Shown one piece after another: positions 1 through 64,000 of a DNA stretch of 64,000 nt. Source of the DNA: Kordia sp. TARA_039_SRF (GTDB taxonomy: Bacteria > Bacteroidota > Bacteroidia > Flavobacteriales > Flavobacteriaceae); contig SMNH02000002.1 of the NCBI GenBank assembly GCA_006383075.2, forward strand, positions 121,020 to 185,019, written 5' to 3'. The translations under genes were made by a program, and so were the position numbers. The notes under the pieces are model-generated. The model searched no databases, was not told the DNA's origin, and worked only from the letters and a program-made list of their open reading frames with translations. Each line of letters begins with the position of its first letter. Positions within the stretch are counted from its first letter, which is position 1.

Positions 1-1551
1 CTCTATTTCTAGTTTTTGAGTAAGTTGTCCACAAGAGTTGTCACCTCTACTGTTTACTTGGTCGATTGACTGTTGATATGTACTAACATCATTATCGTAC
101 AAGTGGAACTCAGGTTTTCCAAGTCCTTTTAAGTAATTCTGATTGACCCAATGTTTTAAAGTAGAACCGCCCATTAAGATAAATGCTACTCTTTGGTCAT
201 TGGTTAAGTCTGGAATTTCAGGGTATTTATTATTCATTGCCTTGCTTAAGGAGCAAAGTGCATCAACATCAGTAGGACCTTCCACACAAAATAAAACCTT
301 AACTCTACTGTCAGGAGTTACTCCTAAAGTTTGAGCAATTTTTGGAAAAACATCTTCTCCTTGTTCAATTTTTAAGTTACCCGAATCGTGATAGACAAAT
401 CTTAAACTTTCTATGGGAAGTTCTGAAGCTAAACCTGGACTATGTGTTGTAAGAATGATTTGACAATCGCTTTCATTTGCTAAAGATTTAAATGATTCTA
501 TTAACACCTTTTGATTATTTGGATGTTGAGCTGTTTCTGGTTCTTCTATTGCATAGATTATATTTTGCTTAGACGAAGACTTTAAACGTCTTTCTGCTTC
601 TGCTTTAAAGAAACTAACAAGAATCATTCTTCTAACTCCACTTCCTCTCTTGTTTAAGGGAATTCCATCATCTGTGTCAAGTTGAATGGAAAACAATCCA
701 TTCCATTTTGCTGGTGTAGGTGGGTTAAATTTAGGATCCAATTTGCTTGCTAAATTTTCATCGATCTCTTTTAATGCATTATGAGTATTATTAGCTATTT
801 CTTCTGCTTTTTCCCTTACCTTTTGCTGAATGTCATTTATTTCTTTTTGAACTTCAGACATTGCAGTGGCAATTGCTGCTTTCATTGGGTCTTGTACTTC
901 ACTATCTGAATCACTGCTACTTCTGTCACTTTGAAATAAGGCGAAAATTGGAAGGTATCCGTCTATTTGCTCCCAAATTCTTTTAGCGTCCTCCTTTGGT
1001 TTGGAAACTGGAATTTCAACAGTTTGTAATTTCAAATCACCCACAGAATCCCAAATTGCCTTTCGCATTGTTGGATTTCCTTTTAATTTGGAGTCAAGAG
1101 ATTTTGATTTAATAATAGCTTGGAGTTCTTTTTCTTTTAATTCCAATAGGTTTGATACTTCTTTTTCTGTTGGATGATTTGCTACGATGAATATTTCTAC
1201 ACTTGGTGTTTTCTTTCCACAATCAATTCGTTTCTTAATTACAAGAGTGTTTTCAGCGGACAATAAATATTCATCTTTCAGATTTGTTGGTGAAGAAGTG
1301 TCTATTGATAATTGTGCTGGATAGTCGGTGAATTCACATGTAATTTCAACAGTTTTTATTGTAGAATGTATGTTAGCATCTGAGGAGTCAATTTTTACAG
1401 TTTGATTATTGAAAAATATTTCTAATGCCTCTAAAATTGTTGATTTGCCAATATCGTTTTTTCCGATAATAGTAGTCAGTTCGTCAAATCCGATTTTCGT
1501 TTCAGATTGATAGGCTCTGAAATTTTTTATTGTTAGCGATTTTAATTTCAT
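1..1551 (-). CDS. OLD-family ATP-dependent endonuclease (3' end outside window)
   Basis: The frame is open without a stop for 517 codons from an ATG at 1551 to the window edge, so the C-terminus is missing. The N-terminus (MKLKSLTIKNFRAYQSE) is typical of SMC/RecF-like AAA15/AAA21 ATPases. The Walker A is IGKNDIGKS near residues 29-37, a Walker B-like segment ends in YAIEEPE near residues 335-341, and a TTHSPG switch motif lies near residues 367-372. A Toprim domain follows, with VEGPTDVDA near residues 422-430 and a downstream LYDND acidic motif. This is the OLD nuclease architecture. OLD proteins act as DNA nucleases, some in phage defence (P2 Old; Gabija GajA is related). No GajB-type helicase lies upstream, so a standalone class 1 OLD is most likely, though a partner could lie beyond position 1. 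Confidence 0.85.
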   Translation of the reverse strand, partial: MKLKSLTIKNFRAYQSETKIGFDELTTIIGKNDIGKSTILEALEIFFNNQTVKIDSSDANIHSTIKTVEITCEFTDYPAQLSIDTSSPTNLKDEYLLSAENTLVIKKRIDCGKKTPSVEIFIVANHPTEKEVSNLLELKEKELQAIIKSKSLDSKLKGNPTMRKAIWDSVGDLKLQTVEIPVSKPKEDAKRIWEQIDGYLPIFALFQSDRSSSDSDSEVQDPMKAAIATAMSEVQKEINDIQQKVREKAEEIANNTHNALKEIDENLASKLDPKFNPPTPAKWNGLFSIQLDTDDGIPLNKRGSGVRRMILVSFFKAEAERRLKSSSKQNIIYAIEEPETAQHPNNQKVLIESFKSLANESDCQIILTTHSPGLASELPIESLRFVYHDSGNLKIEQGEDVFPKIAQTLGVTPDSRVKVLFCVEGPTDVDALCSLSKAMNNKYPEIPDLTNDQRVAFILMGGSTLKHWVNQNYLKGLGKPEFHLYDNDVSTYQQSIDQVNSRGDNSCGQLTQKLEIE

Positions 1552-1581
1552 GGTTTGTGTTTATTCTGCATGAAGCACAAC

Positions 1582-1620
1582 GTATGTATAACAGGAATTC
1601 CTGTTTACATACCAAATTTA
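1582..1620 (-). promoter_or_regulatory. Promoter -7 box and palindromic operator-like element of the OLD gene
   Basis: Read on the minus strand, 1620-1613 is TAAATTTG, a match to the Bacteroidota -7 consensus TAnnTTTG. Directly downstream, 1590-1605 is the perfect 16-bp palindrome AACAGGAATTCCTGTT. It extends to 1582-1612 as a 15-bp stem if one base (1589) is bulged. The predicted start of transcription falls inside the palindrome, which is a usual repressor position; it could instead form a 5' hairpin in the mRNA. No experimental support. Confidence 0.5.
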
Positions 1621-1746
1621 GTAAATAACAGGAACTAAATTATAAACAACTTCCCATTATTCCCTTTAAATGTAAAACAAAACTCACACATACACAATGA
1701 GGTTTTCCGTAAAGGGTAATCATTTCAAATAAAAAACTTTAAAAAT

Positions 1747-1956
1747 GGGGAATTCCTTCCTGCTGATGTGCAACAACCTTTCCCCCACGGGGAATTCCTT
1801 CTCGCTGACGTGCAACACCCTTTCCCCCACGGGGAATTCCTTCCCGCTGATGTGCAACAACCTTTCTCTCACGGGGAATTCCCTCCTGCTGACGTGCGAC
1901 AACCTTTCCCCCACGGAGAATTCCTTCCCGCTGACATGCGACAACCTTCCGTCAAC
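1747..1956. repeat. Five tandem copies of a 42-bp unit
   Basis: The units start at 1747, 1789, 1831, 1873 and 1915, each beginning GGGGAATTCC (GGAGAATTCC in the last). Divergence is a few bases per unit and rises in the last copy. Each unit holds an EcoRI-site palindrome (GGAATTCC), and unit junctions read CCCCACGGGG, so each boundary is itself a small inverted repeat. Composition is much richer in G+C than the flanks. Six-frame translation gives open frames on both strands, as expected from a 42-bp period, and I do not regard them as genes. Confidence 0.9.
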
Positions 1957-2299
1957 AAGCAAAGGCATCTCGCAGCAGTGCGACTAGCTTCTGTCTAAGA
2001 TAAAAGGCTTCCATTTCTAAAAACCCAAACAAATTCAATCTAATGGATTCCTACCGCTACAGGAATGACAGCGTGGAGTCAATTTGAAAATGTAACAATG
2101 GACTTTATAAAATCATTCTCACCATTGAATTTCAAACAAAAAAAATTCAACAGCGAAGCGATACCAACAGGCGAAGCCAATACTAAAATTCTAACAGCGA
2201 AGCGGTCTAAACATCTACAAAAAACCTTGAATCATTGAATCTTTAAATCCTTGAATTGGGCGTAGCGAGTCTAAAAACAACGCGTATCCAAAAAATCCC

Positions 2300-2307
2300 T
2301 ATCTTTG
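2300..2307 (+). promoter_or_regulatory. -7 promoter box of the metal-efflux operon
   Basis: TATCTTTG matches TAnnTTTG exactly and ends 6 nt before the ATG at 2314, so the transcript would be nearly leaderless. The TTG at 2305 lies inside this box, which argues against its use as the start codon. Confidence 0.55.
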
Positions 2308-2313
2308 CATTTG

Positions 2314-2724
2314 ATGAAATTGTTTCTAAAACATATTTGCTCCGTAGCGTTGGCATTTTTAGTGCTGTTTTCTACGTTTTCGTTTACCATTAACGAACAT
2401 GTGTGTGGTGGTGTTAAAATGAGCTTTGCAATCGGTGTTGAAGCCGATAATTGCGGTATGGAAATGGAAACGAACTCCACAGGTGAAACCACCATGCAAC
2501 AAAAATCTTGCTGCGATGATGTGTCTACCTTAATTCAAGGACAAGACGAATTGCCATCGAAACAAGAGTTGGATATTGCTACAATAACATTCCTCAAAGC
2601 TTTTGTATATAGCTACATTTTTATTCTTCCTGCAACTGACGAAGAAAAAGCTATGTACAAACCGTATGTGCCGCCACCATTGATACGCAACATACAGGTA
2701 CTTCACGAAACGTACTTAATTTGA
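2314..2724 (+). CDS. Small secreted Cys-rich protein of the HYC_CC_PP type
   Basis: This 136-residue protein has an N-terminal hydrophobic segment (signal peptide or membrane anchor, residues 1-25). It then shows the spaced motif that names the family: an HVC motif (NEHVCGG), a CC pair (KSCCDD) and a C-terminal PP (YVPPPL). The family is recognised in Bacteroidota next to metal efflux genes, but its function is not known. The ATG at 2314 is preferred over an upstream TTG because the promoter box overlaps the latter. It is the first gene of the run, 99 bp before the RND pump gene. A periplasmic metal-binding or sensing role is an inference from the His/Cys residues and the context. Confidence 0.7.
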   Translation: MKLFLKHICSVALAFLVLFSTFSFTINEHVCGGVKMSFAIGVEADNCGMEMETNSTGETTMQQKSCCDDVSTLIQGQDELPSKQELDIATITFLKAFVYSYIFILPATDEEKAMYKPYVPPPLIRNIQVLHETYLI

Positions 2725-2823
2725 TATCATACGAATTCTACCATTTTTCCTAGCCAAAGGCTTTTGGAAAACCATCGCTTATGCGAAATTTTAATGTAGT
2801 AATCACGTATCATATCAACATCC

Positions 2824-5800
2824 ATGCTCAACAATAGCATTAAATTTATCATACAACACAAATTAGTCGCTGTACTCCTACTCGCTGCCATGATTGGCTT
2901 CGGATTGAGTACCGCGCCATTCGACTGGAATTTGGGCGATTTCCCCAAAAATGCCGTCGCGGTAGACGCCATTCCTGACATTGGCGAAAACCAACAAATT
3001 GTGTTTACCAAATGGGAAGGTCGTTCCCCAAAAGATATCGAAGACCAAATCACCTATCCGCTCACCACAGCGTTGATGGGAATTTCGGGTGTCAAAACAG
3101 TGCGCAGTTCGTCCATGTTTGGATTTTCAAGTATTTATATCATCTTCAATGATGAGGTTGATTTCTATTGGAGTCGCAGTCGCATTCTGGAAAAACTCAA
3201 CGCGCTACCAAGTTCGTTACTTCCTGAAAATGTACAACCAACATTAGGTCCTGATGCTACAGGTTTGGGACAAATTTTTTGGTACACGTTGGAAGGTAGA
3301 GACGAAAACGGAAATGTCACGGGCGGTTGGGATTTACAAGAACTCCGCAGCATTCAAGATTATTATGTAAAACCTGGATTGTCCAGTGCTGCCGATGTGT
3401 CGGAAGTGGCTTCTATTGGCGGATTTGTTCAAGAATATCAAATTGATGTGCAGCCCGATGTGCTAAAAAAGTACAATCTCACGCTGGCACAAGTGGTCAA
3501 TGCTGTTCGCAATACCAACAAAGAAATTGGCGCAAAAACCTTGGAAATCAATCGTGCAGAATATGTGGTGCGCGGTTTGGGCTATATCAAATCTATTGCA
3601 GACATTGAAAATACACCTATCAAATCGGAACGTTTTACGCCGATTTTGGTTAAAGATGTTGCCAATGTATATCTCGGTCCCGCAGAACGCCGCGGAATTC
3701 TCGACAAAGAAGGTGCGGAAGTTGTCGGTGGCGTTGTCGTGGCTCGCTATGGCGCGAATCCGATGCAAGTCATCAACAATGTCAAAGAAAAAATAAACAC
3801 CATTGCAAGTGGCTTGCCCACAAAAGTTTTAAAAGACGGACGCACATCACAATTGACCATTGTTCCGTTTTATGATCGTACCGAACTCATTCAAGAAACC
3901 TTGCATACGCTTGAAGAAGCATTGTCGCTCGAAATTCTAATTACCTTGCTCATCATCATTATTATGGTGTACAACTTGCGCGCTTCGTTTTTGATTGCGA
4001 GTATTTTGCCTGTGGCGGTGTTGGTAGTTTTCATTGCGATGAAATTAGGAAATGTAGATGCCAATATTGTAGCACTTTCGGGAATTGCCATCGCTATTGG
4101 TACTATGGTCGATATGGGCATTGTATTGGTGGAAAACATCACGCGACATCTGGAAGAAGATACCGAAAATACTGCAATCAATACGATAGTGTACAACGCA
4201 ACTGCCGAAGTTTCAGGTGCCATTGTTACCGCAGTTTTTACCACAATTGTTAGTTTTATTCCTGTTTTTATGCTCGTCGGTGCGGAAGGAAAACTATTCA
4301 GTCCATTGGCTTTTACCAAAACGATGGCGCTTATTGCTGCGATTATCATTACGTTGTTTGTATTGCCTGCTTTGGCTGCTTGGTTTTTTGGGTGGAAATC
4401 GACACGGAAAAGACTCAATATAGTGCTAAATTTTATTGTTGTACTCATCAGTATATATGCTATTTTTAATGGAATATATCTAGGTATTGCTACATTCATT
4501 TTCTGTGTAGTAAATCTGCTGGAAGCGCGAAATATCATCACATCAAAAACAAAAAAACAGCTTCACATTGTCACAGCCATTGTTACATTATTGGTACTGC
4601 TCAGTTGGTATTGGAGACCGTTAGGATACATCAATCACATCAGTCTTAACGTTGTTTTTGTAACCTTGATTTGCGGATTGGTCATTGGAACTTTTTTAGT
4701 ATTCATTCGTTATTACGAACGCTTGTTACGTTGGGCATTGGCAAATAAACTTGTGTTTTTAAGCATTCCACTATTGATTTTAATTGCGGGAATTTCCATT
4801 TGGCAAAACACAGGAAAAGAATTCATGCCTGCGCTCAATGAAGGCTCATTTCTCTTAATGCCAACGTCGCTTCCGCATGCGGGAATTGAACAAAACAAGC
4901 AAATTTTACAGAAGTTAGACATGGCAGTCGCCAACATTCCTGAGATTGAAACGGTAGTTGGAAAAGCTGGACGTGTGGAAAGTGCGCTCGATCCTGCACC
5001 ATTGTCGATGTATGAAAATATCATCATATACAAACCTGAATATATTTTAGATGATTCTGGCAAACCGCAACGATTTAAGGTGAATGACGATGGTGATTTT
5101 GTTTTGAAAGACATCTCGACTGCGCTCGATGTGACAAATAAAAACCAAACGTCAGTTCGAGTGGCGCGCGGAACAAGCGTTGTATCGAGAACTGCTTCGA
5201 AACGAATCTCTGCAAAAGACTTAATCCCTGACGAAAACGGAGAATTCTACCGTAATTGGCGACCACACATCAACTCACCAGATGATATTTGGAATGAAAT
5301 TGTGCAAAACACCAAACTACCAAGCATTACATCTGCACCAAAATTACAACCGATTGAAACACGCCTTATCATGCTACAAACAGGCATGCGTTCTCCCATG
5401 GGAATTAAAATTAAAGGTGCAGATTTAGCAGAAATTGAAGCATTTGGATTGGAATTGGAAAAAATTCTAAAACAAGTCCCAGAAGTGAAGCAAGAAACGG
5501 TTTTTGCCGAACGTTTGATTGGAAAACCGTATTTGATTCTTGATATCAATCGCGAGGAAATTGCCCGATATGGTTTGTCGATTCAAGCCGTACAAGACAT
5601 TTTAGAAGTTGCGATTGGCGGAAAAATGGTGACGCAAACCATTGAAGGTCGTGAGCGTTACAATGTGCGTGTTCGCTATCCAAGAGAATTGCGCGCCAAC
5701 CCGAACGACTTGGAAAACATCTACATTCCATTGCCAAACGGTTCGGAAATTTTACTGAAAGAAGTGGTTTCTATTCGATATGAAAAAGGACCGCAAATGA

Positions 5801-6579
5801 TTAAAAGTGAAGATACTTTTTTGGTCAGTTATGTATTGTTCAATAAACAATCAGACATTGCCGAAGTGACGTTGGTTGAACAATTACAACAACAGCTAAA
5901 GGAACGCATTGCTGACGGACGCTTGCAAGTCCCAAAAGGAATCAGTTATGAATTTTCAGGAACCTACGAACAACAAGTACGTGCCGAAAAAACTTTGTCT
6001 ATCATCATTCCGATAGTGTTAATTGTGATCTTTTTGATTTTATATTTTCAATTCAGTTCCATTGCAACGTCGCTCTTTATTTTTGGTGGAATCGCAGTGG
6101 CTTTTGCTGGTGGATTTATCATGATTTGGCTCTACGGGCAATCGTGGTTCTTGAATTTTGAAATTTTCGGAACGAACCTTCGACAATTATTTCAAATAGA
6201 AACCGTCAATTTGAGTGTGGCAGTTTGGGTAGGATTTATTGCCTTATTCGGAATTGCCACAGACGATGGCGTGATTATGGCAACGTATCTCAAACAAAGT
6301 TTTGCAAAAAGAAAACTTACAGACAAAACATCGGTTCGAAATGCGGTAGTAGCTGCGGGAAAAAAGCGTATTCGACCGTGTTTGATGACAACCGCAACAA
6401 CCTTGTTGGCATTGTTGCCCATTTTGACCTCTACAGGACGCGGAAGCGACATCATGATTCCGATGGCAATTCCAAGTTTTGGCGGCATGTTAATCGCGTT
6501 GATTACCTTATTTGTAGTGCCCGTTTTATACAGTTGGCATCAAGAAATTCAATTAAAAAAGAACACAGATGAAGCGTAA
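2824..6579 (+). CDS. cusA: CusA/CzcA-like heavy-metal efflux RND permease
   Basis: This is the inner-membrane proton-driven pump of a tripartite metal exporter, 1251 residues. The first membrane helix (residues 9-30), porter-domain motifs (PDIGENQQIVFTKWEGRSP) and a TM4 proton-relay Asp at about D430 (GTMVDMG) fit the HME-RND subfamily. A second-half helix carries ATDDGVIMATYLKQ. It is about 200 residues longer than E. coli CusA (1047). Much of the excess is a hydrophobic insert at about residues 525-630, after the first block of helices, that adds roughly four membrane segments. The CusB-like adaptor downstream has a Cys/Met/His metal-binding domain, which favours Cu(I)/Ag(I), but the substrate is inferred. 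The stop overlaps the TolC gene by 11 bp, indicating cotranscription. Confidence 0.9.
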   Translation: MLNNSIKFIIQHKLVAVLLLAAMIGFGLSTAPFDWNLGDFPKNAVAVDAIPDIGENQQIVFTKWEGRSPKDIEDQITYPLTTALMGISGVKTVRSSSMFGFSSIYIIFNDEVDFYWSRSRILEKLNALPSSLLPENVQPTLGPDATGLGQIFWYTLEGRDENGNVTGGWDLQELRSIQDYYVKPGLSSAADVSEVASIGGFVQEYQIDVQPDVLKKYNLTLAQVVNAVRNTNKEIGAKTLEINRAEYVVRGLGYIKSIADIENTPIKSERFTPILVKDVANVYLGPAERRGILDKEGAEVVGGVVVARYGANPMQVINNVKEKINTIASGLPTKVLKDGRTSQLTIVPFYDRTELIQETLHTLEEALSLEILITLLIIIIMVYNLRASFLIASILPVAVLVVFIAMKLGNVDANIVALSGIAIAIGTMVDMGIVLVENITRHLEEDTENTAINTIVYNATAEVSGAIVTAVFTTIVSFIPVFMLVGAEGKLFSPLAFTKTMALIAAIIITLFVLPALAAWFFGWKSTRKRLNIVLNFIVVLISIYAIFNGIYLGIATFIFCVVNLLEARNIITSKTKKQLHIVTAIVTLLVLLSWYWRPLGYINHISLNVVFVTLICGLVIGTFLVFIRYYERLLRWALANKLVFLSIPLLILIAGISIWQNTGKEFMPALNEGSFLLMPTSLPHAGIEQNKQILQKLDMAVANIPEIETVVGKAGRVESALDPAPLSMYENIIIYKPEYILDDSGKPQRFKVNDDGDFVLKDISTALDVTNKNQTSVRVARGTSVVSRTASKRISAKDLIPDENGEFYRNWRPHINSPDDIWNEIVQNTKLPSITSAPKLQPIETRLIMLQTGMRSPMGIKIKGADLAEIEAFGLELEKILKQVPEVKQETVFAERLIGKPYLILDINREEIARYGLSIQAVQDILEVAIGGKMVTQTIEGRERYNVRVRYPRELRANPNDLENIYIPLPNGSEILLKEVVSIRYEKGPQMIKSEDTFLVSYVLFNKQSDIAEVTLVEQLQQQLKERIADGRLQVPKGISYEFSGTYEQQVRAEKTLSIIIPIVLIVIFLILYFQFSSIATSLFIFGGIAVAFAGGFIMIWLYGQSWFLNFEIFGTNLRQLFQIETVNLSVAVWVGFIALFGIATDDGVIMATYLKQSFAKRKLTDKTSVRNAVVAAGKKRIRPCLMTTATTLLALLPILTSTGRGSDIMIPMAIPSFGGMLIALITLFVVPVLYSWHQEIQLKKNTDEA

Positions 6580-7792
6580 TTTTATATACATCATCGTTGG
6601 TTGGTGTTGCATTCACTATTCGAATGGACAATCGCTGGCCCAATATCTGGCGGAAGCCGAAAAAAACAGTTCGGAAATTTTAGCCAAGCAATTGCAATAC
6701 GAAAGTGAGTTGGAAAAAGTCAACGAAGTGGGAAGTTTGCCCAATACACAAGTAGGCGTTGGCGTGTTTGCACAAGAAGTAGAAACCCGAGTCGGACCGC
6801 AAAAAGCACGTTTCTCGGCGAGTCAACAAATTCCGTGGTTTGGCATCTTAAAAGCAAAAAAAGAAAATGCAAAATTACTCGCAACTGCCAAAGAAAGTGA
6901 AATTGATTTTTTAAAGCGTCAGTTGCGACTGAATGTTAAAATGGCGTATTATAATTTATATACGTTGCAACAGAAACACAACATTACACAGCAGCATATT
7001 GAGATTTTAGACACCTACGAAAAGTTAGCGTTAAACGAGCTCGAAAACAATCGCAGTAATATGGTGGATGTGTTGAAGATTAAAATGAAGAAGAACGAAT
7101 TGCAACAACAGTTTCAAGAGATTTCAGAAACCATTCAAAGTGAAAAAGTGCAATTTAATGTGTTGTTGAACAAGCCTATAACTACAGAAATATTGGTGTT
7201 GGATTCACTTCAAATTCAGGAAAACACCATTTTCACAACAGCAGAAACGCTAGAGAATCATCCAAAATTGCAACAATTAAACGCGATGGAAAATGTGTTA
7301 CAGCAATCGCAAGTTGTTGCCAAAAAAGAAGGAAATCCGAAGATTGGTTTTGGACTCGATTATGTATTGGTTGCAGAGCGTTCGGGCATTTCGATGCCTG
7401 ATAATGGAAAAGATATCATCATGCCCATGGTATCGGTTTCTATTCCATTGTTCAACAAAAAACATGTTTCCAAACAAAAGCAATTGCAATTGGAGCAAGA
7501 AGCCATCGTTCAAAATAAAACTACAGTAAAAAATCAATTGCTCATTGCGTACGAACAAGCAAAAAATAAATTGAAAAATGCTACAGAAAGCATTAAAACG
7601 CAAGAAGAAAATATTACACAAGCCAATCAAGCAAAAGAAGTCATTTTAGCAGCGTATCAAACGGATAAAATGGATTTTGAGCAATTATTAGCGCTCGATC
7701 AATTAAAATTGGGCTTTGAAATGAAGAAAATAAACGATTTCAATACCAGTTTAGCAAACATCGCTATTATCGAATTTTTAATCGCAAACTAA
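6569..7792 (+). CDS. TolC-family outer-membrane efflux channel
   Basis: The protein has 407 residues: a signal peptide (about 1-20, ending NGQ), then long heptad-rich helices in two repeated halves, as expected for OEP/TolC channels that form the outer-membrane beta-barrel and periplasmic tunnel. Motifs such as the QQIPWFG segment near residue 88 and a second SIPLFNKKH segment near residue 292 occupy equivalent places in the two halves, as in CusC-like proteins of Bacteroidota. It overlaps the RND permease gene and is followed 5 bp later by the HMA-MauE gene. It would complete the CusCBA-type complex. Confidence 0.88.
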   Translation: MKRNFIYIIVGWCCIHYSNGQSLAQYLAEAEKNSSEILAKQLQYESELEKVNEVGSLPNTQVGVGVFAQEVETRVGPQKARFSASQQIPWFGILKAKKENAKLLATAKESEIDFLKRQLRLNVKMAYYNLYTLQQKHNITQQHIEILDTYEKLALNELENNRSNMVDVLKIKMKKNELQQQFQEISETIQSEKVQFNVLLNKPITTEILVLDSLQIQENTIFTTAETLENHPKLQQLNAMENVLQQSQVVAKKEGNPKIGFGLDYVLVAERSGISMPDNGKDIIMPMVSVSIPLFNKKHVSKQKQLQLEQEAIVQNKTTVKNQLLIAYEQAKNKLKNATESIKTQEENITQANQAKEVILAAYQTDKMDFEQLLALDQLKLGFEMKKINDFNTSLANIAIIEFLIAN

Positions 7793-7797
7793 AAAAC

Positions 7798-8523
7798 ATG
7801 AAACAAACATATCACATACAAGGAATGACCTGTAACGGCTGTAAAAGTAAGGTAGAAAGTGTGCTCAACAGTTTTGACGAAGTGACTTCCGCTACCGTCA
7901 ATTTAGAAGCTGGAACGGCAGAAATTGACACCACTACTCCACTCGATGCCGCAACCATTCAAGCAGCATTGCCTGAAAAATACACGGTTGAAACCGAAAC
8001 TAAAAACTTGTTTGAATCGGCATCATCAGAAGTCAACGAAAAAAGTGAGTTACAACAACTCTTTCCGTTGTTTCTCATCTTCTTTTACATCACCACAGCC
8101 AGTATTTTGTTGCACGTAAAAAGTTGGTCTACAGAAGCGTTTATGCTAGATTTTATGGGATTATTTTACATCGTCTTTAGCTTCTTTAAGTTTTTAGATT
8201 ATAAAGGATTTCCAAATTCCTTTCAAATGTACGATCCACTCGCAAAAGTCGTTCCCGCGTATGCGTGGTTGTATCCGTTTTTGGAAGTCGCGTTGGGATT
8301 ATTATTTCTATTCCGAATCGAAATTCCGATAGCGTTAATCACAACCATTATCATTTTAGGAATTACCACTATTGGCGTAATCAAAGTATTGTTTAGTAAA
8401 AAAAGTATTCAGTGCGCCTGTTTGGGAACTGCGCTCAAATTGCCCATGACCAAAGCCACTTTTATTGAAAACTCCATCATGCTAGTTATGGCGGTTTGGA
8501 TGCTCATCAACTTATATGCATAA
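7798..8523 (+). CDS. HMA domain fused to a MauE/DoxX-like membrane domain
   Basis: This 241-residue protein has an N-terminal heavy-metal-associated domain (residues 1-70) with GMTCNGC at about 10-16. A linker leads to four predicted membrane helices (about 85-240). The membrane part resembles the MauE/DoxX family and carries a CACLG motif near residue 202, typical of MauE-like proteins linked to thiol redox or metal handling. The HMA CxxC would bind Cu(I) or a similar soft metal and pass it to the membrane domain. It sits between the channel and adaptor genes with spacings of 5 and 3 bp, so it belongs to the efflux operon. Whether it transports metal or delivers reductant is unknown. Confidence 0.78.
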   Translation: MKQTYHIQGMTCNGCKSKVESVLNSFDEVTSATVNLEAGTAEIDTTTPLDAATIQAALPEKYTVETETKNLFESASSEVNEKSELQQLFPLFLIFFYITTASILLHVKSWSTEAFMLDFMGLFYIVFSFFKFLDYKGFPNSFQMYDPLAKVVPAYAWLYPFLEVALGLLFLFRIEIPIALITTIIILGITTIGVIKVLFSKKSIQCACLGTALKLPMTKATFIENSIMLVMAVWMLINLYA

Positions 8524-8526
8524 CCT

Positions 8527-10212
8527 ATGAAAAAGTATCTCATTTATATCATTGTACTCATTGCTGGCATTGTTATTGGGAGGTTTGCCCTTTCGGGAGA
8601 ACAATCCACAGCACATGTACATACAGAAGAAGAAACTGCGGAAAATTCTATGTGGACTTGCTCCATGCATCCGCAAATTATGCAGCCAGAACCAGGCGAT
8701 TGTCCAATTTGCGGGATGGATTTGATTCCTGCTGACGAAACTGCTGGCGGACTAGCGCCTAATGAATTTCGAATGACCGAAAACGCACTAGCGTTGGCAA
8801 ATGTAGAAACCACTAAAGTGGGAACTACTACTGCGGCTGAAACAAGCTTAAAACTGACGGGAACCATTGAAGCCAACGAAAAAACCAATGCTATACAAAC
8901 GGCGCATTTTGGCGGACGTATTGAAAAACTATTCGTCAACTATACGGGAGAAGAAGTCCGAAAAGGGCAAAAAATTGCGTTAATCTATTCTCCAGAATTG
9001 GTAACAACGCAACAGGAATTGTTAACCGCATTGCGCATGAAAAGCTCACAACCTGAGTTGTACAAAGCGGTTCGCAACAAATTGAAACTTTGGAAACTCT
9101 CCGAAGCGCAAATTCAGCAATTGGAAACCTCGCAAAAAGTATCTACGCAATTTCCTATTTACGCAAGCGTTTCTGGCGTAGTTACAGAAAAAATGGTAGA
9201 AGAAGGCAATCACGTGATGGAAGGTGGCGCGTTGTTTAAAGTATCAAACTTAAACAGCGTTTGGGCAAGTTTTGATGCGTATGAAAATCAAATTGGTCGT
9301 TTCAAAAAAGGCGATGCCATTCGTATCACAACTAATGTTAATCCGAATTCGGAAATTCCAGCCAACATAACCTTCATTGATCCTGTATTAAATACCAAAA
9401 CACGTACAGTTGCCGTAAAAGTAGAATTGAACAATCGCGACAATAATTTAAAACCTGGCATGTTTGTCACAGGAATTTTAGACACCGAAGTTTCTTCCGA
9501 AAGCAACACGATAAGCATTCCGAAATCGGCGGTTTTGTGGACAGGAAAACGCTCGTTGGTGTATGTAAAAAAAGAAAATGAGCCTGTATTTGAAGCGCGT
9601 GAGATTGTTTTAGGAACGGCAACGGCAGACTATTACGAAGTCCTTTCAGGATTGAAATCCGAAGAAGAAATTGTAACCAATGGTGCATTTACCGTAGATG
9701 CAGCAGCGCAACTGCAAGGAAAAACTTCCATGATGAATCGTAATGATGACACAGAAACTGAGACAATCATGCTCAACTTAGACGCAACTACTGAAAAGGC
9801 GTTTCAAGCAAGTATCAACGCCTATTTAGCACTCAAAGATGCGTTGGTAAAAAGTGATGTGCAATTAGCCTCTGAAAAAAGTGAAGCGTTCCGAATGGCT
9901 TTGGAAACCTTGAATACTTCACAGCGAAAACAACTCGGAATGCATTGGGCAGTATTGCACAAAACATCCAAAGGAATCAACAATAATGTTTCTATAGAAA
10001 CGCAGCGAGAACATTTTCAAATCATTTCAAACAACATGATTACACTCTTAAAAAACTTTTCAACCTTACAAACATCATTAACCATACAATTTTGTCCAAT
10101 GGCAGACGATAATAATGGTTCGTATTGGGTAAGCGACACACAAGAAATCCGAAATCCGTATTTTGGCGACGCTATGCTAACGTGTGGAAGCGTTATTGAG
10201 GAATTGAACTAG
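8527..10212 (+). CDS. cusB: CusB-like RND periplasmic adaptor with metal-binding and DUF3347 domains
   Basis: This 561-residue membrane-fusion protein has an N-terminal anchor (residues 3-22). A heavy-metal-binding domain follows, with CSMHPQI and CPICGMD motifs at about residues 40-66. Then come the barrel-sandwich/hairpin adaptor core (about 75-400) and a C-terminal DUF3347-type helical domain (about 415-561). That last domain includes HWAVLHKTSK and FCPMADDN near its end, and extra Cys/Met residues suitable for Cu(I)/Ag(I). In CusCFBA the adaptor hands metal to the pump, and the C-terminal domain may substitute for the separate metallochaperone CusF. It is the last gene of the tight run; a microsatellite follows. 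Confidence 0.88.
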   Translation: MKKYLIYIIVLIAGIVIGRFALSGEQSTAHVHTEEETAENSMWTCSMHPQIMQPEPGDCPICGMDLIPADETAGGLAPNEFRMTENALALANVETTKVGTTTAAETSLKLTGTIEANEKTNAIQTAHFGGRIEKLFVNYTGEEVRKGQKIALIYSPELVTTQQELLTALRMKSSQPELYKAVRNKLKLWKLSEAQIQQLETSQKVSTQFPIYASVSGVVTEKMVEEGNHVMEGGALFKVSNLNSVWASFDAYENQIGRFKKGDAIRITTNVNPNSEIPANITFIDPVLNTKTRTVAVKVELNNRDNNLKPGMFVTGILDTEVSSESNTISIPKSAVLWTGKRSLVYVKKENEPVFEAREIVLGTATADYYEVLSGLKSEEEIVTNGAFTVDAAAQLQGKTSMMNRNDDTETETIMLNLDATTEKAFQASINAYLALKDALVKSDVQLASEKSEAFRMALETLNTSQRKQLGMHWAVLHKTSKGINNNVSIETQREHFQIISNNMITLLKNFSTLQTSLTIQFCPMADDNNGSYWVSDTQEIRNPYFGDAMLTCGSVIEELN

Positions 10213-10256
10213 GAACTAGGAATTAGGGATTAGGGATTAGAGATTAGGGATTAGAA
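10204..10256. repeat. Degenerate GGGATTA heptamer repeat
   Basis: Just after the adaptor stop codon are about seven imperfect copies of the heptamer GGGATTA/GGAATTA. The sequence superficially resembles telomere repeats but sits in an ordinary intergenic position. It precedes a second, unrelated heptamer array. Confidence 0.75.
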
Positions 10257-10278
10257 ACAAATCACAAATTGACAAAAA

Positions 10279-10367
10279 ACGAATAACGAATAACGAATAA
10301 CGAATAACGAATAACGAATAACGAATAACGAATAACGAATAACGAATAACGAATAACGAATAACGAA
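10279..10367. repeat. Twelve perfect tandem copies of ACGAATA plus a partial copy
   Basis: The heptamer ACGAATA is repeated without error from 10279 to 10362, followed by ACGAA. Perfect identity suggests recent slippage or active expansion and contraction. The following 130 bp (10370-10500) is A-rich low-complexity DNA with many CAA words, leading into the HMA lipoprotein gene. Copy number could change the spacing upstream of that gene. Confidence 0.95.
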
Positions 10368-10501
10368 ACTAAAATTTTAAATGTTGAATGTTGGATTTTA
10401 AATGAAAAACAAATTAACAAATCGACAAAAAGACGAATCAACAAACAACGAAAAACAAACAACAGATAACAAAACAACAAACAATTAAAAATCAAATTAA
10501 A

Positions 10502-10906
10502 ATGAAAAAAGCAATTCTATCAGTAGCAATCATCGCATCTTTAGCAGTTATTGGATGCAACGGAGAAACGAAAAAAGACACTTCATCAGACACGAAAACA
10601 ACGACTACAGCCTCAACAAAAGATTTGTCAACAGCAACTTTTGGCGTTCGTGGAAATTGTGGCATGTGTAAAACCACTATTGAAAAAGCTGCAAAAAGTG
10701 TGGAAGGCGTTGCAGAAGCTACATGGGATGTTAAGAAAAAGAGCATTTCTATTACCTACGATGAACACAAAATCGACGAAAATGTAGTTCATAAAGCTAT
10801 CGCTGCAGCGGGATACGATACCGATAAAATGACAGGTGATACTTCGGCATATAAAAATTTACCGAAATGTTGTCTATACGATAGAGAACAGCAAATGAAT
10901 CAATAA
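10502..10906 (+). CDS. HMA-domain lipoprotein (putative periplasmic metallochaperone)
   Basis: This 134-residue protein has a lipoprotein signal (lipobox AVIGC, Cys19), a Thr/Ser/Lys-rich linker (20-45) and one heavy-metal-associated fold (about 46-115). The metal site motif GNCGMCKTT near residues 52-60 keeps the CxxC. A C-terminal CC pair (KCCLYD) could add ligands. It probably binds Cu(I) or another soft metal at the periplasmic face and feeds the CusBA-like pump encoded upstream. It is separated from that operon by 289 bp of microsatellite and may have its own promoter. Confidence 0.82.
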   Translation: MKKAILSVAIIASLAVIGCNGETKKDTSSDTKTTTTASTKDLSTATFGVRGNCGMCKTTIEKAAKSVEGVAEATWDVKKKSISITYDEHKIDENVVHKAIAAAGYDTDKMTGDTSAYKNLPKCCLYDREQQMNQ

Positions 10907-11105
10907 TTAACGTGAGTTCGACCTAAGAAATCACTATGTAATTCATAATTCACTGAAAAATAACTAATTGTCAGTTCGAGCGCAGTCGAGAACAGCTAAA
11001 AATTAATAACTTCAAAGGAATCTCGACTGCGCTCGATTTGACATTGAGTATAATCTATTAGTAATCAGTTACGTAATAAAATAGTTATATCGAGCTCACG
11101 TTAAT
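10906..11105. repeat. Nested inverted-repeat element, about 200 bp
   Basis: Outer arms 10906-10921 and 11090-11105 pair over 16 bp with one mismatch (ATTAACGTGAGTTCGA against its partner). Inner arms 10976-10991 and 11021-11036 are a perfect 16-bp inverted repeat (TCGAGCGCAGTCGAGA) around a 29-nt loop. The DNA between inner and outer arms shows weak residual complementarity. The inner word resembles dispersed intergenic repeats of flavobacteria. It may be a degenerate MITE-like element or a complex terminator after the HMA lipoprotein gene, whose stop codon it overlaps. Confidence 0.75.
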
Positions 11106-11113
11106 TAAATAAC

Positions 11114-11121
11114 TACCTTTG
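11114..11121 (+). promoter_or_regulatory. -7 promoter box of the DUF423 gene
   Basis: TACCTTTG matches TAnnTTTG and ends 4 nt before the ATG at 11126, so a leaderless or very short leader transcript is likely. Confidence 0.5.
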
Positions 11122-11125
11122 CACC

Positions 11126-11506
11126 ATGGAAAAAATCGTGTTATTGAGTGCTGCTTTGTATGGTGCATTGGGAATTATTTTTGGCGCGTTTGGCGCACAT
11201 GCCTTGAAAAAAACTTTTACAGAAGACTTGCTGAAAAGCTTTGAAACGGGCGTAAAATACCAACTCTATCACGCCATTGTATTGCTCGTGATTGGATTTC
11301 AATTACCATTTACAAACTCACTAGAAAAAAGTGCCGCTTGGTGCTTGATAGTGGGAACGTTGTTGTTTTCTTTTAGTATTTACGGCTTGTGTTTGAGTAG
11401 TGCGAAAGGTAGAAAACTACGATTTTTAGGTCCCATCACGCCGCTTGGAGGTTTGTTGTTGGTTGTAGGTTGGATTTTGTTGGGCGTTTCTTTTCTGTAC
11501 TTGTAA
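11126..11506 (+). CDS. DUF423 family membrane protein (YgdD-like)
   Basis: The 126-residue protein has four predicted membrane helices. The family hallmark is at the N-terminus: ALYGALGIIFGAFGAHALKK, followed by the conserved ETGVKYQLYHAIVLL segment near residues 41-55 and the FGPITPLGG-like RFLGPITPLGGLLL near the C-terminus. Length equals the usual family size. The function of DUF423 proteins is not established. It is convergent with the minus-strand gene ending at 11515, with 8 bp between the stops. Confidence 0.9.
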   Translation: MEKIVLLSAALYGALGIIFGAFGAHALKKTFTEDLLKSFETGVKYQLYHAIVLLVIGFQLPFTNSLEKSAAWCLIVGTLLFSFSIYGLCLSSAKGRKLRFLGPITPLGGLLLVVGWILLGVSFLYL

Positions 11507-11514
11507 AAAAGAAG

Positions 11515-11937
11515 CTAATCTTCTAATTCATTATACTTTTTGATAAACTTCAACAGCTTTTTCTTATTGATTTTTAAGTTTTTTTGAAAGACATTTTCTT
11601 CTACCAAGGCAAAAATTAAATGATTTCGTCCTATAATTTTTTTGTTTGAAAATGTTTTATCTACGATTTTAAAGGTGATGATACTAAACCATTCTCCCTC
11701 ATCATTTTTACCAATTTCGCCTGTAATTAACTCATTTCCTTTTAAATCGAGAATAGCATAGTTATTTCCTTCTTTCTGATAATCAAAAGCTTTCTTACCA
11801 TTTAAGATAATTTCATCTTTCTCAAATTGTATTTCTGTAATATTTTTTTGAGCCATTACTAAATATGAAGAAAGCATACAGATAGCAAATAGTACAAACC
11901 GATTTTTTAACATGATGACATTGTTTGAATTATTCAT
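11515..11937 (-). CDS. Hypothetical exported protein
   Basis: This 140-residue protein is not assigned to a family. The hydrophobic stretch LKNRFVLFAICMLSSYLVMAQ fits a signal peptide cleaved after MAQ. A second ATG at 11913 places the start right at that signal, so translation may begin there and give 132 residues. The mature part is Lys/Glu/Ile-rich and predicted mostly beta, with ELITGEIGKNDEGEW in the middle. It lies 15 bp downstream of the gene at 11953-12510 and is probably cotranscribed with it. Confidence 0.6.
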   Translation of the reverse strand: MNNSNNVIMLKNRFVLFAICMLSSYLVMAQKNITEIQFEKDEIILNGKKAFDYQKEGNNYAILDLKGNELITGEIGKNDEGEWFSIITFKIVDKTFSNKKIIGRNHLIFALVEENVFQKNLKINKKKLLKFIKKYNELED

Positions 11938-11952
11938 AGATGCGAATATAAA

Positions 11953-12510
11953 TTAAATTTTAGCAGCTATATAATTTTGTTTCAACTCAGGCAAAGTTTT
12001 ATCCGTTGTTATCAATCCATTAACGAGATAGTTTCGTAATTCTTCCAAATCGTTGTGTGGAATGTATGTTGCCCATTTGGTTTCTGTGGTAATGTTTTTA
12101 ATTTGTCGCAAGACTTTTCGCGTATCACCTGCCGTTCGTAGCACAAATTGTGAATCGTACGAAGGTTCGTCTCTGTGAAAGTACATATGCTTTTTGGTGA
12201 ATTTATCATATTGAATATAATACAACTTCTCTACTTCGTTGTCTTTGTAAAAACTAGTCCATTGGGCAAATCCAACTTTTGTACCATTTTTAGAGGTTGC
12301 TGCTGCTGTTTGCAATCGCCAGCGACATGTAGCGGCGCGTCCCCAATGTGTGGAAATTCGATACACACCATCGCTTGTATAAAAATACTGACTTCCTGAG
12401 CGACTTGTAAAATCGGGCGTTTTATCTTTTACAAATTGAAAATCAACCGCAGTAAAAACACAATAGGTATTTTTGAAAAAGTTTTGTTTATGATAAATTA
12501 ATTTCGTCAC
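11953..12510 (-). CDS. Hypothetical protein with SGSQYFYTSDGVYR segment
   Basis: This 185-residue protein starts at a GTG (12510). The open frame extends upstream to 12708, but that part overlaps the divergent DUF3108 gene and lies upstream of a good -7 box (12541-12534), so I reject the extension. The protein is rich in aromatic and basic residues. The central stretch (about residues 36-70) with SRSGSQYFYTSDGVYRIS and HWGRAATCRW looks conserved, and I have an impression of similar small cytosolic proteins in other Bacteroidota, but the function is unknown to me. No signal peptide or membrane segment. Confidence 0.65.
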   Translation of the reverse strand: MTKLIYHKQNFFKNTYCVFTAVDFQFVKDKTPDFTSRSGSQYFYTSDGVYRISTHWGRAATCRWRLQTAAATSKNGTKVGFAQWTSFYKDNEVEKLYYIQYDKFTKKHMYFHRDEPSYDSQFVLRTAGDTRKVLRQIKNITTETKWATYIPHNDLEELRNYLVNGLITTDKTLPELKQNYIAAKI

Positions 12511-12533
12511 AACGTTGTAATGTGTATTTTTGC

Positions 12534-12541
12534 CAAAGTTA
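12534..12541 (-). promoter_or_regulatory. -7 promoter box for the 12510 gene
   Basis: On the minus strand 12541-12534 reads TAACTTTG, an exact TAnnTTTG match, 23 nt before the GTG start at 12510. It supports that start over longer alternatives. Confidence 0.55.
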
Positions 12542-12636
12542 CGAAACGCATTACGATACTGTATCCATAAAAAATAAAGTTTGGCACAATAAGTGAATAG
12601 TATTGCGTTAATAACAAAGAATAAAACACCTAAATA

Positions 12637-13422
12637 ATGAAGAGCATGAAAAAGATTATAGGTCTTCTCATCGTAACTTGTCTGTTTCAAGTAGCAGCAC
12701 AAGCGCAAAATTTACCGTTTAAAGATGGAGAAAAATTGGTATTTACCGCATCGTATAAAATGTCTGGTTTCTTAACCGATTTGGCACAAGTAAGTATGGA
12801 GACTTCGCAAGTAAAAACATCTTCCAATACTTTATTTCACTTTAAATGTAACGCCAATACATTTAGAAAATATGATTTTTTCTTTAAAATTCGCGATGTC
12901 TACGAATCGTATGTAAGCAAAAGTTCCTTATTACCTGCTTTGTACAAAAGAGATATTAATGAAGGAAGCTATAAGAAGAAGATGAAATATGTGTACAATC
13001 AGCGTACTAAAACCATTAAAAGTGAGCAAGTAAAGCGCAGAGGCGACGGAACGGATTGGGTTGTAAATGAAGATTTTAAGTTCAGTAATGGTGCCATGGA
13101 CGTAATTTCTACCTTGTATAATGTGCGTAATCTTCCTATTGAAAATGCACGCGCAGGCGATTCTAAAGTTTTTAAAATTATTTTTGATAAAGAAGAAACG
13201 CCAATCACGCTTAAATATGTGGGTAAGGAAACGGTTGATGCTGGGAATTTAGGGAAAAAGGAATGTCACAAACTACAAATTATCACAAACGGAGATTTTC
13301 TAAAAGCAGCTACGCTTTGGATGACTGCCGATGCTAATAAAGTTCCTGTAAAAGCTGAGTTTACCATTCCTATTGGAAGTGGAATGCTGCAATTGAATAG
13401 TGCTTCAGGACTTGCCAATTAA
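12637..13422 (+). CDS. DUF3108 domain-containing exported protein
   Basis: The 261-residue protein has a signal peptide (residues 1-24, ending AQAQ), with alternative starts 9 bp apart (12637 or 12646). The mature protein matches the DUF3108 beta-rich fold: PFKDGEKLVFTASYK near the start, YKRDINEGSYKKK in the middle and a C-terminal LWMTADANKVPVKAE strand. Members are periplasmic or outer-membrane-associated proteins of unknown activity that resemble lipoprotein-carrier folds. It is divergent from the 12510 gene. Confidence 0.8.
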   Translation: MKSMKKIIGLLIVTCLFQVAAQAQNLPFKDGEKLVFTASYKMSGFLTDLAQVSMETSQVKTSSNTLFHFKCNANTFRKYDFFFKIRDVYESYVSKSSLLPALYKRDINEGSYKKKMKYVYNQRTKTIKSEQVKRRGDGTDWVVNEDFKFSNGAMDVISTLYNVRNLPIENARAGDSKVFKIIFDKEETPITLKYVGKETVDAGNLGKKECHKLQIITNGDFLKAATLWMTADANKVPVKAEFTIPIGSGMLQLNSASGLAN

Positions 13423-13543
13423 TCATAGACAACTATTTCGGGAAAAGTCCACGAAATATTCAATAGAAATTATTAAACCATTTCGATTAAGTGTCGGAAC
13501 ATTTGAAATCTCGATTATCGAGTAACACCAAAAAAATAACACC

Positions 13544-13870
13544 ATGAGAATTTTTAGTATCATCGTAGGAAGTATTGCCACTGTATTGGCATTTTTACTT
13601 TCATTCTTTGCAGACAATTTTGCATATATTCCTGTGATTATAGGGCTTATTTTAGGCTTTGTAGCATTGTATGTATCAAAACAAAATGGACTCCGCGAAA
13701 GTGTTCCAAAGTTGATTATTGGATTATCGTTTCTAGCAGGAGCAATTACCACAATGAATTTATTTAGGGAAAATGAAGTCGCTGACGATGTCAAACAAAC
13801 AATTGAAGAAAAGAAAAAACAGGAAAAAGAAGATTTAAAAGATCTCGAAGGTATTGAAGGATTGGAATAA
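13544..13870 (+). CDS. Small membrane protein, unknown function
   Basis: The 108-residue protein has three hydrophobic segments (about 4-22, 25-43 and 57-75) and a very acidic/basic C-terminal tail (EEKKKQEKEDLKDLEGIEG). It is preferred over the overlapping minus-strand frame because its composition is normal for a membrane protein, its start follows an AT-rich leader, and a terminator lies 12 bp after the stop. No family is recognised. Confidence 0.7.
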   Translation: MRIFSIIVGSIATVLAFLLSFFADNFAYIPVIIGLILGFVALYVSKQNGLRESVPKLIIGLSFLAGAITTMNLFRENEVADDVKQTIEEKKKQEKEDLKDLEGIEGLE

Positions 13871-13882
13871 TCACACAAAAGT

Positions 13883-13920
13883 AAACGTCTATCAAAAACA
13901 CAACTGATAGACGTTTTTTT
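13883..13920 (+). terminator. Intrinsic terminator
   Basis: The 12-bp stem AAACGTCTATCA (13883-13894) pairs with 13905-13916, with a 10-nt loop and a T run to 13920. It ends the transcript of the small membrane protein. Confidence 0.9.
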
Positions 13921-13986
13921 ATACTACGAATTGAGGATTGAGGTGTTTTTTAAGAAATTTATAACAAAACCCGAAACGCTTTTCAA

Positions 13987-13994
13987 TATCTTTG
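13987..13994 (+). promoter_or_regulatory. -7 promoter box upstream of the M28 peptidase gene
   Basis: TATCTTTG is an exact TAnnTTTG match, 97 nt before the peptidase ATG. The leader contains a 14-codon open frame (14021-14065, MSQQQLLPTIVLTN) that may be a leader peptide or the remnant of an older gene start. Confidence 0.5.
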
Positions 13995-14091
13995 AGCACC
14001 TAAAACCAATACTATTTTACATGTCACAACAACAACTCCTACCAACTATTGTTCTGACAAATTAGATAGAACATACTAATTAAAAAGATTC

Positions 14092-15651
14092 ATGATGAAA
14101 AAAATCTTAGCGCTGGCATTTTTAGCTACTATCGGATGCGGTACCAATCAAAAAACAGCGGAGACAAAAGCTGTTAAAAACCTCAATCCTGTTCCGTATG
14201 CAAACACTATTACAGAAGCTGAACTCAAAACTCACTTGTATACCTATGCTTCGGACGAATTTGAAGGAAGAGACACTGGAGAACCTGGACAAAAGAAAGC
14301 GGTTGCCTATTTACGAGATGAATATAAAAATTTAGCAATTCCTGCAGCGCAACAAAATGGCGATTATTTTCAAAATGTACCGTTACAAAAAGGAGGCGAC
14401 TTAGATGGTGAATTGACTATCAACGGTACTTCGTTCACTTTTGAAGAAGACTTTTTAGCCTTTAGTCCACAAGCCAATGGCACTATTGATGTATCTGAAA
14501 TTGTGTATGTAGGTTATGGAATTGACGATGAAAAATATTCAGATTATAAAAATGTTGATGTTGAAGGTAAAATTGTTTTATTTAAAATTGGAGAGCCTAC
14601 GCAAGAAGATGGCACATACTTAATTTCTGGAACAGACGAAAACTCTCGATGGGGAAATCGATTTAGAGGCGGCGCTGCAAAAATTACCGCAGCCAAAGAG
14701 CACAAAGCAAAAGGTGCTTTTTTCTTCGCTGGCGACAGTTATTCAACATATAAAGCACAATTAGCTTTCGCAAAGCAAAGCAATCGTATTTCTTTAAAAG
14801 AAGAAAAAAATCCATTCTTTTATTATGTAATTAATGAAAATGTTGCTACTAAAATGCACGCAACTATTGGAGAAAGTGTAGAAACAGCAAACATACAACT
14901 TGCAGGAACACTTATAAATAAAGATAAAATTAATGAGGTTGCTTCTGAAAACGTAGTTGCCATTATTAAAGGAGAGGAAAAGCCAGAAGAATACATTGTG
15001 ATTTCCGCACATTTAGATCACGAAGGTGTAAAAAATGGTAAAATATACAACGGCGCTGATGATGACGGTTCGGGAACGGTTGCGATTTTAGAAATTGCAG
15101 AAGCCTTTAAACAAGCACAAAAAGATGGAAATGGTCCAAAACGTTCTATCGTATTTTTACATGTAACTGGTGAAGAAAAAGGATTATTAGGTTCAAAATA
15201 TTACACAGACAACCCAATTTTTCCACTAGAAAATACAGTTTCTAATTTGAATATTGATATGATTGGTAGAATCGATCCAAAACGTACGGAAGGAGACCGT
15301 AATTATATATATTTAATTGGTTCGGACAAATTGAGTACAGAATTGCACAATGTTTCTGAAGAAGTCAATAAAAAATATACAAATATTGAGTTGGACTACA
15401 AATACAACGATGAAAACGATCCAAATCGTTACTACTATCGTTCTGACCATTACAACTTTGCCAAAAACAATGTGCCTGTAATTTTCTATTTTAACGGAAC
15501 ACATGACGATTACCACAAACCAACAGATACTCCAGATAAAATCAACTACGATTTATTGACAAATCGTGCACGTTTGGTATTTTACACCGCTTGGGAATTG
15601 GCAAACAGAGACGAGCGTGTGAAACTCGATAGCGATATTGAAACGAAATAA
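14092..15651 (+). CDS. M28-family zinc metallopeptidase lipoprotein
   Basis: The 519-residue protein has a lipoprotein signal (ATIGC, Cys17). A protease-associated insertion lies at about residues 110-260, and the M28 catalytic domain follows. Visible zinc and catalytic residues are H307 (ISAHLDHEG), D323 (NGADDDGSG), E361/E362 (HVTGEEKGLLGS), a later Asp (NIDMIGRID), and a C-terminal His (GTHDDYHKPTDTPDK). These fit the di-zinc aminopeptidase/carboxypeptidase family that removes terminal residues from peptides at the cell envelope. It has its own promoter and is followed by a terminator-like element. Confidence 0.9.
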   Translation: MMKKILALAFLATIGCGTNQKTAETKAVKNLNPVPYANTITEAELKTHLYTYASDEFEGRDTGEPGQKKAVAYLRDEYKNLAIPAAQQNGDYFQNVPLQKGGDLDGELTINGTSFTFEEDFLAFSPQANGTIDVSEIVYVGYGIDDEKYSDYKNVDVEGKIVLFKIGEPTQEDGTYLISGTDENSRWGNRFRGGAAKITAAKEHKAKGAFFFAGDSYSTYKAQLAFAKQSNRISLKEEKNPFFYYVINENVATKMHATIGESVETANIQLAGTLINKDKINEVASENVVAIIKGEEKPEEYIVISAHLDHEGVKNGKIYNGADDDGSGTVAILEIAEAFKQAQKDGNGPKRSIVFLHVTGEEKGLLGSKYYTDNPIFPLENTVSNLNIDMIGRIDPKRTEGDRNYIYLIGSDKLSTELHNVSEEVNKKYTNIELDYKYNDENDPNRYYYRSDHYNFAKNNVPVIFYFNGTHDDYHKPTDTPDKINYDLLTNRARLVFYTAWELANRDERVKLDSDIETK

Positions 15652-15670
15652 TAAGACATTTATATATAAG

Positions 15671-15805
15671 AAAAGGCTATCTGTAAAGTTCTTTTAAACG
15701 TCATTCTGAGCTTGACTCAGAATCTCACAAGGTTGATTGTCAACTGTTATGAGAAACCGAATCAAGTTCGGTTTGACGAAATCGATACTTTACAAATAGC
15801 CTTTT
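15671..15805. repeat. Composite hairpin: terminator-like arms enclosing dispersed-repeat hairpins
   Basis: Outer arms 15671-15689 and 15787-15805 pair over 19 bp with one mismatch and end in a T run, as in a terminator shared by the convergent peptidase and precursor genes. Between them are two smaller hairpins: ATTCTGAG (15703-15710) with CTCAGAAT (15716-15723), and AAACCGAA (15754-15761) with TTCGGTTT (15767-15774). The inner words are of a type I associate with dispersed intergenic repeats in flavobacteria, so an element may have inserted into a terminator loop. Confidence 0.75.
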
Positions 15806-15815
15806 TTAAATCATC

Positions 15816-15995
15816 CTAACAATCAAACCAATTCGTTGGGCAAATGGCTTGTGTGATTTCACACAATTCACCAGCTTTTGTCGGACTTACCGTTGATTGT
15901 CCTGTAGTTGGCAAAGCACCGCCTACTAATTGATTGTTTAATGAGACTACTTGCGATTTTCTAATTTCCAGTTTTTTCAAATTTCTTTTTTTCAT
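15816..15995 (-). CDS. Lanthipeptide-like (RiPP) precursor peptide
   Basis: A 59-residue peptide read on the minus strand from an ATG at 15995. The leader is MKKRNLKKLEIRKSQVVSLN, followed by NQLVGG: a Lys-rich start, alternating Leu/Ile, an S-L-N element and a double-glycine cleavage motif at G25-G26. This matches the leader pattern of Bacteroidota class I lanthipeptide/GG-type natural-product precursors. The 33-residue core (A27-C59) has seven Thr/Ser and three Cys at 45, 52 and 59, spaced exactly seven residues apart, with Cys as the last residue. No LanB, LanC or peptidase/exporter gene is in this window, so modification would depend on distant enzymes. The antisense frame at 15951-16154 is taken as its shadow. 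Confidence 0.72.
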   Translation of the reverse strand: MKKRNLKKLEIRKSQVVSLNNQLVGGALPTTGQSTVSPTKAGELCEITQAICPTNWFDC

Positions 15996-16230
15996 AAAAT
16001 TGAGTTTAATGTGTTCATATATGCAGCTACATACCTTGCACCTGTATTCATAAAGTGCAGAAACTTAAATCGTGTTACCCAATTTTTCATAATCAATTTA
16101 AAACCAATATTTTACCAACTTCAACACGAGTACGTAGAATTGCGTGTTTTGTAAAGATGCGTAATTGCGCGTACACAATCCATAGCATTTACAACTACTT
16201 TTACATCATAACCAAAACCCTATCCTAATT
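15996..16230. other. Intergenic DNA upstream of the precursor and GH64-like genes
   Basis: No convincing promoter box is seen for either divergent gene. A 33-codon minus-strand frame starts at 16089 and overlaps the precursor ATG. Its product has no recognisable features and I do not call it a gene. Confidence 0.5.
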
Positions 16231-17367
16231 ATGAGTCTTCAAGTAAAAATTACAAACAATAGCGGAATAGCCTCCACAGATGTACATTGGATTTGCTTCG
16301 GATTGAACAGCGATCCTAGCACAAGTTCACCAGATTGGTGCTACGTAGATGTAGATGCAAAAGGAAATGCCTCGCTTGCAAAATTTACCAAAGGACAAGA
16401 CTGTTCCAAACTTTTTAAAACTGTAGATGAGTTAAGCTCCTTCAACGACTTACCAAAAATGTGGTCTGGACAGTTTTTATTCTCGTTTAAACAATTGCCA
16501 AATGTCTTTAATATTGTAAAAGGCGGACAAAATAGTTTAGGAGTACAAACGCCACCATTTACGCCAGGAACTGCCGATGCAGATACCTTATTTGTCGTAG
16601 TAGAATTTACCAATATTGGTTCTGAATTGTATGCCGATTGTACGATTGTAGACTACTTCTCTGCTCCAGTATCTATTGAAGTTATAGGTAACACTACCAA
16701 AACAAACGGTATCTTAAAATCAACAAGTACACGCGCTTCTATTTTTGATGCGATGACAAATCTTGGAAAACCATGGAGCGATTTGGTAATGAAAGATGCT
16801 TCGGGCAATAACATTCGTGTGTTAGGACCACAACACGGTGTACAAACCACAAATCCGAACTTGCTTTCGCCAAATATTTATGATACGTATATTGATGCGT
16901 GTTGGAAAAACTTTACCACTAATACACTTACCGTAAACTGTCCGACATTTGGAACCTACACAGGAAAAGTGAACAGCAATAGTGAGTTTGTATTTTCGCA
17001 ACAAGGAAAAGCAGATGTAACCATTCAAAAACCTGCTGCAGGCGATGCGTACGACATTTTCGGTTGCGTAGGAACGTTGAATGCACCAAACAATACACCT
17101 TTGGGTGAAATTGCTGCCATTGTAGGCGCTTCGCTCAACAGAACCATATTGAGTACTACAAAAAGTGATACACAGCCAAACTGCGATGTTTCTGAATTTT
17201 ACAAAGTGCAAAATGGCGTGACTAACGAATACGCAAAAGTAGTGCACGACAATTACAAATCGGGAATTTACGCGTTTCCGTTTGATGATGTGTGTAGCAC
17301 AGACAGTCCGTTAATTCAAATTACAGGCGCAACTAACTTTAACATCACACTTACTGATTGGAGTTAA
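16231..17367 (+). CDS. GH64 / thaumatin-like beta-1,3-glucanase-type protein
   Basis: The 378-residue protein resembles GH64 laminaripentaose-producing beta-1,3-glucanases. It starts with an N-terminal beta-sandwich (LQVKITNNSG, then a DADTLFVVVEFT strand). The YADCTIVDYFSAPVSIEV segment near residues 132-149 corresponds to the family's conserved D-x-V-D-F-x-x-P motif. A segment with LGPQHG and YDTYIDACW (about 196-230) lies where the family has its catalytic acids. Unlike secreted GH64 enzymes it has no signal peptide, so it may be cytosolic, exported by another route, or a non-enzymatic relative. It begins with a plain ATG after an AT-rich leader and ends before a good terminator. Family assignment rests on motif recall. 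Confidence 0.6.
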   Translation: MSLQVKITNNSGIASTDVHWICFGLNSDPSTSSPDWCYVDVDAKGNASLAKFTKGQDCSKLFKTVDELSSFNDLPKMWSGQFLFSFKQLPNVFNIVKGGQNSLGVQTPPFTPGTADADTLFVVVEFTNIGSELYADCTIVDYFSAPVSIEVIGNTTKTNGILKSTSTRASIFDAMTNLGKPWSDLVMKDASGNNIRVLGPQHGVQTTNPNLLSPNIYDTYIDACWKNFTTNTLTVNCPTFGTYTGKVNSNSEFVFSQQGKADVTIQKPAAGDAYDIFGCVGTLNAPNNTPLGEIAAIVGASLNRTILSTTKSDTQPNCDVSEFYKVQNGVTNEYAKVVHDNYKSGIYAFPFDDVCSTDSPLIQITGATNFNITLTDWS

Positions 17368-17407
17368 GCGTTTTCAACATCATATGAGTAACAATTTAGT
17401 TTTACGA

Positions 17408-17434
17408 AGCGGACTGAGAAGTTCGCTTTTTTTG
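17408..17434 (+). terminator. Intrinsic terminator after the GH64-like gene
   Basis: Arms AGCGGACT (17408-17415) and AGTTCGCT (17420-17427) pair with one G-T pair and are followed by seven further Ts. Confidence 0.85.
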
Positions 17435-17515
17435 ATAATTAAAACGCTCAAAAACCAGATACTCTATAATTTTTCCTAATTTCGTACACCGTACCATTGA
17501 TTCCGAAAAATTACT

Positions 17516-18748
17516 ATGCTTCGAGACGAAAAAGATATATTTAACATCCTTTTAGATGCCGTTTCTGAAGGTGTCATTGTCGTAAATGCGCAACAAAAAA
17601 TTGTAGATGTTAACAAAGCTGCCTCAGAAATGTTTGGCTATACACGCGAAGAGCTTCTTGACAAATCTATTGAAGTCTTAATTCCTGTAAAGTATCACGC
17701 AGGACACGGAGCGCATTTTACTAATTTCATGAAGCATCGGGAAAGTCGCCAAATGGGTCACGGACGCGATATTTACGGCGCTCGCAAAGATGGCAGTACG
17801 TTTCCGGTTGAAGCTGGACTCAATCCGTTTACCGTGCAAGATGCGCATTATGTCATGGCATTAGTGATTGATATTTCTGTGCGAAAGCAACAAGAAGAAA
17901 AAATTCAGGAATTGTATGCCGATTTGGAAGAAAAAGTCATTCAACGAACGCAAGAATTGAGCAAAACCATTGCCAAACTAGAAGCTGAAAACAAACTTCG
18001 ACTGCAAGCGGAAAAAGAAGCGAAAATCGCGCTTAAAAAAGAACAAGAACTCAACGAACTGAAAACAAAATTTTTATCGTTGGTTTCTCACGAATTTAAA
18101 ACACCGTTGAGCAGTATTCTCACGTCTTCTATGTTGCTTGGAAAATATCAATTAACCGAACAACAAAGCAAGCGCGACAGACATATCAAAATCATTTCTG
18201 ACAAAGTCCATTACCTGAACAATATTCTAAACGACTTCCTTTCGGTAGAAAAGCTGGAAAAAGGAAAAGTGAATTACAAACTCAGTACATTCACGGTGAG
18301 TAAAGTGGTGAATGAAGTTGTATACAACGCGAATATGTTGCTAAAAGATGGACAACAAATTAATTATCCTGAAAATATTGACGGTTTTTCGATGTATCAA
18401 GATGAGAAAATTGTGGAATTGGCATTGTCAAATCTGGTGAATAACGCCATAAAATATTCTTCTGAAAATTCAACCATCGATATTAGCATCACACAAGATG
18501 AATTCACCACAACCTTTAAAATAAAGGATAATGGAATTGGAATTCCCGAAAAGGAGCAAAAAAACATTTTCAATCGTTATTTTAGAGCTGAAAATGCGTT
18601 GCTCGTACAAGGAACTGGCATCGGATTGAATATTGTAAAAAGTCATTTGGAAAACTTGCACGGAAGTATTTCTTTTGAAAGTACGGAAAATGTCGGTTCA
18701 ACTTTTATCATGAAATTGCCAAACACAGCGCCACAAAACCAATCGTAA
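17516..18748 (+). CDS. PAS-domain sensor histidine kinase
   Basis: The 410-residue soluble kinase has a PAS domain (about residues 8-125), a coiled-coil linker (126-180), a HisKA domain with H192 (SLVSHEFKTPLSS), and a HATPase domain with N box (ALSNLVNNAIKY), G1 (DNGIGIPEK) and G2 (GTGIGLNIVKSH). It has no membrane segment or signal, so it senses an intracellular cue. In the PAS domain H64 (IPVKYHAGHGAHF) aligns by eye with the haem-ligand His of FixL, and KDGSTFPVEAG also resembles FixL, but that His is common in non-haem PAS domains too. It is 19 bp upstream of the receiver-CRP regulator gene and is the obvious partner. Confidence 0.88.
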   Translation: MLRDEKDIFNILLDAVSEGVIVVNAQQKIVDVNKAASEMFGYTREELLDKSIEVLIPVKYHAGHGAHFTNFMKHRESRQMGHGRDIYGARKDGSTFPVEAGLNPFTVQDAHYVMALVIDISVRKQQEEKIQELYADLEEKVIQRTQELSKTIAKLEAENKLRLQAEKEAKIALKKEQELNELKTKFLSLVSHEFKTPLSSILTSSMLLGKYQLTEQQSKRDRHIKIISDKVHYLNNILNDFLSVEKLEKGKVNYKLSTFTVSKVVNEVVYNANMLLKDGQQINYPENIDGFSMYQDEKIVELALSNLVNNAIKYSSENSTIDISITQDEFTTTFKIKDNGIGIPEKEQKNIFNRYFRAENALLVQGTGIGLNIVKSHLENLHGSISFESTENVGSTFIMKLPNTAPQNQS

Positions 18749-18767
18749 TAAAACCATTATTTGCCCA

Positions 18768-19814
18768 ATGAAAAAAGTATTATTAATTGAAGATGATACC
18801 ATTTTAAGAGAAAACACCGCAGAACTACTTGAGCTTGCGAATTATGACGTGATTACTGCGCCCAATGGAAAAAAAGGCGTAGAAACTGCCATATTGCAGA
18901 CACCTGATATTATTGTGTGTGATATCATGATGCCGGAATTAGACGGTTATGGTGTGTTGGAAACTTTGTCTAAAAATGATACTACGAAATACATTCCATT
19001 CATCTTTTTATCTGCTAAAACAGAGCGTCAAGATGTTCGCAAAGGAATGGATTTGGGCGCAGATGATTATATTACCAAACCGTTTGAAGAAGAAGAATTG
19101 GTCAGCGCTATTGAAAGTCGCATTGCGAAAGCTGCTATTTTAAAAGAAGAACGCGAACAACATCTTCCAAAAGAAGAAGATAATCAATTGCGCGATTTAA
19201 ACGATTTAAAAAACTTCTTTGATGATAATGGTGCGATTTTCAAGTTTACTAAAGATGAAATTATTTATGAAGAAGGACATAGTTCTAATTATATTTACCT
19301 GATTATCAAAGGTGTTGTAAAATGTCACAAATTTGACGAACAAGGAAAAGAACTCACCACAGCGCTGCACAAAGACGACGATTTATTTGGCTATACTTCC
19401 TTTACGCAAAACATGCCGTACCAAGAAACGGCAACAGCAATGAAAGACACGGAAGTGGTTGGACTTTCGAAAAGTGAATTAGTCGATGTGCTGGATAAAA
19501 ATCACAAAGTAACGCTGGAATTGATTCAGTTGTTGACTGATAATATTTCAGGTATTAAAGACCAATTACTACAAATGGCGTACAGTTCAGTACATCGAAA
19601 AACAGCAACGACGATTTTAAAATTTGCCGAAAAACTCAATCGCAAACCAGAAGATCCAATTAAAATTTCGCGAAACGATTTAGCAAGCGTAGCTGGAATT
19701 GCCACAGAAACCCTTATCCGAACACTCTCGCGCTTCAAAAAAGAAGGCATTATTGAAATTGAAGGTCGCAATATCAAAATTGTAGATTATAAGCAGTTGC
19801 AAGAGATGTATTAA
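18768..19814 (+). CDS. Response regulator: receiver fused to CRP/FNR-type DNA-binding module
   Basis: The 348-residue protein has a receiver domain (residues 1-125) with acidic pocket E8/D9/D10, phospho-acceptor D52 (VCDIMMPELDGYG) and a later Lys (DYITKPFEE). A cyclic-nucleotide-binding-like beta-roll follows (about 147-250: FKFTKDEIIYEEG, YLIIKGVVKCHK), then a Crp-type winged HTH (about 275-345). The recognition helix reads ETLIRTLSRF, which keeps the Glu and Arg that contact TGA half-sites in CRP/FNR, with Ile where FNR has Ser212. There is no N-terminal Cys cluster, so input should come from phosphorylation and not from an Fe-S centre. I infer it controls the six matching promoters at 19838-33207. 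Confidence 0.88.
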   Translation: MKKVLLIEDDTILRENTAELLELANYDVITAPNGKKGVETAILQTPDIIVCDIMMPELDGYGVLETLSKNDTTKYIPFIFLSAKTERQDVRKGMDLGADDYITKPFEEEELVSAIESRIAKAAILKEEREQHLPKEEDNQLRDLNDLKNFFDDNGAIFKFTKDEIIYEEGHSSNYIYLIIKGVVKCHKFDEQGKELTTALHKDDDLFGYTSFTQNMPYQETATAMKDTEVVGLSKSELVDVLDKNHKVTLELIQLLTDNISGIKDQLLQMAYSSVHRKTATTILKFAEKLNRKPEDPIKISRNDLASVAGIATETLIRTLSRFKKEGIIEIEGRNIKIVDYKQLQEMY

Positions 19815-19837
19815 TCCTCAAAAGTTTCCTGCAAACA

Positions 19838-19880
19838 TGACCGAAATCATTTTTTGACAAATGCCGACCTATTAGATTTG
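19838..19880 (+). promoter_or_regulatory. FNR-like box and -7 box, first universal stress gene (site A)
   Basis: The box TGACcgaaATCA (19838-19849) is followed 23 nt later by TAGATTTG (19873-19880), an exact TAnnTTTG match, 21 nt before the ATG at 19902. The box-to-promoter spacing equals that of the five related sites and centres the box about 41 bp upstream of the expected transcription start. Confidence 0.75.
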
Positions 19881-19901
19881 TTGGTAAATGTCAAAGTACG
19901 C

Positions 19902-20687
19902 ATGAAAAATATATTATTACCAACAGATTTTTCGCAAAATTCATGGAATGCCATTGCGTATGCGTTGCAGTTTTTAGAACATACACCTTGTAATTTTTAT
20001 CTGTTGCATGTTCTCAATGATGCAGATGTGACTGACATTGGCACACATTTTTCACAAATTTGCACACAAATTTCGACTTCCTTTTTAAAACGTCCACACC
20101 ATCATTTTTTTACGTTAGCGCGTCAATGTTCTTTTGTTGAATCGGTGCGAGAAGAAGTAGAAGATAAAAAGATTGACATGATTATCATGGGCGCCAAAGG
20201 TATTTCTAATACACATACGCACGTTATTGGACATTATGCCGAAAATGTTATCACGAAAGTGAAATGCAAATTGTTAATCGTTCCTGAAAATGCTACCTAT
20301 AAAGTATTTGACGAAGTTGCTTTTCCAACCGATTTTACGCTGGCAACCGATATTCAAACCTTAGCGCCAATCGACACTATTTTGGATGATAAAACAACAT
20401 CGCTTCGTATTTTACATATTAATAAAGTTACCAACGAGTTGAATCAACATCAACAAGCAAACAAAGCTTTGTTAGAGGATTTTTTAGACGGTCGCGAATA
20501 TAGTTTTCACTTTCTGTCGAACACGCATGTAGAAACTGCCGTAGAAAATTTTACCGAACGAAAAGACATCAATCTCATCATTATGGCGGCAAAGAACTTG
20601 AATTATTTTAAACAGATTTTATTCCATTCCAACGTAGATCACATCAGCTATCACCGAAAAATTCCATTTTTAATTCTCCACGAATAA
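19902..20687 (+). CDS. Universal stress protein, two UspA domains
   Basis: The 261-residue protein is built of two tandem UspA domains (about 1-135 and 140-261). The ATG at 19902 is chosen because it begins the canonical MKNILLPTDFSQNSWNAI. An upstream TTG (19854) lies before the promoter box at 19873 and cannot be on the transcript. The first domain has MGAKG and then GHYAENV where ATP-binding USPs have G-(S/T), so nucleotide binding may be altered. Double-UspA proteins are commonly induced by hypoxia, starvation or redox stress. It directly follows the regulator gene and is controlled by site A. Confidence 0.9.
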   Translation: MKNILLPTDFSQNSWNAIAYALQFLEHTPCNFYLLHVLNDADVTDIGTHFSQICTQISTSFLKRPHHHFFTLARQCSFVESVREEVEDKKIDMIIMGAKGISNTHTHVIGHYAENVITKVKCKLLIVPENATYKVFDEVAFPTDFTLATDIQTLAPIDTILDDKTTSLRILHINKVTNELNQHQQANKALLEDFLDGREYSFHFLSNTHVETAVENFTERKDINLIIMAAKNLNYFKQILFHSNVDHISYHRKIPFLILHE

Positions 20688-20712
20688 CCTGTCTTCCAAA
20701 ACCAATACAAGC

Positions 20713-20755
20713 TGATAAATATCATAGTTTTTTGTCCTTATATGCGATACTTTTA
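20713..20755 (+). promoter_or_regulatory. FNR-like box and -7 box, second universal stress gene (site B)
   Basis: TGATaaatATCA (20713-20724) is followed after 23 nt by TACTTTTA (20748-20755), 25 nt before the ATG at 20781. The box has the same half-sites as site C with the central bases reversed. Confidence 0.78.
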
Positions 20756-20780
20756 AACAAGAAATTAAAAACGTACCGCG

Positions 20781-21623
20781 ATGAAAAAAATACTATTACC
20801 AACCGATTTTTCCGAGAACTCGTTGAATGCGATTCGTTACGCTGTTCAACTGTATAAAGACCAAAAATGTAATTTTATTTTGCTCAATACGTACACGCCT
20901 GTAATTTATCATGTACAATATATGGAAGTAGGCGCTGCGCAATTTGGATTGTTGGATGCGTTAAAAGAAAAGTCGCAAAACGGTCTGAAAACTGTACAAG
21001 AAACTATTGAAAAAGAATTTCCGAATCCGAAGCATTTCTTTTCGCGAATTTCTGCATTTAATATGTTGGTTTCTGAAATTGAACAATTGTACGAAGAAGA
21101 CACGATGGACATGATTATCATGGGAACGCAAGGTGCTTCTGGCTTGAAAGAAGTATTGTTTGGCTCTAACATGGTACATGTATTAAAAAACAGCAAATGT
21201 CCATTGCTCGCTGTGCCAAGTAACTATACCTATCAAAATCCGCATGAAATTTTATTTCCTTCCGATTTTGGAGTCGATTTTGAAGAGCGACATGTAACAG
21301 AATTGAAACAAATTGCTTCGTTATTTTCGGCGCGTGTAAATATTTTGCATGTGACCAATTCGGATGCATTATCGCCCTTACAAGAAGCGAACAAACAAAA
21401 ACTTACGACCTTATTAAAAGGAACTTCGCATTTGTTTCACACGGTTCATCATCACGATATTGGAACGGCTATTCAAGAATTTCAATCACAATCGCGCGTT
21501 GACTTTTTAGCCATGCTGAATAATAAACATTCGTTTTTTGAAAACTTATTTTTCGGCTCTAAGGTCAAACAAATCGGATTGCACTTAAACACACCGTTTT
21601 TGGTCATTCCCGCAAAAATATAA
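20781..21623 (+). CDS. Universal stress protein, two UspA domains
   Basis: The 280-residue double UspA protein begins MKKILLPTDFSENSLNAIRY. The first domain ends with MGTQGASGLKEVLFGSN, a complete G-2x-G-9x-G-S ATP-binding signature near residues 114-130. The second domain (about 150-280) is degenerate and ends in PFLVIPAK. It is related to the flanking universal stress proteins, probably by tandem duplication. It is transcribed from its own FNR-like promoter (site B), and the third copy follows after 45 bp without one, suggesting a two-gene transcript. Confidence 0.92.
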   Translation: MKKILLPTDFSENSLNAIRYAVQLYKDQKCNFILLNTYTPVIYHVQYMEVGAAQFGLLDALKEKSQNGLKTVQETIEKEFPNPKHFFSRISAFNMLVSEIEQLYEEDTMDMIIMGTQGASGLKEVLFGSNMVHVLKNSKCPLLAVPSNYTYQNPHEILFPSDFGVDFEERHVTELKQIASLFSARVNILHVTNSDALSPLQEANKQKLTTLLKGTSHLFHTVHHHDIGTAIQEFQSQSRVDFLAMLNNKHSFFENLFFGSKVKQIGLHLNTPFLVIPAKI

Positions 21624-21668
21624 TTTACACAACAAACAACATTTTACCTAAATTTTAATTTAAACATC

Positions 21669-22496
21669 ATGACAAATATTCTTTTGCCAACTGATTTTTC
21701 TGATAATGCTTGGAGTGCTATTATTTACACTTTAAAATTATATCAACACGAAACTTGTAAATTTTACTTATTAAATACTGAAAAAGTAGCTTCATCTCGC
21801 ATCTCAAGTTTCTCTAATAAACTATTAAAAACCATGCTTGACAATGCGCGAAAAGATGTTGAAAAGCTAAAAAATCAAATTGAAGCCACCAACGCCAATA
21901 GCAATCACGAGTTTGAAGCTATGGTTGTTTTGGGCGATTTGGACGATGTGATTGAAGATTTCGTACCCAAATACAATATTGATCTCATTGCGATGGGAAC
22001 CAAGGGAGCTACAGGCGCTAAAGGAATTTTATTTGGAAGCAATACGGCTAAAATTTTTAAGAAAGTAAAAGAGTGTCCAATTCTTGCCATTCCAAACGAT
22101 TATGAATTTACAACTCCGAAACAAATTGCCTTTCCTACCGATTTGAATCGTTACTGCGATGCGAAGGAATTGCATCATTTACAGCAATTGACAGATTTGT
22201 ATAATACTAAAGTTAGAATTGTTCATATCAATGACAACGACGTTTTAAGCGACAAACAAGAGAAGAACTTGAACGTTTTAAAAGAATACTTAAAAAATTA
22301 CGAACACAGCGTGCATATTATTCCAAGTTATGCCAATAAAGAAACAAGTATTCACGATTTTATTGACGAATTGGAAATTGACATTCTGGCAATGGTACAT
22401 TACTCACACAGTTTTATCGACGGAATTTTGCGTGAGCCTGTCATTAAAAAAATTGCTTTTAACCTAAAAGTACCGTTTTTAGTCATTCCTGAGTAA
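21669..22496 (+). CDS. Universal stress protein, two UspA domains
   Basis: The 275-residue protein starts MTNILLPTDFSDNAWSAI and has a full ATP-binding signature MGTKGATGAKGILFGSN near residues 106-122 in domain one. Domain two (about 148-275) is degenerate and closes with PFLVIPE. It is the third member of the tandem set; no box or -7 sequence is seen in the 45-bp gap before it, so it is likely cotranscribed with the 20781 gene. Site C begins right at its stop codon. Confidence 0.92.
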   Translation: MTNILLPTDFSDNAWSAIIYTLKLYQHETCKFYLLNTEKVASSRISSFSNKLLKTMLDNARKDVEKLKNQIEATNANSNHEFEAMVVLGDLDDVIEDFVPKYNIDLIAMGTKGATGAKGILFGSNTAKIFKKVKECPILAIPNDYEFTTPKQIAFPTDLNRYCDAKELHHLQQLTDLYNTKVRIVHINDNDVLSDKQEKNLNVLKEYLKNYEHSVHIIPSYANKETSIHDFIDELEIDILAMVHYSHSFIDGILREPVIKKIAFNLKVPFLVIPE

Positions 22497-22498
22497 GC

Positions 22499-22541
22499 TG
22501 ATATTTATCATAGTAATTCTGTAATGTTCGGCGTACTTTTA
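22499..22541 (+). promoter_or_regulatory. FNR-like box and -7 box of the 22568 operon (site C)
   Basis: TGATatttATCA (22499-22510) is followed after 23 nt by TACTTTTA (22534-22541), 26 nt before the ATG at 22568. The -7 box is identical to that of site B. Confidence 0.78.
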
Positions 22542-22567
22542 CTACTATAATCAATACCATAAAGCTC

Positions 22568-23020
22568 ATGAAAACGATACAAACAACTCCAAAATATATT
22601 GAATGGATTAGTGCTGAAGATATGCACACAGATTCATTGCATTGGTTATCACAATTGAATTTTATCAAAGACGAGCATTTCTTTTTTGAAGATTTAATTT
22701 CCACGTTTTCGTCACAGTTAAAAAAACTGGATGTTTTTTCTAGCGATAAGGAAATTATTGATGTTATAACACGCTCCTATCGACGTACAGAACAACTTAT
22801 CAGCGTGGTAAAGAAACATGAAAAAGAGTTGGAAATTATGCTCGATGGCGTTGATCAAATTGAAGATGAAAAAAAATACAAAGAAACGCACCGAAACCTA
22901 TCGAAAGAAATGGAAGAGTTTTTCAAGGAATATCGCGGGTTGAAAGTGCAATTGTTCAACATCATCAAAAACATTAAAAAAGAAGAAAAATTACAGTCTT
23001 CGCTCGATAAAAAACTATAA
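22568..23020 (+). CDS. Coiled-coil protein of unknown function
   Basis: This 150-residue soluble protein is mostly helical. Residues 60-150 are rich in Lys/Glu and look like a pair of coiled-coil helices (ISVVKKHEKELEIML, then EEFFKEYRGLKVQLF). No signal peptide and no family recognised. Position suggests a role in the stress regulon: it is transcribed from site C and followed after 11 bp by two lipoprotein genes. Confidence 0.7.
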   Translation: MKTIQTTPKYIEWISAEDMHTDSLHWLSQLNFIKDEHFFFEDLISTFSSQLKKLDVFSSDKEIIDVITRSYRRTEQLISVVKKHEKELEIMLDGVDQIEDEKKYKETHRNLSKEMEEFFKEYRGLKVQLFNIIKNIKKEEKLQSSLDKKL

Positions 23021-23031
23021 ATACTATCCTT

Positions 23032-23709
23032 ATGAAACGTATTTTCTATCTCGTATGTATAAGCTTGTTGCTTTTCCCTGCCTGTACCTCAACACAATTG
23101 GTTGATCAGTGGAAAAACCCTGATATTGATGTATACGAACCACAAAAAGTGTTGATTGTTGGATTGACATCTAATGTAGAAGCACGTCAAAAATTTGAAC
23201 AAAAACTCAAAGAAGAATTAGAAGCGCGTGGTAGCGAAGCTGTAACGAGTCTTACCATTTTCAATCCAGCTATGCAACCAGAAAAGCTTACTGAAGATGA
23301 ATTAAAAGCGATAGAAAATTCGTTAATTGAAGATGGTTTTGACACTATTTTACTCACTAAAATCATTGGTGTAGAAGATAAAATTGCCTACAAAAAAAAT
23401 TATGATGATTATGACGAAACTTATCGTAAATTTAGAAGCGAATATTTAATGTATCAAGATATTTATTACAATCCTGATTATTACAACGAATACAAGGTGT
23501 ACCATTCGGAAACCTCTATGTATTGTATTTGTCCGACGAAAGACAGAGAGTTGCTTTGGAAAGGATATATAGACATTGTAGATCCGACTTCTATTAAAAA
23601 ATCGGTCACCGATTATGTGTATATGGCATTGGCTGTTTTGGAAAACGAACAGCTCATCAAACCAAAAACAACTCGTAAAAAAGAAAACACAGAAGAATTG
23701 ATTAACTAA
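23032..23709 (+). CDS. Envelope lipoprotein, unknown function (paralogue 1)
   Basis: The 225-residue protein has a lipoprotein signal (LFPAC, Cys18). The mature domain begins QLVDQWKNPDIDVYEPQKVLIVGLTSN and ends with ISKSVTDYV-type helices before a charged tail. It is clearly homologous to the next gene product, which shares HWKNPEV, NPKNVLVVGVT and the C-terminal order. An alpha/beta fold that starts with the VLIVGLT strand is likely. No enzymatic motif is recognised. It is 11 bp after the coiled-coil gene and 9 bp before its paralogue. Confidence 0.75.
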   Translation: MKRIFYLVCISLLLFPACTSTQLVDQWKNPDIDVYEPQKVLIVGLTSNVEARQKFEQKLKEELEARGSEAVTSLTIFNPAMQPEKLTEDELKAIENSLIEDGFDTILLTKIIGVEDKIAYKKNYDDYDETYRKFRSEYLMYQDIYYNPDYYNEYKVYHSETSMYCICPTKDRELLWKGYIDIVDPTSIKKSVTDYVYMALAVLENEQLIKPKTTRKKENTEELIN

Positions 23710-23718
23710 TCAAAAAAA

Positions 23719-24354
23719 ATGAAAAAAATTACGCTATACATTATTGCTCTTTTAACCATAAGTTGCGCTTCTATACAACGCGGTGAGCATTGGAAAAACC
23801 CAGAAGTCACTGAATTCAACCCCAAAAATGTATTGGTAGTTGGTGTAACGCCCGATTTAGATGCACGTAGCAACTTTGAATTTGTATTGGTACAAGAACT
23901 CAACAAACGAAATATCAACGCTATACAAAGTACCGTGGTGTTTGAAAAACTATTTCAAGACGCGACCAAAACCGAAGCGGAAATTGAAGCAAAAATCAAC
24001 ACCTTACTTACGGAAGGTTTTGAAACAGTCTTAGTTTCTGCGGTAAAAGGTGTCCAAGAAAATGAATCGCGAAGTGGCGCTTCTCCGCAATTTGACTACA
24101 GTTTGCAACGTTTTTTAGGTGGTTATTTAGCTTCTCGCGATGATTATTTCAGTCAGGAAGACTATAAAAAATACCAAGTGTTTTATGTAGAAACGACCAT
24201 ATACAGCTTGCAAAAAGATGAAGAAAAATCACTCGTTTGGTTAGATTCGTACAATATCATCAATCCTGAAAATATTGCGGCTATGACTGACGAATACGTC
24301 AAAAAAATCATAAAATCTATGGAAAAAGAAAAACTCATTCCAAAGAAAAAATAA
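23719..24354 (+). CDS. Envelope lipoprotein, unknown function (paralogue 2)
   Basis: The 211-residue protein has a short signal and lipobox (TISC, Cys14). Sequence order matches the preceding gene product: EHWKNPEVTEFNPKNVLVVGVT, then an EGFETVLVSAVKGV segment and a terminal EYVKKIIKSMEKEKLI helix. Tandem duplication is the simplest explanation. It is the last gene of the site C transcript; a large hairpin follows at 24408. Confidence 0.75.
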   Translation: MKKITLYIIALLTISCASIQRGEHWKNPEVTEFNPKNVLVVGVTPDLDARSNFEFVLVQELNKRNINAIQSTVVFEKLFQDATKTEAEIEAKINTLLTEGFETVLVSAVKGVQENESRSGASPQFDYSLQRFLGGYLASRDDYFSQEDYKKYQVFYVETTIYSLQKDEEKSLVWLDSYNIINPENIAAMTDEYVKKIIKSMEKEKLIPKKK

Positions 24355-24407
24355 TCTTTAAATACATAAAAAGACTTTACACATAGTTTCTCCCTGCAAC
24401 TTCACAG

Positions 24408-24460
24408 TACCACAATACAGAAAATGTATCTTTAAAACATTCTGTATTGTGGTATTTTGT
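24408..24460 (+). terminator. Strong stem-loop terminator
   Basis: Perfect 15-bp arms TACCACAATACAGAA (24408-24422) and 24440-24454, with a 17-nt loop and then TTTTGT. It closes the operon that starts at 22568. Confidence 0.75.
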
Positions 24461-24562
24461 ATATTTAGCTAAAAATATTCCCCAAATAGCAATATCACAT
24501 TGCCGTAACCAAACAACAGAATAATATCCTATAACTTTAAAAAGTATAGATTTATAACGTAC

Positions 24563-27511
24563 ATGAAAAAATATTACAAATTGATATGCTGTGTATTGCT
24601 ATGTGGCTTGCATACAATGTTTGGACAAAATGAAGGGAATAATTGGTACTTTGGAACCAATGCTGGTCTAGATTTTAGCACAACGCCACCAAGCGCTTTT
24701 CTCAATGGTGCATTAACTACCAACGAAGGTGTCGCAACTATTTCTGATAGTAGCGGACAATTGCTTTTTTACACCGACGGAAGCACCGTATACGACAAAA
24801 ACCATCAAATTACGCCAAATGGAACTGGCTTGACAGGAAATAGTTCCAGTACACAATCTGCTGTGATTGTTCCTAAACCTGGCGATTCAATGATTTACTA
24901 TATTTTTACGGTGGATGAAGGCGCAGGACCTGACGGACTTCGCTACTCAGAATTCGATTTATCGTTAAACAATGGCAATGGCGACGTTACTACGCTTAAA
25001 AATGTACTACTCTCAACGCCTACTACTGAAAAAATTACCGCCGTACAAAAAACCAACGGAACCGATTTTTGGGTACTCAGTCACTCGTGGCAAAACGATA
25101 CTTTTCTAATCTATGAAGTCACTACAGCTGGCGTAAATGAAACTGCTATTACACAAAACATTGGCTCAATACATACGGGTGGTTCTGCGGAATCTATAGG
25201 CTATTTCAAAACTTCTTCTAACGGAGAACGACTTGCCATTGCACAATGGGGCTCTAACAGCTTTGTAGAACTTTTTGATTTTGATGCAGATACAGGTGTC
25301 ATTTCCAATCCTATAAAACTTGAAAATGTATTCTTTAATGGCTCTAGTTCAGGAGCATACGGTGTTGAATTTTCTCCAGATGCACAACTATTATATGTGT
25401 CCGATTTGAATTTTGACGATGTTAGTAGTCCCGACAACGGACGTGTACATCAATTTGATTTAACTTCAGGAAATGTAACTGATATTGCCAATTCTGACGT
25501 CATTGTTTATCAAGGAAATAATTTTATAGGTGCTATTCAAATAGCCAATGATGAACGCTTGTATTTGGCAAACTCAGGCAGTCAATTTGTAGATGTCATT
25601 GAAAATCCGAATGTTATCGGAACTGGTGCTACGTATGTAGTAGACGCTATTGATTTACAAGGACGTACGTGCAGATTGGGACTTCCAACATTTATACAAT
25701 CTTTTTTTGGAGCTACCATTCAGCTAGAAAATTTCTGTTTAGGCGACGTCACAAATTTTTCGCTAAATACTACTGAAGATCCTGTATCTGTCAATTGGGA
25801 TTTAGGCGACGGCACTACTTCTACCAGTTTTACACCTTCACATACGTACGCCAGTATAGGAACATACACCGTATCCGCAGACATAAATTTTGGTACTGAA
25901 ATTCGACAAACTAGCAAAGAAATTACCATCTATGAAGTTCCGACAGCAAGTACTGTGGGCGATTTTTTATTGTGTGATGATAGCTCCAACAATCAAATTG
26001 AAAGCTTTGATTTAAGTACAAAAATTACCGAAGTGTTAGGTTCGCTCTCAAATCAAACTTTTGATGTGGCTTTTTATAGTTTGTTAGAAGATGCCGAAAA
26101 TGACCAAAATCGGTTGCCTTTAACATATTCCAACACGACAAACAATCAAGAAATCTTTGCGCGAATTTATAATGTTGGACAAGGAAATTGTTACGATATC
26201 ACTAGTTTTATGCTCATCGTCAATCCTTTTCCCGTAGCAAATACGGTAGCTAATATTGATATCTGTGACGATCAAAGCAATGACGGTTCAGAAGTGGTCA
26301 ATCTCAATCAATTTAACAGCGAGGTATTGCTCGACCAAACTGCGGAAGACTTTGAAATTACCTATCATCTCACACAAGACGACGCCGATAATGACATTAG
26401 TGCGTTACCGACAAATTTTCAAACCGTAGACAATCCGCAAACTTTATTCGTACGAATAGAAACTGCTGGAAATCCGTTGTGCTTTGACACTACCGATTTT
26501 GAAATCAACATTACACCTGCCATTATTGCCAATGAAATAAACGACTTATTTGAATGTAGCTTTTTGGACGATGCAAACTCAGCGACATTCAACTTAGCGT
26601 CTCAAAATGATGACATTATAAACGGACTTACAGGAAATTATGAAATCACTTTTCACCTCAGCGAGCAAACTGCGATGATGGATACGGAATCCATTAGCAG
26701 TACATTTACCAACACAAGCAATCCGCAGCAAATCTACGTTCGTGTAGAAGACACCACAAATGCTAGCTGTTTTGATATTGTCAATTTTCAAATTACAGCG
26801 CTCGCTACACCAATCATCAACGAAAACGAAACTGTGTATTTGTGTACGGACGGAACTGTAGAATTATCTGCCGGCGTTCCTGCCGATTTTTATAATTGGT
26901 CTACTGATGAAATCACCGAAAGTATTATTGTAGATACGCCAGGAACGTATACGGTTGACGTTGGAAATAGTTATACCGCTTTGGGTGAACAAATTGATTG
27001 CAGCAATACCAAAACATTTACCGTGATAGAATCTGGACCAACGCTAAGCATTGATGTAAGCATTACGGATTGGACAAATTTTCAAAACACCATTTTAGTC
27101 ATGGCAGAAGGTTTGGGCGATTATGAATATTCGTTAGATGGCATCAATTACACCGATGATAACTTTTTTGAAAACTTGCTTTCGGGCGAATACACGGTAT
27201 ATGTTCGAGATAAAAATGGTTGTGGAGTTGTCACGGAACCAGCGTATCTTCTAAATTACCCACGATTTTTCACGCCAAACAACGACGGCATCAACGACAA
27301 TTGGCAAATTGTAGCTGCTGCCAGCGACCCTACACTTCAAATCTTTATTTTTGATAGATACGGAAAACGCCTTACGACCTTAAACCCAACATCTGTCGGC
27401 TGGAACGGCAACTACAACGGACGACCAATGCCGTCAGGTGATTACTGGTTTAAAGTAGAACGTCCAATGACAGGAAATGTATATACAGGACATTTTACGT
27501 TGAAGCGATGA
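24563..27511 (+). CDS. Large secreted protein with PKD domain and T9SS type B sorting domain
   Basis: The 982-residue protein has a signal peptide (1-22, ending FGQ). An N-terminal beta-propeller-like region follows (about 25-390, with NNWYFGTNAGLDF, GLRYSEFDLS and GVEFSPDAQLLYVSDL). A PKD domain lies at about 395-460 (VNWDLGDGTTSTSF). Three repeats of roughly 100 residues come next (about 465-780), each starting with a D-x-C/L-C-DD pattern such as FLLCDDSSNN or IDICDDQSND. The C-terminal gliding-motility/T9SS type B domain (about 890-982: FFTPNNDGINDNW, IFDRYGKRL, GNYNGRPMPSGDYWF) directs secretion through the type IX system to the surface. Likely an adhesin or surface-structure protein; the binding target is unknown. 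Confidence 0.88.
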   Translation: MKKYYKLICCVLLCGLHTMFGQNEGNNWYFGTNAGLDFSTTPPSAFLNGALTTNEGVATISDSSGQLLFYTDGSTVYDKNHQITPNGTGLTGNSSSTQSAVIVPKPGDSMIYYIFTVDEGAGPDGLRYSEFDLSLNNGNGDVTTLKNVLLSTPTTEKITAVQKTNGTDFWVLSHSWQNDTFLIYEVTTAGVNETAITQNIGSIHTGGSAESIGYFKTSSNGERLAIAQWGSNSFVELFDFDADTGVISNPIKLENVFFNGSSSGAYGVEFSPDAQLLYVSDLNFDDVSSPDNGRVHQFDLTSGNVTDIANSDVIVYQGNNFIGAIQIANDERLYLANSGSQFVDVIENPNVIGTGATYVVDAIDLQGRTCRLGLPTFIQSFFGATIQLENFCLGDVTNFSLNTTEDPVSVNWDLGDGTTSTSFTPSHTYASIGTYTVSADINFGTEIRQTSKEITIYEVPTASTVGDFLLCDDSSNNQIESFDLSTKITEVLGSLSNQTFDVAFYSLLEDAENDQNRLPLTYSNTTNNQEIFARIYNVGQGNCYDITSFMLIVNPFPVANTVANIDICDDQSNDGSEVVNLNQFNSEVLLDQTAEDFEITYHLTQDDADNDISALPTNFQTVDNPQTLFVRIETAGNPLCFDTTDFEINITPAIIANEINDLFECSFLDDANSATFNLASQNDDIINGLTGNYEITFHLSEQTAMMDTESISSTFTNTSNPQQIYVRVEDTTNASCFDIVNFQITALATPIINENETVYLCTDGTVELSAGVPADFYNWSTDEITESIIVDTPGTYTVDVGNSYTALGEQIDCSNTKTFTVIESGPTLSIDVSITDWTNFQNTILVMAEGLGDYEYSLDGINYTDDNFFENLLSGEYTVYVRDKNGCGVVTEPAYLLNYPRFFTPNNDGINDNWQIVAAASDPTLQIFIFDRYGKRLTTLNPTSVGWNGNYNGRPMPSGDYWFKVERPMTGNVYTGHFTLKR

Positions 27512-27601
27512 ATTTTAAAATCTCATCAAAATACGCAACTCTACGTATTGTGCATCTTTTAAAAAAAATAAAAATTAGCGATACTTTAAGAATTCTATCG
27601 C

Positions 27602-28630
27602 ATGCAAAAACAACTTACCCAAAAAGACCGTAGAAAAATAAAAGGAAAACTTTGGATTGGCGGAGTTTTTCTACTAATTGTCATCGCCTTTTTTTATGGA
27701 ATTTACCAATTTGTACTTCGTGATGCCTTCACAGAAACTGGCGGTTTTGGAGCAGTTCCGCTCGTCATCTTTGGTATTTTCGGATTGTTCTTTTTGGGAG
27801 TGGTTGGCTATATAATCTCAAAGTTTTTAAAAGACTTAAACTTAGGTGTCAAAAATTGCATCGAAGGCGTAGTGGAAGACAAACAATTGAGCATCAAAAA
27901 ATCTACTTCACACAGTTCAGGAACTGGAGCACGAAGCGGTCGTTCTTCCAAAACAAATACACAGCGTTATTATTACATGACCGTAAATGGCGAACAGCAC
28001 AAAATTGAATATCCGATGTATGCCAAAATAAAAGTCGGCGACACTATTTACTTTGAAGTAACGCCAAGTTCTAAAACCATTCTATCGTACGACATTCTTC
28101 AAAGTGCTGCTGATACCGTGAATCCTACGAAAATGCATCATAAAAGCAGCTATCCAACGTCCAGAATCCGACAAGCACCTTTGACACGAGAAGACCGCGA
28201 AATCATTTATGAATATTACAGAAAACAGTTAAAAAGACGTCTTACCTACATAGTACTTTTTGGATTGCCTGTGGTAGGGTTGCTACTCAATAGCTTGGAA
28301 GGCATTTTACTGTTGATTTTCCCTATACCGTTGATTCTACTATATCAAATTTATAAAACGGTGCGATTGTACTTCAACTATAAGAAATCAATGGAAAACG
28401 GCAGAAAAGAATTGGTTACGACACATATTGTAGATAAATTATACACCACAATTACACACAACGGAAGGCAACGCGTAAAATATACCTTGAAAACAACCTA
28501 TGGAAACATTTCGATTCCCGAAGAATATTACAAAGAATTCAATACAGGCGACGAAATCATAGCACATAAAGCCTTGAATTTGCCCGTAGTCGTCGGAATT
28601 GCCATAGATGATTATTACTATCCTTTTTAA
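27602..28630 (+). CDS. Integral membrane protein, unknown function
   Basis: The 342-residue protein has two helices near the N-terminus (about 17-38 and 53-77), a cytoplasmic or periplasmic domain (80-205) with a Ser/Gly-rich loop (STSHSSGTGARSG), two more helices (about 215-255), and a C-terminal beta-rich domain. The two extra-membrane parts look related to each other (YYYMTVNGEQHKIEYP and VKYTLKTTYGNISIPEEY), suggesting internal duplication of a small DUF3592-like module. No function recognised. Confidence 0.65.
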   Translation: MQKQLTQKDRRKIKGKLWIGGVFLLIVIAFFYGIYQFVLRDAFTETGGFGAVPLVIFGIFGLFFLGVVGYIISKFLKDLNLGVKNCIEGVVEDKQLSIKKSTSHSSGTGARSGRSSKTNTQRYYYMTVNGEQHKIEYPMYAKIKVGDTIYFEVTPSSKTILSYDILQSAADTVNPTKMHHKSSYPTSRIRQAPLTREDREIIYEYYRKQLKRRLTYIVLFGLPVVGLLLNSLEGILLLIFPIPLILLYQIYKTVRLYFNYKKSMENGRKELVTTHIVDKLYTTITHNGRQRVKYTLKTTYGNISIPEEYYKEFNTGDEIIAHKALNLPVVVGIAIDDYYYPF

Positions 28631-28708
28631 ATTTTTAACAACTTTCTTCCGCTTCCGTTGGACGGATTCTTAAAAGAATTGTATTTTTCAAACTTCATAA
28701 TCAATCGC

Positions 28709-30130
28709 ATGAAGAAAAAAATAATTCTCGTAGTAGGCCCTATCTTATGTTTACTGTTTTTTTGGAGTCCGTTCGAAATTTTAAATCCTGAAGCGGATAA
28801 AGTGATAGGAATTGCTTTGTGGATGATTTTATGGTGGATTACCGAAGTGGTTTCTATTTCTGTCACCGCACTAATTCCGTTGACGTTTTTTCCCGTATTC
28901 GGGATTATGCCAATTAAAGATGTCGCGGTAAATTATGGTCATCCGATTATTTTTCTATTTTTTGGCGGATTTGTCCTAGCATTGGCACTTGAAAAAGTAA
29001 ATCTGCATCGGCGCGTTGCCTTGTCTATCATCAAACTTACAGGGACAAGTCCTAATAAAATCATTTTAGGTTTTATGCTAGCAACAGCGTTTTTAAGCAT
29101 GTGGATAAGCAATACCGCGACTACTGTCGTGATGTTGCCTATTGCCTACTCTGTGATTGAATTATTGATGAACGACGCAGATGGTTTTACCAAAAAAGAC
29201 CGAAATTTTGCACTGAGCATGATGTTGGGAATTGCGTATGCTGCCAATGTTGGCGGCATTGCGACGCTTATTGGAACACCACCAAATGTGGTACTTGCAG
29301 GATTTATGGAAAACGAATACAACTACAGTATTTCGTTTCTGCAATGGATGCTCGTAGGCATTCCGTTTGCCATTTTGATGTTGTTTTTTATCTATCACGT
29401 ATTGACCAAAATCATGTATCCGAACAAATTGGCTTCGTTTGAAAAATCGGGAGAAATTATTTCGCGTGAAATGGAGAAATTAGGCAAGATTAAAACCGCT
29501 GAAGTGATTGTATTGACCATTTTTATCATTGCGATTACGCTTTGGATTGGAAAAAATTATATCAACAGTCTGTTTCCGAATTTGAATTTGAGTGATACTA
29601 CCATCAGTATGCTAGCGGCTTTTGCGTGTTTTACGGTGTCACATCACAAAAATCCTGTTCTAGCGTGGAATGATACACAACGATTGCCGTGGGGAATTTT
29701 AATATTATTCGGCGGCGGATTGGCATTAGCAAGTGCGCTTTCCAATGTTGGCATCATTGACATGATTGGAACTGCGGTAAGCGACCACAAAACATTCAGC
29801 ATTTTATTTATTTGTAGTGTCTTAATTTCCGTGATGTTATTTATGACAGAATTGATGAGCAATGTAGCTTTAATCGCTATTTTTGCGCCAATGGTGGCAG
29901 GAGTTGCCATCGGATTGAATATAGAGTTACTGCACATTTTAATTCCTGTAACGATGGCTTCTAGCTGTGCGTTTATGTTGCCGATGTCTACACCACCAAA
30001 TGCCATTGTTTTTGCGAGCGGACATGTAAAAGTAGCTCAAATGGCACGTGCAGGATTTTTATTGAATGTTATTTCTATTGTATTGCTGATTCTATTTTTT
30101 CAGTTTGTGATTCCGTTGGTATTTGTCTGA
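28709..30130 (+). CDS. SLC13/DASS-family sodium-coupled anion transporter
   Basis: The 473-residue carrier has about 12 membrane segments. Start ATG 28709 (MKKKIILVVGPILC) is preferred to an upstream TTG at 28658. Family motifs are visible: WWITEVVSISVTALIPL, LFFGGFVLALALEK, the SNT motif in SMWISNTATTVVMLPI, GGIATLIGTPPNVV, and the second SNT-like TELMSNVALIAIFAPM, followed by MPMSTPPNAIVFASG. These SNT repeats bind sodium and a carboxylate or sulfate. The substrate cannot be set from sequence; dicarboxylates are the usual choice. It is convergent with the 30611 gene, 25 bp apart. Confidence 0.88.
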   Translation: MKKKIILVVGPILCLLFFWSPFEILNPEADKVIGIALWMILWWITEVVSISVTALIPLTFFPVFGIMPIKDVAVNYGHPIIFLFFGGFVLALALEKVNLHRRVALSIIKLTGTSPNKIILGFMLATAFLSMWISNTATTVVMLPIAYSVIELLMNDADGFTKKDRNFALSMMLGIAYAANVGGIATLIGTPPNVVLAGFMENEYNYSISFLQWMLVGIPFAILMLFFIYHVLTKIMYPNKLASFEKSGEIISREMEKLGKIKTAEVIVLTIFIIAITLWIGKNYINSLFPNLNLSDTTISMLAAFACFTVSHHKNPVLAWNDTQRLPWGILILFGGGLALASALSNVGIIDMIGTAVSDHKTFSILFICSVLISVMLFMTELMSNVALIAIFAPMVAGVAIGLNIELLHILIPVTMASSCAFMLPMSTPPNAIVFASGHVKVAQMARAGFLLNVISIVLLILFFQFVIPLVFV

Positions 30131-30155
30131 TTTGATGATTTTTTGTGATTCAAAG

Positions 30156-30611
30156 TTAACTTCGGCGCATTCTTCCCGTGATTTCTTCAATATGAATTAG
30201 AAAAATTACAGGAAAGTCGTCTTTGTAAATTTTACTAGAAAATTCGTTGATAAAGTCCAATTTTCGTTGCTCTTTTCGGATAATTAAATCTTTCACACCT
30301 AAAGAAAAATCATGCAAATACGCTTTTGCGGTGCTTCCTTCCAATTCTTCATACAAACCGTGCACAACAATCGTATTCCAATGATTTACAGAATCAATTT
30401 CGGCAACTTCCATCGCTACGTTATTGACTTTTCGCATGGCTTTTATTTTATGTCCTTCCGCAGAATAGCCAATAATGATGTTTCGTTCTTTGTCAAAATA
30501 ATACGTTATCGGTGCAATAAATGGGCGATTTTGGTAGATATACGCCAAATGACCGATATAGTTTTCTTCTAAAATTTGCAAGCGTTCCGTTTGGTTGAGT
30601 ACTTTAATCAT
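30156..30611 (-). CDS. Pyridoxamine 5'-phosphate oxidase-like flavin-binding protein
   Basis: The 151-residue split-barrel protein starts with the usual helix LNQTERLQILEENYIGHLAY and continues RPFIAPITYYFD, a NVAMEVAEID strand and VVHGLYEELEG. This is the PNPOx-like family that binds FMN, F420 or haem. Related small proteins are frequent in hypoxia/dormancy regulons (for example DosR-regulated members in mycobacteria). It has its own FNR-like promoter (site D) in the 89-bp gap behind the metal ATPase gene. Confidence 0.85.
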   Translation of the reverse strand: MIKVLNQTERLQILEENYIGHLAYIYQNRPFIAPITYYFDKERNIIIGYSAEGHKIKAMRKVNNVAMEVAEIDSVNHWNTIVVHGLYEELEGSTAKAYLHDFSLGVKDLIIRKEQRKLDFINEFSSKIYKDDFPVIFLIHIEEITGRMRRS

Positions 30612-30633
30612 GATGATACATTTAGGTTCTATA

Positions 30634-30676
30634 CTAAAGTATATATATCGACTCGATTAAAATATGATTTTGGTCA
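30634..30676 (-). promoter_or_regulatory. FNR-like box and -7 box of the flavin-binding protein gene (site D)
   Basis: On the minus strand the box TGACcaaaATCA (30676-30665) precedes TACTTTAG (30641-30634) by 23 nt, and the ATG is at 30611. The -7 box has one departure from TAnnTTTG. Confidence 0.7.
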
Positions 30677-30700
30677 GTTGTGCAGACTTTACAAGTATTG

Positions 30701-32668
30701 TCAGGATGTTTCATACCGAAGCAAGCGCAACGCATTTAGTACAACTACAATGGTTGAACCTTCATGTAGTAATACGGCAACGCCAATGTTGGTTAAGCCT
30801 AAAATGGTAATCGGCACTAGAAACAACACCATTCCCAAACTAATCCAGATGTTTTGTGTAATGATTTTTTTAGAAGCATTACTCAATCCGAACACGAATG
30901 GAAGACTTTCTATTTTGTCAGACATCAATGCTACATCAGCAACTTCTAAGGCGACATCGCTTCCTGCAGCGCCCATGGCAACACTTACTGTACTAAGTGC
31001 CATTGCAGGCGCATCGTTAACACCATCGCCTACCATTGCTACTTTTTTATGCGATTGTAATAGCTTTTCAATTTCCGAAACTTTGGCTTCGGGAAGTAGA
31101 TTTCCTCTGGCTTTCGAAAGTCCAATTTGCTGTGCAATAGCATCGCCTACATGTTGATGATCACCTGTAAGCATAATCATGAATTTTACGCCTATTTTGC
31201 GCAATCGCTCAATGGTACTTTTGGCGGTTTTTCTAGGAACATCCATGACGCTTATCATTCCGATGAGTTGACTTTGAAACGCTACCAACATCACGGTTTC
31301 TCCTTTTTGCAATAGCGTTTTCATGCCAGATTGAATCGAATCATTCACTGCTATTCCTTCACTTTCCATCATCGCCACATTTCCAATACACACTTTTTCG
31401 TTTTGATATATTGCGGTAATTCCTTTTCCTTGAATGGCTTCAACATCTGTAGCTTTGTCTGTTGCTTCTAGGTGATACCGTTTTTGAATGTCTTTTGCAA
31501 TCGCCTTTGCCAACGGATGATTGCTTAAACTTTCAACTTCCAACACCAATTCAGCTAATTTCGTTTCCTCAAAATCATGAAGTGGAATGATGTTTTTGAG
31601 TGATGGTTTTCCTTCCGTTAGCGTTCCTGTTTTGTCAAAAGCAATCGCTTTGATGCTTCCCAAATCTTCGAGTGCTTTTCCGCCTTTTATCAATACACCT
31701 TTTTGTGCGGCTCTTGCAATGCCACTTAAGACAGCACTTGGCGTAGAAATTGCCAACGCACACGGACTTGCCGCGACTAATACGGTAATGGCTCTGTACA
31801 GACTTTCGTCGAATGTTTCATCAATCACCACATATCCAAAACACAGTAAAAATACTACAATAAGTACTATTGGCACATACCATTTTTCAAACTTTTTTGT
31901 GAGTCGCTGTGTGGGCGATTTTTGCGTTTCTACTTCACTCACCATATCAATCAATCGAGCTACGGTTGAATCTTTACTGAGTTTGAGCACCTGCACTTCA
32001 ATACTATGATCACCATTGATGGTTCCTGCAAATACGGTGTGTTTTTTGTCAATTTCGCTAAATTCTGGTAAATTCTCTGTTGACGGAATTTCAAATTTAT
32101 CCACAGGAATACTTTCGCCCGTAATTGGTGCCTGATTCACACTTGAGTGTCCGGAAATAACAACACCATCTGCCGCGATTTTTGTGTTCGGTTTCACAAC
32201 AATGATATCGTTAATTTGTAAATCTTCAATCGGAATTTCGTGAAGTGTATCATTTTGTTTTACCAAAGCTGTTTTGGGCGATAAATTACCCAAGGCTTCT
32301 ATCGATTTTTTAGCTTTGTGCATCGCGTAATGTTCCAGCGCATGTCCCAAACTGAACAAGAATAACAGCAACGCACCTTCTGCCCAACTGTCAATATACA
32401 TCGCGCCAAGCGCGGCTGCAATCATTAAAAAGTCAATATCAAATTCGCCTTTCGGGATTTTTTTGATGGCTTCCAAACTCACAAAATAACCACCAAATAC
32501 ATACGAAAATATATAAATGGTTTTCCAAACAGCTGTTGGGAATTCCGTAAGTTTTTCCAACAAAAAACCCACTAGTAAAAAGAAACCGCACAACAAGGCA
32601 AAATACAATTCTGTGTTTTTACCAAATATACCGTGATGTGAGTGTTGATGAGCTGTGGAAGTCGCCAT
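30701..32668 (-). CDS. P1B-4-type heavy-metal-translocating ATPase
   Basis: The 655-residue pump starts with a His-rich tail (HQHSHHG) and has no N-terminal HMA domain. Hallmarks: TGESIPVDK in the actuator domain, a transmembrane SPC motif at residues 301-303 in place of CPC, phosphorylation site D345 (DKTGTLTEG), an HP pair in the nucleotide domain (SNHPLAKAI), GDGVNDAPA, and H635 in LLHEGST in the last helices. SPC plus HEG(S/G)T defines subgroup P1B-4, whose members export Co(II), Fe(II), Ni(II) or Zn(II). It is 9 bp downstream of the terB-like gene and should be cotranscribed from site E. Fe(II) export during oxygen limitation would fit the regulon, but this is inference. Confidence 0.9.
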   Translation of the reverse strand: MATSTAHQHSHHGIFGKNTELYFALLCGFFLLVGFLLEKLTEFPTAVWKTIYIFSYVFGGYFVSLEAIKKIPKGEFDIDFLMIAAALGAMYIDSWAEGALLLFLFSLGHALEHYAMHKAKKSIEALGNLSPKTALVKQNDTLHEIPIEDLQINDIIVVKPNTKIAADGVVISGHSSVNQAPITGESIPVDKFEIPSTENLPEFSEIDKKHTVFAGTINGDHSIEVQVLKLSKDSTVARLIDMVSEVETQKSPTQRLTKKFEKWYVPIVLIVVFLLCFGYVVIDETFDESLYRAITVLVAASPCALAISTPSAVLSGIARAAQKGVLIKGGKALEDLGSIKAIAFDKTGTLTEGKPSLKNIIPLHDFEETKLAELVLEVESLSNHPLAKAIAKDIQKRYHLEATDKATDVEAIQGKGITAIYQNEKVCIGNVAMMESEGIAVNDSIQSGMKTLLQKGETVMLVAFQSQLIGMISVMDVPRKTAKSTIERLRKIGVKFMIMLTGDHQHVGDAIAQQIGLSKARGNLLPEAKVSEIEKLLQSHKKVAMVGDGVNDAPAMALSTVSVAMGAAGSDVALEVADVALMSDKIESLPFVFGLSNASKKIITQNIWISLGMVLFLVPITILGLTNIGVAVLLHEGSTIVVVLNALRLLRYETS

Positions 32669-32677
32669 GAATGTTGC

Positions 32678-33094
32678 TTATGTATCTGACTTTTCTTTGA
32701 ATTCGATGCTTAATTTTCCAAGTAAAATCAATTCTGACTTGTTGACATCTGAAAAACTACCTGCAATTTTTCCAGCAATTTTCAAGATGGCTTTTTTGAT
32801 TTCAGCTGTAAACAACGATTCGTTATTGCGTTTGTACTTGATAAATTCTTCGTAACAATCTTCCGAAGTTGCTTTATCAAAATACAGAATTTTAAATGTT
32901 GCGGTTATTTGGTGTTCAATATCAATTTCGGCATCTGTAATCTTAACATTTTCGCTTATGCTTAACAGCGAAATTTCTTTTCGCATCGCCTCAAATTCTT
33001 CTTTTTTTATCTTAGAATCTGCCAAAGCAATCGCATAGAAAAGTTTTCCCAAATGTTGGTAAAATACGACTGCGGCTTGTGTGGTAAGGTTCAT
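32678..33094 (-). CDS. TerB-like protein
   Basis: The 138-residue all-helical protein resembles the TerB/DjlA N-terminal fold, with the N-terminal pattern FYQHLGKLFYAIALADSKI followed by KKEEFEAMRKEI. An acidic metal-binding turn follows the A-x-A-D motif, as in other TerB-like proteins. TerB proteins occur in tellurite and stress-response systems and may bind metal. It is the first gene of a two-gene transcript with the P1B-4 ATPase, driven by site E in the divergent control region. Confidence 0.7.
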   Translation of the reverse strand: MNLTTQAAVVFYQHLGKLFYAIALADSKIKKEEFEAMRKEISLLSISENVKITDAEIDIEHQITATFKILYFDKATSEDCYEEFIKYKRNNESLFTAEIKKAILKIAGKIAGSFSDVNKSELILLGKLSIEFKEKSDT

Positions 33095-33110
33095 ATAGAT
33101 GCGTTTCTTA

Positions 33111-33153
33111 CAAAGCTACGGTATTTCTGCGTGTTTACCAATGACAACTATCA
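33111..33153 (-). promoter_or_regulatory. FNR-like box and -7 box of the terB/ATPase operon (site E)
   Basis: On the minus strand TGATagttGTCA (33153-33142) is followed after 23 nt by TAGCTTTG (33118-33111), an exact -7 match, 16 nt before the ATG at 33094. It is the left half of a divergent pair. Confidence 0.8.
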
Positions 33154-33164
33154 ATTGGCAAATA

Positions 33165-33207
33165 TGACCTATATCATGTTTTTTGCGGTTCTATTCCAAT
33201 AGCTTTG
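33165..33207 (+). promoter_or_regulatory. FNR-like box and -7 box of the hibernation factor operon (site F)
   Basis: TGACctatATCA (33165-33176) is followed after 23 nt by TAGCTTTG (33200-33207). Sites E and F lie 11 bp apart and use the same -7 octamer in opposite directions, so one regulator could fire both operons. Confidence 0.8.
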
Positions 33208-33212
33208 TTATT

Positions 33213-33266
33213 GAAGTGATTTAAACTTTTTCTTATGGCTACAAAACAAAAAGCTTAAACCACTTC
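33213..33266 (+). promoter_or_regulatory. 5'-terminal leader hairpin with mini-ORF, hibernation factor mRNA
   Basis: Arms 33213-33231 and 33248-33266 pair at 17 of 19 positions around a 16-nt loop. The predicted transcript start is at about 33213, so this would be a hairpin at the extreme 5' end, 45 nt before the coding start at 33311. A seven-residue open frame (MATKQKA, 33235-33258) starts in the loop. It could stabilise the mRNA or act as an attenuator. Confidence 0.5.
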
Positions 33267-33310
33267 ATTGTAAAAAAGTTAGTTCAATTCAATTATAAAA
33301 TTTTAAAATT

Positions 33311-33613
33311 ATGAAAATAAATATTCAATTTCTCCACATGCCAACTAGTGAAGCTATGGAAGCGTATGTAACTGAAAAACTAAATAATTTGGCAAAAAAG
33401 TATGATATGATTATTCATATTGATGTACTTTTTAAAAGTGAAAAAGACCCGAAAGGAAAAGGAAATATTTGTGAGATGGAAGCGAGTTTATCTGGGCCGC
33501 GAATTTTTGCTTCTTCTAATGAGGAAAATTATGAAGTAGCTGTAAAACATTCTATTAAAGATTTAGAGAAGCAACTCGAAAAACGCAAAAGCACACTAAA
33601 GCCGTATTTGTAG
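33311..33613 (+). CDS. hpf: Ribosome hibernation promoting factor (HPF/RaiA, short form)
   Basis: The 100-residue protein matches short HPF/YfiA/RaiA: MKINIQFLHMPTSEAMEAYV, EKLNNLAKKYDMIIHIDVLF, and the basic end KDLEKQLEKRKSTLKP. These proteins bind the 30S decoding centre and silence or dimerise ribosomes in resting cells. It lacks the C-terminal dimerisation domain of long HPF. Its promoter carries FNR-like site F, linking hibernation to the same signal as the stress proteins. It is probably the first gene of a three-gene transcript (49 bp to the next gene). Confidence 0.88.
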   Translation: MKINIQFLHMPTSEAMEAYVTEKLNNLAKKYDMIIHIDVLFKSEKDPKGKGNICEMEASLSGPRIFASSNEENYEVAVKHSIKDLEKQLEKRKSTLKPYL

Positions 33614-33662
33614 AATGTACGCATCATAACACTATTTCTTCGTATTTATAGAAAAATGCGTC

Positions 33663-34520
33663 ATGACACAAAGCGACTTCAATATCATCAAATCATCAGG
33701 TGAAAAGGCTAAATTTTCGCTGACTAAACTTCGGAACTCACTGAAACGAACTGGCGCGGATGAAAACTTCATCAATCAGATTTTGGATAAAGTTCGCGAC
33801 GAATTGTATCAAGGTATTTCTACCAAAGAAATTTACAACAGAGCCTTTGCCCTTTTGAAACGAAAGAAGAGTTACTTAGCGTCCAAATACAAACTGAAAA
33901 AAGCCATTTACGAGTTAGGACCAACAGGATTTCCGTTTGAACGTTTTGTGAGTGCTATTTTAACCTATTCGGGCTATGAAACGGAAGTTGGGAAAATTAT
34001 GCAAGGAACCTGCGTATCGCACGAAATTGATGTGATTGCTGATAAAAACGGAAAAACAACGGTGATTGAATGCAAGTTTCACAGCGAACAAGGAATTGCC
34101 TGCAATGTCAAAGTCCCGCTGTACATTCACTCACGGTATGAAGATGTAAAATCGCATTGGAATGGCAATGCAAAAAAACGTACGGAACTTACCAAAGGTT
34201 GGGTAGTCACCAACACCCGATTTACCAAAGATGCACTAGCGTACGGAAACTGTGTTGGTTTGTATTTGCTCAGTTGGGATTATCCTGAAAATGAAGGACT
34301 CAAAGATAGAATTGACCGATTGGGCTTGTACCCTATCACGGTTTCTACCTTGCTTACAAAACGCGAAAAGCAGTTTTTGCTCAGTAGAGATATTGTGTTG
34401 TGTCGCGAATTGCTTCACGACAAGTTTTTTCTTGACCATTTGAACATTTCAGAAACGCGACAAGAGAAAATTTTACGTGAAATTTCATTATTGTGTAATC
34501 TTTCAAATCCAACGGAATGA
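33663..34520 (+). CDS. ATP-cone domain fused to an Mrr-like restriction endonuclease domain
   Basis: The 285-residue protein has an N-terminal ATP-cone (residues 8-90: IIKSSGEKAKFSLTKLRNSL, then ISTKEIYNRAFALLKRK), the nucleotide-sensing module known from ribonucleotide reductase and NrdR. A PD-(D/E)XK nuclease-like domain follows (about 95-200) with EIDVIADKNGKTTVIECKFH, which has the D-(x)n-E-x-K pattern. A C-terminal helical part ends it. Such a fusion suggests nucleic-acid cleavage gated by ATP/dATP; it is found near stress genes in other bacteria by my recollection. It overlaps the MBL-fold gene by 4 bp (ATGA), so the two are translationally coupled. Confidence 0.82.
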   Translation: MTQSDFNIIKSSGEKAKFSLTKLRNSLKRTGADENFINQILDKVRDELYQGISTKEIYNRAFALLKRKKSYLASKYKLKKAIYELGPTGFPFERFVSAILTYSGYETEVGKIMQGTCVSHEIDVIADKNGKTTVIECKFHSEQGIACNVKVPLYIHSRYEDVKSHWNGNAKKRTELTKGWVVTNTRFTKDALAYGNCVGLYLLSWDYPENEGLKDRIDRLGLYPITVSTLLTKREKQFLLSRDIVLCRELLHDKFFLDHLNISETRQEKILREISLLCNLSNPTE

Positions 34521-35890
34521 GCGAATTTGTAAAAATCAATTTTTTAGGTGCCGCTGGCGTGGTTACAGGTTCAAAGTTTTTGTTGGAAACTGCCGAAAAA
34601 CATATTATGATTGATTGCGGCATGTTTCAAGGACTGAAAGAACTGCGTGAACTCAATTGGTGCGATTTGCCCGTAAATGTTCCTGCCATCGATATTGTAT
34701 TGTTAACACACGGACATTTAGACCATGTTGGTTACTTACCGCGATTGGTAAAACAAGGATTTACAGGAAAAATAGCTGGTACTGCTCCAACACTCGCCAT
34801 TGCGGAAATTATTCTGAAAGATAGTGCCAAAATTCACGAAGAAGAAGCCGAAAAAGCCAATAAGGAAAATTATTCCAAACACCAGCCTGCGTTGCCTTTT
34901 TACACCAAAAAAGAAGCTGAAGAAACTATACAATTGTTTCAAGTGGAAATGGAAGCTACTTGGATACAGCTTTCGGAGCATATTAGCTATCGTTTTCAGT
35001 ACAACGGACATATTATTGGCTCTACGTTTATTGAATTGGACATTCATGGGAAACGCTTTGTGTTTTCGGGAGATATTGGACGTCAAAACGATTATTTGTT
35101 AGATACTCCAAAAACACCAGAATGGGCAGATTTTCTGTTTATCGAAAGTACGTACGGCGATAAATTACATCCAAAAGAAGATGTGGAAGAAATTTTGGCA
35201 AATACCATCAAAGAAACCATCCATAAAAAGGGGAATTTGATTATTCCGAGTTTTGCGGTAGAGCGTTTGCAGACGCTGATGTACATTCTATGGAAATTGT
35301 ATCAACAAAATAAAATCCCGAATATTCCTATTTTTATTGACAGTCCAATGGGCACCAATGTCTTGAATGTTTTTAAACGCTTTCCGAAATGGCACAAGCT
35401 TTCGCCAGAAGAGTATCAAGCCATGTGCAATCACATGAATATTATTGAATCGTATCGAGAAACTTGGGAAACGATTGACGATACACGTTCTAAAATCATT
35501 GTCGCGGGAAGTGGCATGGTGACAGGCGGAAGAGTTCTCACCTATTTGCAACAACTTATTGACGAACCTTCAACCACCGTGCTACTTATTGGATATCAAG
35601 CAGAAGGCACACGCGGAAGAGCGTTGAAAGAAGGCGTACATGAAATTCGTTTTTTCGGAAAGTATTATCCTGTAAAGGCAACCATTAAAAGCATTGAAAG
35701 TTTATCTGCACACGCAGACCAACACGGATTGTTACAATGGATTCAAAACATAAAAAACATTCCAGAAAAAGTATATTTGATACACGGAGAAGCTTCATCC
35801 TTAGATGCGTTTCGGGTTAAAATTAAAGATGTACACCACTGGAATGTCATTGTTCCTAAATTGACTACAGTTGAGGAAGTACGTGTTTAA
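34517..35890 (+). CDS. MBL-fold RNA-processing exonuclease (beta-CASP family)
   Basis: The 457-residue protein has the metallo-beta-lactamase zinc motif HGHLDH at residues 65-70 (LLTHGHLDHVGYLPR), a later FSGDIGRQ Asp, and a beta-CASP cap (about 210-360) with IPSFAVERLQ, DSPMGTNV and MVTGGRVLTYL. A C-terminal SAHADQHGLLQW and HGEASSLDAF complete the RMMBL part. These match CPSF73/RNase J-like hydrolases acting on RNA or DNA. Coupled to the ATP-cone endonuclease gene and downstream of HPF, it may help turn over or trim RNA during dormancy (inference). Confidence 0.88.
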   Translation: MSEFVKINFLGAAGVVTGSKFLLETAEKHIMIDCGMFQGLKELRELNWCDLPVNVPAIDIVLLTHGHLDHVGYLPRLVKQGFTGKIAGTAPTLAIAEIILKDSAKIHEEEAEKANKENYSKHQPALPFYTKKEAEETIQLFQVEMEATWIQLSEHISYRFQYNGHIIGSTFIELDIHGKRFVFSGDIGRQNDYLLDTPKTPEWADFLFIESTYGDKLHPKEDVEEILANTIKETIHKKGNLIIPSFAVERLQTLMYILWKLYQQNKIPNIPIFIDSPMGTNVLNVFKRFPKWHKLSPEEYQAMCNHMNIIESYRETWETIDDTRSKIIVAGSGMVTGGRVLTYLQQLIDEPSTTVLLIGYQAEGTRGRALKEGVHEIRFFGKYYPVKATIKSIESLSAHADQHGLLQWIQNIKNIPEKVYLIHGEASSLDAFRVKIKDVHHWNVIVPKLTTVEEVRV

Positions 35891-35934
35891 AACGTTTCGA
35901 TTAAAAAGTATATTATGAATTAAAATTTTTCAAT

Positions 35935-36876
35935 CTATTTTTTAAGAAGTTCAGACAAGATATTGATATTATTTGGCAATCTACCTACATTTTGAAGTTT
36001 TAACGCAGCCAATTGCAAGGCAATCTGTAAACAATTTTTAATGGAGCTTTCTTTGAGATACGCAAATAAAAATCCTGACCAAAACGCATCTCCTGCGCCT
36101 GTAGCGTCCATGACTTTGTTGATTTTGATAGCAGGCATGACAATGAGTTTTTTATCTTTTTGAGATAGTTTTACACCGTTTTTCCCCAACGTTAAACACA
36201 CAATATCAACACCTAATTTGTGGAAGAAATCAAACACCTCATCATGTGAAGTTTCTGTACCAAACAAGCGCGCAATATCGTCTTCGCTGATTTTCACCAA
36301 AGGATTGTAACTGCAATATTTTTGAATGATTTCGAGCGCGTTTGCTTTGTCGCTCCAAATTTTTTCTGAATAGTTGATGTCAATACTCAATTTACAACCC
36401 AACGCAAATGCTTCTTTGGCTTTTTGAATAATAGTTGCCTGCGCGGGATTTTTACTCAACGCAAAACACGTTGTGTGAAATATGCTTGTTTGTTGCAACA
36501 ATTCGGATGGAAGTTGGTCTTCAGTGATTAGAAAATCGGCACTTCTATACGGAATAAAATCAGGTGTATCTTTAGAACGCGACACAAATATCACCGAAGT
36601 AGGATGCGCTGTTGTTTGCTTGATATGTGTTGCATCGATATTAATTTCGTTCAATCGCTCTACAATATAACTTCCCAAACCGTCATTTCCGATGGTTGCC
36701 ACCAACGTAGATTGCAAGCCCAAACGTGCTGTATTCATGGCAACATTGGTAGGCGAACCGCCTAAATATCTGTGATAATCACGTGTATCGCTAATAAGTA
36801 CACCATCTTGATGTCCGATGAAATCGACCAATGCTTCGCCAACGCAAAGTATATCTATTTGTTTCTTTGTAATCAC
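35935..36876 (-). CDS. PfkB-family sugar kinase, probable fructokinase
   Basis: The 313-residue protein is a ribokinase-fold kinase: ILCVGEALVDFIG at the start, the GGSPTNVAMNTARLG sugar-binding motif, and DATGAGDAFWSGFLFAY near the C-terminus with catalytic Asp in GAGDAF. I choose the GTG at 36876, whose four-base overlap with the invertase stop (36873) indicates coupling; the longer frame to 37107 would read through the upstream gene. In this operon it would phosphorylate fructose released from sucrose. It is the last gene of the sucrose-type operon. Confidence 0.85.
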   Translation of the reverse strand: MITKKQIDILCVGEALVDFIGHQDGVLISDTRDYHRYLGGSPTNVAMNTARLGLQSTLVATIGNDGLGSYIVERLNEINIDATHIKQTTAHPTSVIFVSRSKDTPDFIPYRSADFLITEDQLPSELLQQTSIFHTTCFALSKNPAQATIIQKAKEAFALGCKLSIDINYSEKIWSDKANALEIIQKYCSYNPLVKISEDDIARLFGTETSHDEVFDFFHKLGVDIVCLTLGKNGVKLSQKDKKLIVMPAIKINKVMDATGAGDAFWSGFLFAYLKESSIKNCLQIALQLAALKLQNVGRLPNNINILSELLKK

Positions 36877-38048
36877 ACTACTAATCTTTTTCCGTTTATA
36901 TATTGTGTTAGCAATACTTCGCCAGCGGCACTCCACGTACATTGCGGAACTCCGATGGCTTTTCCTGTATTGGTGTTGAAGTTTTCGTAAAAACCGTAGT
37001 TTTCTTTCGCGTTCAATTGTTGAATTGCGGCAAGTACTTGTTTCGGATTTTCCACATAGTTTTGACACACCAAACTCATTCCATAAAAACCATTCACCAT
37101 TTGCCATGTTCCGCCATTGTGAAACTCGTATGGAAAATTTCTAAACTCATATTTACAGTTGTTTTCGAGCAATTTCCAGTCTTCATCAGTTTCTTCAATA
37201 GGTTTCCAAAACGCAGGGACTAATTTTAAAGGTAGACTTTCTCGGAGGTTTTCTGCATATTGCGTCACTCTTTTTTGAAATGTAGCATCGCCCAATTGTA
37301 AGAGTTGCGCTATGGAATTTCCAAACGCATCAAACATGGTTTGATAGCCTGAAGGATTTACCGAAGCCATCCAATACGGTATATCATCTAATTGATGGTA
37401 TGCTTTTGGATGAAATGGCGTTTGATAATTGGTTTTTCTATAATTTCCATTGAGTTTTTCGGTAATTCGCTCAATTTTTGATGTTAATCTTGCTGACGGA
37501 CGTAGTTTTTGCACACATCGCAACGCCCATAATCGCAATACTTGATCGTAAAACGTATGTCCTTCTGTGATGTATTCATCTGCCCAATTTCCTGAACGCG
37601 GCACGTATAGCAAATCGTTATTGTTGAATTCCCAAGCTTCCAACAATGTTACTCCTTTTTCTATGTTTGGAAATACTTCTGATAAAAATTCCTCATCATC
37701 CGATACCGACACATAATTGCAAACTCCAATAATAAACCAAGAAATGGTGTCGACTCTTCCTGCCAATCCGCCAAAACTCAATTCAACTTCATTTGTTGCT
37801 TTGAAATATACATTGGAAGGAATTTGTCCCAACTCATGTTGATGCTTTGCCAGTGTCTGCAAGGTATTTTTAAACGTTTGAATAAGTTCAGCATCACCAT
37901 CTAACAACGCGGCAAGTCCACAAATAACACCATCGCGTGCCCAAATACGTTTGTAATTGGTAATATTTTCAGCACTTGCCAAAAATCCTTTTTCCGAACG
38001 CGCCTTCAAGAGCAATTCTTTTGCTTTTATATAGGATGAATGCATCAT
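36873..38048 (-). CDS. GH100-like neutral invertase (glucosidase of the (alpha/alpha)6 type)
   Basis: The 391-residue cytosolic protein has no signal peptide. The start ATG at 38048 overlaps the MFS stop by four bases; a longer frame to 38096 is inside the MFS gene. Motifs recall GH100 alkaline/neutral invertases: YKRIWARDGVICGLAALLDG, IPSNVYFK, GRVDTISWFIIGV, and a C-terminal FHNGGTWQMVNGF. Automated annotation often calls such proteins amylo-alpha-1,6-glucosidase. Between a sucrose-type carrier and a fructokinase, sucrose hydrolysis is the best reading. GH37/GH63-like activity on another glucoside is the alternative. Confidence 0.7.
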   Translation of the reverse strand: MMHSSYIKAKELLLKARSEKGFLASAENITNYKRIWARDGVICGLAALLDGDAELIQTFKNTLQTLAKHQHELGQIPSNVYFKATNEVELSFGGLAGRVDTISWFIIGVCNYVSVSDDEEFLSEVFPNIEKGVTLLEAWEFNNNDLLYVPRSGNWADEYITEGHTFYDQVLRLWALRCVQKLRPSARLTSKIERITEKLNGNYRKTNYQTPFHPKAYHQLDDIPYWMASVNPSGYQTMFDAFGNSIAQLLQLGDATFQKRVTQYAENLRESLPLKLVPAFWKPIEETDEDWKLLENNCKYEFRNFPYEFHNGGTWQMVNGFYGMSLVCQNYVENPKQVLAAIQQLNAKENYGFYENFNTNTGKAIGVPQCTWSAAGEVLLTQYINGKRLVV

Positions 38049-39361
38049 GTTGTGGTGACTTTTTTTGTTGTTTTCGATTTGATAAGTAATGTACACACGA
38101 CACTAATCAACAGTAAAACTCCTGCAAAGGTAATGGCGTTTCGCGGATCGTTTCCTAAAAAGTGTTCTAATACATAACCAAAAGATACGGTTTGAAGAAT
38201 CATCGGAATGACAATCATCATGTTAATGATGCCCATGTACACACCATAACGCTCTTTTGGAATATCGTGAACCACCATTAAATAGGGAATTCCCATGATA
38301 CTTGCCCAACCAATTCCAAATCCTGTAATGGCGAAAAATAATAGATTTTTATCTTCGATGTGTGGAAATGCTAAAAATCCGATAGCTGCTAATAATAAAC
38401 AACCTGCGTGTACCATTTTGGGACTGTATTTTTTGGCAAAACCAACCAACGCAAAGGCGACTAAAAAGGTAACTGCATTGTACCAACCGTTTACCAAACC
38501 TGTCCAGCTTGCTGCTTGTTCATACGCTTCTGGATTGCTTTTTGGCGTAGCATTCCAAACCGAAAGCGCTACACTTTTTGACGAATTTTGCCAATAACAA
38601 AACAACGCATACCATTGAAATAGATACACCAGCGCCAATTGCCACATGACTTTGGGCATATCGCCAATAGCTTCATAAATTTCAATAAACGGTTGAAACA
38701 CACTGCGCTTTTCACTTCGTAAGGCTTCTAATTCTTCGGGCGTTGGTGGAATTTCAGGAGTCGTTTTCATCGTCCATAAAATAGAACCAATAGAGCAAGC
38801 TGCTCCTAAAAAGAAAGAGGCGTACACCCATGTTGGCAATGAACCTGTCATTCCAATAAAAATCATCGGAAATATAAAGAGGGATACGTTTGATAATACT
38901 TGCCCCAATCCTGTAAAAAAGCTTTGCATTTGAAAGCCTAGTGGTTGTTGTTCTTTGTCAAGTTTGTCAGCAATAAACGCGCGATACGGTTCCATAGCTG
39001 TATTGTTTCCCACATCTAAAATCCAGAGTAATCCTGCTGCCATCCACAACGAACTACTGAAAGGAAATGCTAACAAACATACACTACAAATTAACGCGCC
39101 GATAAAGAAGTACGGTTTTCTTCTTCCTAGTTTTGGATGCCATGTTTTGTCACTCAACGCACCAATAATCGGTTGTACCAACAAGCCTGTCACTGGTCCA
39201 GCTAAGTGCAGAATAGGGATTTCAGAAGGTTCAGCACCTAAAAAATCATAAATTGGCGTCACCGCACTTTGTTGCAATCCGAAACTGTATTGAATTCCGA
39301 AGAAGCCAATATTCATGTTCCAAATTTGCCAAAAACTTAGCTTGGGTTTCTTGAATTTCAT
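38045..39361 (-). CDS. MFS sugar transporter, SLC45/sucrose-symporter-like
   Basis: The 438-residue carrier has 12 predicted helices. SLC45/GPH-like features include [15 protein letters not shown] in helix 1, [11 protein letters not shown] and [12 protein letters not shown] between helices 2 and 3, and the [18 protein letters not shown] segment in helix 4. Similar carriers move sucrose or maltose with protons. It lies between the periplasmic glutaredoxin gene (1 bp away) and the invertase gene (4-bp overlap), so it should import the disaccharide across the inner membrane for cytosolic cleavage. Confidence 0.85.
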
Positions 39362-39362
39362 G

Positions 39363-39716
39363 CTATTCTAGTATTTTGTTGAGAAATTCTTCAAAAGGTT
39401 CGCTGTTGGTAAAAATTTCTCCGTCTTTATCAATCACAGGCAAACTCAAACTGGACGTTGCTATCTTTGCCTTTCGCAATTTAAACAACATTTCCTTGAG
39501 TTTTTCTTCGTTCACATCAACATCATAATACACAAAGGTGACCTTTTTATCTTTTAAAAATTGTTTCGTATCCACACAAAAATGGCAGGTATCACTCCCA
39601 TATACAATAATAGTTTCTGCGTTTTCTCGCGATTGTTCTTCTCCCCAAGAAGATATCTGAATGCTACTCATTGCAACAAAAGAGAGACAATATACGGTAA
39701 TTAAGAGTTGTTTCAT
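39363..39716 (-). CDS. Exported glutaredoxin-like protein
   Basis: The 117-residue protein has an N-terminal signal-like stretch (1-24) and then a glutaredoxin fold with active site C44-H-F-C47 (GSDTCHFCVDTK), a conserved LPVIDKDGEIF cis-Pro segment and a C-terminal helix. CxxC glutaredoxins exchange thiols; export to the periplasm would make it a thiol-disulfide protein with no glutathione partner known here. It is placed inside the sugar operon between the TonB receptor and MFS genes, 1 bp from the latter, which is unusual. Confidence 0.8.
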   Translation of the reverse strand: MKQLLITVYCLSFVAMSSIQISSWGEEQSRENAETIIVYGSDTCHFCVDTKQFLKDKKVTFVYYDVDVNEEKLKEMLFKLRKAKIATSSLSLPVIDKDGEIFTNSEPFEEFLNKILE

Positions 39717-39734
39717 GCGGTTGTTTTTATGAGA

Positions 39735-39770
39735 AAAAGAGCCAATATCAATATTGACATTAACTCTTTT
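39735..39770 (-). terminator. Intrinsic terminator downstream of the first TonB receptor gene
   Basis: Arms 39755-39770 and 39735-39750 pair over 16 bp with three G-U-type positions and a 4-nt loop. Read on the minus strand the stem ends in a T run. It lies between the receptor stop (39808) and the glutaredoxin start (39716) and probably reduces downstream transcription. Confidence 0.7.
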
Positions 39771-39807
39771 AAACTAATTAAAAAACTTATGGTATTCAAA
39801 TAAATAA

Positions 39808-42426
39808 TTAAAACTGGTATTGTAATGTAAGAGAGATCGATCTTCCTGGAAGTGGTCTCGCTCTTACGATATTTGTTTGTCCTTCTACAATACTTCCTTC
39901 TTCCGACTCTGTAATTCCTAAAGAGTCAAAGATGTTATTTGCCGCTAAGTTTACGTTTAACGATTTTGTAATTCCTACGTTGATGAAACTGTTTACAATT
40001 AAGAATCCTGGCATTACCAATTCGTTATTATCTTGGGCAAATGCTTTGGATTGTCCGATGAAGCTAAATCCAACCGAATTTTGTCGCTCTTTTCCAAAAT
40101 CATACGCTGGAATTAGGTTATAGATAAAATCTGGTTGTCTTCTTGGCGTGTTTCCTTCGTTTGCCCCTGAATCAACTTCTGCATCTATCCATGTCACCGC
40201 ACCGCGCAAACTGAAATCATTGAATCTGTAGAAACCTTCTACTTCAATACCTAACGATTTGTAATCATTTTCGATGATACTGTTGGTGGAAGCTTCAAAT
40301 CCGCCTTCTTCTTCTGTTTTTGCGTAGAATGCTGTTGCGTAAATTGCTCCGTTTTCAAAACCGCGCTTATACCCTATTTCTGCCTGATTGATAAAGTCTA
40401 AGGCATTGATTCTATCACCGTTTAAATAATCCAATCCAGAGAATAAAATACGATCTGCTTTGGCAGAAGCTCCGCGACTGTAACGTCCGAAAATAGCTTG
40501 TGTGTCGTTTAATTTATAATTTAAACCTAATGAATATGATACATAGTCATAGTCGTAATCAACTGCGGTTGGATTTGCGTTGTCAATAGTTGAAACACTT
40601 TGTTCTGGTGCAGAAATTACACCGTCATTGTTTACATCAAATACCGTTTGTACACTGTTGGTGAACGAGCCTGAAACACGTCCTTTGTCGTAACGCAAAC
40701 TCGCATCAATGGTAAAGTTTTCATTCGCTTCTAGCGTTACGTTCATGTATGGCGCAGATACATTGTATTGTGTGTCATAGTTACGCTGACAGCAATTTCC
40801 CCAAAAAGGAACACCATACGCGTACAAGCCATTTTCGCTTAATGGCGCATTCGTAGCATCAAAAACGTCAATTAAACGTGCATTGTCATCATTTACTTCT
40901 TGTAGATATGAATTCCACAACCACGACATTGAAATATCTTGAATCGATTTAAAGTATCCTACTGTTACATCAACATTGTCGAATGATTTTGATAGTTTTA
41001 AGTCGTTCATAAAGTTGTTGAAGTTGTCTAATTCCACATCAAACATGTGGACTCTAGCAACCAAACTGCTTCCTGCAACGGCAGTTCCGTCTGTAAACTG
41101 CAACGTTGAACCTGTTCCGAAAGAATCTGCAATAGCAGATGCTGAAGCAACTTCCGCTGGAAATGGCGATACAAACGCACCACGATTGGATGAAAAGCGT
41201 CCGTTATTGCTAACTTTCCAATCGTCTCCTAAGTCAAAATTTGCTTGAATTCCCACTGAAGTTGATATTGGATTCATTCCGTTGGTTACATCGCCACGAC
41301 GACGTTGTCCATCAGCTCCTAAGCTTAAGGTTTGTGTTAAGTTTGCGCTGTGCAATGAACCTCTTGTGGCGTCAAAGTTTGGCGCATCGCTCCAATCTGG
41401 ATCGCTGTTGGTTCCTGTTACTTGAATTGGCATTGGCAAATATGCTGCTGCTCTATCGTTTAAATATTTTGCATATACACGAACTGAACCACTTTCAAAC
41501 TCTTTTGTTAAGCTCAATTTTAATTGTCCTCCGTTGTTTGCGGTGAATCCTGTTTCTCTGATTCCTTCTCCAGCACGGTAAAATCCTCCTGCATGAAAAT
41601 ACAACCCGTCACCTATTTTTGAACCGTAATCGAAATCTGTTCTGAATGAACTATAATCCACTCCAAATGTTGTTCCGATAGCGCCGCCTTCATTTTTTCC
41701 TGTTTTACTGATGATATTGATGATACCTCCAGGGCCGTTAGACGTTAAGGTAGATGCGGAACCTCCACGAATCGCTTCTATGCGTTTTACATTATAGTCA
41801 AATCGTGTAAAAATATCTGCCGTTCCGAAAGCAATATCACCAAATAATAATACAGGCAAACCATCTTCTTGTAATTGTACATATTTAGATCCTCCTGAAG
41901 ATATTGGCACACCACGCACCGCAATATTGGCATTACCTTCACCACCAGATGATTCTGAACGAATTCCTGGAATGGTTCTAAAAATTTCCGCCGTAGTTCT
42001 CGGTGCTGATTGTTTGATAGTTGCAGGTTGCATACTCGTTACCGAAACACTCGATTCTATTTTTGAGCGCGGATTTACCACACCCGTAATAATTACTTGG
42101 TCGAGTGATTCTGTATCTTCTGCCAAGGTAATTTTTAAAACAATATCGCTTCCTGCTGCGGTAATTGATTGTGTGTACGTTGCATATCCGATAGAAGATG
42201 CTTTTAGCATATAGGTTCCATCTTCTACGTTATCGATAGAAAATTTTCCATCAAAATCGGTTACGGCTCCTTTTGTTGTTCCGTCCAATACCACATTTAC
42301 ACCAGGAACAGGCATTCCTTTTTGGTCATTAACAGTACCTGAAACCTTGGTTTGAGCAAATGACATTGTCGTCACTAAAAAAAGCAACCATGTACAAAGT
42401 CTCTTTAAGTTCGTATAGTTTTTCAT
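39808..42426 (-). CDS. TonB-dependent outer-membrane receptor (probable sucrose uptake)
   Basis: The 872-residue protein has a signal peptide (1-24, ending SFAQ), a carboxypeptidase-regulatory-like domain (about 27-105: TKVSGTVNDQKGMPVPGVNV), a plug domain (about 115-225) and a 22-strand barrel ending in the aromatic signature LTLQYQF. It is shorter than SusC proteins (about 1000 residues) and no susD gene follows, so it is a classical TonB receptor for a small ligand. The neighbours suggest the ligand is sucrose. It is divergent from a LacI gene, with two operator palindromes between them. Confidence 0.88.
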   Translation of the reverse strand: MKNYTNLKRLCTWLLFLVTTMSFAQTKVSGTVNDQKGMPVPGVNVVLDGTTKGAVTDFDGKFSIDNVEDGTYMLKASSIGYATYTQSITAAGSDIVLKITLAEDTESLDQVIITGVVNPRSKIESSVSVTSMQPATIKQSAPRTTAEIFRTIPGIRSESSGGEGNANIAVRGVPISSGGSKYVQLQEDGLPVLLFGDIAFGTADIFTRFDYNVKRIEAIRGGSASTLTSNGPGGIINIISKTGKNEGGAIGTTFGVDYSSFRTDFDYGSKIGDGLYFHAGGFYRAGEGIRETGFTANNGGQLKLSLTKEFESGSVRVYAKYLNDRAAAYLPMPIQVTGTNSDPDWSDAPNFDATRGSLHSANLTQTLSLGADGQRRRGDVTNGMNPISTSVGIQANFDLGDDWKVSNNGRFSSNRGAFVSPFPAEVASASAIADSFGTGSTLQFTDGTAVAGSSLVARVHMFDVELDNFNNFMNDLKLSKSFDNVDVTVGYFKSIQDISMSWLWNSYLQEVNDDNARLIDVFDATNAPLSENGLYAYGVPFWGNCCQRNYDTQYNVSAPYMNVTLEANENFTIDASLRYDKGRVSGSFTNSVQTVFDVNNDGVISAPEQSVSTIDNANPTAVDYDYDYVSYSLGLNYKLNDTQAIFGRYSRGASAKADRILFSGLDYLNGDRINALDFINQAEIGYKRGFENGAIYATAFYAKTEEEGGFEASTNSIIENDYKSLGIEVEGFYRFNDFSLRGAVTWIDAEVDSGANEGNTPRRQPDFIYNLIPAYDFGKERQNSVGFSFIGQSKAFAQDNNELVMPGFLIVNSFINVGITKSLNVNLAANNIFDSLGITESEEGSIVEGQTNIVRARPLPGRSISLTLQYQF

Positions 42427-42502
42427 TGTATTATTAATAGTTTTTTGGATTAATTTTTAGCTAAATTATATTTCTTGGTATATGATTTTACATTTTTTTC
42501 AT

Positions 42503-42537
42503 CGAAAACGTTTTCGATTTTACCGAAAACGTTTTCG
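42503..42537. promoter_or_regulatory. Twin LacI-type operators
   Basis: Two copies of the perfect palindrome CGAAAACGTTTTCG (42503-42516 and 42524-42537) have centres 21 bp apart, two helical turns. They lie between the divergent TonB receptor and lacI-type genes and have the central CG step typical of LacI-family operators. The regulator at 42585 is the natural ligand. Confidence 0.85.
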
Positions 42538-42584
42538 ATTTTGTATTTTGTGATTTCAAAATATAAAAACTACACACGTTTATT

Positions 42585-43604
42585 ATGAAACCAACAACTT
42601 TAAAAGATATTGCTGAACATCTAGACATCTCAGTTACAACTGTTTCCAAGGCGTTAAAGGATTATCCTGATGTGAGTAAAAAAACCAAAGCGTTGGTAAA
42701 GGAGTTGGCAAAGACTTTAAATTACAAACCGAATGCATTTGCGGTTAATTTGCGTACAGAAACATCAAATACTATTGGATTGATTATTCCTGAGATTGTG
42801 CATCATTTTTTTTCGAGTGTGATTAAAGGAATTATCAGTCAGGCAGAAAAGAAAGGATATTTAGTCATTATTCTGCAATCCAACGAATCGTACGAATTGG
42901 AAAAGAAACAAATTGATTTGTTGCTAAGCAAGCGCGTGGATGGTATTTTGATTTCGCTAGCCAACGGCACGGCAGATTTTAAACATTTAAACGACGTGAT
43001 TGAGCAAGGAAAACCATTGGTGATGTTTGATAAGATTGCCAAACTTGTGAATTGTTCAAAAGTGATTATTGATGACCGAAAGGCCGCCTATATAGCGACA
43101 CAACATTTAATTGATACAGGTTGTAAACGTATTGCGCATTTTCGTGGTCCGCTGTTGCCTCAAAATTCTATTGACCGGTTTTTAGGGTATAAGAAAGCCT
43201 TGGAAGACAACGGCATGACCTACGATGCCTCGTTGGTGTATATTTTTGACGATATGACCTTTGAAGTTGGAGAAATGTTTGCCAAAAAGATTTTAAGAGA
43301 ACATCCTGATGTTGATGGTATTTTTGTGAATACAGATTTGGTTGCTATTGGTGCGATTACGGAGTTTAATAGAAATGGCGTTAACATTCCCGAAGATATT
43401 TCTATTGTAGGTTTTAGCAATTGGTTTATGTCTTCTGCTATAACGCCTTCGTTGACAACTATTGACCAACCAGGATTTGAGATGGGCAAAATGGCGTTTA
43501 AGCAATTGTATAAAGAATTGAAAGCTAAAAAGAAAAAGAAGCCAATTTCTCCAAAAATTATTGCACTAGAAACAAGTTTGGTAAAGAGAGATTCTACCAA
43601 ATAA
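42585..43604 (+). CDS. LacI-family transcriptional regulator (sucrose-type locus)
   Basis: The 339-residue protein has an N-terminal LacI HTH (TLKDIAEHLDISVTTVSKAL) with hinge helix (KPNAFAVNLR), then a periplasmic-binding-protein-like sensor domain (about 62-335: TIGLIIPEIVHHFFSSV, IVGFSNWFMSSAITPSLTTI). It should bind the twin operators 80 bp upstream and control the divergent receptor operon in response to a sugar. In Bacteroidota such regulators may activate as well as repress. Its stop is 1 bp from the convergent glycerate kinase stop. Confidence 0.92.
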   Translation: MKPTTLKDIAEHLDISVTTVSKALKDYPDVSKKTKALVKELAKTLNYKPNAFAVNLRTETSNTIGLIIPEIVHHFFSSVIKGIISQAEKKGYLVIILQSNESYELEKKQIDLLLSKRVDGILISLANGTADFKHLNDVIEQGKPLVMFDKIAKLVNCSKVIIDDRKAAYIATQHLIDTGCKRIAHFRGPLLPQNSIDRFLGYKKALEDNGMTYDASLVYIFDDMTFEVGEMFAKKILREHPDVDGIFVNTDLVAIGAITEFNRNGVNIPEDISIVGFSNWFMSSAITPSLTTIDQPGFEMGKMAFKQLYKELKAKKKKKPISPKIIALETSLVKRDSTK

Positions 43605-43605
43605 A

Positions 43606-44745
43606 TTACTTGTTTTTACCATATCCGAGCACTTTTATAAAATTATACACTGAATACGCTAAGTTTTTATAACTATGCTCCATTGCTTCTTCAAGAGTAC
43701 AAGGCGATTTTGTAATAGCATTTACATAGGCTACACCTAAAGCTTCTTGTTCGGAAATTGTCAAATCTGTTGCTCCACAAAATACGGCGACAGGAATGTC
43801 TTCTTTTTTAGCGGATTCTATCACTCCTATAATAGTTTTTCCTGAGAATGTTTGGTTGTCTAATTTTCCTTCTCCTGTAATAATCCAATCAGCATTTTGT
43901 ATTTGCGTATCAAAAGCAAGTAATTCTTTCACTAGTTCAATTCCAGAGGTAAGTTTACCTTGTAAAAATACTGTAGTTCCTGCACCCATTCCTCCTGCTG
44001 CACCACTTCCTTCTATATTTTGCGCATCAATGTGAAACTGTTTTTGTATGATGTTCGCTATGTTTTGTAAGCCTTTGTCCAAGAGTTTTACATCATTTTC
44101 AGAAGCTCCTTTTTGCGGACCATATATGTATGCTGCGCCATTTTTTCCGTATAACGGATTGGTTACATCACAAGCTATTTGAATGTTGATGGTTGCTAGT
44201 TTTGGATGTACTAGAGTTGTATCGATTTGGTGTATTTTGCATAAATTTTCACCAATTGGTTTTACTTCTTGATTCTTTTCATCAAGAAAGCGATATCCTA
44301 AAGCTGTAGCCATTCCAATTCCGCAATCGTTCGTTGCACTACCGCCAATACCCAAAATGATGGTTTCTGCTCCTTTTTCTATGGCTTTTAGGATGAATTC
44401 TCCTGTTCCATATGTGGTGGTTTTGCAACAGTTTTGTTCTTCTTTTCGCAAGAGTTTCATTCCTGAAGCTTCCGCCATTTCAATAAAAGCTGTTTTTTTT
44501 GCTTCTAGCCATAAATAAGAGGCTTCTATCGGCCTGAATAAAGGATCGTGTATGGTAACCTTGATCAATTCGCCTTGCAAGTGATCTTTTAAGATTTCAA
44601 TTGTTCCATCGCCTCCATCTGCTAAAGGTAATCGAATGATTTCTGCCAAGGGCATTGCTTTTTTGATTCCTTCTGTAGCAGCATTACAAAATTCATTTCC
44701 AGTTAAAGCGCCTTTAAATTTATCTGGAGCTAGTACTATTTTCAC
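43606..44745 (-). CDS. Glycerate kinase (GlxK/GarK family)
   Basis: The 379-residue protein matches the PF02595 glycerate kinases: MKIVLAPDKFKGALTGNEF at the start, LADGGDGTIEIL, ILGIGGSATNDCGIGMATAL, GSGAAGGMGAGTTVFLQG and DWIITGEGKLDNQTFSGKT. The reaction is D-glycerate plus ATP to phosphoglycerate, which enters glycolysis. Together with the GH63-like hydrolase upstream it indicates a substrate that releases glycerate, such as glucosylglycerate or mannosylglycerate. It lies 185 bp downstream of the symporter gene, in a gap that holds a long-range inverted repeat. Confidence 0.92.
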   Translation of the reverse strand: MKIVLAPDKFKGALTGNEFCNAATEGIKKAMPLAEIIRLPLADGGDGTIEILKDHLQGELIKVTIHDPLFRPIEASYLWLEAKKTAFIEMAEASGMKLLRKEEQNCCKTTTYGTGEFILKAIEKGAETIILGIGGSATNDCGIGMATALGYRFLDEKNQEVKPIGENLCKIHQIDTTLVHPKLATINIQIACDVTNPLYGKNGAAYIYGPQKGASENDVKLLDKGLQNIANIIQKQFHIDAQNIEGSGAAGGMGAGTTVFLQGKLTSGIELVKELLAFDTQIQNADWIITGEGKLDNQTFSGKTIIGVIESAKKEDIPVAVFCGATDLTISEQEALGVAYVNAITKSPCTLEEAMEHSYKNLAYSVYNFIKVLGYGKNK

Positions 44746-44783
44746 AAAGTTGAATTTGGAGTTTAACGTTTGACTAAGTTAAT

Positions 44784-44924
44784 AAGTGCATGACAAATAA
44801 TCACTACCTTATTTAGAATTAACACTTAAGAATAAAAGTTTGTAATATATTTTTCTTAAAAACACCTTCTCAAAATATTATAAAGAATAATACATCAAAA
44901 AACTATTGTGTTTGTCATGCACTT
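44784..44924. repeat. Spaced 14-bp inverted repeat in the symporter/glycerate kinase gap
   Basis: AAGTGCATGACAAA (44784-44797) recurs exactly as its reverse complement at 44911-44924, separated by 113 AT-rich bases. The half is not itself a palindrome. It could be a pair of inverted protein-binding sites or the ends of a small lost element. Confidence 0.7.
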
Positions 44925-44930
44925 GTTGAA

Positions 44931-46583
44931 TTAAAAACTATTTAAAATAGTTGGCATTAGATAACTGATTATTAAAATCAGGAAAAAGAATGCCACTAAT
45001 ATGTAGACCTCTTTGGTTAAAAAGTCTGCTTTTTTTACAGTGATTTCAAAGTTTTTCACTGTTTTTATATGCGTTGTTTTTGTAAAATAACTTACCGTAT
45101 ATGCTACGATTAAGGAAATCAGTACTCCTGATACGTTTAGCCATATCCAGAAAATCTCAAATCCTAAATCGATACCAAAAATTTCTTGCATTGTTTTTGA
45201 AAATATGAGATTGACTAATACTGCAGAGATTATTCCTGCATTCATCCCAATATGATTTACTTTTTTGGAGAAAAACGCTAGTAGAAATGTGACCAATACA
45301 GGACCATAAAATACAGAGCCTATCGCATTGATGATTTCAATCACAGCGCTTTTGCTTCCGCCAAATAGAAATGCGCTTGCAATACAGATTATTCCCCAAA
45401 AAACGACTGCCAATTTTGAGATTGACATATATTTTTTGTCATCTAATTTTTTTTCTCCTCTATTGAAAAAGTCTTCTACGGTCACTGCTGAAAGTGAGTT
45501 TATCGTAGAGCTTAAAGAAGACATAGCTGCAGATAGGATTCCTACTATTAAGATACCTATAAGTCCATGTGGTAAATATTTCATGATAAAAACAGGCAAC
45601 ATTAAATCTGCTTTGATTCCATTTTTTGCAAATTCTTCTGGGAAATGTTGCTGTGTTGTGGCTGCTATTTCTTGTGAAAAATCAGGTGCAATTGTAATTA
45701 ATCCGCCAATAATCAATCCCATCAAACAGTAGACAAGTACCACTGGAAAACGAAATAGTCCATTGACCATTAATAAGCTTCTGACAGTTTTTTCATTTTT
45801 ACTTGATAGTAACCGTTGTGCCTGAGTTTGATCGCATCCGTAATAAGACACATAGAGAAAGAATCCTCCCAAAATCATTGGTAAAATACCATATTCATTG
45901 TCTTTTCCAATTCCTAAATTAAAGTCTATTACTTGTAAGCGTGTTGAGTCAAATCCGTTTGTTAATCCGCCATTTTCATTGAGTAAATTCCATCCATAAA
46001 AAAGACAAATTAACAATCCTCCAAAGAGAATAATCATTTGTATGGCATCGCCCCAAACTACTGCTTTCATGCCGCCTTGCCACGAATAAATAATCGTTAT
46101 CACACTAATAATCAATATTGTATACGAAAAATTAATATTTAAAACGGCTTGTAAAATAATAGCTATTGTATAAACCATAACACCTGTTCCCAGCGCGCGA
46201 CTGATTTGAAAAACAATGCTCAATACTAAGCGTGTAGATGTGCTGAAACGTCTTTCTACAAATTCATAAATACTAACAACTCCCGAACAAAATAGTGGCG
46301 GAACGATTACAATCATGATAAAGATCATTGCTAAAGGCACGGCAAATTCAAACGTTAGCCATTTCATTCCACCATTAAGTTTTAAACCTACAAAAGCAGG
46401 TGCGGAAATAAAGCTAATGGCTGATAATTGCGTTGCCATGGTAGATAAGCTCAATGGGAACCAACCTAAGCTTTTTCCTCCAAGGAAATAATCTTTCGAG
46501 TTTTTGTTTTCTTTGAAGAAATATCCCATTCCTAAAAAGAAAATGATGTATCCAAATATAATCGTGTAATCGAGCCAATTCAT
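44931..46583 (-). CDS. Sodium:solute symporter (SSS family)
   Basis: The 550-residue carrier has about 14 membrane helices. SSS motifs are present: NSKDYFLGGKSLGWFPLSLS, TQLSAISFISAPAF, FYEFVERRF-like YEFVERRFSTSTRLVLS, and the SSLSSTINSLSAVTVEDFF segment in the middle. Homologues in sugar loci take up monosaccharides, glycosides or sialic acid with sodium. It is 10 bp downstream of the GH63-like hydrolase gene and probably imports the intact glycoside or one product. Confidence 0.88.
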   Translation of the reverse strand: MNWLDYTIIFGYIIFFLGMGYFFKENKNSKDYFLGGKSLGWFPLSLSTMATQLSAISFISAPAFVGLKLNGGMKWLTFEFAVPLAMIFIMIVIVPPLFCSGVVSIYEFVERRFSTSTRLVLSIVFQISRALGTGVMVYTIAIILQAVLNINFSYTILIISVITIIYSWQGGMKAVVWGDAIQMIILFGGLLICLFYGWNLLNENGGLTNGFDSTRLQVIDFNLGIGKDNEYGILPMILGGFFLYVSYYGCDQTQAQRLLSSKNEKTVRSLLMVNGLFRFPVVLVYCLMGLIIGGLITIAPDFSQEIAATTQQHFPEEFAKNGIKADLMLPVFIMKYLPHGLIGILIVGILSAAMSSLSSTINSLSAVTVEDFFNRGEKKLDDKKYMSISKLAVVFWGIICIASAFLFGGSKSAVIEIINAIGSVFYGPVLVTFLLAFFSKKVNHIGMNAGIISAVLVNLIFSKTMQEIFGIDLGFEIFWIWLNVSGVLISLIVAYTVSYFTKTTHIKTVKNFEITVKKADFLTKEVYILVAFFFLILIISYLMPTILNSF

Positions 46584-46593
46584 GCGTTTGGGG

Positions 46594-47892
46594 TTAGTTG
46601 TCGTTTAGCATATCAATTAGTAAAGCAGCCGTCCAAGAGAAGTTATTTCCTCCATAACCTGTTTCTGCTTCATTTTTTCGGGCATCAAAATACTCATAGA
46701 ATCCAAACTTTTCAACTAATGCGATGGAATCATTTTTTACTCTTTCGGCAATTGTTGTATATCCGTATTTTTTTAACCCGTTATAAATAATCCAATTTAC
46801 GTTAATCCAAACAGGGCCACGCCAGTATTTTTTCGGATTGTAAAGATCGCTCGTCGGATCAAAAGAAGCGCATAAATACTGATGGTCATTTCCAAACTTT
46901 TCCATCATTGTGTTGACTAAGATATCTGCTTTTTCTTTGTCTGGAATATTAGCAAATAGAGGTGTAAACGACGAGGATGAAATGTAGTTTAAGGGTTTTT
47001 CATTTCTTAAATCGTAATGAATGTATGCGCCAAGTTCTTTATTAAATAGTTTTTTGTTGAATGATGGAATACTTTTTTGTTGCCAAGCTTCTAGTTGTTG
47101 AATTTTATCTTCGTTGTTTCCTATAATTTTATACATTTCTATCAAACTTGCGTTCGATTGAATTAACATGGTATTAAATAACGGATCTTGTACTAGAAAT
47201 GGAGAAAATTGAGCAATTTTTTCATCATTATAATTGTGTTCTTTGGCTATTTCTATGATATTTAAGTAATGATCATATTCTTTTTTTGAAGGTCGTTGCG
47301 ATGCATCTACGTGTGTAGTATCTCTACGTTCAAAAGTAAAATCTGGAGATTCCATCGTACTAAAAATATCGTCCCATAAAGGAGAATTGTCTGTTCCCGA
47401 TTCCCAATTGTGATAAATGTATACCAATCCTTCATTGTGAATATCACGGTGATTATAAAAATATTGGTGATTTTTATAAACCTTATCTAATAATGGAGCA
47501 ATTCTCGATAATGTATTTTTTTGATGCTTGCTATTTTTATACATTTCATGCAATGCAAACCCTGCTACAGGTGGCTGCGTCATTCCTGTAGATTTGTATT
47601 TTTTTGAGGCAGCAGGATGTAAATAGGAACAATGAAAGTCAGCGCCAGGAAAATAAGTATCTGTTTCTGTATGAAATATAATATGTGGTAGAAAACCATT
47701 GTCCCATTGCCCATTAAGCAATGTTTCCATTTCTTGAATCGCTTTTTCCATGTCCACATGTGCTAGTCCTATGGCTATAAAACCTGAATCCCAATTCCAT
47801 TGAAATGGATACAATCCTTCGCAAGGAATACTGAAACTATCTTTCCAGTTCTTTTCTAGTACTTTCACTGCTTTTTCTTGTAATGCTTTCAA
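46594..47892 (-). CDS. GH63-like glucosyl/mannosylglycerate hydrolase
   Basis: The 432-residue (alpha/alpha)6 enzyme has no signal peptide. Segments match the bacterial GH63 group that includes mannosylglycerate hydrolase (MgH) and glucosylglycerate hydrolase (GgH): PFQWNWDSGFIAIGLAHVD, GQWDNGFLPHIIFH, WESGTDNSPLWDD with the expected acidic residue, and a C-terminal NEAETGYGGNNFSW with the second acid. Its length is about that of MgH/GgH. The glycerate kinase in the same operon makes a glycerate-yielding substrate likely, and the split between glucosyl and mannosyl cannot be made here. Neutral trehalase-like activity is the alternative. Confidence 0.75.
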   Translation of the reverse strand: MKALQEKAVKVLEKNWKDSFSIPCEGLYPFQWNWDSGFIAIGLAHVDMEKAIQEMETLLNGQWDNGFLPHIIFHTETDTYFPGADFHCSYLHPAASKKYKSTGMTQPPVAGFALHEMYKNSKHQKNTLSRIAPLLDKVYKNHQYFYNHRDIHNEGLVYIYHNWESGTDNSPLWDDIFSTMESPDFTFERRDTTHVDASQRPSKKEYDHYLNIIEIAKEHNYNDEKIAQFSPFLVQDPLFNTMLIQSNASLIEMYKIIGNNEDKIQQLEAWQQKSIPSFNKKLFNKELGAYIHYDLRNEKPLNYISSSSFTPLFANIPDKEKADILVNTMMEKFGNDHQYLCASFDPTSDLYNPKKYWRGPVWINVNWIIYNGLKKYGYTTIAERVKNDSIALVEKFGFYEYFDARKNEAETGYGGNNFSWTAALLIDMLNDN

Positions 47893-47965
47893 ACGTAATA
47901 ATATTTAGTAGGATGATTAATTTTTGATAATGTCAGTAGAATTAACTTTCATTAATTTCCATTGG

Positions 47966-48008
47966 AAAAACTCACCACAATATGAGTGTGTATATTTGTG
48001 GTGAGTTG
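47966..48008 (-). terminator. Intrinsic terminator downstream of the second TonB receptor gene
   Basis: Perfect 12-bp arms AACTCACCACAA (47970-47981) and its complement (47997-48008), with a 15-nt loop, followed by a T run on the minus strand. It lies between the receptor stop (48038) and the hydrolase start (47892). Confidence 0.8.
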
Positions 48009-48037
48009 GTATTAAATAAAGCTAATCAATATGTATT

Positions 48038-50632
48038 TTAAAAGTTGAATGTAGCGTTGAAGAATATTCTTGTTGGTAAAACAGGTCTTCCCACAAAGAA
48101 TTCTTCTTCTGTTTGACTATTGTTCAAACGTGGAGAACCTTCTGTAATTCCTTCAGAATTAAACAAATTGAACACTTGTGTACCAAAACGCATAGTTTCT
48201 CCATTTTCTCCTAAGTCAAACGTATACCCTAAATTTAAGCTTGTAAGTCCATAAGCGTCAAGCTCAATAGAGTTGGCATCATTAGAGAATTTTTTTCCTG
48301 TATAATTATAAATAACACTAGCATCAAACTTTGCATTGTCATAATTTAAAGAAAGAGTACTTAAAAGATTTGGTTGTCTTCTCAATTCGTTCCCTTCAAA
48401 TTCTGGGTTACTTTCTGATTTTGTGATTTCGTGACTTTGGTATGTTAAAGAACCTGAGAAATTGAAGTCTTGTACAAACTCCCAATTCCATGTTCCTTCA
48501 AATCCGAATGTACTTGTATCTTGCGTGTCTACTTCTTCTATAAATCCACCTCCTGGAGCGTTTACGAAACTGATAGATCGTCTATCTTTCAAACTTACAG
48601 CGTATAATGCTGCTGTTCCTGAGAATTTATTTTTAGCATATTTTACTCCTATTTCTCCTTGTGTGATTTTCTCTGTTTCGTAAGAAGATGGATTTCCTAG
48701 TCCGTCAAATCGTGTCCCTCTAAGTTCTGGAAAGAAATATCCTCTTGAGAAGTTACCGTACGCACTTAAATCGTCATTTACTTTATACAATGCCGCTAAT
48801 GCAACCGCAAAATCGTCTGCTGAAACATGACCTCTAGTAAAGCTTCCATTACCCCATACTACATTATCAAGATTTGCAATTCCTGTGTTGTCTACCTGAA
48901 ACGTATCTGTTCCTTCTACTTCAATATCTCCAGATGCTCTTTCATATCGAACTCCGATATCTAAGTTCCAGCGATCTAATTTGATTTCATCTGTTAAGAA
49001 TACCGCAATTTTATTACTTGAGATATTTCTGTTTGTATATGCTGTTCCTCGGTTGGTAACACCGTTGATAGTGTATCCTGAAACATTTACCAATCGTGGT
49101 CTGTTGTTGAATTCTCCTAAATAATTTGTGATTACATTAAAATCTCCTGCTTGCGATCTAGACATAAATGTTCCTAATGTAATGCTATGATCTCCTGCTG
49201 TTTTTGTGAATTTGATATCTGCCATTAATTCTTCTAACGGTCTATTTCTATCTAAAATTCTATTCTCAAATAACAATGCATTAGCCGCTAAAGGTTGTCC
49301 ATTTAAATAGGTAAAATCTCCAGAAGTCAACCCACGAGCATCTAAATATTCTTGCTGTGTTTCTACTACTTTCGCTCCGCTTACACCACTTCCGTCAAGG
49401 AAAAAGTTAAATTGATGCTTGTAGCGAGAATATCTTAGTTTTGCGTCTAATTTCAAATCATCCGAAAAACGGTGTTTGAAGTTTGTTAAGAAATAACCAC
49501 CTTTTGTAACAACACCATCTTCAATTGGAGAACGGTATATTCCATCGGGAGTTGCATAGGCAATATCTGCAGCTTCTGCAGTTTGTAACGTTCTGATTTC
49601 TTCTCCATCGTTTCCTGTTGGACGACTACGCGATCCACCTTGTAACGGATAAGGTAAAAAGAATTGTACATTATCATCAATCCATTGTCCTGAAAATGTG
49701 ATAGATCCATTTTCTGTTAGGTGCTTTATATTTCCTCGTAATTGAAAACCTTCTGTATTTAGGCCTGTTTTTAAAGGTCCTTCATCATAACGATAAAATC
49801 CGGATAAGGCATAAAATGTTTTTGAGTCTTCTCCTCCAAGTGGTCCACTTGTTACAAAATCTGCTTTGTAACGTGAATTGGAAGCTACTTCCGTACGGAT
49901 AGTTGTTTTTTGTTCACTTCCTCCAGTAATACTTGTATAGTTAATGATACCTGCAACAGAACCCACTCCGTATAAGATTGACGAACCTCCACGAACAAAT
50001 TCTAAACTTTTCATTCCGATGTCATTTCTAAAATATACATCATGCGCCGAAGAATTTAATCCGAACGTACTTAGTACAGGCATTCCATCTATTTGTAAGG
50101 GATTGAACTGATATTGTCCTCCTGATGGCAAACCTCTTACAAAAATATTAGAAGCGACTTCACCACCACCACCTTCAGTTGTAATACCAGGAACACTTCT
50201 TAAGATATCTGCTTGGCTACTCGTATTTAATTTTGAAAGTTCTTTTACTCCAAAAGAAGTTATAGACAAAGGTGTTTCTTTTTGAGAACGAGTTGTAGAA
50301 GTTGCTGTAAGCAATACAGCAGAAAGTGCATTTCCTCCTTGTTGAAGAACAATGTCTAATTTAATAGCTGTTCCATTCAAAGTTATTTCTTTTTGAAACG
50401 TTTCATAGCCTACATAAGAAACCACAATAGTTTGTTTCCCTGTTTGGTTAGAAGTGAATGAAAAATTACCATCAAAGTTGGTTGCAGCACCTGAGGTATC
50501 TCCTTTTAAAGAAACGTTAGCGCCTGGGATTGGAGTTCCAGTTTCGTCTTTTACGGTACCAGAAATCTCAGTTTGTGCCATTCCGGTAAAGAATGAAAAG
50601 ACACAAAGAAGAGTAAAAATAGTTTTTCCCAT
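48038..50632 (-). CDS. TonB-dependent outer-membrane receptor (probable glycosylglycerate uptake)
   Basis: The 864-residue receptor has a signal peptide (1-19, ending GMAQ), a carboxypeptidase-regulatory-like domain (about 21-100: TEISGTVKDETGTPIPGANV), a plug (about 110-225) and a barrel ending in FFNATFNF. No SusD partner is encoded. It lies upstream of the GH63-like hydrolase and symporter genes and is divergent from the second LacI regulator, so the ligand is probably the glycoside those genes process. It is similar in layout, not closely in sequence, to the 39808 receptor. Confidence 0.87.
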   Translation of the reverse strand: MGKTIFTLLCVFSFFTGMAQTEISGTVKDETGTPIPGANVSLKGDTSGAATNFDGNFSFTSNQTGKQTIVVSYVGYETFQKEITLNGTAIKLDIVLQQGGNALSAVLLTATSTTRSQKETPLSITSFGVKELSKLNTSSQADILRSVPGITTEGGGGEVASNIFVRGLPSGGQYQFNPLQIDGMPVLSTFGLNSSAHDVYFRNDIGMKSLEFVRGGSSILYGVGSVAGIINYTSITGGSEQKTTIRTEVASNSRYKADFVTSGPLGGEDSKTFYALSGFYRYDEGPLKTGLNTEGFQLRGNIKHLTENGSITFSGQWIDDNVQFFLPYPLQGGSRSRPTGNDGEEIRTLQTAEAADIAYATPDGIYRSPIEDGVVTKGGYFLTNFKHRFSDDLKLDAKLRYSRYKHQFNFFLDGSGVSGAKVVETQQEYLDARGLTSGDFTYLNGQPLAANALLFENRILDRNRPLEELMADIKFTKTAGDHSITLGTFMSRSQAGDFNVITNYLGEFNNRPRLVNVSGYTINGVTNRGTAYTNRNISSNKIAVFLTDEIKLDRWNLDIGVRYERASGDIEVEGTDTFQVDNTGIANLDNVVWGNGSFTRGHVSADDFAVALAALYKVNDDLSAYGNFSRGYFFPELRGTRFDGLGNPSSYETEKITQGEIGVKYAKNKFSGTAALYAVSLKDRRSISFVNAPGGGFIEEVDTQDTSTFGFEGTWNWEFVQDFNFSGSLTYQSHEITKSESNPEFEGNELRRQPNLLSTLSLNYDNAKFDASVIYNYTGKKFSNDANSIELDAYGLTSLNLGYTFDLGENGETMRFGTQVFNLFNSEGITEGSPRLNNSQTEEEFFVGRPVLPTRIFFNATFNF

Positions 50633-50724
50633 TTTTTTGTTGATTTAATAATTAATAGTTGATTATGATGCAATATTAACATAAGCATCACCTAATTTTT
50701 ACGAAAATGTTAATAAAAAATTAT

Positions 50725-50748
50725 GCAAACGTTCCCGGGAACGTTTGC
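50725..50748. promoter_or_regulatory. LacI-type operator, perfect 24-bp palindrome
   Basis: A perfect 24-bp palindrome with core ACGTTCCCGGGAACGT and GCAA/TTGC ends lies between the divergent TonB receptor and lacI-type genes. Its centre is about 31 bp upstream of the -7 box TACTTTTG (50768-50775) of the regulator gene. It differs from the twin operators at 42503, so the two LacI proteins should have separate targets. Confidence 0.87.
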
Positions 50749-50767
50749 AATTTGCAATTTTAAAAAT

Positions 50768-50775
50768 TACTTTTG
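50768..50775 (+). promoter_or_regulatory. -7 promoter box of the second lacI-type gene
   Basis: TACTTTTG matches TAnnTTTG, 28 nt before the ATG at 50804. Confidence 0.55.
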
Positions 50776-50803
50776 AGTTATTAAATCATTTTTATCATTT
50801 CTT

Positions 50804-51823
50804 ATGAAGAAAAAAAGCAGTGCTACTCTTAAAGATATTGCTAAGCGTTCAGGACTATCTACTTCTACTGTTTCTCGTGCTTTAAATAATCACTCAGATA
50901 TCAATATCGAAACAAAGAAAATGGTAGAGAAAATAGCGAAAGAGCTTAATTATCAACCTAATATATTTGCAAAAGGCTTTCGCAGTCATCGCACGCGTAT
51001 TATTGGTGTCGTAGTTCCAAAGATTTCACATTACTATACCTCAACTATTTTAGAAGGTATTTTAGAAACGGCTGAACTGCACGGGTATCGTATTATTATT
51101 TCTGAGTCAAAGAATAATTTTGAAAAGCAAAATGAAATGTTGAACACCATGATTCAATTTGGTGTAGAAGGTATTTTGTTGTGTTTAACACGACGAACTA
51201 AAAACGTAAAAGATATTTTAAGTGTGTTGGATCGGATTCCATTAGTATTGTTTGATAAAGTTTCTAGTAAAATTCCGTGTACACAAGTAATTATTGATGA
51301 CAAGCAAGCTGCATACAATGCTGTAGAACACTTAATTAATCTTGGTAGAAAACGCATTGCTATTTTTAAAGAATTAGAAAATTCTTTTAACTCTGAAAAA
51401 CGGTATGAAGGCTATATAAAAGCTTTAAAAGATTATGCCATTCCTGTGGATGAAAAATTAATTTTAAGCACAGAAGATATTTCTGTTGCACAAGGAAAAC
51501 GTTTGACTAACATTGTACTGTCGCTTAAAGAAAAACCAGATGCCATTTTTGCAATTACTGATAGTTGTGCGATTGGTGTGATTAAGGTGCTTAAAAAATT
51601 TAATATAAAAGTTCCTGAAGATATTGCGGTTGTTGGTTTCAGTAACTCCTTCAACTCCACCATTATTGAACCCAATTTGACCACAATTGACCAACCTGGA
51701 AATAAAATGGGGCAAACTGCTGCAAAATATCTTATTGAAGAAATTGAAAATGATAGTTTTTCCTATAAAACAATTGAAATCCGAACCAGCTTAATTGTGC
51801 GAGAATCTTCATTTAAAGCCTGA
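50804..51823 (+). CDS. LacI-family transcriptional regulator (glycosylglycerate-type locus)
   Basis: The 339-residue protein has the LacI HTH (TLKDIAKRSGLSTSTVSRAL), hinge (QPNIFAKGFR) and a sensor domain (about 65-335: RIIGVVVPKISHYYTSTI, AVVGFSNSFNSTIIEPNLTTI). It should bind the 24-bp palindrome upstream and control the divergent receptor and the genes behind it. It is equal in length to, and a distant paralogue of, the 42585 regulator. Confidence 0.92.
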   Translation: MKKKSSATLKDIAKRSGLSTSTVSRALNNHSDINIETKKMVEKIAKELNYQPNIFAKGFRSHRTRIIGVVVPKISHYYTSTILEGILETAELHGYRIIISESKNNFEKQNEMLNTMIQFGVEGILLCLTRRTKNVKDILSVLDRIPLVLFDKVSSKIPCTQVIIDDKQAAYNAVEHLINLGRKRIAIFKELENSFNSEKRYEGYIKALKDYAIPVDEKLILSTEDISVAQGKRLTNIVLSLKEKPDAIFAITDSCAIGVIKVLKKFNIKVPEDIAVVGFSNSFNSTIIEPNLTTIDQPGNKMGQTAAKYLIEEIENDSFSYKTIEIRTSLIVRESSFKA

Positions 51824-51845
51824 AACTAAAAATATATTACAAAAT

Positions 51846-51903
51846 GAATCAGTACACTCCATAAAAAGTTATCAAAACTTCAATTTACGCAGTGCACTGA
51901 TTC
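51846..51903. terminator. Stem-loop between convergent genes
   Basis: Arms GAATCAGTACACT (51846-51858) and AGTGCACTGATTC (51891-51903) pair at 12 of 13 positions with a 32-nt loop. There is no clear T run, so termination is probable but not sure. It separates the LacI gene from the polysaccharide operon. Confidence 0.5.
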
Positions 51904-51960
51904 CTTGCAATACTGAAGGAAATAGATACGCTTTAAATATAGACTTTCACTGATGGTAAT

Positions 51961-53337
51961 TTACTCCCAAAATCCTTCTATTTCTTCGAGAGACTTTCCT
52001 TTTGTTTCTGGGATAAATTTATACGTCAAAAAGATAATTACTAGAATAAATGCTATAAATATAAAATACGGCATAGAACCATTCCAAGGTGAACTATTGT
52101 TGGCTTCACTTTCCATGACCATTGGAAATGTTTGTGATACCAAATAGTTGGCTCCCCATTGTGCGGCTACTGCAACCGACATTGCCACGCTTCGTATTTT
52201 GTTAGGAAACATTTCTGATAAAATCACCCAAACTACTGGTCCCATTGATAAGGCAAACGAGCCTATAAATATCAACACTCCGATTAAAGAAACCAACCCT
52301 ACTGCTTCTTGTTGTAGTGATATTCCTAAGAGTAAGAAACCTACAATCATACCGATAGAACCTACATATAATAATGGCTTTCTTCCATACTTATCTACGG
52401 TGTACATGGCAACAAAGGTAAATACCAAATTGACAAAGGCTAACAATATTTGTTGTGCCAACACATCTTCTTTACCAAAGCCCAATGCTTTTTCAAAAAT
52501 ATCTGCGCCGTAATACAGTACAGCATTGATTCCTGTAAACTGCTGTAAAACAGATAAGGCAGTTCCGATAATTATGATGACTAAAATTGCTTTTGAGAAG
52601 TAATTGACTTTTACTTTGTTGTCTTTTTGTTTTAGCGAAGCTTTGATTTCTTTGATTTCATTTTGAGCTTGTTCCGCTCCATGTACTTTGTTTAAAATTT
52701 GTAAAGCTTCTTCATCTTCGCCTTTAATTGCCAACCATCTTGGACTTTTCGGCACGAAGAATAATAGTATTAAAAACAACAAACTTGGCACCAATTCTGA
52801 CCAAAACATACGTCTCCAACCGAATTGTAAATTCTCGGCTTCTGTTAAGCTATTTCCAATAAAATAAGTTGCTAAAAACACGACAAAAAACCCTATAACA
52901 ATAGCCAATTGATAATAAGTAACCATTTTCCCTCGTATGTTGCTTGGCGCTATTTCAGCAATATACATCGGCGCGTTCATCGAGGCAATTCCAATTCCTA
53001 ATCCTCCAATAATCCTAAAAACTACTAACATTGTTACGGTTTCCGGAAACATTTCGGGTAACCCTGATCCCCAAGCTGATATAGTAAATAAAATCGCCGA
53101 AATAATCAATGACCATTTTCTACCAATTTTGATACTTAAAGGTCCAGCTACAATAGCACCAACAAGACAACCTAACAAAGCACTTCCAACTACCCAACCT
53201 TTTAAAGTTGCATCAAGTTCAAAGTATTTACTAAGGTAAAATTGAGCGCCATTGATAACACCCGTATCGTAACCAAATAATAATCCACCAAGTGCGGAAA
53301 TGGCCGTAATGAGTAGTAAGAAAGCTTTTTTGTTCAT
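51961..53337 (-). CDS. MFS sugar porter (XylE/GLUT-like)
   Basis: The 458-residue carrier has 12 helices and full sugar-porter signatures: GGLLFGYDTGVINGA in helix 1, GRKWSLI, RIIGGLGIGIASMNAPMYIAEIAP, PKSPRWLA before the central loop, QQFTGINAVLYYG in helix 7, and PETKGKSLEEIEGFW at the end. It moves a monosaccharide (glucose, xylose or similar) with protons. It is the last gene of the long minus-strand operon, 10 bp after the EEP hydrolase gene, and would take up the sugars freed by the operon's glycosidases. Confidence 0.92.
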   Translation of the reverse strand: MNKKAFLLLITAISALGGLLFGYDTGVINGAQFYLSKYFELDATLKGWVVGSALLGCLVGAIVAGPLSIKIGRKWSLIISAILFTISAWGSGLPEMFPETVTMLVVFRIIGGLGIGIASMNAPMYIAEIAPSNIRGKMVTYYQLAIVIGFFVVFLATYFIGNSLTEAENLQFGWRRMFWSELVPSLLFLILLFFVPKSPRWLAIKGEDEEALQILNKVHGAEQAQNEIKEIKASLKQKDNKVKVNYFSKAILVIIIIGTALSVLQQFTGINAVLYYGADIFEKALGFGKEDVLAQQILLAFVNLVFTFVAMYTVDKYGRKPLLYVGSIGMIVGFLLLGISLQQEAVGLVSLIGVLIFIGSFALSMGPVVWVILSEMFPNKIRSVAMSVAVAAQWGANYLVSQTFPMVMESEANNSSPWNGSMPYFIFIAFILVIIFLTYKFIPETKGKSLEEIEGFWE

Positions 53338-53347
53338 TGTTGTGTAG

Positions 53348-54181
53348 TTAGTTAGTTAATTTAGTTTCTATCAATACGGGTAAATGATCTGATGGATATT
53401 GCCTATTCCAATTGTCACTTAGCACTGCGTATTTGTGTATCTTCACGCCTTTTGAAACGAAAATATAATCTATTCGGCGCGTGACTGGTTGGTCAAAATG
53501 AAAACCGTTGAATGTACCTTCTGGACCAAATTCTAATTTAGTAATCTCTTTGGAATCCTTTAATGAACTCTTAATATGATTGATACTTTCGTGAGAAGGT
53601 TCCATATTAAAATCACCTGTTAAAAACACAGGATAATCTTCTGTATTTACGTTTTTTATTTTATTTAGAATTAAGACAGCACTATTCTTCCTCGCTTCTT
53701 TTCCTACGTGATCAAAATGTGTGTTGAACACCCAAAATTTTTGATTCGTTTTTTTATGCTGAAACAACGCGTACGTACACACGCGATTGCAAACAGCGTC
53801 CCAACCCATGCTCACTTTTTCAGGTGTTTGTGATAACCAAAATGTAGAAGATTGCACGACTTCTAATTCGCTTTTCTTGTAGAATATAGCTGAATATTCG
53901 CCTTTGTTTTTGCCGTCATCACGACCAACGCCAACAAAACTATAATCAGTTAGCAAACTATCTAAATCCTTCATTTGATTGGGCAAAGCTTCTTGCACGC
54001 CCAAAACAGTCGGTTCATAAAACTTGATTTGATTCACCATAAAAGACTTACGATTTGTCCAACTGTTTTTGCCTTCTTTAGGATAATCTAATTTGATGTT
54101 GTAAGTCATGATTTTCAGTTCTTGTGATGTGACTGAAAATGATATGAATACAACGATACAGGTTAAAATGTATTTCATCAT
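53348..54181 (-). CDS. Exported endonuclease/exonuclease/phosphatase-family hydrolase
   Basis: The 277-residue protein has a signal peptide (1-19, ending TSQ) and the EEP fold: LKIMTYNIKLD, VQEALPNQ with the metal-binding Glu, NTHFDHVG, LTGDFNMEP and YPSDHLPVL with the catalytic Asp-His. The family cleaves phosphodiesters, from nucleic acids to phospholipids. In polysaccharide loci these proteins are frequent passengers of unknown role, possibly removing phosphate substituents. It overlaps the GH43 gene by 1 bp. Confidence 0.85.
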   Translation of the reverse strand: MMKYILTCIVVFISFSVTSQELKIMTYNIKLDYPKEGKNSWTNRKSFMVNQIKFYEPTVLGVQEALPNQMKDLDSLLTDYSFVGVGRDDGKNKGEYSAIFYKKSELEVVQSSTFWLSQTPEKVSMGWDAVCNRVCTYALFQHKKTNQKFWVFNTHFDHVGKEARKNSAVLILNKIKNVNTEDYPVFLTGDFNMEPSHESINHIKSSLKDSKEITKLEFGPEGTFNGFHFDQPVTRRIDYIFVSKGVKIHKYAVLSDNWNRQYPSDHLPVLIETKLTN

Positions 54182-56031
54182 TACTCTACAAAAATAATTT
54201 CAGTTTGGTCTGATATTCCATTTTCGTTATACGCTTCAATGGTAAAATAATACGGCGTGTCTCTATCCAAACAACGCATAAAATGTGAGTTGGTATCATA
54301 CACTTGCCAAGATTGATACAGTTTGTCTGGCGCAATTCCCCAACGAATGTTATATCCCTGTGCGCCTTCAATAGTATCCCAAGAAAATGACGCATCTCTA
54401 CGGTCTTCTTCTCTATTAATTTTAAAATTAGACACTTTATTTGGTACTTCTCCTACACCAAGCCCAAACACTCTAACTTCAGACATGGCAAAGTTATTTC
54501 TAGGTACTTTTACATTATTGTAACGAACGTATTTTGCTTTTACAGGTTTATCTAACACAATATACGCATTTGGCGCATCAATATCACTTTTACTTCTATC
54601 AACTACGGTTTTCCAATTGGTTCCATCTTCGGAAGTTTCAATGGTAAATTGATGCTGTAAACCTTCTACACGTGTGTAAATTCCCGATTCGTGATCGTGA
54701 TAGTTTAGTTGAAGTGCGTGAACCGTTCCTTCATTCAGTAATTCAATTGTAATCCATTGTTTGTCGTCATTCGCTTCTGCGACCCAAAAGGTTTTTGGGT
54801 TTTCATCGGTTAACACTTTTGTAATAATTTGTCCTTCTGCATTGGTTTCCGTTGGAATTTCTTCCACTTTCACTTCATCATCATTAGACGTAAATTTCAT
54901 AATTTGCTTTAGCGAAGAAGAAACCGTCACTTTTCCTTTGTACGATAATAACATCCAACCGTTATGTTCACCGGCTTTTGTTGGATGATTCGGTCCAAAG
55001 CGTGGATAATCGCCATACGAAGTGTTGCTATACATCAATCCATCGTCATCGAAATACGTTGGAAACATACATAATCGACGTTCCCATTGCGCATTTGACG
55101 CTAACGCCATGGTTGCAAAATGCCAGTATTGACCGTTGGTTTGCTTTACGGTAATTCCGTGTCCTGCGCCATTCGTAAATCCGCCAGGTTTAAAACTCAT
55201 CGGATTGTTTTTCATGTATGTAAATGGTCCGAGTGGCGAATCGCCAACATACACACCATCTGCATACACGTTAAATTGCGTACCAGGCGCTGCATATTGT
55301 AAGTAATATTTTCCGTTGTGTTTGGTCATCGAAGCGCCTTCCATATATCCTTCTTTTAAGGTTGGATGAAAGTTGTTTTCGCCAAAACGTTCCCAGCCGT
55401 GTTTTTCTTCATCTAGATTTATCAATTCTTTTCGAACACCAGTTTCCAAAAAACGATCATCTTTATTCAACATTTTTACGCGAATTGGATGCAAGTTTGA
55501 TGAGCCCCAATAGAGATAGGATTTGCCGTCATCATCAATAAATAATTCGGAATCTTGTATATTGTTTGAAATAGAAGCGGTTGGTGTCCACAAGCCTTTT
55601 TTGGGATCGTCTGTATATAAAATACTGCCATAACCTGCCGGATCGCCTGCAAAGTAGACCAACGAATCTTTGTAGTTGAACGCTGTTGGTGCGTTGCTTC
55701 CTTCAAAAAACCATTGTTGTGGTTTGATGAATTTCCAGTTGACTAAATCTGTAGAATGCCAATAGCCAAAAGAACGCGTGACAAACATATAATATTCGCC
55801 TTTAAACTGAATCACCGCAGGATCTGCACCAGAACGATAGGATTTATTTCTACTAGAATTATACACCATATACGTATAATCAATGTCTAATGGATTGATG
55901 TATGTTTGCGTTGAAGCGGTTGTTTTTTGAGTAGAATTATCTTTAGAAACGGTATTGTTTTCTTGCTTTTTCTGGCAAGAAACAAGTATAATTAGTGCTA
56001 AAAATAACTGTATCGTTTGTAATGATTTCAT
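54181..56031 (-). CDS. GH43-family glycosidase lipoprotein with discoidin and FN3 domains
   Basis: The 616-residue protein has a lipobox (LVSC, Cys19). A five-bladed propeller (about 50-360) shows the three GH43 acids: SGADPAVIQF, IQDSELFIDDDG and a YMEGASMTKH Glu. A F5/8 type C (discoidin-like) carbohydrate-binding domain (about 375-525: DENPKTFWVAEANDDKQWITIEL) and a fibronectin type III domain (about 530-616: SFSWDTIEGAQGYNIRWG) follow. GH43 enzymes release arabinose, xylose or galactose. It is a surface or periplasmic enzyme and lies 1 bp after the sulfatase gene. Confidence 0.85.
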   Translation of the reverse strand: MKSLQTIQLFLALIILVSCQKKQENNTVSKDNSTQKTTASTQTYINPLDIDYTYMVYNSSRNKSYRSGADPAVIQFKGEYYMFVTRSFGYWHSTDLVNWKFIKPQQWFFEGSNAPTAFNYKDSLVYFAGDPAGYGSILYTDDPKKGLWTPTASISNNIQDSELFIDDDGKSYLYWGSSNLHPIRVKMLNKDDRFLETGVRKELINLDEEKHGWERFGENNFHPTLKEGYMEGASMTKHNGKYYLQYAAPGTQFNVYADGVYVGDSPLGPFTYMKNNPMSFKPGGFTNGAGHGITVKQTNGQYWHFATMALASNAQWERRLCMFPTYFDDDGLMYSNTSYGDYPRFGPNHPTKAGEHNGWMLLSYKGKVTVSSSLKQIMKFTSNDDEVKVEEIPTETNAEGQIITKVLTDENPKTFWVAEANDDKQWITIELLNEGTVHALQLNYHDHESGIYTRVEGLQHQFTIETSEDGTNWKTVVDRSKSDIDAPNAYIVLDKPVKAKYVRYNNVKVPRNNFAMSEVRVFGLGVGEVPNKVSNFKINREEDRRDASFSWDTIEGAQGYNIRWGIAPDKLYQSWQVYDTNSHFMRCLDRDTPYYFTIEAYNENGISDQTEIIFVE

Positions 56032-56032
56032 T

Positions 56033-57757
56033 TTAATGATGGTGATATTTTGAACCTGTATTACCTCTTAGTTTGTCAAATTGCTTGTAAGCCTTGTCAA
56101 CTTTTTCTTTTGGTGTTTTTTCAAATTCTTTTTCGGTAACATTGTATTGTTTTTGTAATTCAGCTAAGCGTGTTCTTAGTTTTTCTTCAATTTCGTCATA
56201 ATTCTCGTCATCAATTAGATTTGTTAATTCCTGCGGATCGGTTTTTAAATCGTATAGTTCCCATTCGTCAATATCGTCGTACACGTGAATTAATTTATAA
56301 CGTTTTGTACGAATACCATACATTCTTTTTACCATGTGAAAGGCAGGATAATCATAATAATGATAATAAACCGCATCTCTAAAATTTTCATCATCCTTAG
56401 AACCGTCTAGTAAACCCACAAAGGATTTTCCTTGCATGTCCGAAGGAATGTCAACATTGGCAAAATCTAAAAATGTTTCGGCAAAATCTAAGTTTTGTGT
56501 CAAACCTTCCACTACGGTTCCTGGTTTGATTTTCTCAGGATACTGCATCAATAAAGGCATTTTCAACGATTCTTCATACATAAAACGCTTGTCAAACCAG
56601 CCTTTTTCACCTAAATAAAATCCTTGGTCTGATGTGTAAACTACAATGGTGTTTTCTGTTAATCCGTTGGCTTCTAAGTAATCTAAAAGTTTGCCAACAC
56701 CTTCGTCCACCGATGCAATGGTTGCTAAATATTCTTGTAAATAGCGTTGCCCTTTCCATTCTGCCAATGCTTTCCCAGACAAGTTCGCATCGTGAAAAGC
56801 ATCATTTTTTGGCTGATACGCTTTATCCCAAGCTGCACGTTGTTCAGGCGTCATCCGTTCAAAATCAGTTTTCCAAGGATTCCAAGCTAACTCTGGACTA
56901 CCTTTCTTTTTGGTCATTTTTAAATCATGACCTTCATACATATCGCGATAAATAGTTTGTAACTGCTCTTTAGACGCCGTAGAGTTTTCGTGAGTTGTAA
57001 AATAGGTTTCTGGTAATGGAAATTGTACCGAATCGTACTTATTTACATGACGCAAAGCTGGCATCCAATTACGGTGTGGCGCTTTGTGATTGACCATTAT
57101 AAAGAACGGTTCATCATTGTTTTTTTTCTTCTTAATATAATCAATCGCATAATCGGTAATTAAATCTGTTGCATATCCTTTTACCATGGTTGTGTCAGGC
57201 AATTTTGCTGTCCAATGTGCTGTTGAATCGATATGCTTTTTATTGAAGTGAATGGTGTCTTGAATTTTGATAAACTGCGGATTGTAATAGTTTCCTTGAT
57301 CGTTTAAGATATTCCAATGGTCAAAACCTTCAGGATAGCCATGCAAGTGCCATTTTCCTATGATTGCCGTATTGTAACCTGCTTTTTTGAGTAGTTTTGG
57401 TAGTGTTTGTTGCGAACCATCAAAACGTTCGCCATTCATTCGAAAGCCATTGATATGACTATGTTTTCCTGTTAAAACCACAGCGCGACTTGGTCCGCAA
57501 ATAGAGTTCGTACAAAAGTTATTTTTGAATAACGCTCCATTTTTTGCCAATCGATCAATATTTGGTGTGGGCGCTAGTTTTCCGATAGGATGACCATACG
57601 CACTGATGGCTTGTGCTGCATGATCGTCAGCCATGATGTAGATGATGTTTGGTCGTTTTGCGTTTTTTACTTCGCTTGAACTGTCAGTTTCCGACTTAGC
57701 ATTTTTACAAGATTGAAACGCTAAAAGTGCAATTAATAGGAATGAAATATAGCGCAT
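56033..57757 (-). CDS. Sulfatase (S1 family, Cys-type) lipoprotein
   Basis: The 574-residue protein has a lipobox (FQSC, Cys17) and the arylsulfatase fold: PNIIYIMADDHAAQA with metal-binding Asp pair, the formylglycine motif CGPSRAVVLTGKH (Cys to be modified), GKWHLHG, and a later TSDQGFYLGEKGW. Such enzymes desulfate algal or animal polysaccharides at the envelope. Substrate class (S1 subfamily) is not evident by eye. It needs an anaerobic or aerobic formylglycine-generating enzyme, which is not in this window. It overlaps the esterase gene by 1 bp. Confidence 0.9.
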   Translation of the reverse strand: MRYISFLLIALLAFQSCKNAKSETDSSSEVKNAKRPNIIYIMADDHAAQAISAYGHPIGKLAPTPNIDRLAKNGALFKNNFCTNSICGPSRAVVLTGKHSHINGFRMNGERFDGSQQTLPKLLKKAGYNTAIIGKWHLHGYPEGFDHWNILNDQGNYYNPQFIKIQDTIHFNKKHIDSTAHWTAKLPDTTMVKGYATDLITDYAIDYIKKKKNNDEPFFIMVNHKAPHRNWMPALRHVNKYDSVQFPLPETYFTTHENSTASKEQLQTIYRDMYEGHDLKMTKKKGSPELAWNPWKTDFERMTPEQRAAWDKAYQPKNDAFHDANLSGKALAEWKGQRYLQEYLATIASVDEGVGKLLDYLEANGLTENTIVVYTSDQGFYLGEKGWFDKRFMYEESLKMPLLMQYPEKIKPGTVVEGLTQNLDFAETFLDFANVDIPSDMQGKSFVGLLDGSKDDENFRDAVYYHYYDYPAFHMVKRMYGIRTKRYKLIHVYDDIDEWELYDLKTDPQELTNLIDDENYDEIEEKLRTRLAELQKQYNVTEKEFEKTPKEKVDKAYKQFDKLRGNTGSKYHHH

Positions 57758-58644
57758 TACTCTTTGGTTTTTATGATTTTTGTTTGAATTACTTCATCAT
57801 TGAGAATCGTTCGTTCAAAAAAGTTGAAAACAATGTCTAATTCTTCATACGGAATTCGAGAAATTTCGTGACGCGCTTCTTTTACAATGTTGAAATAAAA
57901 AGACGTTTCAAAATCTGCTAGTTTATCTGCAATAATTTTTGAGCCGTCTAGCATGATATAACCGTCTTTTGTCGGTTCACAATAATGATGCGGTGCGTTT
58001 CCAAAAGGTACTAATTGATCTTTTGTTCCGTGATATAAAACCGTTGGCACCGCATTATTTGGCGTCATGTAACTTGCGTCAACAACAGCTCCAGCACATG
58101 AAAATGCTCCAGCAAATTTCACATGAGTGTAATCTTCTGCATTGTCTACAAAATATTCACGCATAAAAACTGCGTTCAAAGTACCTTCTGCGCCTGCGCT
58201 ACTACCACCAGCAATGATTTTTGTGGTGTCAATTTGAAGTTCATTTGCATGTTCAACCACATATTTGGCAGCATCCATGTAATCGATTACTGCTTGCTTG
58301 AATGTTTCCAGTTTTTCATCTTTCGTACAATCGCAGCCAAAACCCGTTTTTGTTCCTTTTCTCAACAAACGATATGAAATAGAAATTCCAATATAATTTT
58401 GTTTTTCGGCTGCATATTTGACTAAATTCACATCGTCTTTGTATGCTCTGTGTCCACCTGAAAATCCACCACCATGCATCCAAAGCAACACTGGTAATGT
58501 ATCTGTTTTTTTGATGCTTTTTGGTGTATACACATCAAGTTTCAAAGTATCTTTTCCTTTTATAGCATAGATGTACGTCGCTTTGTTTTGTGCTGAGACA
58601 GTCAAAAAAGAAATCGTAATCAGTATGGTAACGATTATTTTCAT
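57757..58644 (-). CDS. Exported alpha/beta hydrolase (carbohydrate-esterase-like)
   Basis: The 295-residue protein has a signal peptide (1-18, ending VSAQ), then an alpha/beta hydrolase fold with the oxyanion motif LLWMHGGGFSGGH and the nucleophile elbow AGGSSAGAEG. The catalytic His is expected near RHEISRI. It resembles the BD-FAE/CE10-type esterases common in polysaccharide loci, which remove acyl groups such as acetate or feruloyl. A Cys-rich turn (GFGCDCTKDE) is unusual. Confidence 0.78.
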   Translation of the reverse strand: MKIIVTILITISFLTVSAQNKATYIYAIKGKDTLKLDVYTPKSIKKTDTLPVLLWMHGGGFSGGHRAYKDDVNLVKYAAEKQNYIGISISYRLLRKGTKTGFGCDCTKDEKLETFKQAVIDYMDAAKYVVEHANELQIDTTKIIAGGSSAGAEGTLNAVFMREYFVDNAEDYTHVKFAGAFSCAGAVVDASYMTPNNAVPTVLYHGTKDQLVPFGNAPHHYCEPTKDGYIMLDGSKIIADKLADFETSFYFNIVKEARHEISRIPYEELDIVFNFFERTILNDEVIQTKIIKTKE

Positions 58645-58690
58645 AGTTATTTTTTTAACGCTGTTTTTTGAAACTTACATCAAAGAAAGT

Positions 58691-61033
58691 TTAGTCTACC
58701 AACTGAAATGATTTTGATAGTGCAACATCAGAGTTGGTACCGATAGCCACTTGGAATTCACCTGTTTCCGCCACAAAATCTAAGTTAGCGTTGTAGAATT
58801 TCAAATCTTCCACCGAAATGGTAAAACGTATTGTTTTCGTTTCGCCTTTCTTAATAAATACTTTTTGGAAGCCTTTCAACTCTTTTACAGGTCTTGTTAC
58901 GGTACCAACCACATCTCTAATGTAGAGCTGCGCAACTTCCTTTCCGTCATAATTACCTGTATTCGTAATGTCTACTGATACATTGATGGTGTCGTTTTTA
59001 GACATGGAAGTTTTGTCTAGTTTTAATTCGCCGTATTCAAATGTCGTATAGCTTAAACCATATCCAAATGGATATAATGGTTCGTTACGAACGTCTAAAT
59101 AATTCGTTTTGAATTTTTCAAATTTTCCTTCGTTGTTTCCTAATGGTCGTCCTGTATTTTTGTGATTGTAGAACAATGGAACTTGTCCCACGTTTCTTGG
59201 GAACGTCGCGGTGAGTTTTCCTGACGGATTTACATCGCCAAATAACACATCAGAAATAGACAAACCAGCTTCACTACCCGGAAACCAAACATTCAAGATT
59301 GCAGGAACGGTCTTGTTTTCTTCAACCAAAGTTAATGGTCGCCCCGTAAATAATACCAAAACGACAGGTTTTCCTGTTTTTAGTAAGGCTCGTAATAAGT
59401 CTTTTTGTACTTGTGGAATTCCCAAACTTGTACGACTGCTACTTTCGCCGCTAAATTCTGCCGATTCACCAATGGTTGCTACAATTACATCTGATTTTTT
59501 AGCGATGGCTAGCGCTTCATCTAATAGTTGCTTGTCTGTTCTTCCATCTCTCGGAATGGTTTTCCCGAACATTGTTGCTCGTTTTTCTAATTCTAAATCG
59601 TAATCTAAATTACTTCCTTTCGCATATAATAAATTGACATTACTACTTACGGTTTGTTGTAATCCATCCCAGACCGAAATAGAGCTTTCGTGATCGGTTG
59701 AAACAGACCAAGTTCCCGCCATATTGTTATTTGCTTTCGCCAAAGGACCAATGACAGCAATTGTTCCCGATTTTTTTAGTGGTAAAATTTGGTCATCATT
59801 TTTAAGCAATACTGTTGATTCTGCTCCAACAAGACGAGCAAAATCGCGATTTTCTTGTGTATAGGTATCATTTTGGGCACGTTCTTGACTACAATATTTA
59901 TATGGATCATCAAACAACCCAATTTGATATTTTGCCGTAAGTATTCTTGATACAGCTTTATCTATGTCTTCTATTGAAATTAATTTTTTCTCTAAAGCTG
60001 TTTTTAAATCTTTTGTATAAGAAGCTGAGATATGAGGTGAATCACCCGCCATATCCATATCCAATCCAGCTTTTAGTGCTAAAGAAGTTACGGTATATTC
60101 ATCACCCATTCCATGAGCTCTCATTTCATAGATACCTGTGTAATCTGAAACTACAAAACCGTTGAATCCCCAATCATCACGTAATAAATCGGTCAGTAAC
60201 CACTTGTTTCCCGTTGCTGGAACGCCATCAATTTCATTGAATGAAGCCATTACCGAGCCGACTCCTTCATCTACCGCAGCTTTGTAAGGCGGTAAATATT
60301 CGTTATACATGCGTATACGACTCATGTCTACTGTGTTGTAATCTCTACCAGCTTCTGGCGCGCCATATAAAGCAAAATGCTTTACACAAGACATTAAAGT
60401 ATTGTTTGCTGCTAAATTGTTTTGCTGATATCCACGAACCATTACGCGTGCAATTTCACTTCCTAGGTATGGATCTTCTCCATTTCCTTCGGAAACTCTT
60501 CCCCAACGTGGATCGCGAGAAATATCTACCATTGGTGAAAATGTCCAGTTAATACCGTTTGCACTTGCTTCCGAAGCTGCAATTTGTGCTGTTTTTTCAA
60601 TCATGTCTAAATCCCAAGACGCCGAAAGACCTAACGGAATTGGGAATGTGGTTTTGAAACCGTGAATGACGTCCATTCCGAAAATTAATGGAATGCCTAA
60701 GCGGCTTTTTTCTACAGCAATTTTCTGAACTTCGTATATGTTTTTTGAATCTTTTATATTGAAAAGTCCGCCAATTTTTCCTTCTTCAATTTTCTTTACT
60801 ACATCTGTACTTTTTGAAGAACCCGTTGTTATTGGACCTGTTGCGGGAAGGTTTAATTGACCTATTTTTTCATCTAAGGTCATTAAATTGATAATGGAAT
60901 CTACTTTTGATTGAAATGGATTTTCCGTTTTGGAAGCTATTGTTTTATTGTTGGTTTCGGTACAAGCAACTGCAGTTAGCAAGCCAAAACCGATTATTAG
61001 CGATTTTATGTTCGTAAGTCTAAACGTTGTCAT
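58691..61033 (-). CDS. bglX: GH3 beta-glucosidase (BglX-like) lipoprotein
   Basis: The 780-residue protein has a lipobox-like TAVAC (Cys24) and the BglX domain order: a GH3 N-terminal barrel (about 45-370), the C-terminal sandwich (about 400-640) and a fibronectin III-like domain (about 690-765). The nucleophile Asp is in FVVSDYTGIYE, and the substrate-binding SRDPRWGRVSEGNGEDP and KHFALYGAPEAGRDYN are family-typical. It should remove terminal beta-linked glucose from oligosaccharides in the periplasm. It lies 2 bp before the next hydrolase gene in the operon, and with GH144-like enzymes it may process beta-glucan fragments. Confidence 0.92.
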   Translation of the reverse strand: MTTFRLTNIKSLIIGFGLLTAVACTETNNKTIASKTENPFQSKVDSIINLMTLDEKIGQLNLPATGPITTGSSKSTDVVKKIEEGKIGGLFNIKDSKNIYEVQKIAVEKSRLGIPLIFGMDVIHGFKTTFPIPLGLSASWDLDMIEKTAQIAASEASANGINWTFSPMVDISRDPRWGRVSEGNGEDPYLGSEIARVMVRGYQQNNLAANNTLMSCVKHFALYGAPEAGRDYNTVDMSRIRMYNEYLPPYKAAVDEGVGSVMASFNEIDGVPATGNKWLLTDLLRDDWGFNGFVVSDYTGIYEMRAHGMGDEYTVTSLALKAGLDMDMAGDSPHISASYTKDLKTALEKKLISIEDIDKAVSRILTAKYQIGLFDDPYKYCSQERAQNDTYTQENRDFARLVGAESTVLLKNDDQILPLKKSGTIAVIGPLAKANNNMAGTWSVSTDHESSISVWDGLQQTVSSNVNLLYAKGSNLDYDLELEKRATMFGKTIPRDGRTDKQLLDEALAIAKKSDVIVATIGESAEFSGESSSRTSLGIPQVQKDLLRALLKTGKPVVLVLFTGRPLTLVEENKTVPAILNVWFPGSEAGLSISDVLFGDVNPSGKLTATFPRNVGQVPLFYNHKNTGRPLGNNEGKFEKFKTNYLDVRNEPLYPFGYGLSYTTFEYGELKLDKTSMSKNDTINVSVDITNTGNYDGKEVAQLYIRDVVGTVTRPVKELKGFQKVFIKKGETKTIRFTISVEDLKFYNANLDFVAETGEFQVAIGTNSDVALSKSFQLVD

Positions 61034-61035
61034 TT

Positions 61036-61821
61036 TTATTTTTTTGATTTAGAGAAAAGCCAGGTTAATAATTTTGGTTCCGCAAAAGCAGAATCCCAAC
61101 TGTTATGATTTGCATCTGCATATAATGTAAAATTGGGCTTTCCGCCGTATTTTAAAATTGCACTCACCATGTTTAAAGAAAGTTGCGGATCGACCACATT
61201 ATCATCAGCGCCGTGAAACACCCAAAGATCAATTTTATCGGCATATACTTTAGCAGATTCTGGGTTACCGCCGCCGCAAATTGCAAAGGCAGCCGCAAAC
61301 ATTTCTGGTCGTCTGTAAAGAATTTCAAAAGTTCCCATTCCGCCCATCGATAAACCGCCTACATATATTTTTTCTTTTTTCACAAATGATTTTTCAGCAA
61401 ATTCATCCATTAAATCTATTACCAATTTCATAGATGTTGTTGGACCAGTTTCGTATTTGAAATGTAATCCTATTGGGTTTGTTGACCGATCTACATCTAC
61501 TTTTGACCAATAATCACTTTTAGGACACTGTGGAAAAATTACAATTGCAGGAAACGCTCCTCTGTTAGTTTTGTCTGCAAACAATTTACTTCCATGAACC
61601 AATTGTTTTTTGTTATCATCTCCGCGTTCTCCTGCTCCGTGAAGAAATAGCACCACAGGATATTGTTGCGTTTTGGAAAAGTTTTCAGGATACATTATTC
61701 GGTATTGTAATGTGTCCTTTCCTTTTACAAGAATTTTTTCTTTGTATACATCTTTTTGCGCAGTGGCTACTAAAGCGCATAAGATTAAGCACAGATTGAG
61801 TACTTTTTTGATTAGTTTCAT
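61036..61821 (-). CDS. Exported alpha/beta hydrolase (prolyl-oligopeptidase/esterase D type)
   Basis: The 261-residue protein has a signal peptide (1-21, ending ATAQ). The esterase fold shows PVVLFLHGAGERGDDN for the oxyanion hole, GGLSMGGMGTFEIL with nucleophile Ser, VFHGADDNVVDPQ with Asp, and ANHNSWD with His. Such proteins are often annotated as phospholipase/carboxylesterase or PHB depolymerase-like and are common in glycan loci, where they may deacylate substrates. It lies 15 bp after the GH144-like gene. Confidence 0.82.
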   Translation of the reverse strand: MKLIKKVLNLCLILCALVATAQKDVYKEKILVKGKDTLQYRIMYPENFSKTQQYPVVLFLHGAGERGDDNKKQLVHGSKLFADKTNRGAFPAIVIFPQCPKSDYWSKVDVDRSTNPIGLHFKYETGPTTSMKLVIDLMDEFAEKSFVKKEKIYVGGLSMGGMGTFEILYRRPEMFAAAFAICGGGNPESAKVYADKIDLWVFHGADDNVVDPQLSLNMVSAILKYGGKPNFTLYADANHNSWDSAFAEPKLLTWLFSKSKK

Positions 61822-61836
61822 CTTTATATTTTATTT

Positions 61837-63189
61837 TTAGTAGGTAAAGCCTAAGGCATTTAGTCCGTTTTGAACGTCTTCATTTTGCATGAATAAATTC
61901 CACAATAAGCCTGAGCGATAATTTTCTATCATGATGATTTGCGGTCCTTGATCGATTGCTAAATAACGTTCTGTTACCCAATTGTAATGTGGACTGAATG
62001 CGTCATAAAAACCTGCAGGTCCCATTAAGTCATTTTCATAGAAATAATGCATTGCCGCTAATGATTTTTCTGGTGTATACGGTATAGAGCTTATCGCCGC
62101 TGTTGGTGAAATTGTACCATTGTCATTTTCTGGCTCGTGTGCATTATAGCCTACAGAACCATCGGAATTACGCGTGTAACTTGCTGTTAATCCCCAACAA
62201 TCAGCACCATAATCTGTATAATTGTTTGGATTATTGACACAGTATTGATAGTTGATATTTGTGTGATTTACATTCAAATCCCAGTAATTGGCATATTGAT
62301 CGGATAGGTTTGTTGGATTTAAACCCAGATACGAATAATGCGCCCAAAACAAAGGACCTATTCCTGAACCCGCATGATCTAAGATCAATGGAATACTGTA
62401 CTGACTTGACGAAGACACAATGTTACCATTGCTCGCCCAACCTTGATGATATGCATCTGTTGGAATTGCATAGTCTGGAGAAGCTGCGCCAAAAATAAAG
62501 GCTATCAACGTTTCGTTATATCCTTTCAATTCTAGATTGATTGCAAAGTCATCAGATGGACTCCAATGCCATATTAGTTTGTTTTGGTTGTTTGTATACC
62601 AATTCCACTCTACGCCTTTCCAGAGTGCATCGGCTTGGTTTGCTAGCGCTTGCTCTTCGGTGGTTCCGTTTTTGAAATATTCTTTTACACAGATTAGTCC
62701 TTGAACAAAGAGTGCCGTTTCTACAATATCGCCACCATTATCTTGTGCACTAAACGGAATGACAGCTCCACTGTTGTCGTCTAACCAATGCGGCCAAGCC
62801 CCGTGAAATCGATCTGCATTTTCATAGAAATCTAGGATCATCGTTAAGCGTTGTACTGCTTCCAATCGTGAAACATAGTTACGCTCTATTCCCACAAGAA
62901 TTGCCATCAATCCGAAACCACTTCCACCAGTTGTAATCACGTTTTGACTGTTGGACGGATCATTTGGATGGTAACGTTCTTTCGCTCCACCTGAATTTGT
63001 TCCAGCAAAATCCCAAAAATATTTGAAGGTTTCTTGCTGGGTTAAATCCATGAGTTCTTCATCCGTTAGTGGATCAACTACTACTGGATCTTCAGCATTT
63101 GGATTGTATGGTTCCTGGTAACCAGGACCGTCATCGCTTCTACAACTGATTAGTATGGTAAGTATAAATAGGAAACTGAGTTTTTTCAT
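61837..63189 (-). CDS. GH144/glycoamylase-like glucan hydrolase, lipoprotein
   Basis: The 450-residue protein has a lipobox (LISC, Cys16), then an acidic linker. The (alpha/alpha)6 domain carries LTQQETFKYFWDFAGTNSGG, ITTGGSGFGLMAILVGIER, FHGAWPHWLDDNSG, GGDIVETALFVQGL, GPLFWAHYSYLGLNP and IDQGPQIIMIENYRSGLLWNLF. These match PF10091 glycoamylase; part of this family is classified as GH144 endo-beta-1,2-glucanase. The real substrate is therefore a beta-glucan more likely than starch, but this is inference. The gene stands immediately after a paralogue (1 bp between them). Confidence 0.85.
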   Translation of the reverse strand: MKKLSFLFILTILISCRSDDGPGYQEPYNPNAEDPVVVDPLTDEELMDLTQQETFKYFWDFAGTNSGGAKERYHPNDPSNSQNVITTGGSGFGLMAILVGIERNYVSRLEAVQRLTMILDFYENADRFHGAWPHWLDDNSGAVIPFSAQDNGGDIVETALFVQGLICVKEYFKNGTTEEQALANQADALWKGVEWNWYTNNQNKLIWHWSPSDDFAINLELKGYNETLIAFIFGAASPDYAIPTDAYHQGWASNGNIVSSSSQYSIPLILDHAGSGIGPLFWAHYSYLGLNPTNLSDQYANYWDLNVNHTNINYQYCVNNPNNYTDYGADCWGLTASYTRNSDGSVGYNAHEPENDNGTISPTAAISSIPYTPEKSLAAMHYFYENDLMGPAGFYDAFSPHYNWVTERYLAIDQGPQIIMIENYRSGLLWNLFMQNEDVQNGLNALGFTY

Positions 63190-64000
63190 TTAGTTGTTGC
63201 TTTCGTACGTAAAACCTAGTTTGTTTAAACCATTTTGTACGTCGTTATTTTTCATAAATAGGTTCCAGAATAAACCTGTTCTGTAGTTTTCAATCATTAC
63301 AGGAATCGGCCCTTGATCAATCGCTAAGTATCTTGGTAGATACCAGTTTTTTTCAAAGCTAAAAGCATCATAAGGACCGTATTTACCAACCAAACTGTCA
63401 TGATTTTGATAGAGATTTTTTAATACTTTCATGCTTTTTTTTGGAGTGTATGGAAAAGAAGATAATGCTGCTGTTGGAGCTACGACACCTAAATCATTTT
63501 CTGGTCTGTGCCCGTAATATCCCTTCATAGAATAGCTGGAAGTTAATCCCCAAAGACTATCGCCGTATCCTTTAAATTTTTTAGGATTGTCAACACCATA
63601 TTTGTAATGAATTTTCGCATGATTTTGCGTCAGTTTCCAATAGTCTGCATATTGGTCTGAAAGTCCTTTAGGATTTAGTCCCAAGTAGGAATAATGCGCC
63701 CAAAATAAAGGGCCTATGTTATCATTGCCATGCTCATAGTAATCGAGCACTAATTCTTCACCATAGTAAGACTTATCAGAGACTATTTTACCATTTCGTG
63801 CCCAGCCTTTTTCATACACATCTTTAGAGATTGGATATGTTGGTGATGCGGCAGCCAGCACATACATGATGAGGCATTCGTTGTAACCACCAACAGGGAA
63901 ATTCATTTCCCAGCCGTACTTTGTTGACCAATGCCAATAGAGTACGTCTTCACCATTTTTGGTGTACCAATTCCACTCTACTTCTTTCCAAAGTTTGTCA
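63190..64000 (-). CDS. GH144/glycoamylase-like glucan hydrolase, paralogue (5' end outside window)
   Basis: The C-terminal 269 codons are visible; the frame stays open to the window edge with WKEVEWNWYTKNGED and LYWHWSTKYGWE, the same order as in the next gene, so the true start lies beyond 64000 and the ATG at 63906 is internal. Motifs GPLFWAHYSYLGLNPKG, LGVVAPTAALSSFPYTP and IDQGPIPVMIENYRTGLFWNLF are shared with the paralogue at 61837. The tandem pair suggests division of labour on one polymer, for example surface endo-cutting and periplasmic processing. Confidence 0.85.
   Translation of the reverse strand, partial: DKLWKEVEWNWYTKNGEDVLYWHWSTKYGWEMNFPVGGYNECLIMYVLAAASPTYPISKDVYEKGWARNGKIVSDKSYYGEELVLDYYEHGNDNIGPLFWAHYSYLGLNPKGLSDQYADYWKLTQNHAKIHYKYGVDNPKKFKGYGDSLWGLTSSYSMKGYYGHRPENDLGVVAPTAALSSFPYTPKKSMKVLKNLYQNHDSLVGKYGPYDAFSFEKNWYLPRYLAIDQGPIPVMIENYRTGLFWNLFMKNNDVQNGLNKLGFTYESNN

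Follow-up and report, generated by a model that had tools for sequence, protein, structure and literature searches.

A fixed-spacing FNR-like promoter box in Flavobacteriaceae and two regulators that may read it

Background

Class II promoters of E. coli FNR have the box TTGAT-N4-ATCAA, centred near -41.5, and serve respiratory genes at low oxygen. In rhizobia, a FixL kinase with a PAS domain goes together with a box of the FNR/FixK type and the genes of the cbb3 oxidase (described in part in PMC7888657). The mycobacterial DosR/DevR system is a two-component response to hypoxia with many universal stress proteins among its targets. In the available part of PMC11841059, the NmpRSTU system of Myxococcus xanthus has a haem-dependent kinase and targets the promoters of a cbb3 oxidase and HemN; HcpR of Bacteroides and Porphyromonas belongs to the CRP/FNR family (PMC1274295, in part), and its hosts to the phylum studied here.

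For the Flavobacteriaceae, a limited literature search, covering parts of papers, found no description of an FNR-type regulon. In a text search of the available part of PMC12531629, the terms Bacteroid, Flavobacter, receiver, response regulator and TGA do not occur. PMC9723704 reports increased cbb3 oxidase when a Flavobacterium is limited for oxygen, and its available passages name no regulator.

Results

The window is a stretch of 64,000 nucleotides from Kordia sp. TARA_039_SRF (contig SMNH02000002.1). It contains, on the plus strand, the gene of a histidine kinase whose PAS domain resembles the haem-PAS of FixL and DosP (17516..18748; Pfam, PDB and orthologues), adjoining the gene of a response regulator that fuses a receiver to a CRP/FNR protein (18768..19814; Pfam, alignment and relatives), called receiver-CRP below. 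Six palindromes of form TGAY-N4-RTCA were found where the original prediction had placed them, at 19838, 20713, 22499, 30665, 33142 and 33165, each with a gene directly downstream. Boxes and -7 boxes are assigned by motif and spacing, proteins by Pfam.

Three sites lie on the plus strand behind the regulator. The box TGACCGAAATCA (19838..19849, predicted to span -47 to -36), with -7 box TAGATTTG (19873..19880), precedes a double-length universal stress protein, USP 1 (19902..20687), in which Pfam detects one Usp stretch. The box TGATAAATATCA (20713..20724), with -7 box TACTTTTA (20748..20755), precedes USP 2 (20781..21623), which is followed by USP 3 (21669..22496), for which the box scan of this genome shows no separate box. 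The third box, TGATATTTATCA (22499..22510), again with TACTTTTA as -7 box (22534..22541), precedes a probable operon (22568..24354) for a protein of 150 aa and two lipoprotein-like ones, none of them assigned to a known family; their earlier label, a coiled-coil protein and two lipoproteins, is weak, with no convincing family match.

On the minus strand, the box TGACCAAAATCA (30665..30676) and the -7 box TACTTTAG (30634..30641) precede a Pyridox_ox_2 family protein (30156..30611), and the box TGATAGTTGTCA (33142..33153), with -7 box TAGCTTTG (33111..33118), precedes a 138-aa protein (32678..33094) and a heavy-metal P-type ATPase with an SPC motif (30701..32668), which we take to be P1B-4-like from its motifs. 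Back on the plus strand, the box TGACCTATATCA (33165..33176), with the same -7 box TAGCTTTG (33200..33207), lies upstream of a short HPF-like ribosome hibernation factor (Ribosomal_S30AE, 33311..33613), whose predicted leader is longer, at about 99 nt, and of an ATP-cone/Mrr nuclease and a beta-CASP metallo-beta-lactamase-fold nuclease (33663..35890), probably in the HPF operon. TerB, assigned to the 138-aa protein, is a weak likeness with an E-value of 0.075, below the Pfam cut-off.

At all six sites the gap between box and -7 octamer is 23 nt, on the plus strand at 19838, 20713, 22499 and 33165 and on the minus strand at 30665 and 33142. The octamers had been described as TAnnTTTG-like: the one at 30665 deviates from this form, and still keeps the distance. 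The other five of the 11 boxes in the window (29403, 31246, 38209, 45332 and 46316) lack the spacing. In the histogram of gaps 8 to 45, gap 23 holds 6 sites, and none of the other gaps holds more than one; the count expected at a single gap is 0.12, with a binomial probability of 1.5e-9 for six or more, uncorrected for the 38 gaps. The parts of PMC9723704 available to us place the Bacteroidota -7 box at -12 to -5: with a gap of 23, all six boxes are therefore predicted to centre on -41.5, the class II geometry that had been proposed. The boxes are FNR-like, with a palindrome of the TGA-N6-TCA type.

Among 100 listed matches out of 106 in a scan of the whole genome with gaps 10 to 40, gap 23 occurs 14 times and the next most frequent gap 6 times. 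Twelve of these 14 are intergenic; the two others, C4:119870 and C5:229869, lie inside long ORFs and are probably due to chance. Targets outside the window are the genes of hemN (assigned by TIGR00538), the cbb3 oxidase (ccoNO promoters), CBS/USP, a ferredoxin-reductase-like protein and OmpW. Because the same promoters precede these genes, the boxes of the window are part of an FNR-type regulon; with such promoters across the genome and in 180 of 199 Flavobacteriaceae genomes, the local regulon of the original prediction is rejected as a full account.

The spacing is conserved as well. When gaps 20 to 26 are allowed in our genome and 39 relatives, 113 of 150 listed places, from 20 of the 40 genomes, have gap 23; strict matches across the 199 genomes number 1,286, versus 12 for the reversed pattern. 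Around the best 80 of 569 receiver-CRP relatives, gap 23 holds 309 sites, present at all 80 loci, and the other 32 gaps have a mean of 6.2 and a maximum of 14. Dokdonia pacifica, Nonlabens ulvanivorans and Salinimicrobium catena are among the species in which the locus occurs. Three scrambled boxes score 1, 1 and 0 there versus 309, being themselves rarer, with 130-194 oriented sites versus 970 for the true box. The outer T of the box is conserved solely on the promoter side, at 96%. One could still argue that an AT-rich genome produces such agreement by chance, and TGAY-N4-RTCA alone is indeed modestly enriched in the window, with 11 boxes observed for 5.6 expected; however, the spacing histograms of the window and the 80 loci, with the strict matches in 199 genomes, refute this explanation, which we regard as practically impossible.

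The box L022:7196 has the 23-nt gap toward a TonB-dependent receptor gene and none toward cydA, so cydAB is not counted as a direct target. The box between fnr and ccoI, a possible site of fnr autoregulation, has an imperfect -7 box: AACCTTTG at 23 toward ccoI, TAATTTT at 25 toward fnr.

We now turn to the proteins that may read the box. Pfam identifies receiver, cNMP_binding and HTH_Crp_2 domains in receiver-CRP and no NarL/FixJ-type output domain, so the protein is of neither the FixJ nor the DosR type. The residues expected of a phosphorylatable receiver, D9, D10 (the acidic pair), D52, S82 and K104, are invariant in 8 of 8 aligned sequences, and sequence and alignment contain no CxxC of an FNR-type cysteine cluster before the CRP part. 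A second candidate is a CxxC FNR beside ccoI (G000:C1:329814-330488). Most of the 27 sequences compared have the CxxC and one further cysteine, which we take to be at the position of E. coli Cys122; the third classical ligand is absent, another cysteine (YC/FC) is mostly conserved, and one sequence, from G028, is without all four. The aligned recognition helices are A-T-E-T-L-I-R in receiver-CRP and A-T-E-S-x-I-R in FNR; receiver-CRP is a strong candidate for reading the box.

If FNR alone read all boxes, receiver-CRP would bind another site and its gene would merely be among the FNR targets. The core targets are classical FNR targets, our genome has both regulators, so that FNR could read all sites there, and boxes persist in the 72 genomes in which only FNR is detected (median 4, at least two in 59). 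However, all 38 genomes with receiver-CRP only, each holding a relative of at least 56% identity, have at least two boxes, with a median of 8, the absence of fnr meaning no search match in genomes that are mostly drafts. Box density is 2.59/Mb in the 67 genomes with both regulators, 2.27 with receiver-CRP only, 1.14 with FNR only and 0.22 in the 22 with neither; since the genomes are related, the Mann-Whitney values for these groups are not independent tests. Presence was set at E-values of 1e-40 for FNR and 1e-60 for receiver-CRP, so weak FNR hits (e.g. G043, G057) and B-type receiver-CRPs (e.g. G011, G123, G168, G206) count as present.

Three congeners without an FNR orthologue match (G004, G007, G008) retain boxes at ccoN, CBS and hemN/USP4, in 9 of 9 cases, and strict sites reach 99/Mb in the 80 receiver-CRP loci versus 2.3-2.6/Mb in whole receiver-CRP genomes, about 40-fold denser. 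We find FNR acting alone improbable, the more so of the two single-regulator accounts. Other observations count against a shared box: 4 of the 22 genomes with neither regulator have 2-4 boxes, and 4 of 8 single-contig genomes with receiver-CRP only contain another Crp protein (PF13545) with a glutamate helix. The other four (G061, G072, G122, G182) speak for a shared box, since no Crp protein found there by PF13545, receiver-CRPs apart, has a glutamate helix of this kind. Such helices read VETVIR in G090 and G216 and DEQVIR in G117; weak Crp family members have SRETLSR (G143) and TPESLSR (G090), and G004 and G008 each carry one Crp protein with a KESLVR helix.

Conversely, receiver-CRP alone might drive the promoters of the window, as a local regulon apart from a genome-wide FNR set. 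Boxes do cluster at its locus, with an oriented box at most 250 nt past its stop codon in 68 of 80 loci, and the targets there are mainly USP (160 of 312) and TerB-like proteins (46 of 312). However, the boxes of the locus and those of respiratory genes share form and spacing, the respiratory boxes survive in the congeners without an FNR match, and the two recognition helices are nearly the same; we consider this account quite unlikely.

As to the signal, His64 and Arg84 of the kinase PAS align with haem-pocket residues of FixL and DosP, the proximal His and distal Arg that characterize the haem-PAS of FixL, so that by its sequence the domain is a putative haem sensor. However, such FixL-like His and Arg residues are also present in PAS domains that are not known haem binders. 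Among 14 PDB matches, 11 are named FixL or DosP, one is a 'Heme pas sensor protein' and one is YddU, which we take to be DosP. In a profile search of 76 of the 80 loci, the four others being left out for want of a full upstream ORF, the proximal His is kept in 71 kinases and both residues in 55; the Arg is replaced in 16 of the 71. In some of the kinases a further PAS is present, with an FLQ motif that is LOV-like.

The signal might instead be redox, light or nitric oxide, through a PAS with another cofactor or none. The LOV-like motif and the replaced Arg would fit, and the USP and HPF targets would suit energy stress too; however, nearly all PDB matches are haem oxygen sensors and the targets include the cbb3 oxidase and hemN, so that we judge a signal other than oxygen rather unlikely.

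Discussion

We consider it probable that the six sites work as promoters of the class II activator kind, within a genome-wide regulon of the FNR type that probably responds to low oxygen, and that FNR and receiver-CRP both read the box. The best reading is one of two oxygen inputs and one common box. An FNR/CRP-family dimer bound at -41.5 would replace the -33 element upstream of the sigma-A -7 box of Bacteroidota, activating rather than repressing. Two regulators with near-identical recognition helices, the CxxC FNR, presumably of the Fe-S type, and the receiver-CRP of the window, may share occupancy of the box; the adjoining kinase, sensing oxygen through a FixL-like haem PAS, would phosphorylate receiver-CRP. 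The FixL-FixJ-FixK cascade would then be compressed into a kinase and one fused protein.

A wider scenario seems to us evenly poised between right and wrong. The receiver-FNR fusion would have merged the FixL-FixJ-FixK relay into one step. In many Flavobacteriaceae it would also have inherited the ancestral regulon of FNR once fnr was lost; of the 199 genomes sampled, 38 have the fusion without detectable FNR. In genomes that still have fnr, the oxygen signals of the Fe-S protein and of the haem kinase would compete for one box or share it; and a paralogue, beside a LOV-domain kinase in at least one genome, would read a shifted box of identical geometry, TGACCTAGGTCA.

The promoters offer a concrete and testable low-oxygen code for a large bacterial family, and the fixed gap can be used to annotate regulons from sequence alone. 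The distribution of regulators (38 genomes with receiver-CRP only, 72 with FNR only, 67 with both, of 199) may be a natural experiment in which a transcription factor is replaced while its binding sites persist.

Compared with the described systems, the box has the core of that of E. coli FNR; unlike at E. coli promoters, it comes with a Bacteroidota -7 box, a fixed 23-nt spacing and a promoter-side outer T, and is apparently common to FNR and a response regulator. HcpR, in the available part of PMC1274295, has the box GTAAC-N4-GTTAC in most species (Porphyromonas differs) and hcp as target; unlike FNR it is without the FNR cysteines, and no receiver is mentioned there. The regulator of NmpRSTU is NtrC-like and its sensor a protoglobin (PMC11841059, in part). 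DosR differs by its NarL-type output domain and its DNA box: the likeness to hypoxia regulons such as DosR, drawn in the original prediction, holds for the gene set and is functional only. In rhizobia, hFixL and FnrN are parallel inputs, as we propose here, but the FixK gene is induced by a separate FixJ or FxkR (PMC7888657, in part); since receiver and CRP parts are here one protein, no transcriptional relay would be needed.

Promoter geometry in the window

Eleven palindromes of the form TGAY-N4-RTCA, called boxes here, occur in the window, and six of them are followed, exactly 23 nt on, by an octamer resembling the Bacteroidota -7 box: for gaps of 8 to 45 nt between the two elements, every gap except 23 scores 0 or 1. 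The six boxes lie at 19838, 20713, 22499 and 33165 on the forward strand, and at 30665 and 33142 on the reverse strand; a re-check of the window sequence bears out all these boxes, strands and gaps of the original prediction. In Flavobacterium psychrophilum, sigma-A promoters carry their -7 box at -12 to -5 (PMC9723704). With this placement, the boxes span -47 to -36, with their centre at -41.5, and the predicted starts of the six promoters are 19885, 20760, 22546, 30629, 33106 and 33212. In the stretch 33208-33310, HPF is predicted to have a leader about 99 nt long, with a seven-codon ORF at 33235; the corresponding leader in relative G002 would be about 36 nt.

The same geometry surrounds relatives of the receiver-CRP, the window's response regulator in which a receiver is fused to a CRP/FNR part (18768..19814, forward strand). 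In 80 loci, the best 80 of 569 and with flavobacterial record titles, gap 23 scores 309 and is found in all 80, against a mean of 6.2 for the 32 other gaps; three scrambled versions of the box, which are less common sequences to begin with, score 1, 1 and 0. In 68 of these loci, the 250 nt that follow the receiver-CRP gene hold an oriented box. A slightly wider -7 pattern yields 365 sites, and an ORF of at least 90 aa starts within 250 nt of 312 of them (none for the other 53). The median distance from -7 box to ATG at these 312 sites is 23 nt (quartiles 20-26), and the genes that follow are USP-like (universal stress proteins) in 160 cases, TerB-like in 46 and without assigned type in 68. In the profile of the 309 gap-23 sites, 297 have T directly after TCA, whereas TGA is preceded by C in 167 and by A in 98. 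The two half-sites thus differ in their outer bases, and the T on the promoter side may be part of the -33 region.

Sites across the genome and the family

A scan of the 27 contigs (4.59 Mb) of the window's genome for a box followed by a -7 octamer at gaps of 10-40 finds 106 matches, versus 37 with the reversed pattern. Gap 23 accounts for 14 of the 100 matches listed, the next highest gap for 6; of these 14 boxes, two fall inside long ORFs and the other twelve between genes. Outside the window, gap-23 sites stand upstream of hemN (TIGR00538), which a USP gene follows; of a CBS/USP pair and a divergent 621-aa CBS protein; of the cbb3 oxidase genes, the first being a fused ccoNO according to protein-family matches in the relatives G001, G004, G007 and G008; and of genes for a TonB-dependent receptor, a pyridine-nucleotide oxidoreductase with a Fer2-like protein, and OmpW. 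The local regulon originally proposed is therefore not borne out: the same type of promoter precedes respiratory and other genes throughout the genome, and the window promoters belong to an FNR-like respiratory regulon rather than to a local one of their own. At L022:7196-7207, the interval between cydA and a gene for a TonB-dependent receptor holds a box with the 23-nt gap on the receptor side only.

A search of this genome and 39 relatives, with seven gaps allowed, finds gap 23 at 113 of the 150 places listed, which represent 20 genomes, and each of the other six gaps at 2-12. The strict pattern TGAYN4RTCAT-N22-TANNTTTG is present in 180 of 199 genomes of the family, with 1,286 matches versus 12 for the reversed pattern.

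Boxes resembling TGACCTAGGTCA, with the same gap, occur in L146 (G006:C17), L147 (G006:C45), L126 (G021:C16) and L134 (G011:C13); in L146, L126 and L134 they surround a receiver-CRP paralogue of about 42% identity. C occupies box position 5 in 54% of 26 boxes from these four loci, versus 15% of the 365 from the 80 loci above, termed A-type. In L126, the kinase has matches to LOV blue-light domains.

Two candidate regulators

A PF13545 search finds four Crp helix-turn-helix proteins in the window's genome. Two share an A-T-E-[ST]-x-I-R helix, namely the receiver-CRP and a CxxC FNR encoded beside ccoI; the other helices read T-S-R-P-T-L-N and S-S-R-V-V-I-S-R. In raw densities, kinship of the genomes included, the 199 genomes carry 2.59 boxes/Mb when both regulators are present (67 genomes), 2.27 with the receiver-CRP only (38), 1.14 with FNR only (72) and 0.22 with neither (22), the reversed pattern giving about 0.02/Mb. 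At least two boxes occur in 67/67, 38/38, 59/72 and 4/22 of these genomes, respectively. The last class has smaller genomes (mean 2.65 Mb); among genomes of at least 2.5 Mb, mean raw counts are 10.2, 7.9, 4.3 and 0.9. A receiver-CRP-type gene lies at most 7 kb from fnr in at least 13 genomes (34 receiver-CRP places compared). Flavobacterial FNR (L021:4314-4991 and relatives) mostly has CxxC, a YC/FC cysteine and a VCF cysteine, the third classical ligand being missing, and G028 has none of the four cysteines; a variant cluster site is possible.

Four genomes of the window's genus, G004, G005, G007 and G008, have no FNR match beyond the receiver-CRP itself and distant Crp relatives. In G004, a single contig, and G008, a different gene takes the place beside ccoI that fnr holds in the window's genome, with no fnr between. 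Boxes at ccoN, CBS and hemN/USP4 are kept in G004, G007 and G008 (9/9). In G004 (L142:16990), hemN is absent from its conserved position and the box remains before USP4. G005 shows only the hemN-position box, hemN itself missing; at its receiver-CRP locus (L143, G005:C16:62000-81500) the kinase, USP1 and lipoprotein frames are shortened, perhaps by decay or draft errors. In G017, also lacking an FNR match, a box-bearing cbb3 oxidase gene lies about 13 kb from the receiver-CRP. A Crp protein that could read the box instead, with a KESLVR helix, is also encoded in G004 and G008; G020, whose best match carries this helix, has no box. Among eight single-contig receiver-CRP-only genomes, another PF13545 protein with this kind of glutamate helix is present in G090, G117, G143 and G216, and none was found in G061, G072, G122 and G182.

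The kinase and a proposed mechanism

A PAS histidine kinase gene (17516..18748, forward strand) lies just upstream of the receiver-CRP. Among the 14 PDB matches of the kinase's PAS domain, eleven bear the name FixL or DosP; the other three are a "Heme pas sensor protein", YddU, which we take to be DosP, and a multi-sensor kinase. His64 and Arg84 align with the His and Arg of FixL chain 1d06 that are known as the proximal and distal haem-pocket residues. Both residues are kept by 55 of the 76 kinases encoded directly upstream of a receiver-CRP in the 80 loci, and the His alone by 16; 4 lack the His and 1 has no PAS match. Matches and conservation support, rather than prove, haem and oxygen sensing. 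Seven of the 21 kinases listed (L195, L203, L205, L209, L211, L240, L257) have a FixL-like first PAS, then a PAS with an FLQ LOV-like motif, a possible joint input of oxygen and light.

A literature search, with most subscription journals outside it, found neither this regulon nor the receiver-CRP described for flavobacteria. The kinds of gene targeted in the window (universal stress proteins, HPF, nucleases, a metal ATPase) suggest a role in saving energy or in dormancy. From the DNA and protein patterns, themselves directly observed, we infer a mechanism: at low oxygen, the kinase would phosphorylate the receiver-CRP and FNR would gain its cluster; either dimer would then bind at -41.5, and activate sigma-A polymerase at a promoter without a separate -33 element. 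A centre at -41.5 is the class II position in E. coli.
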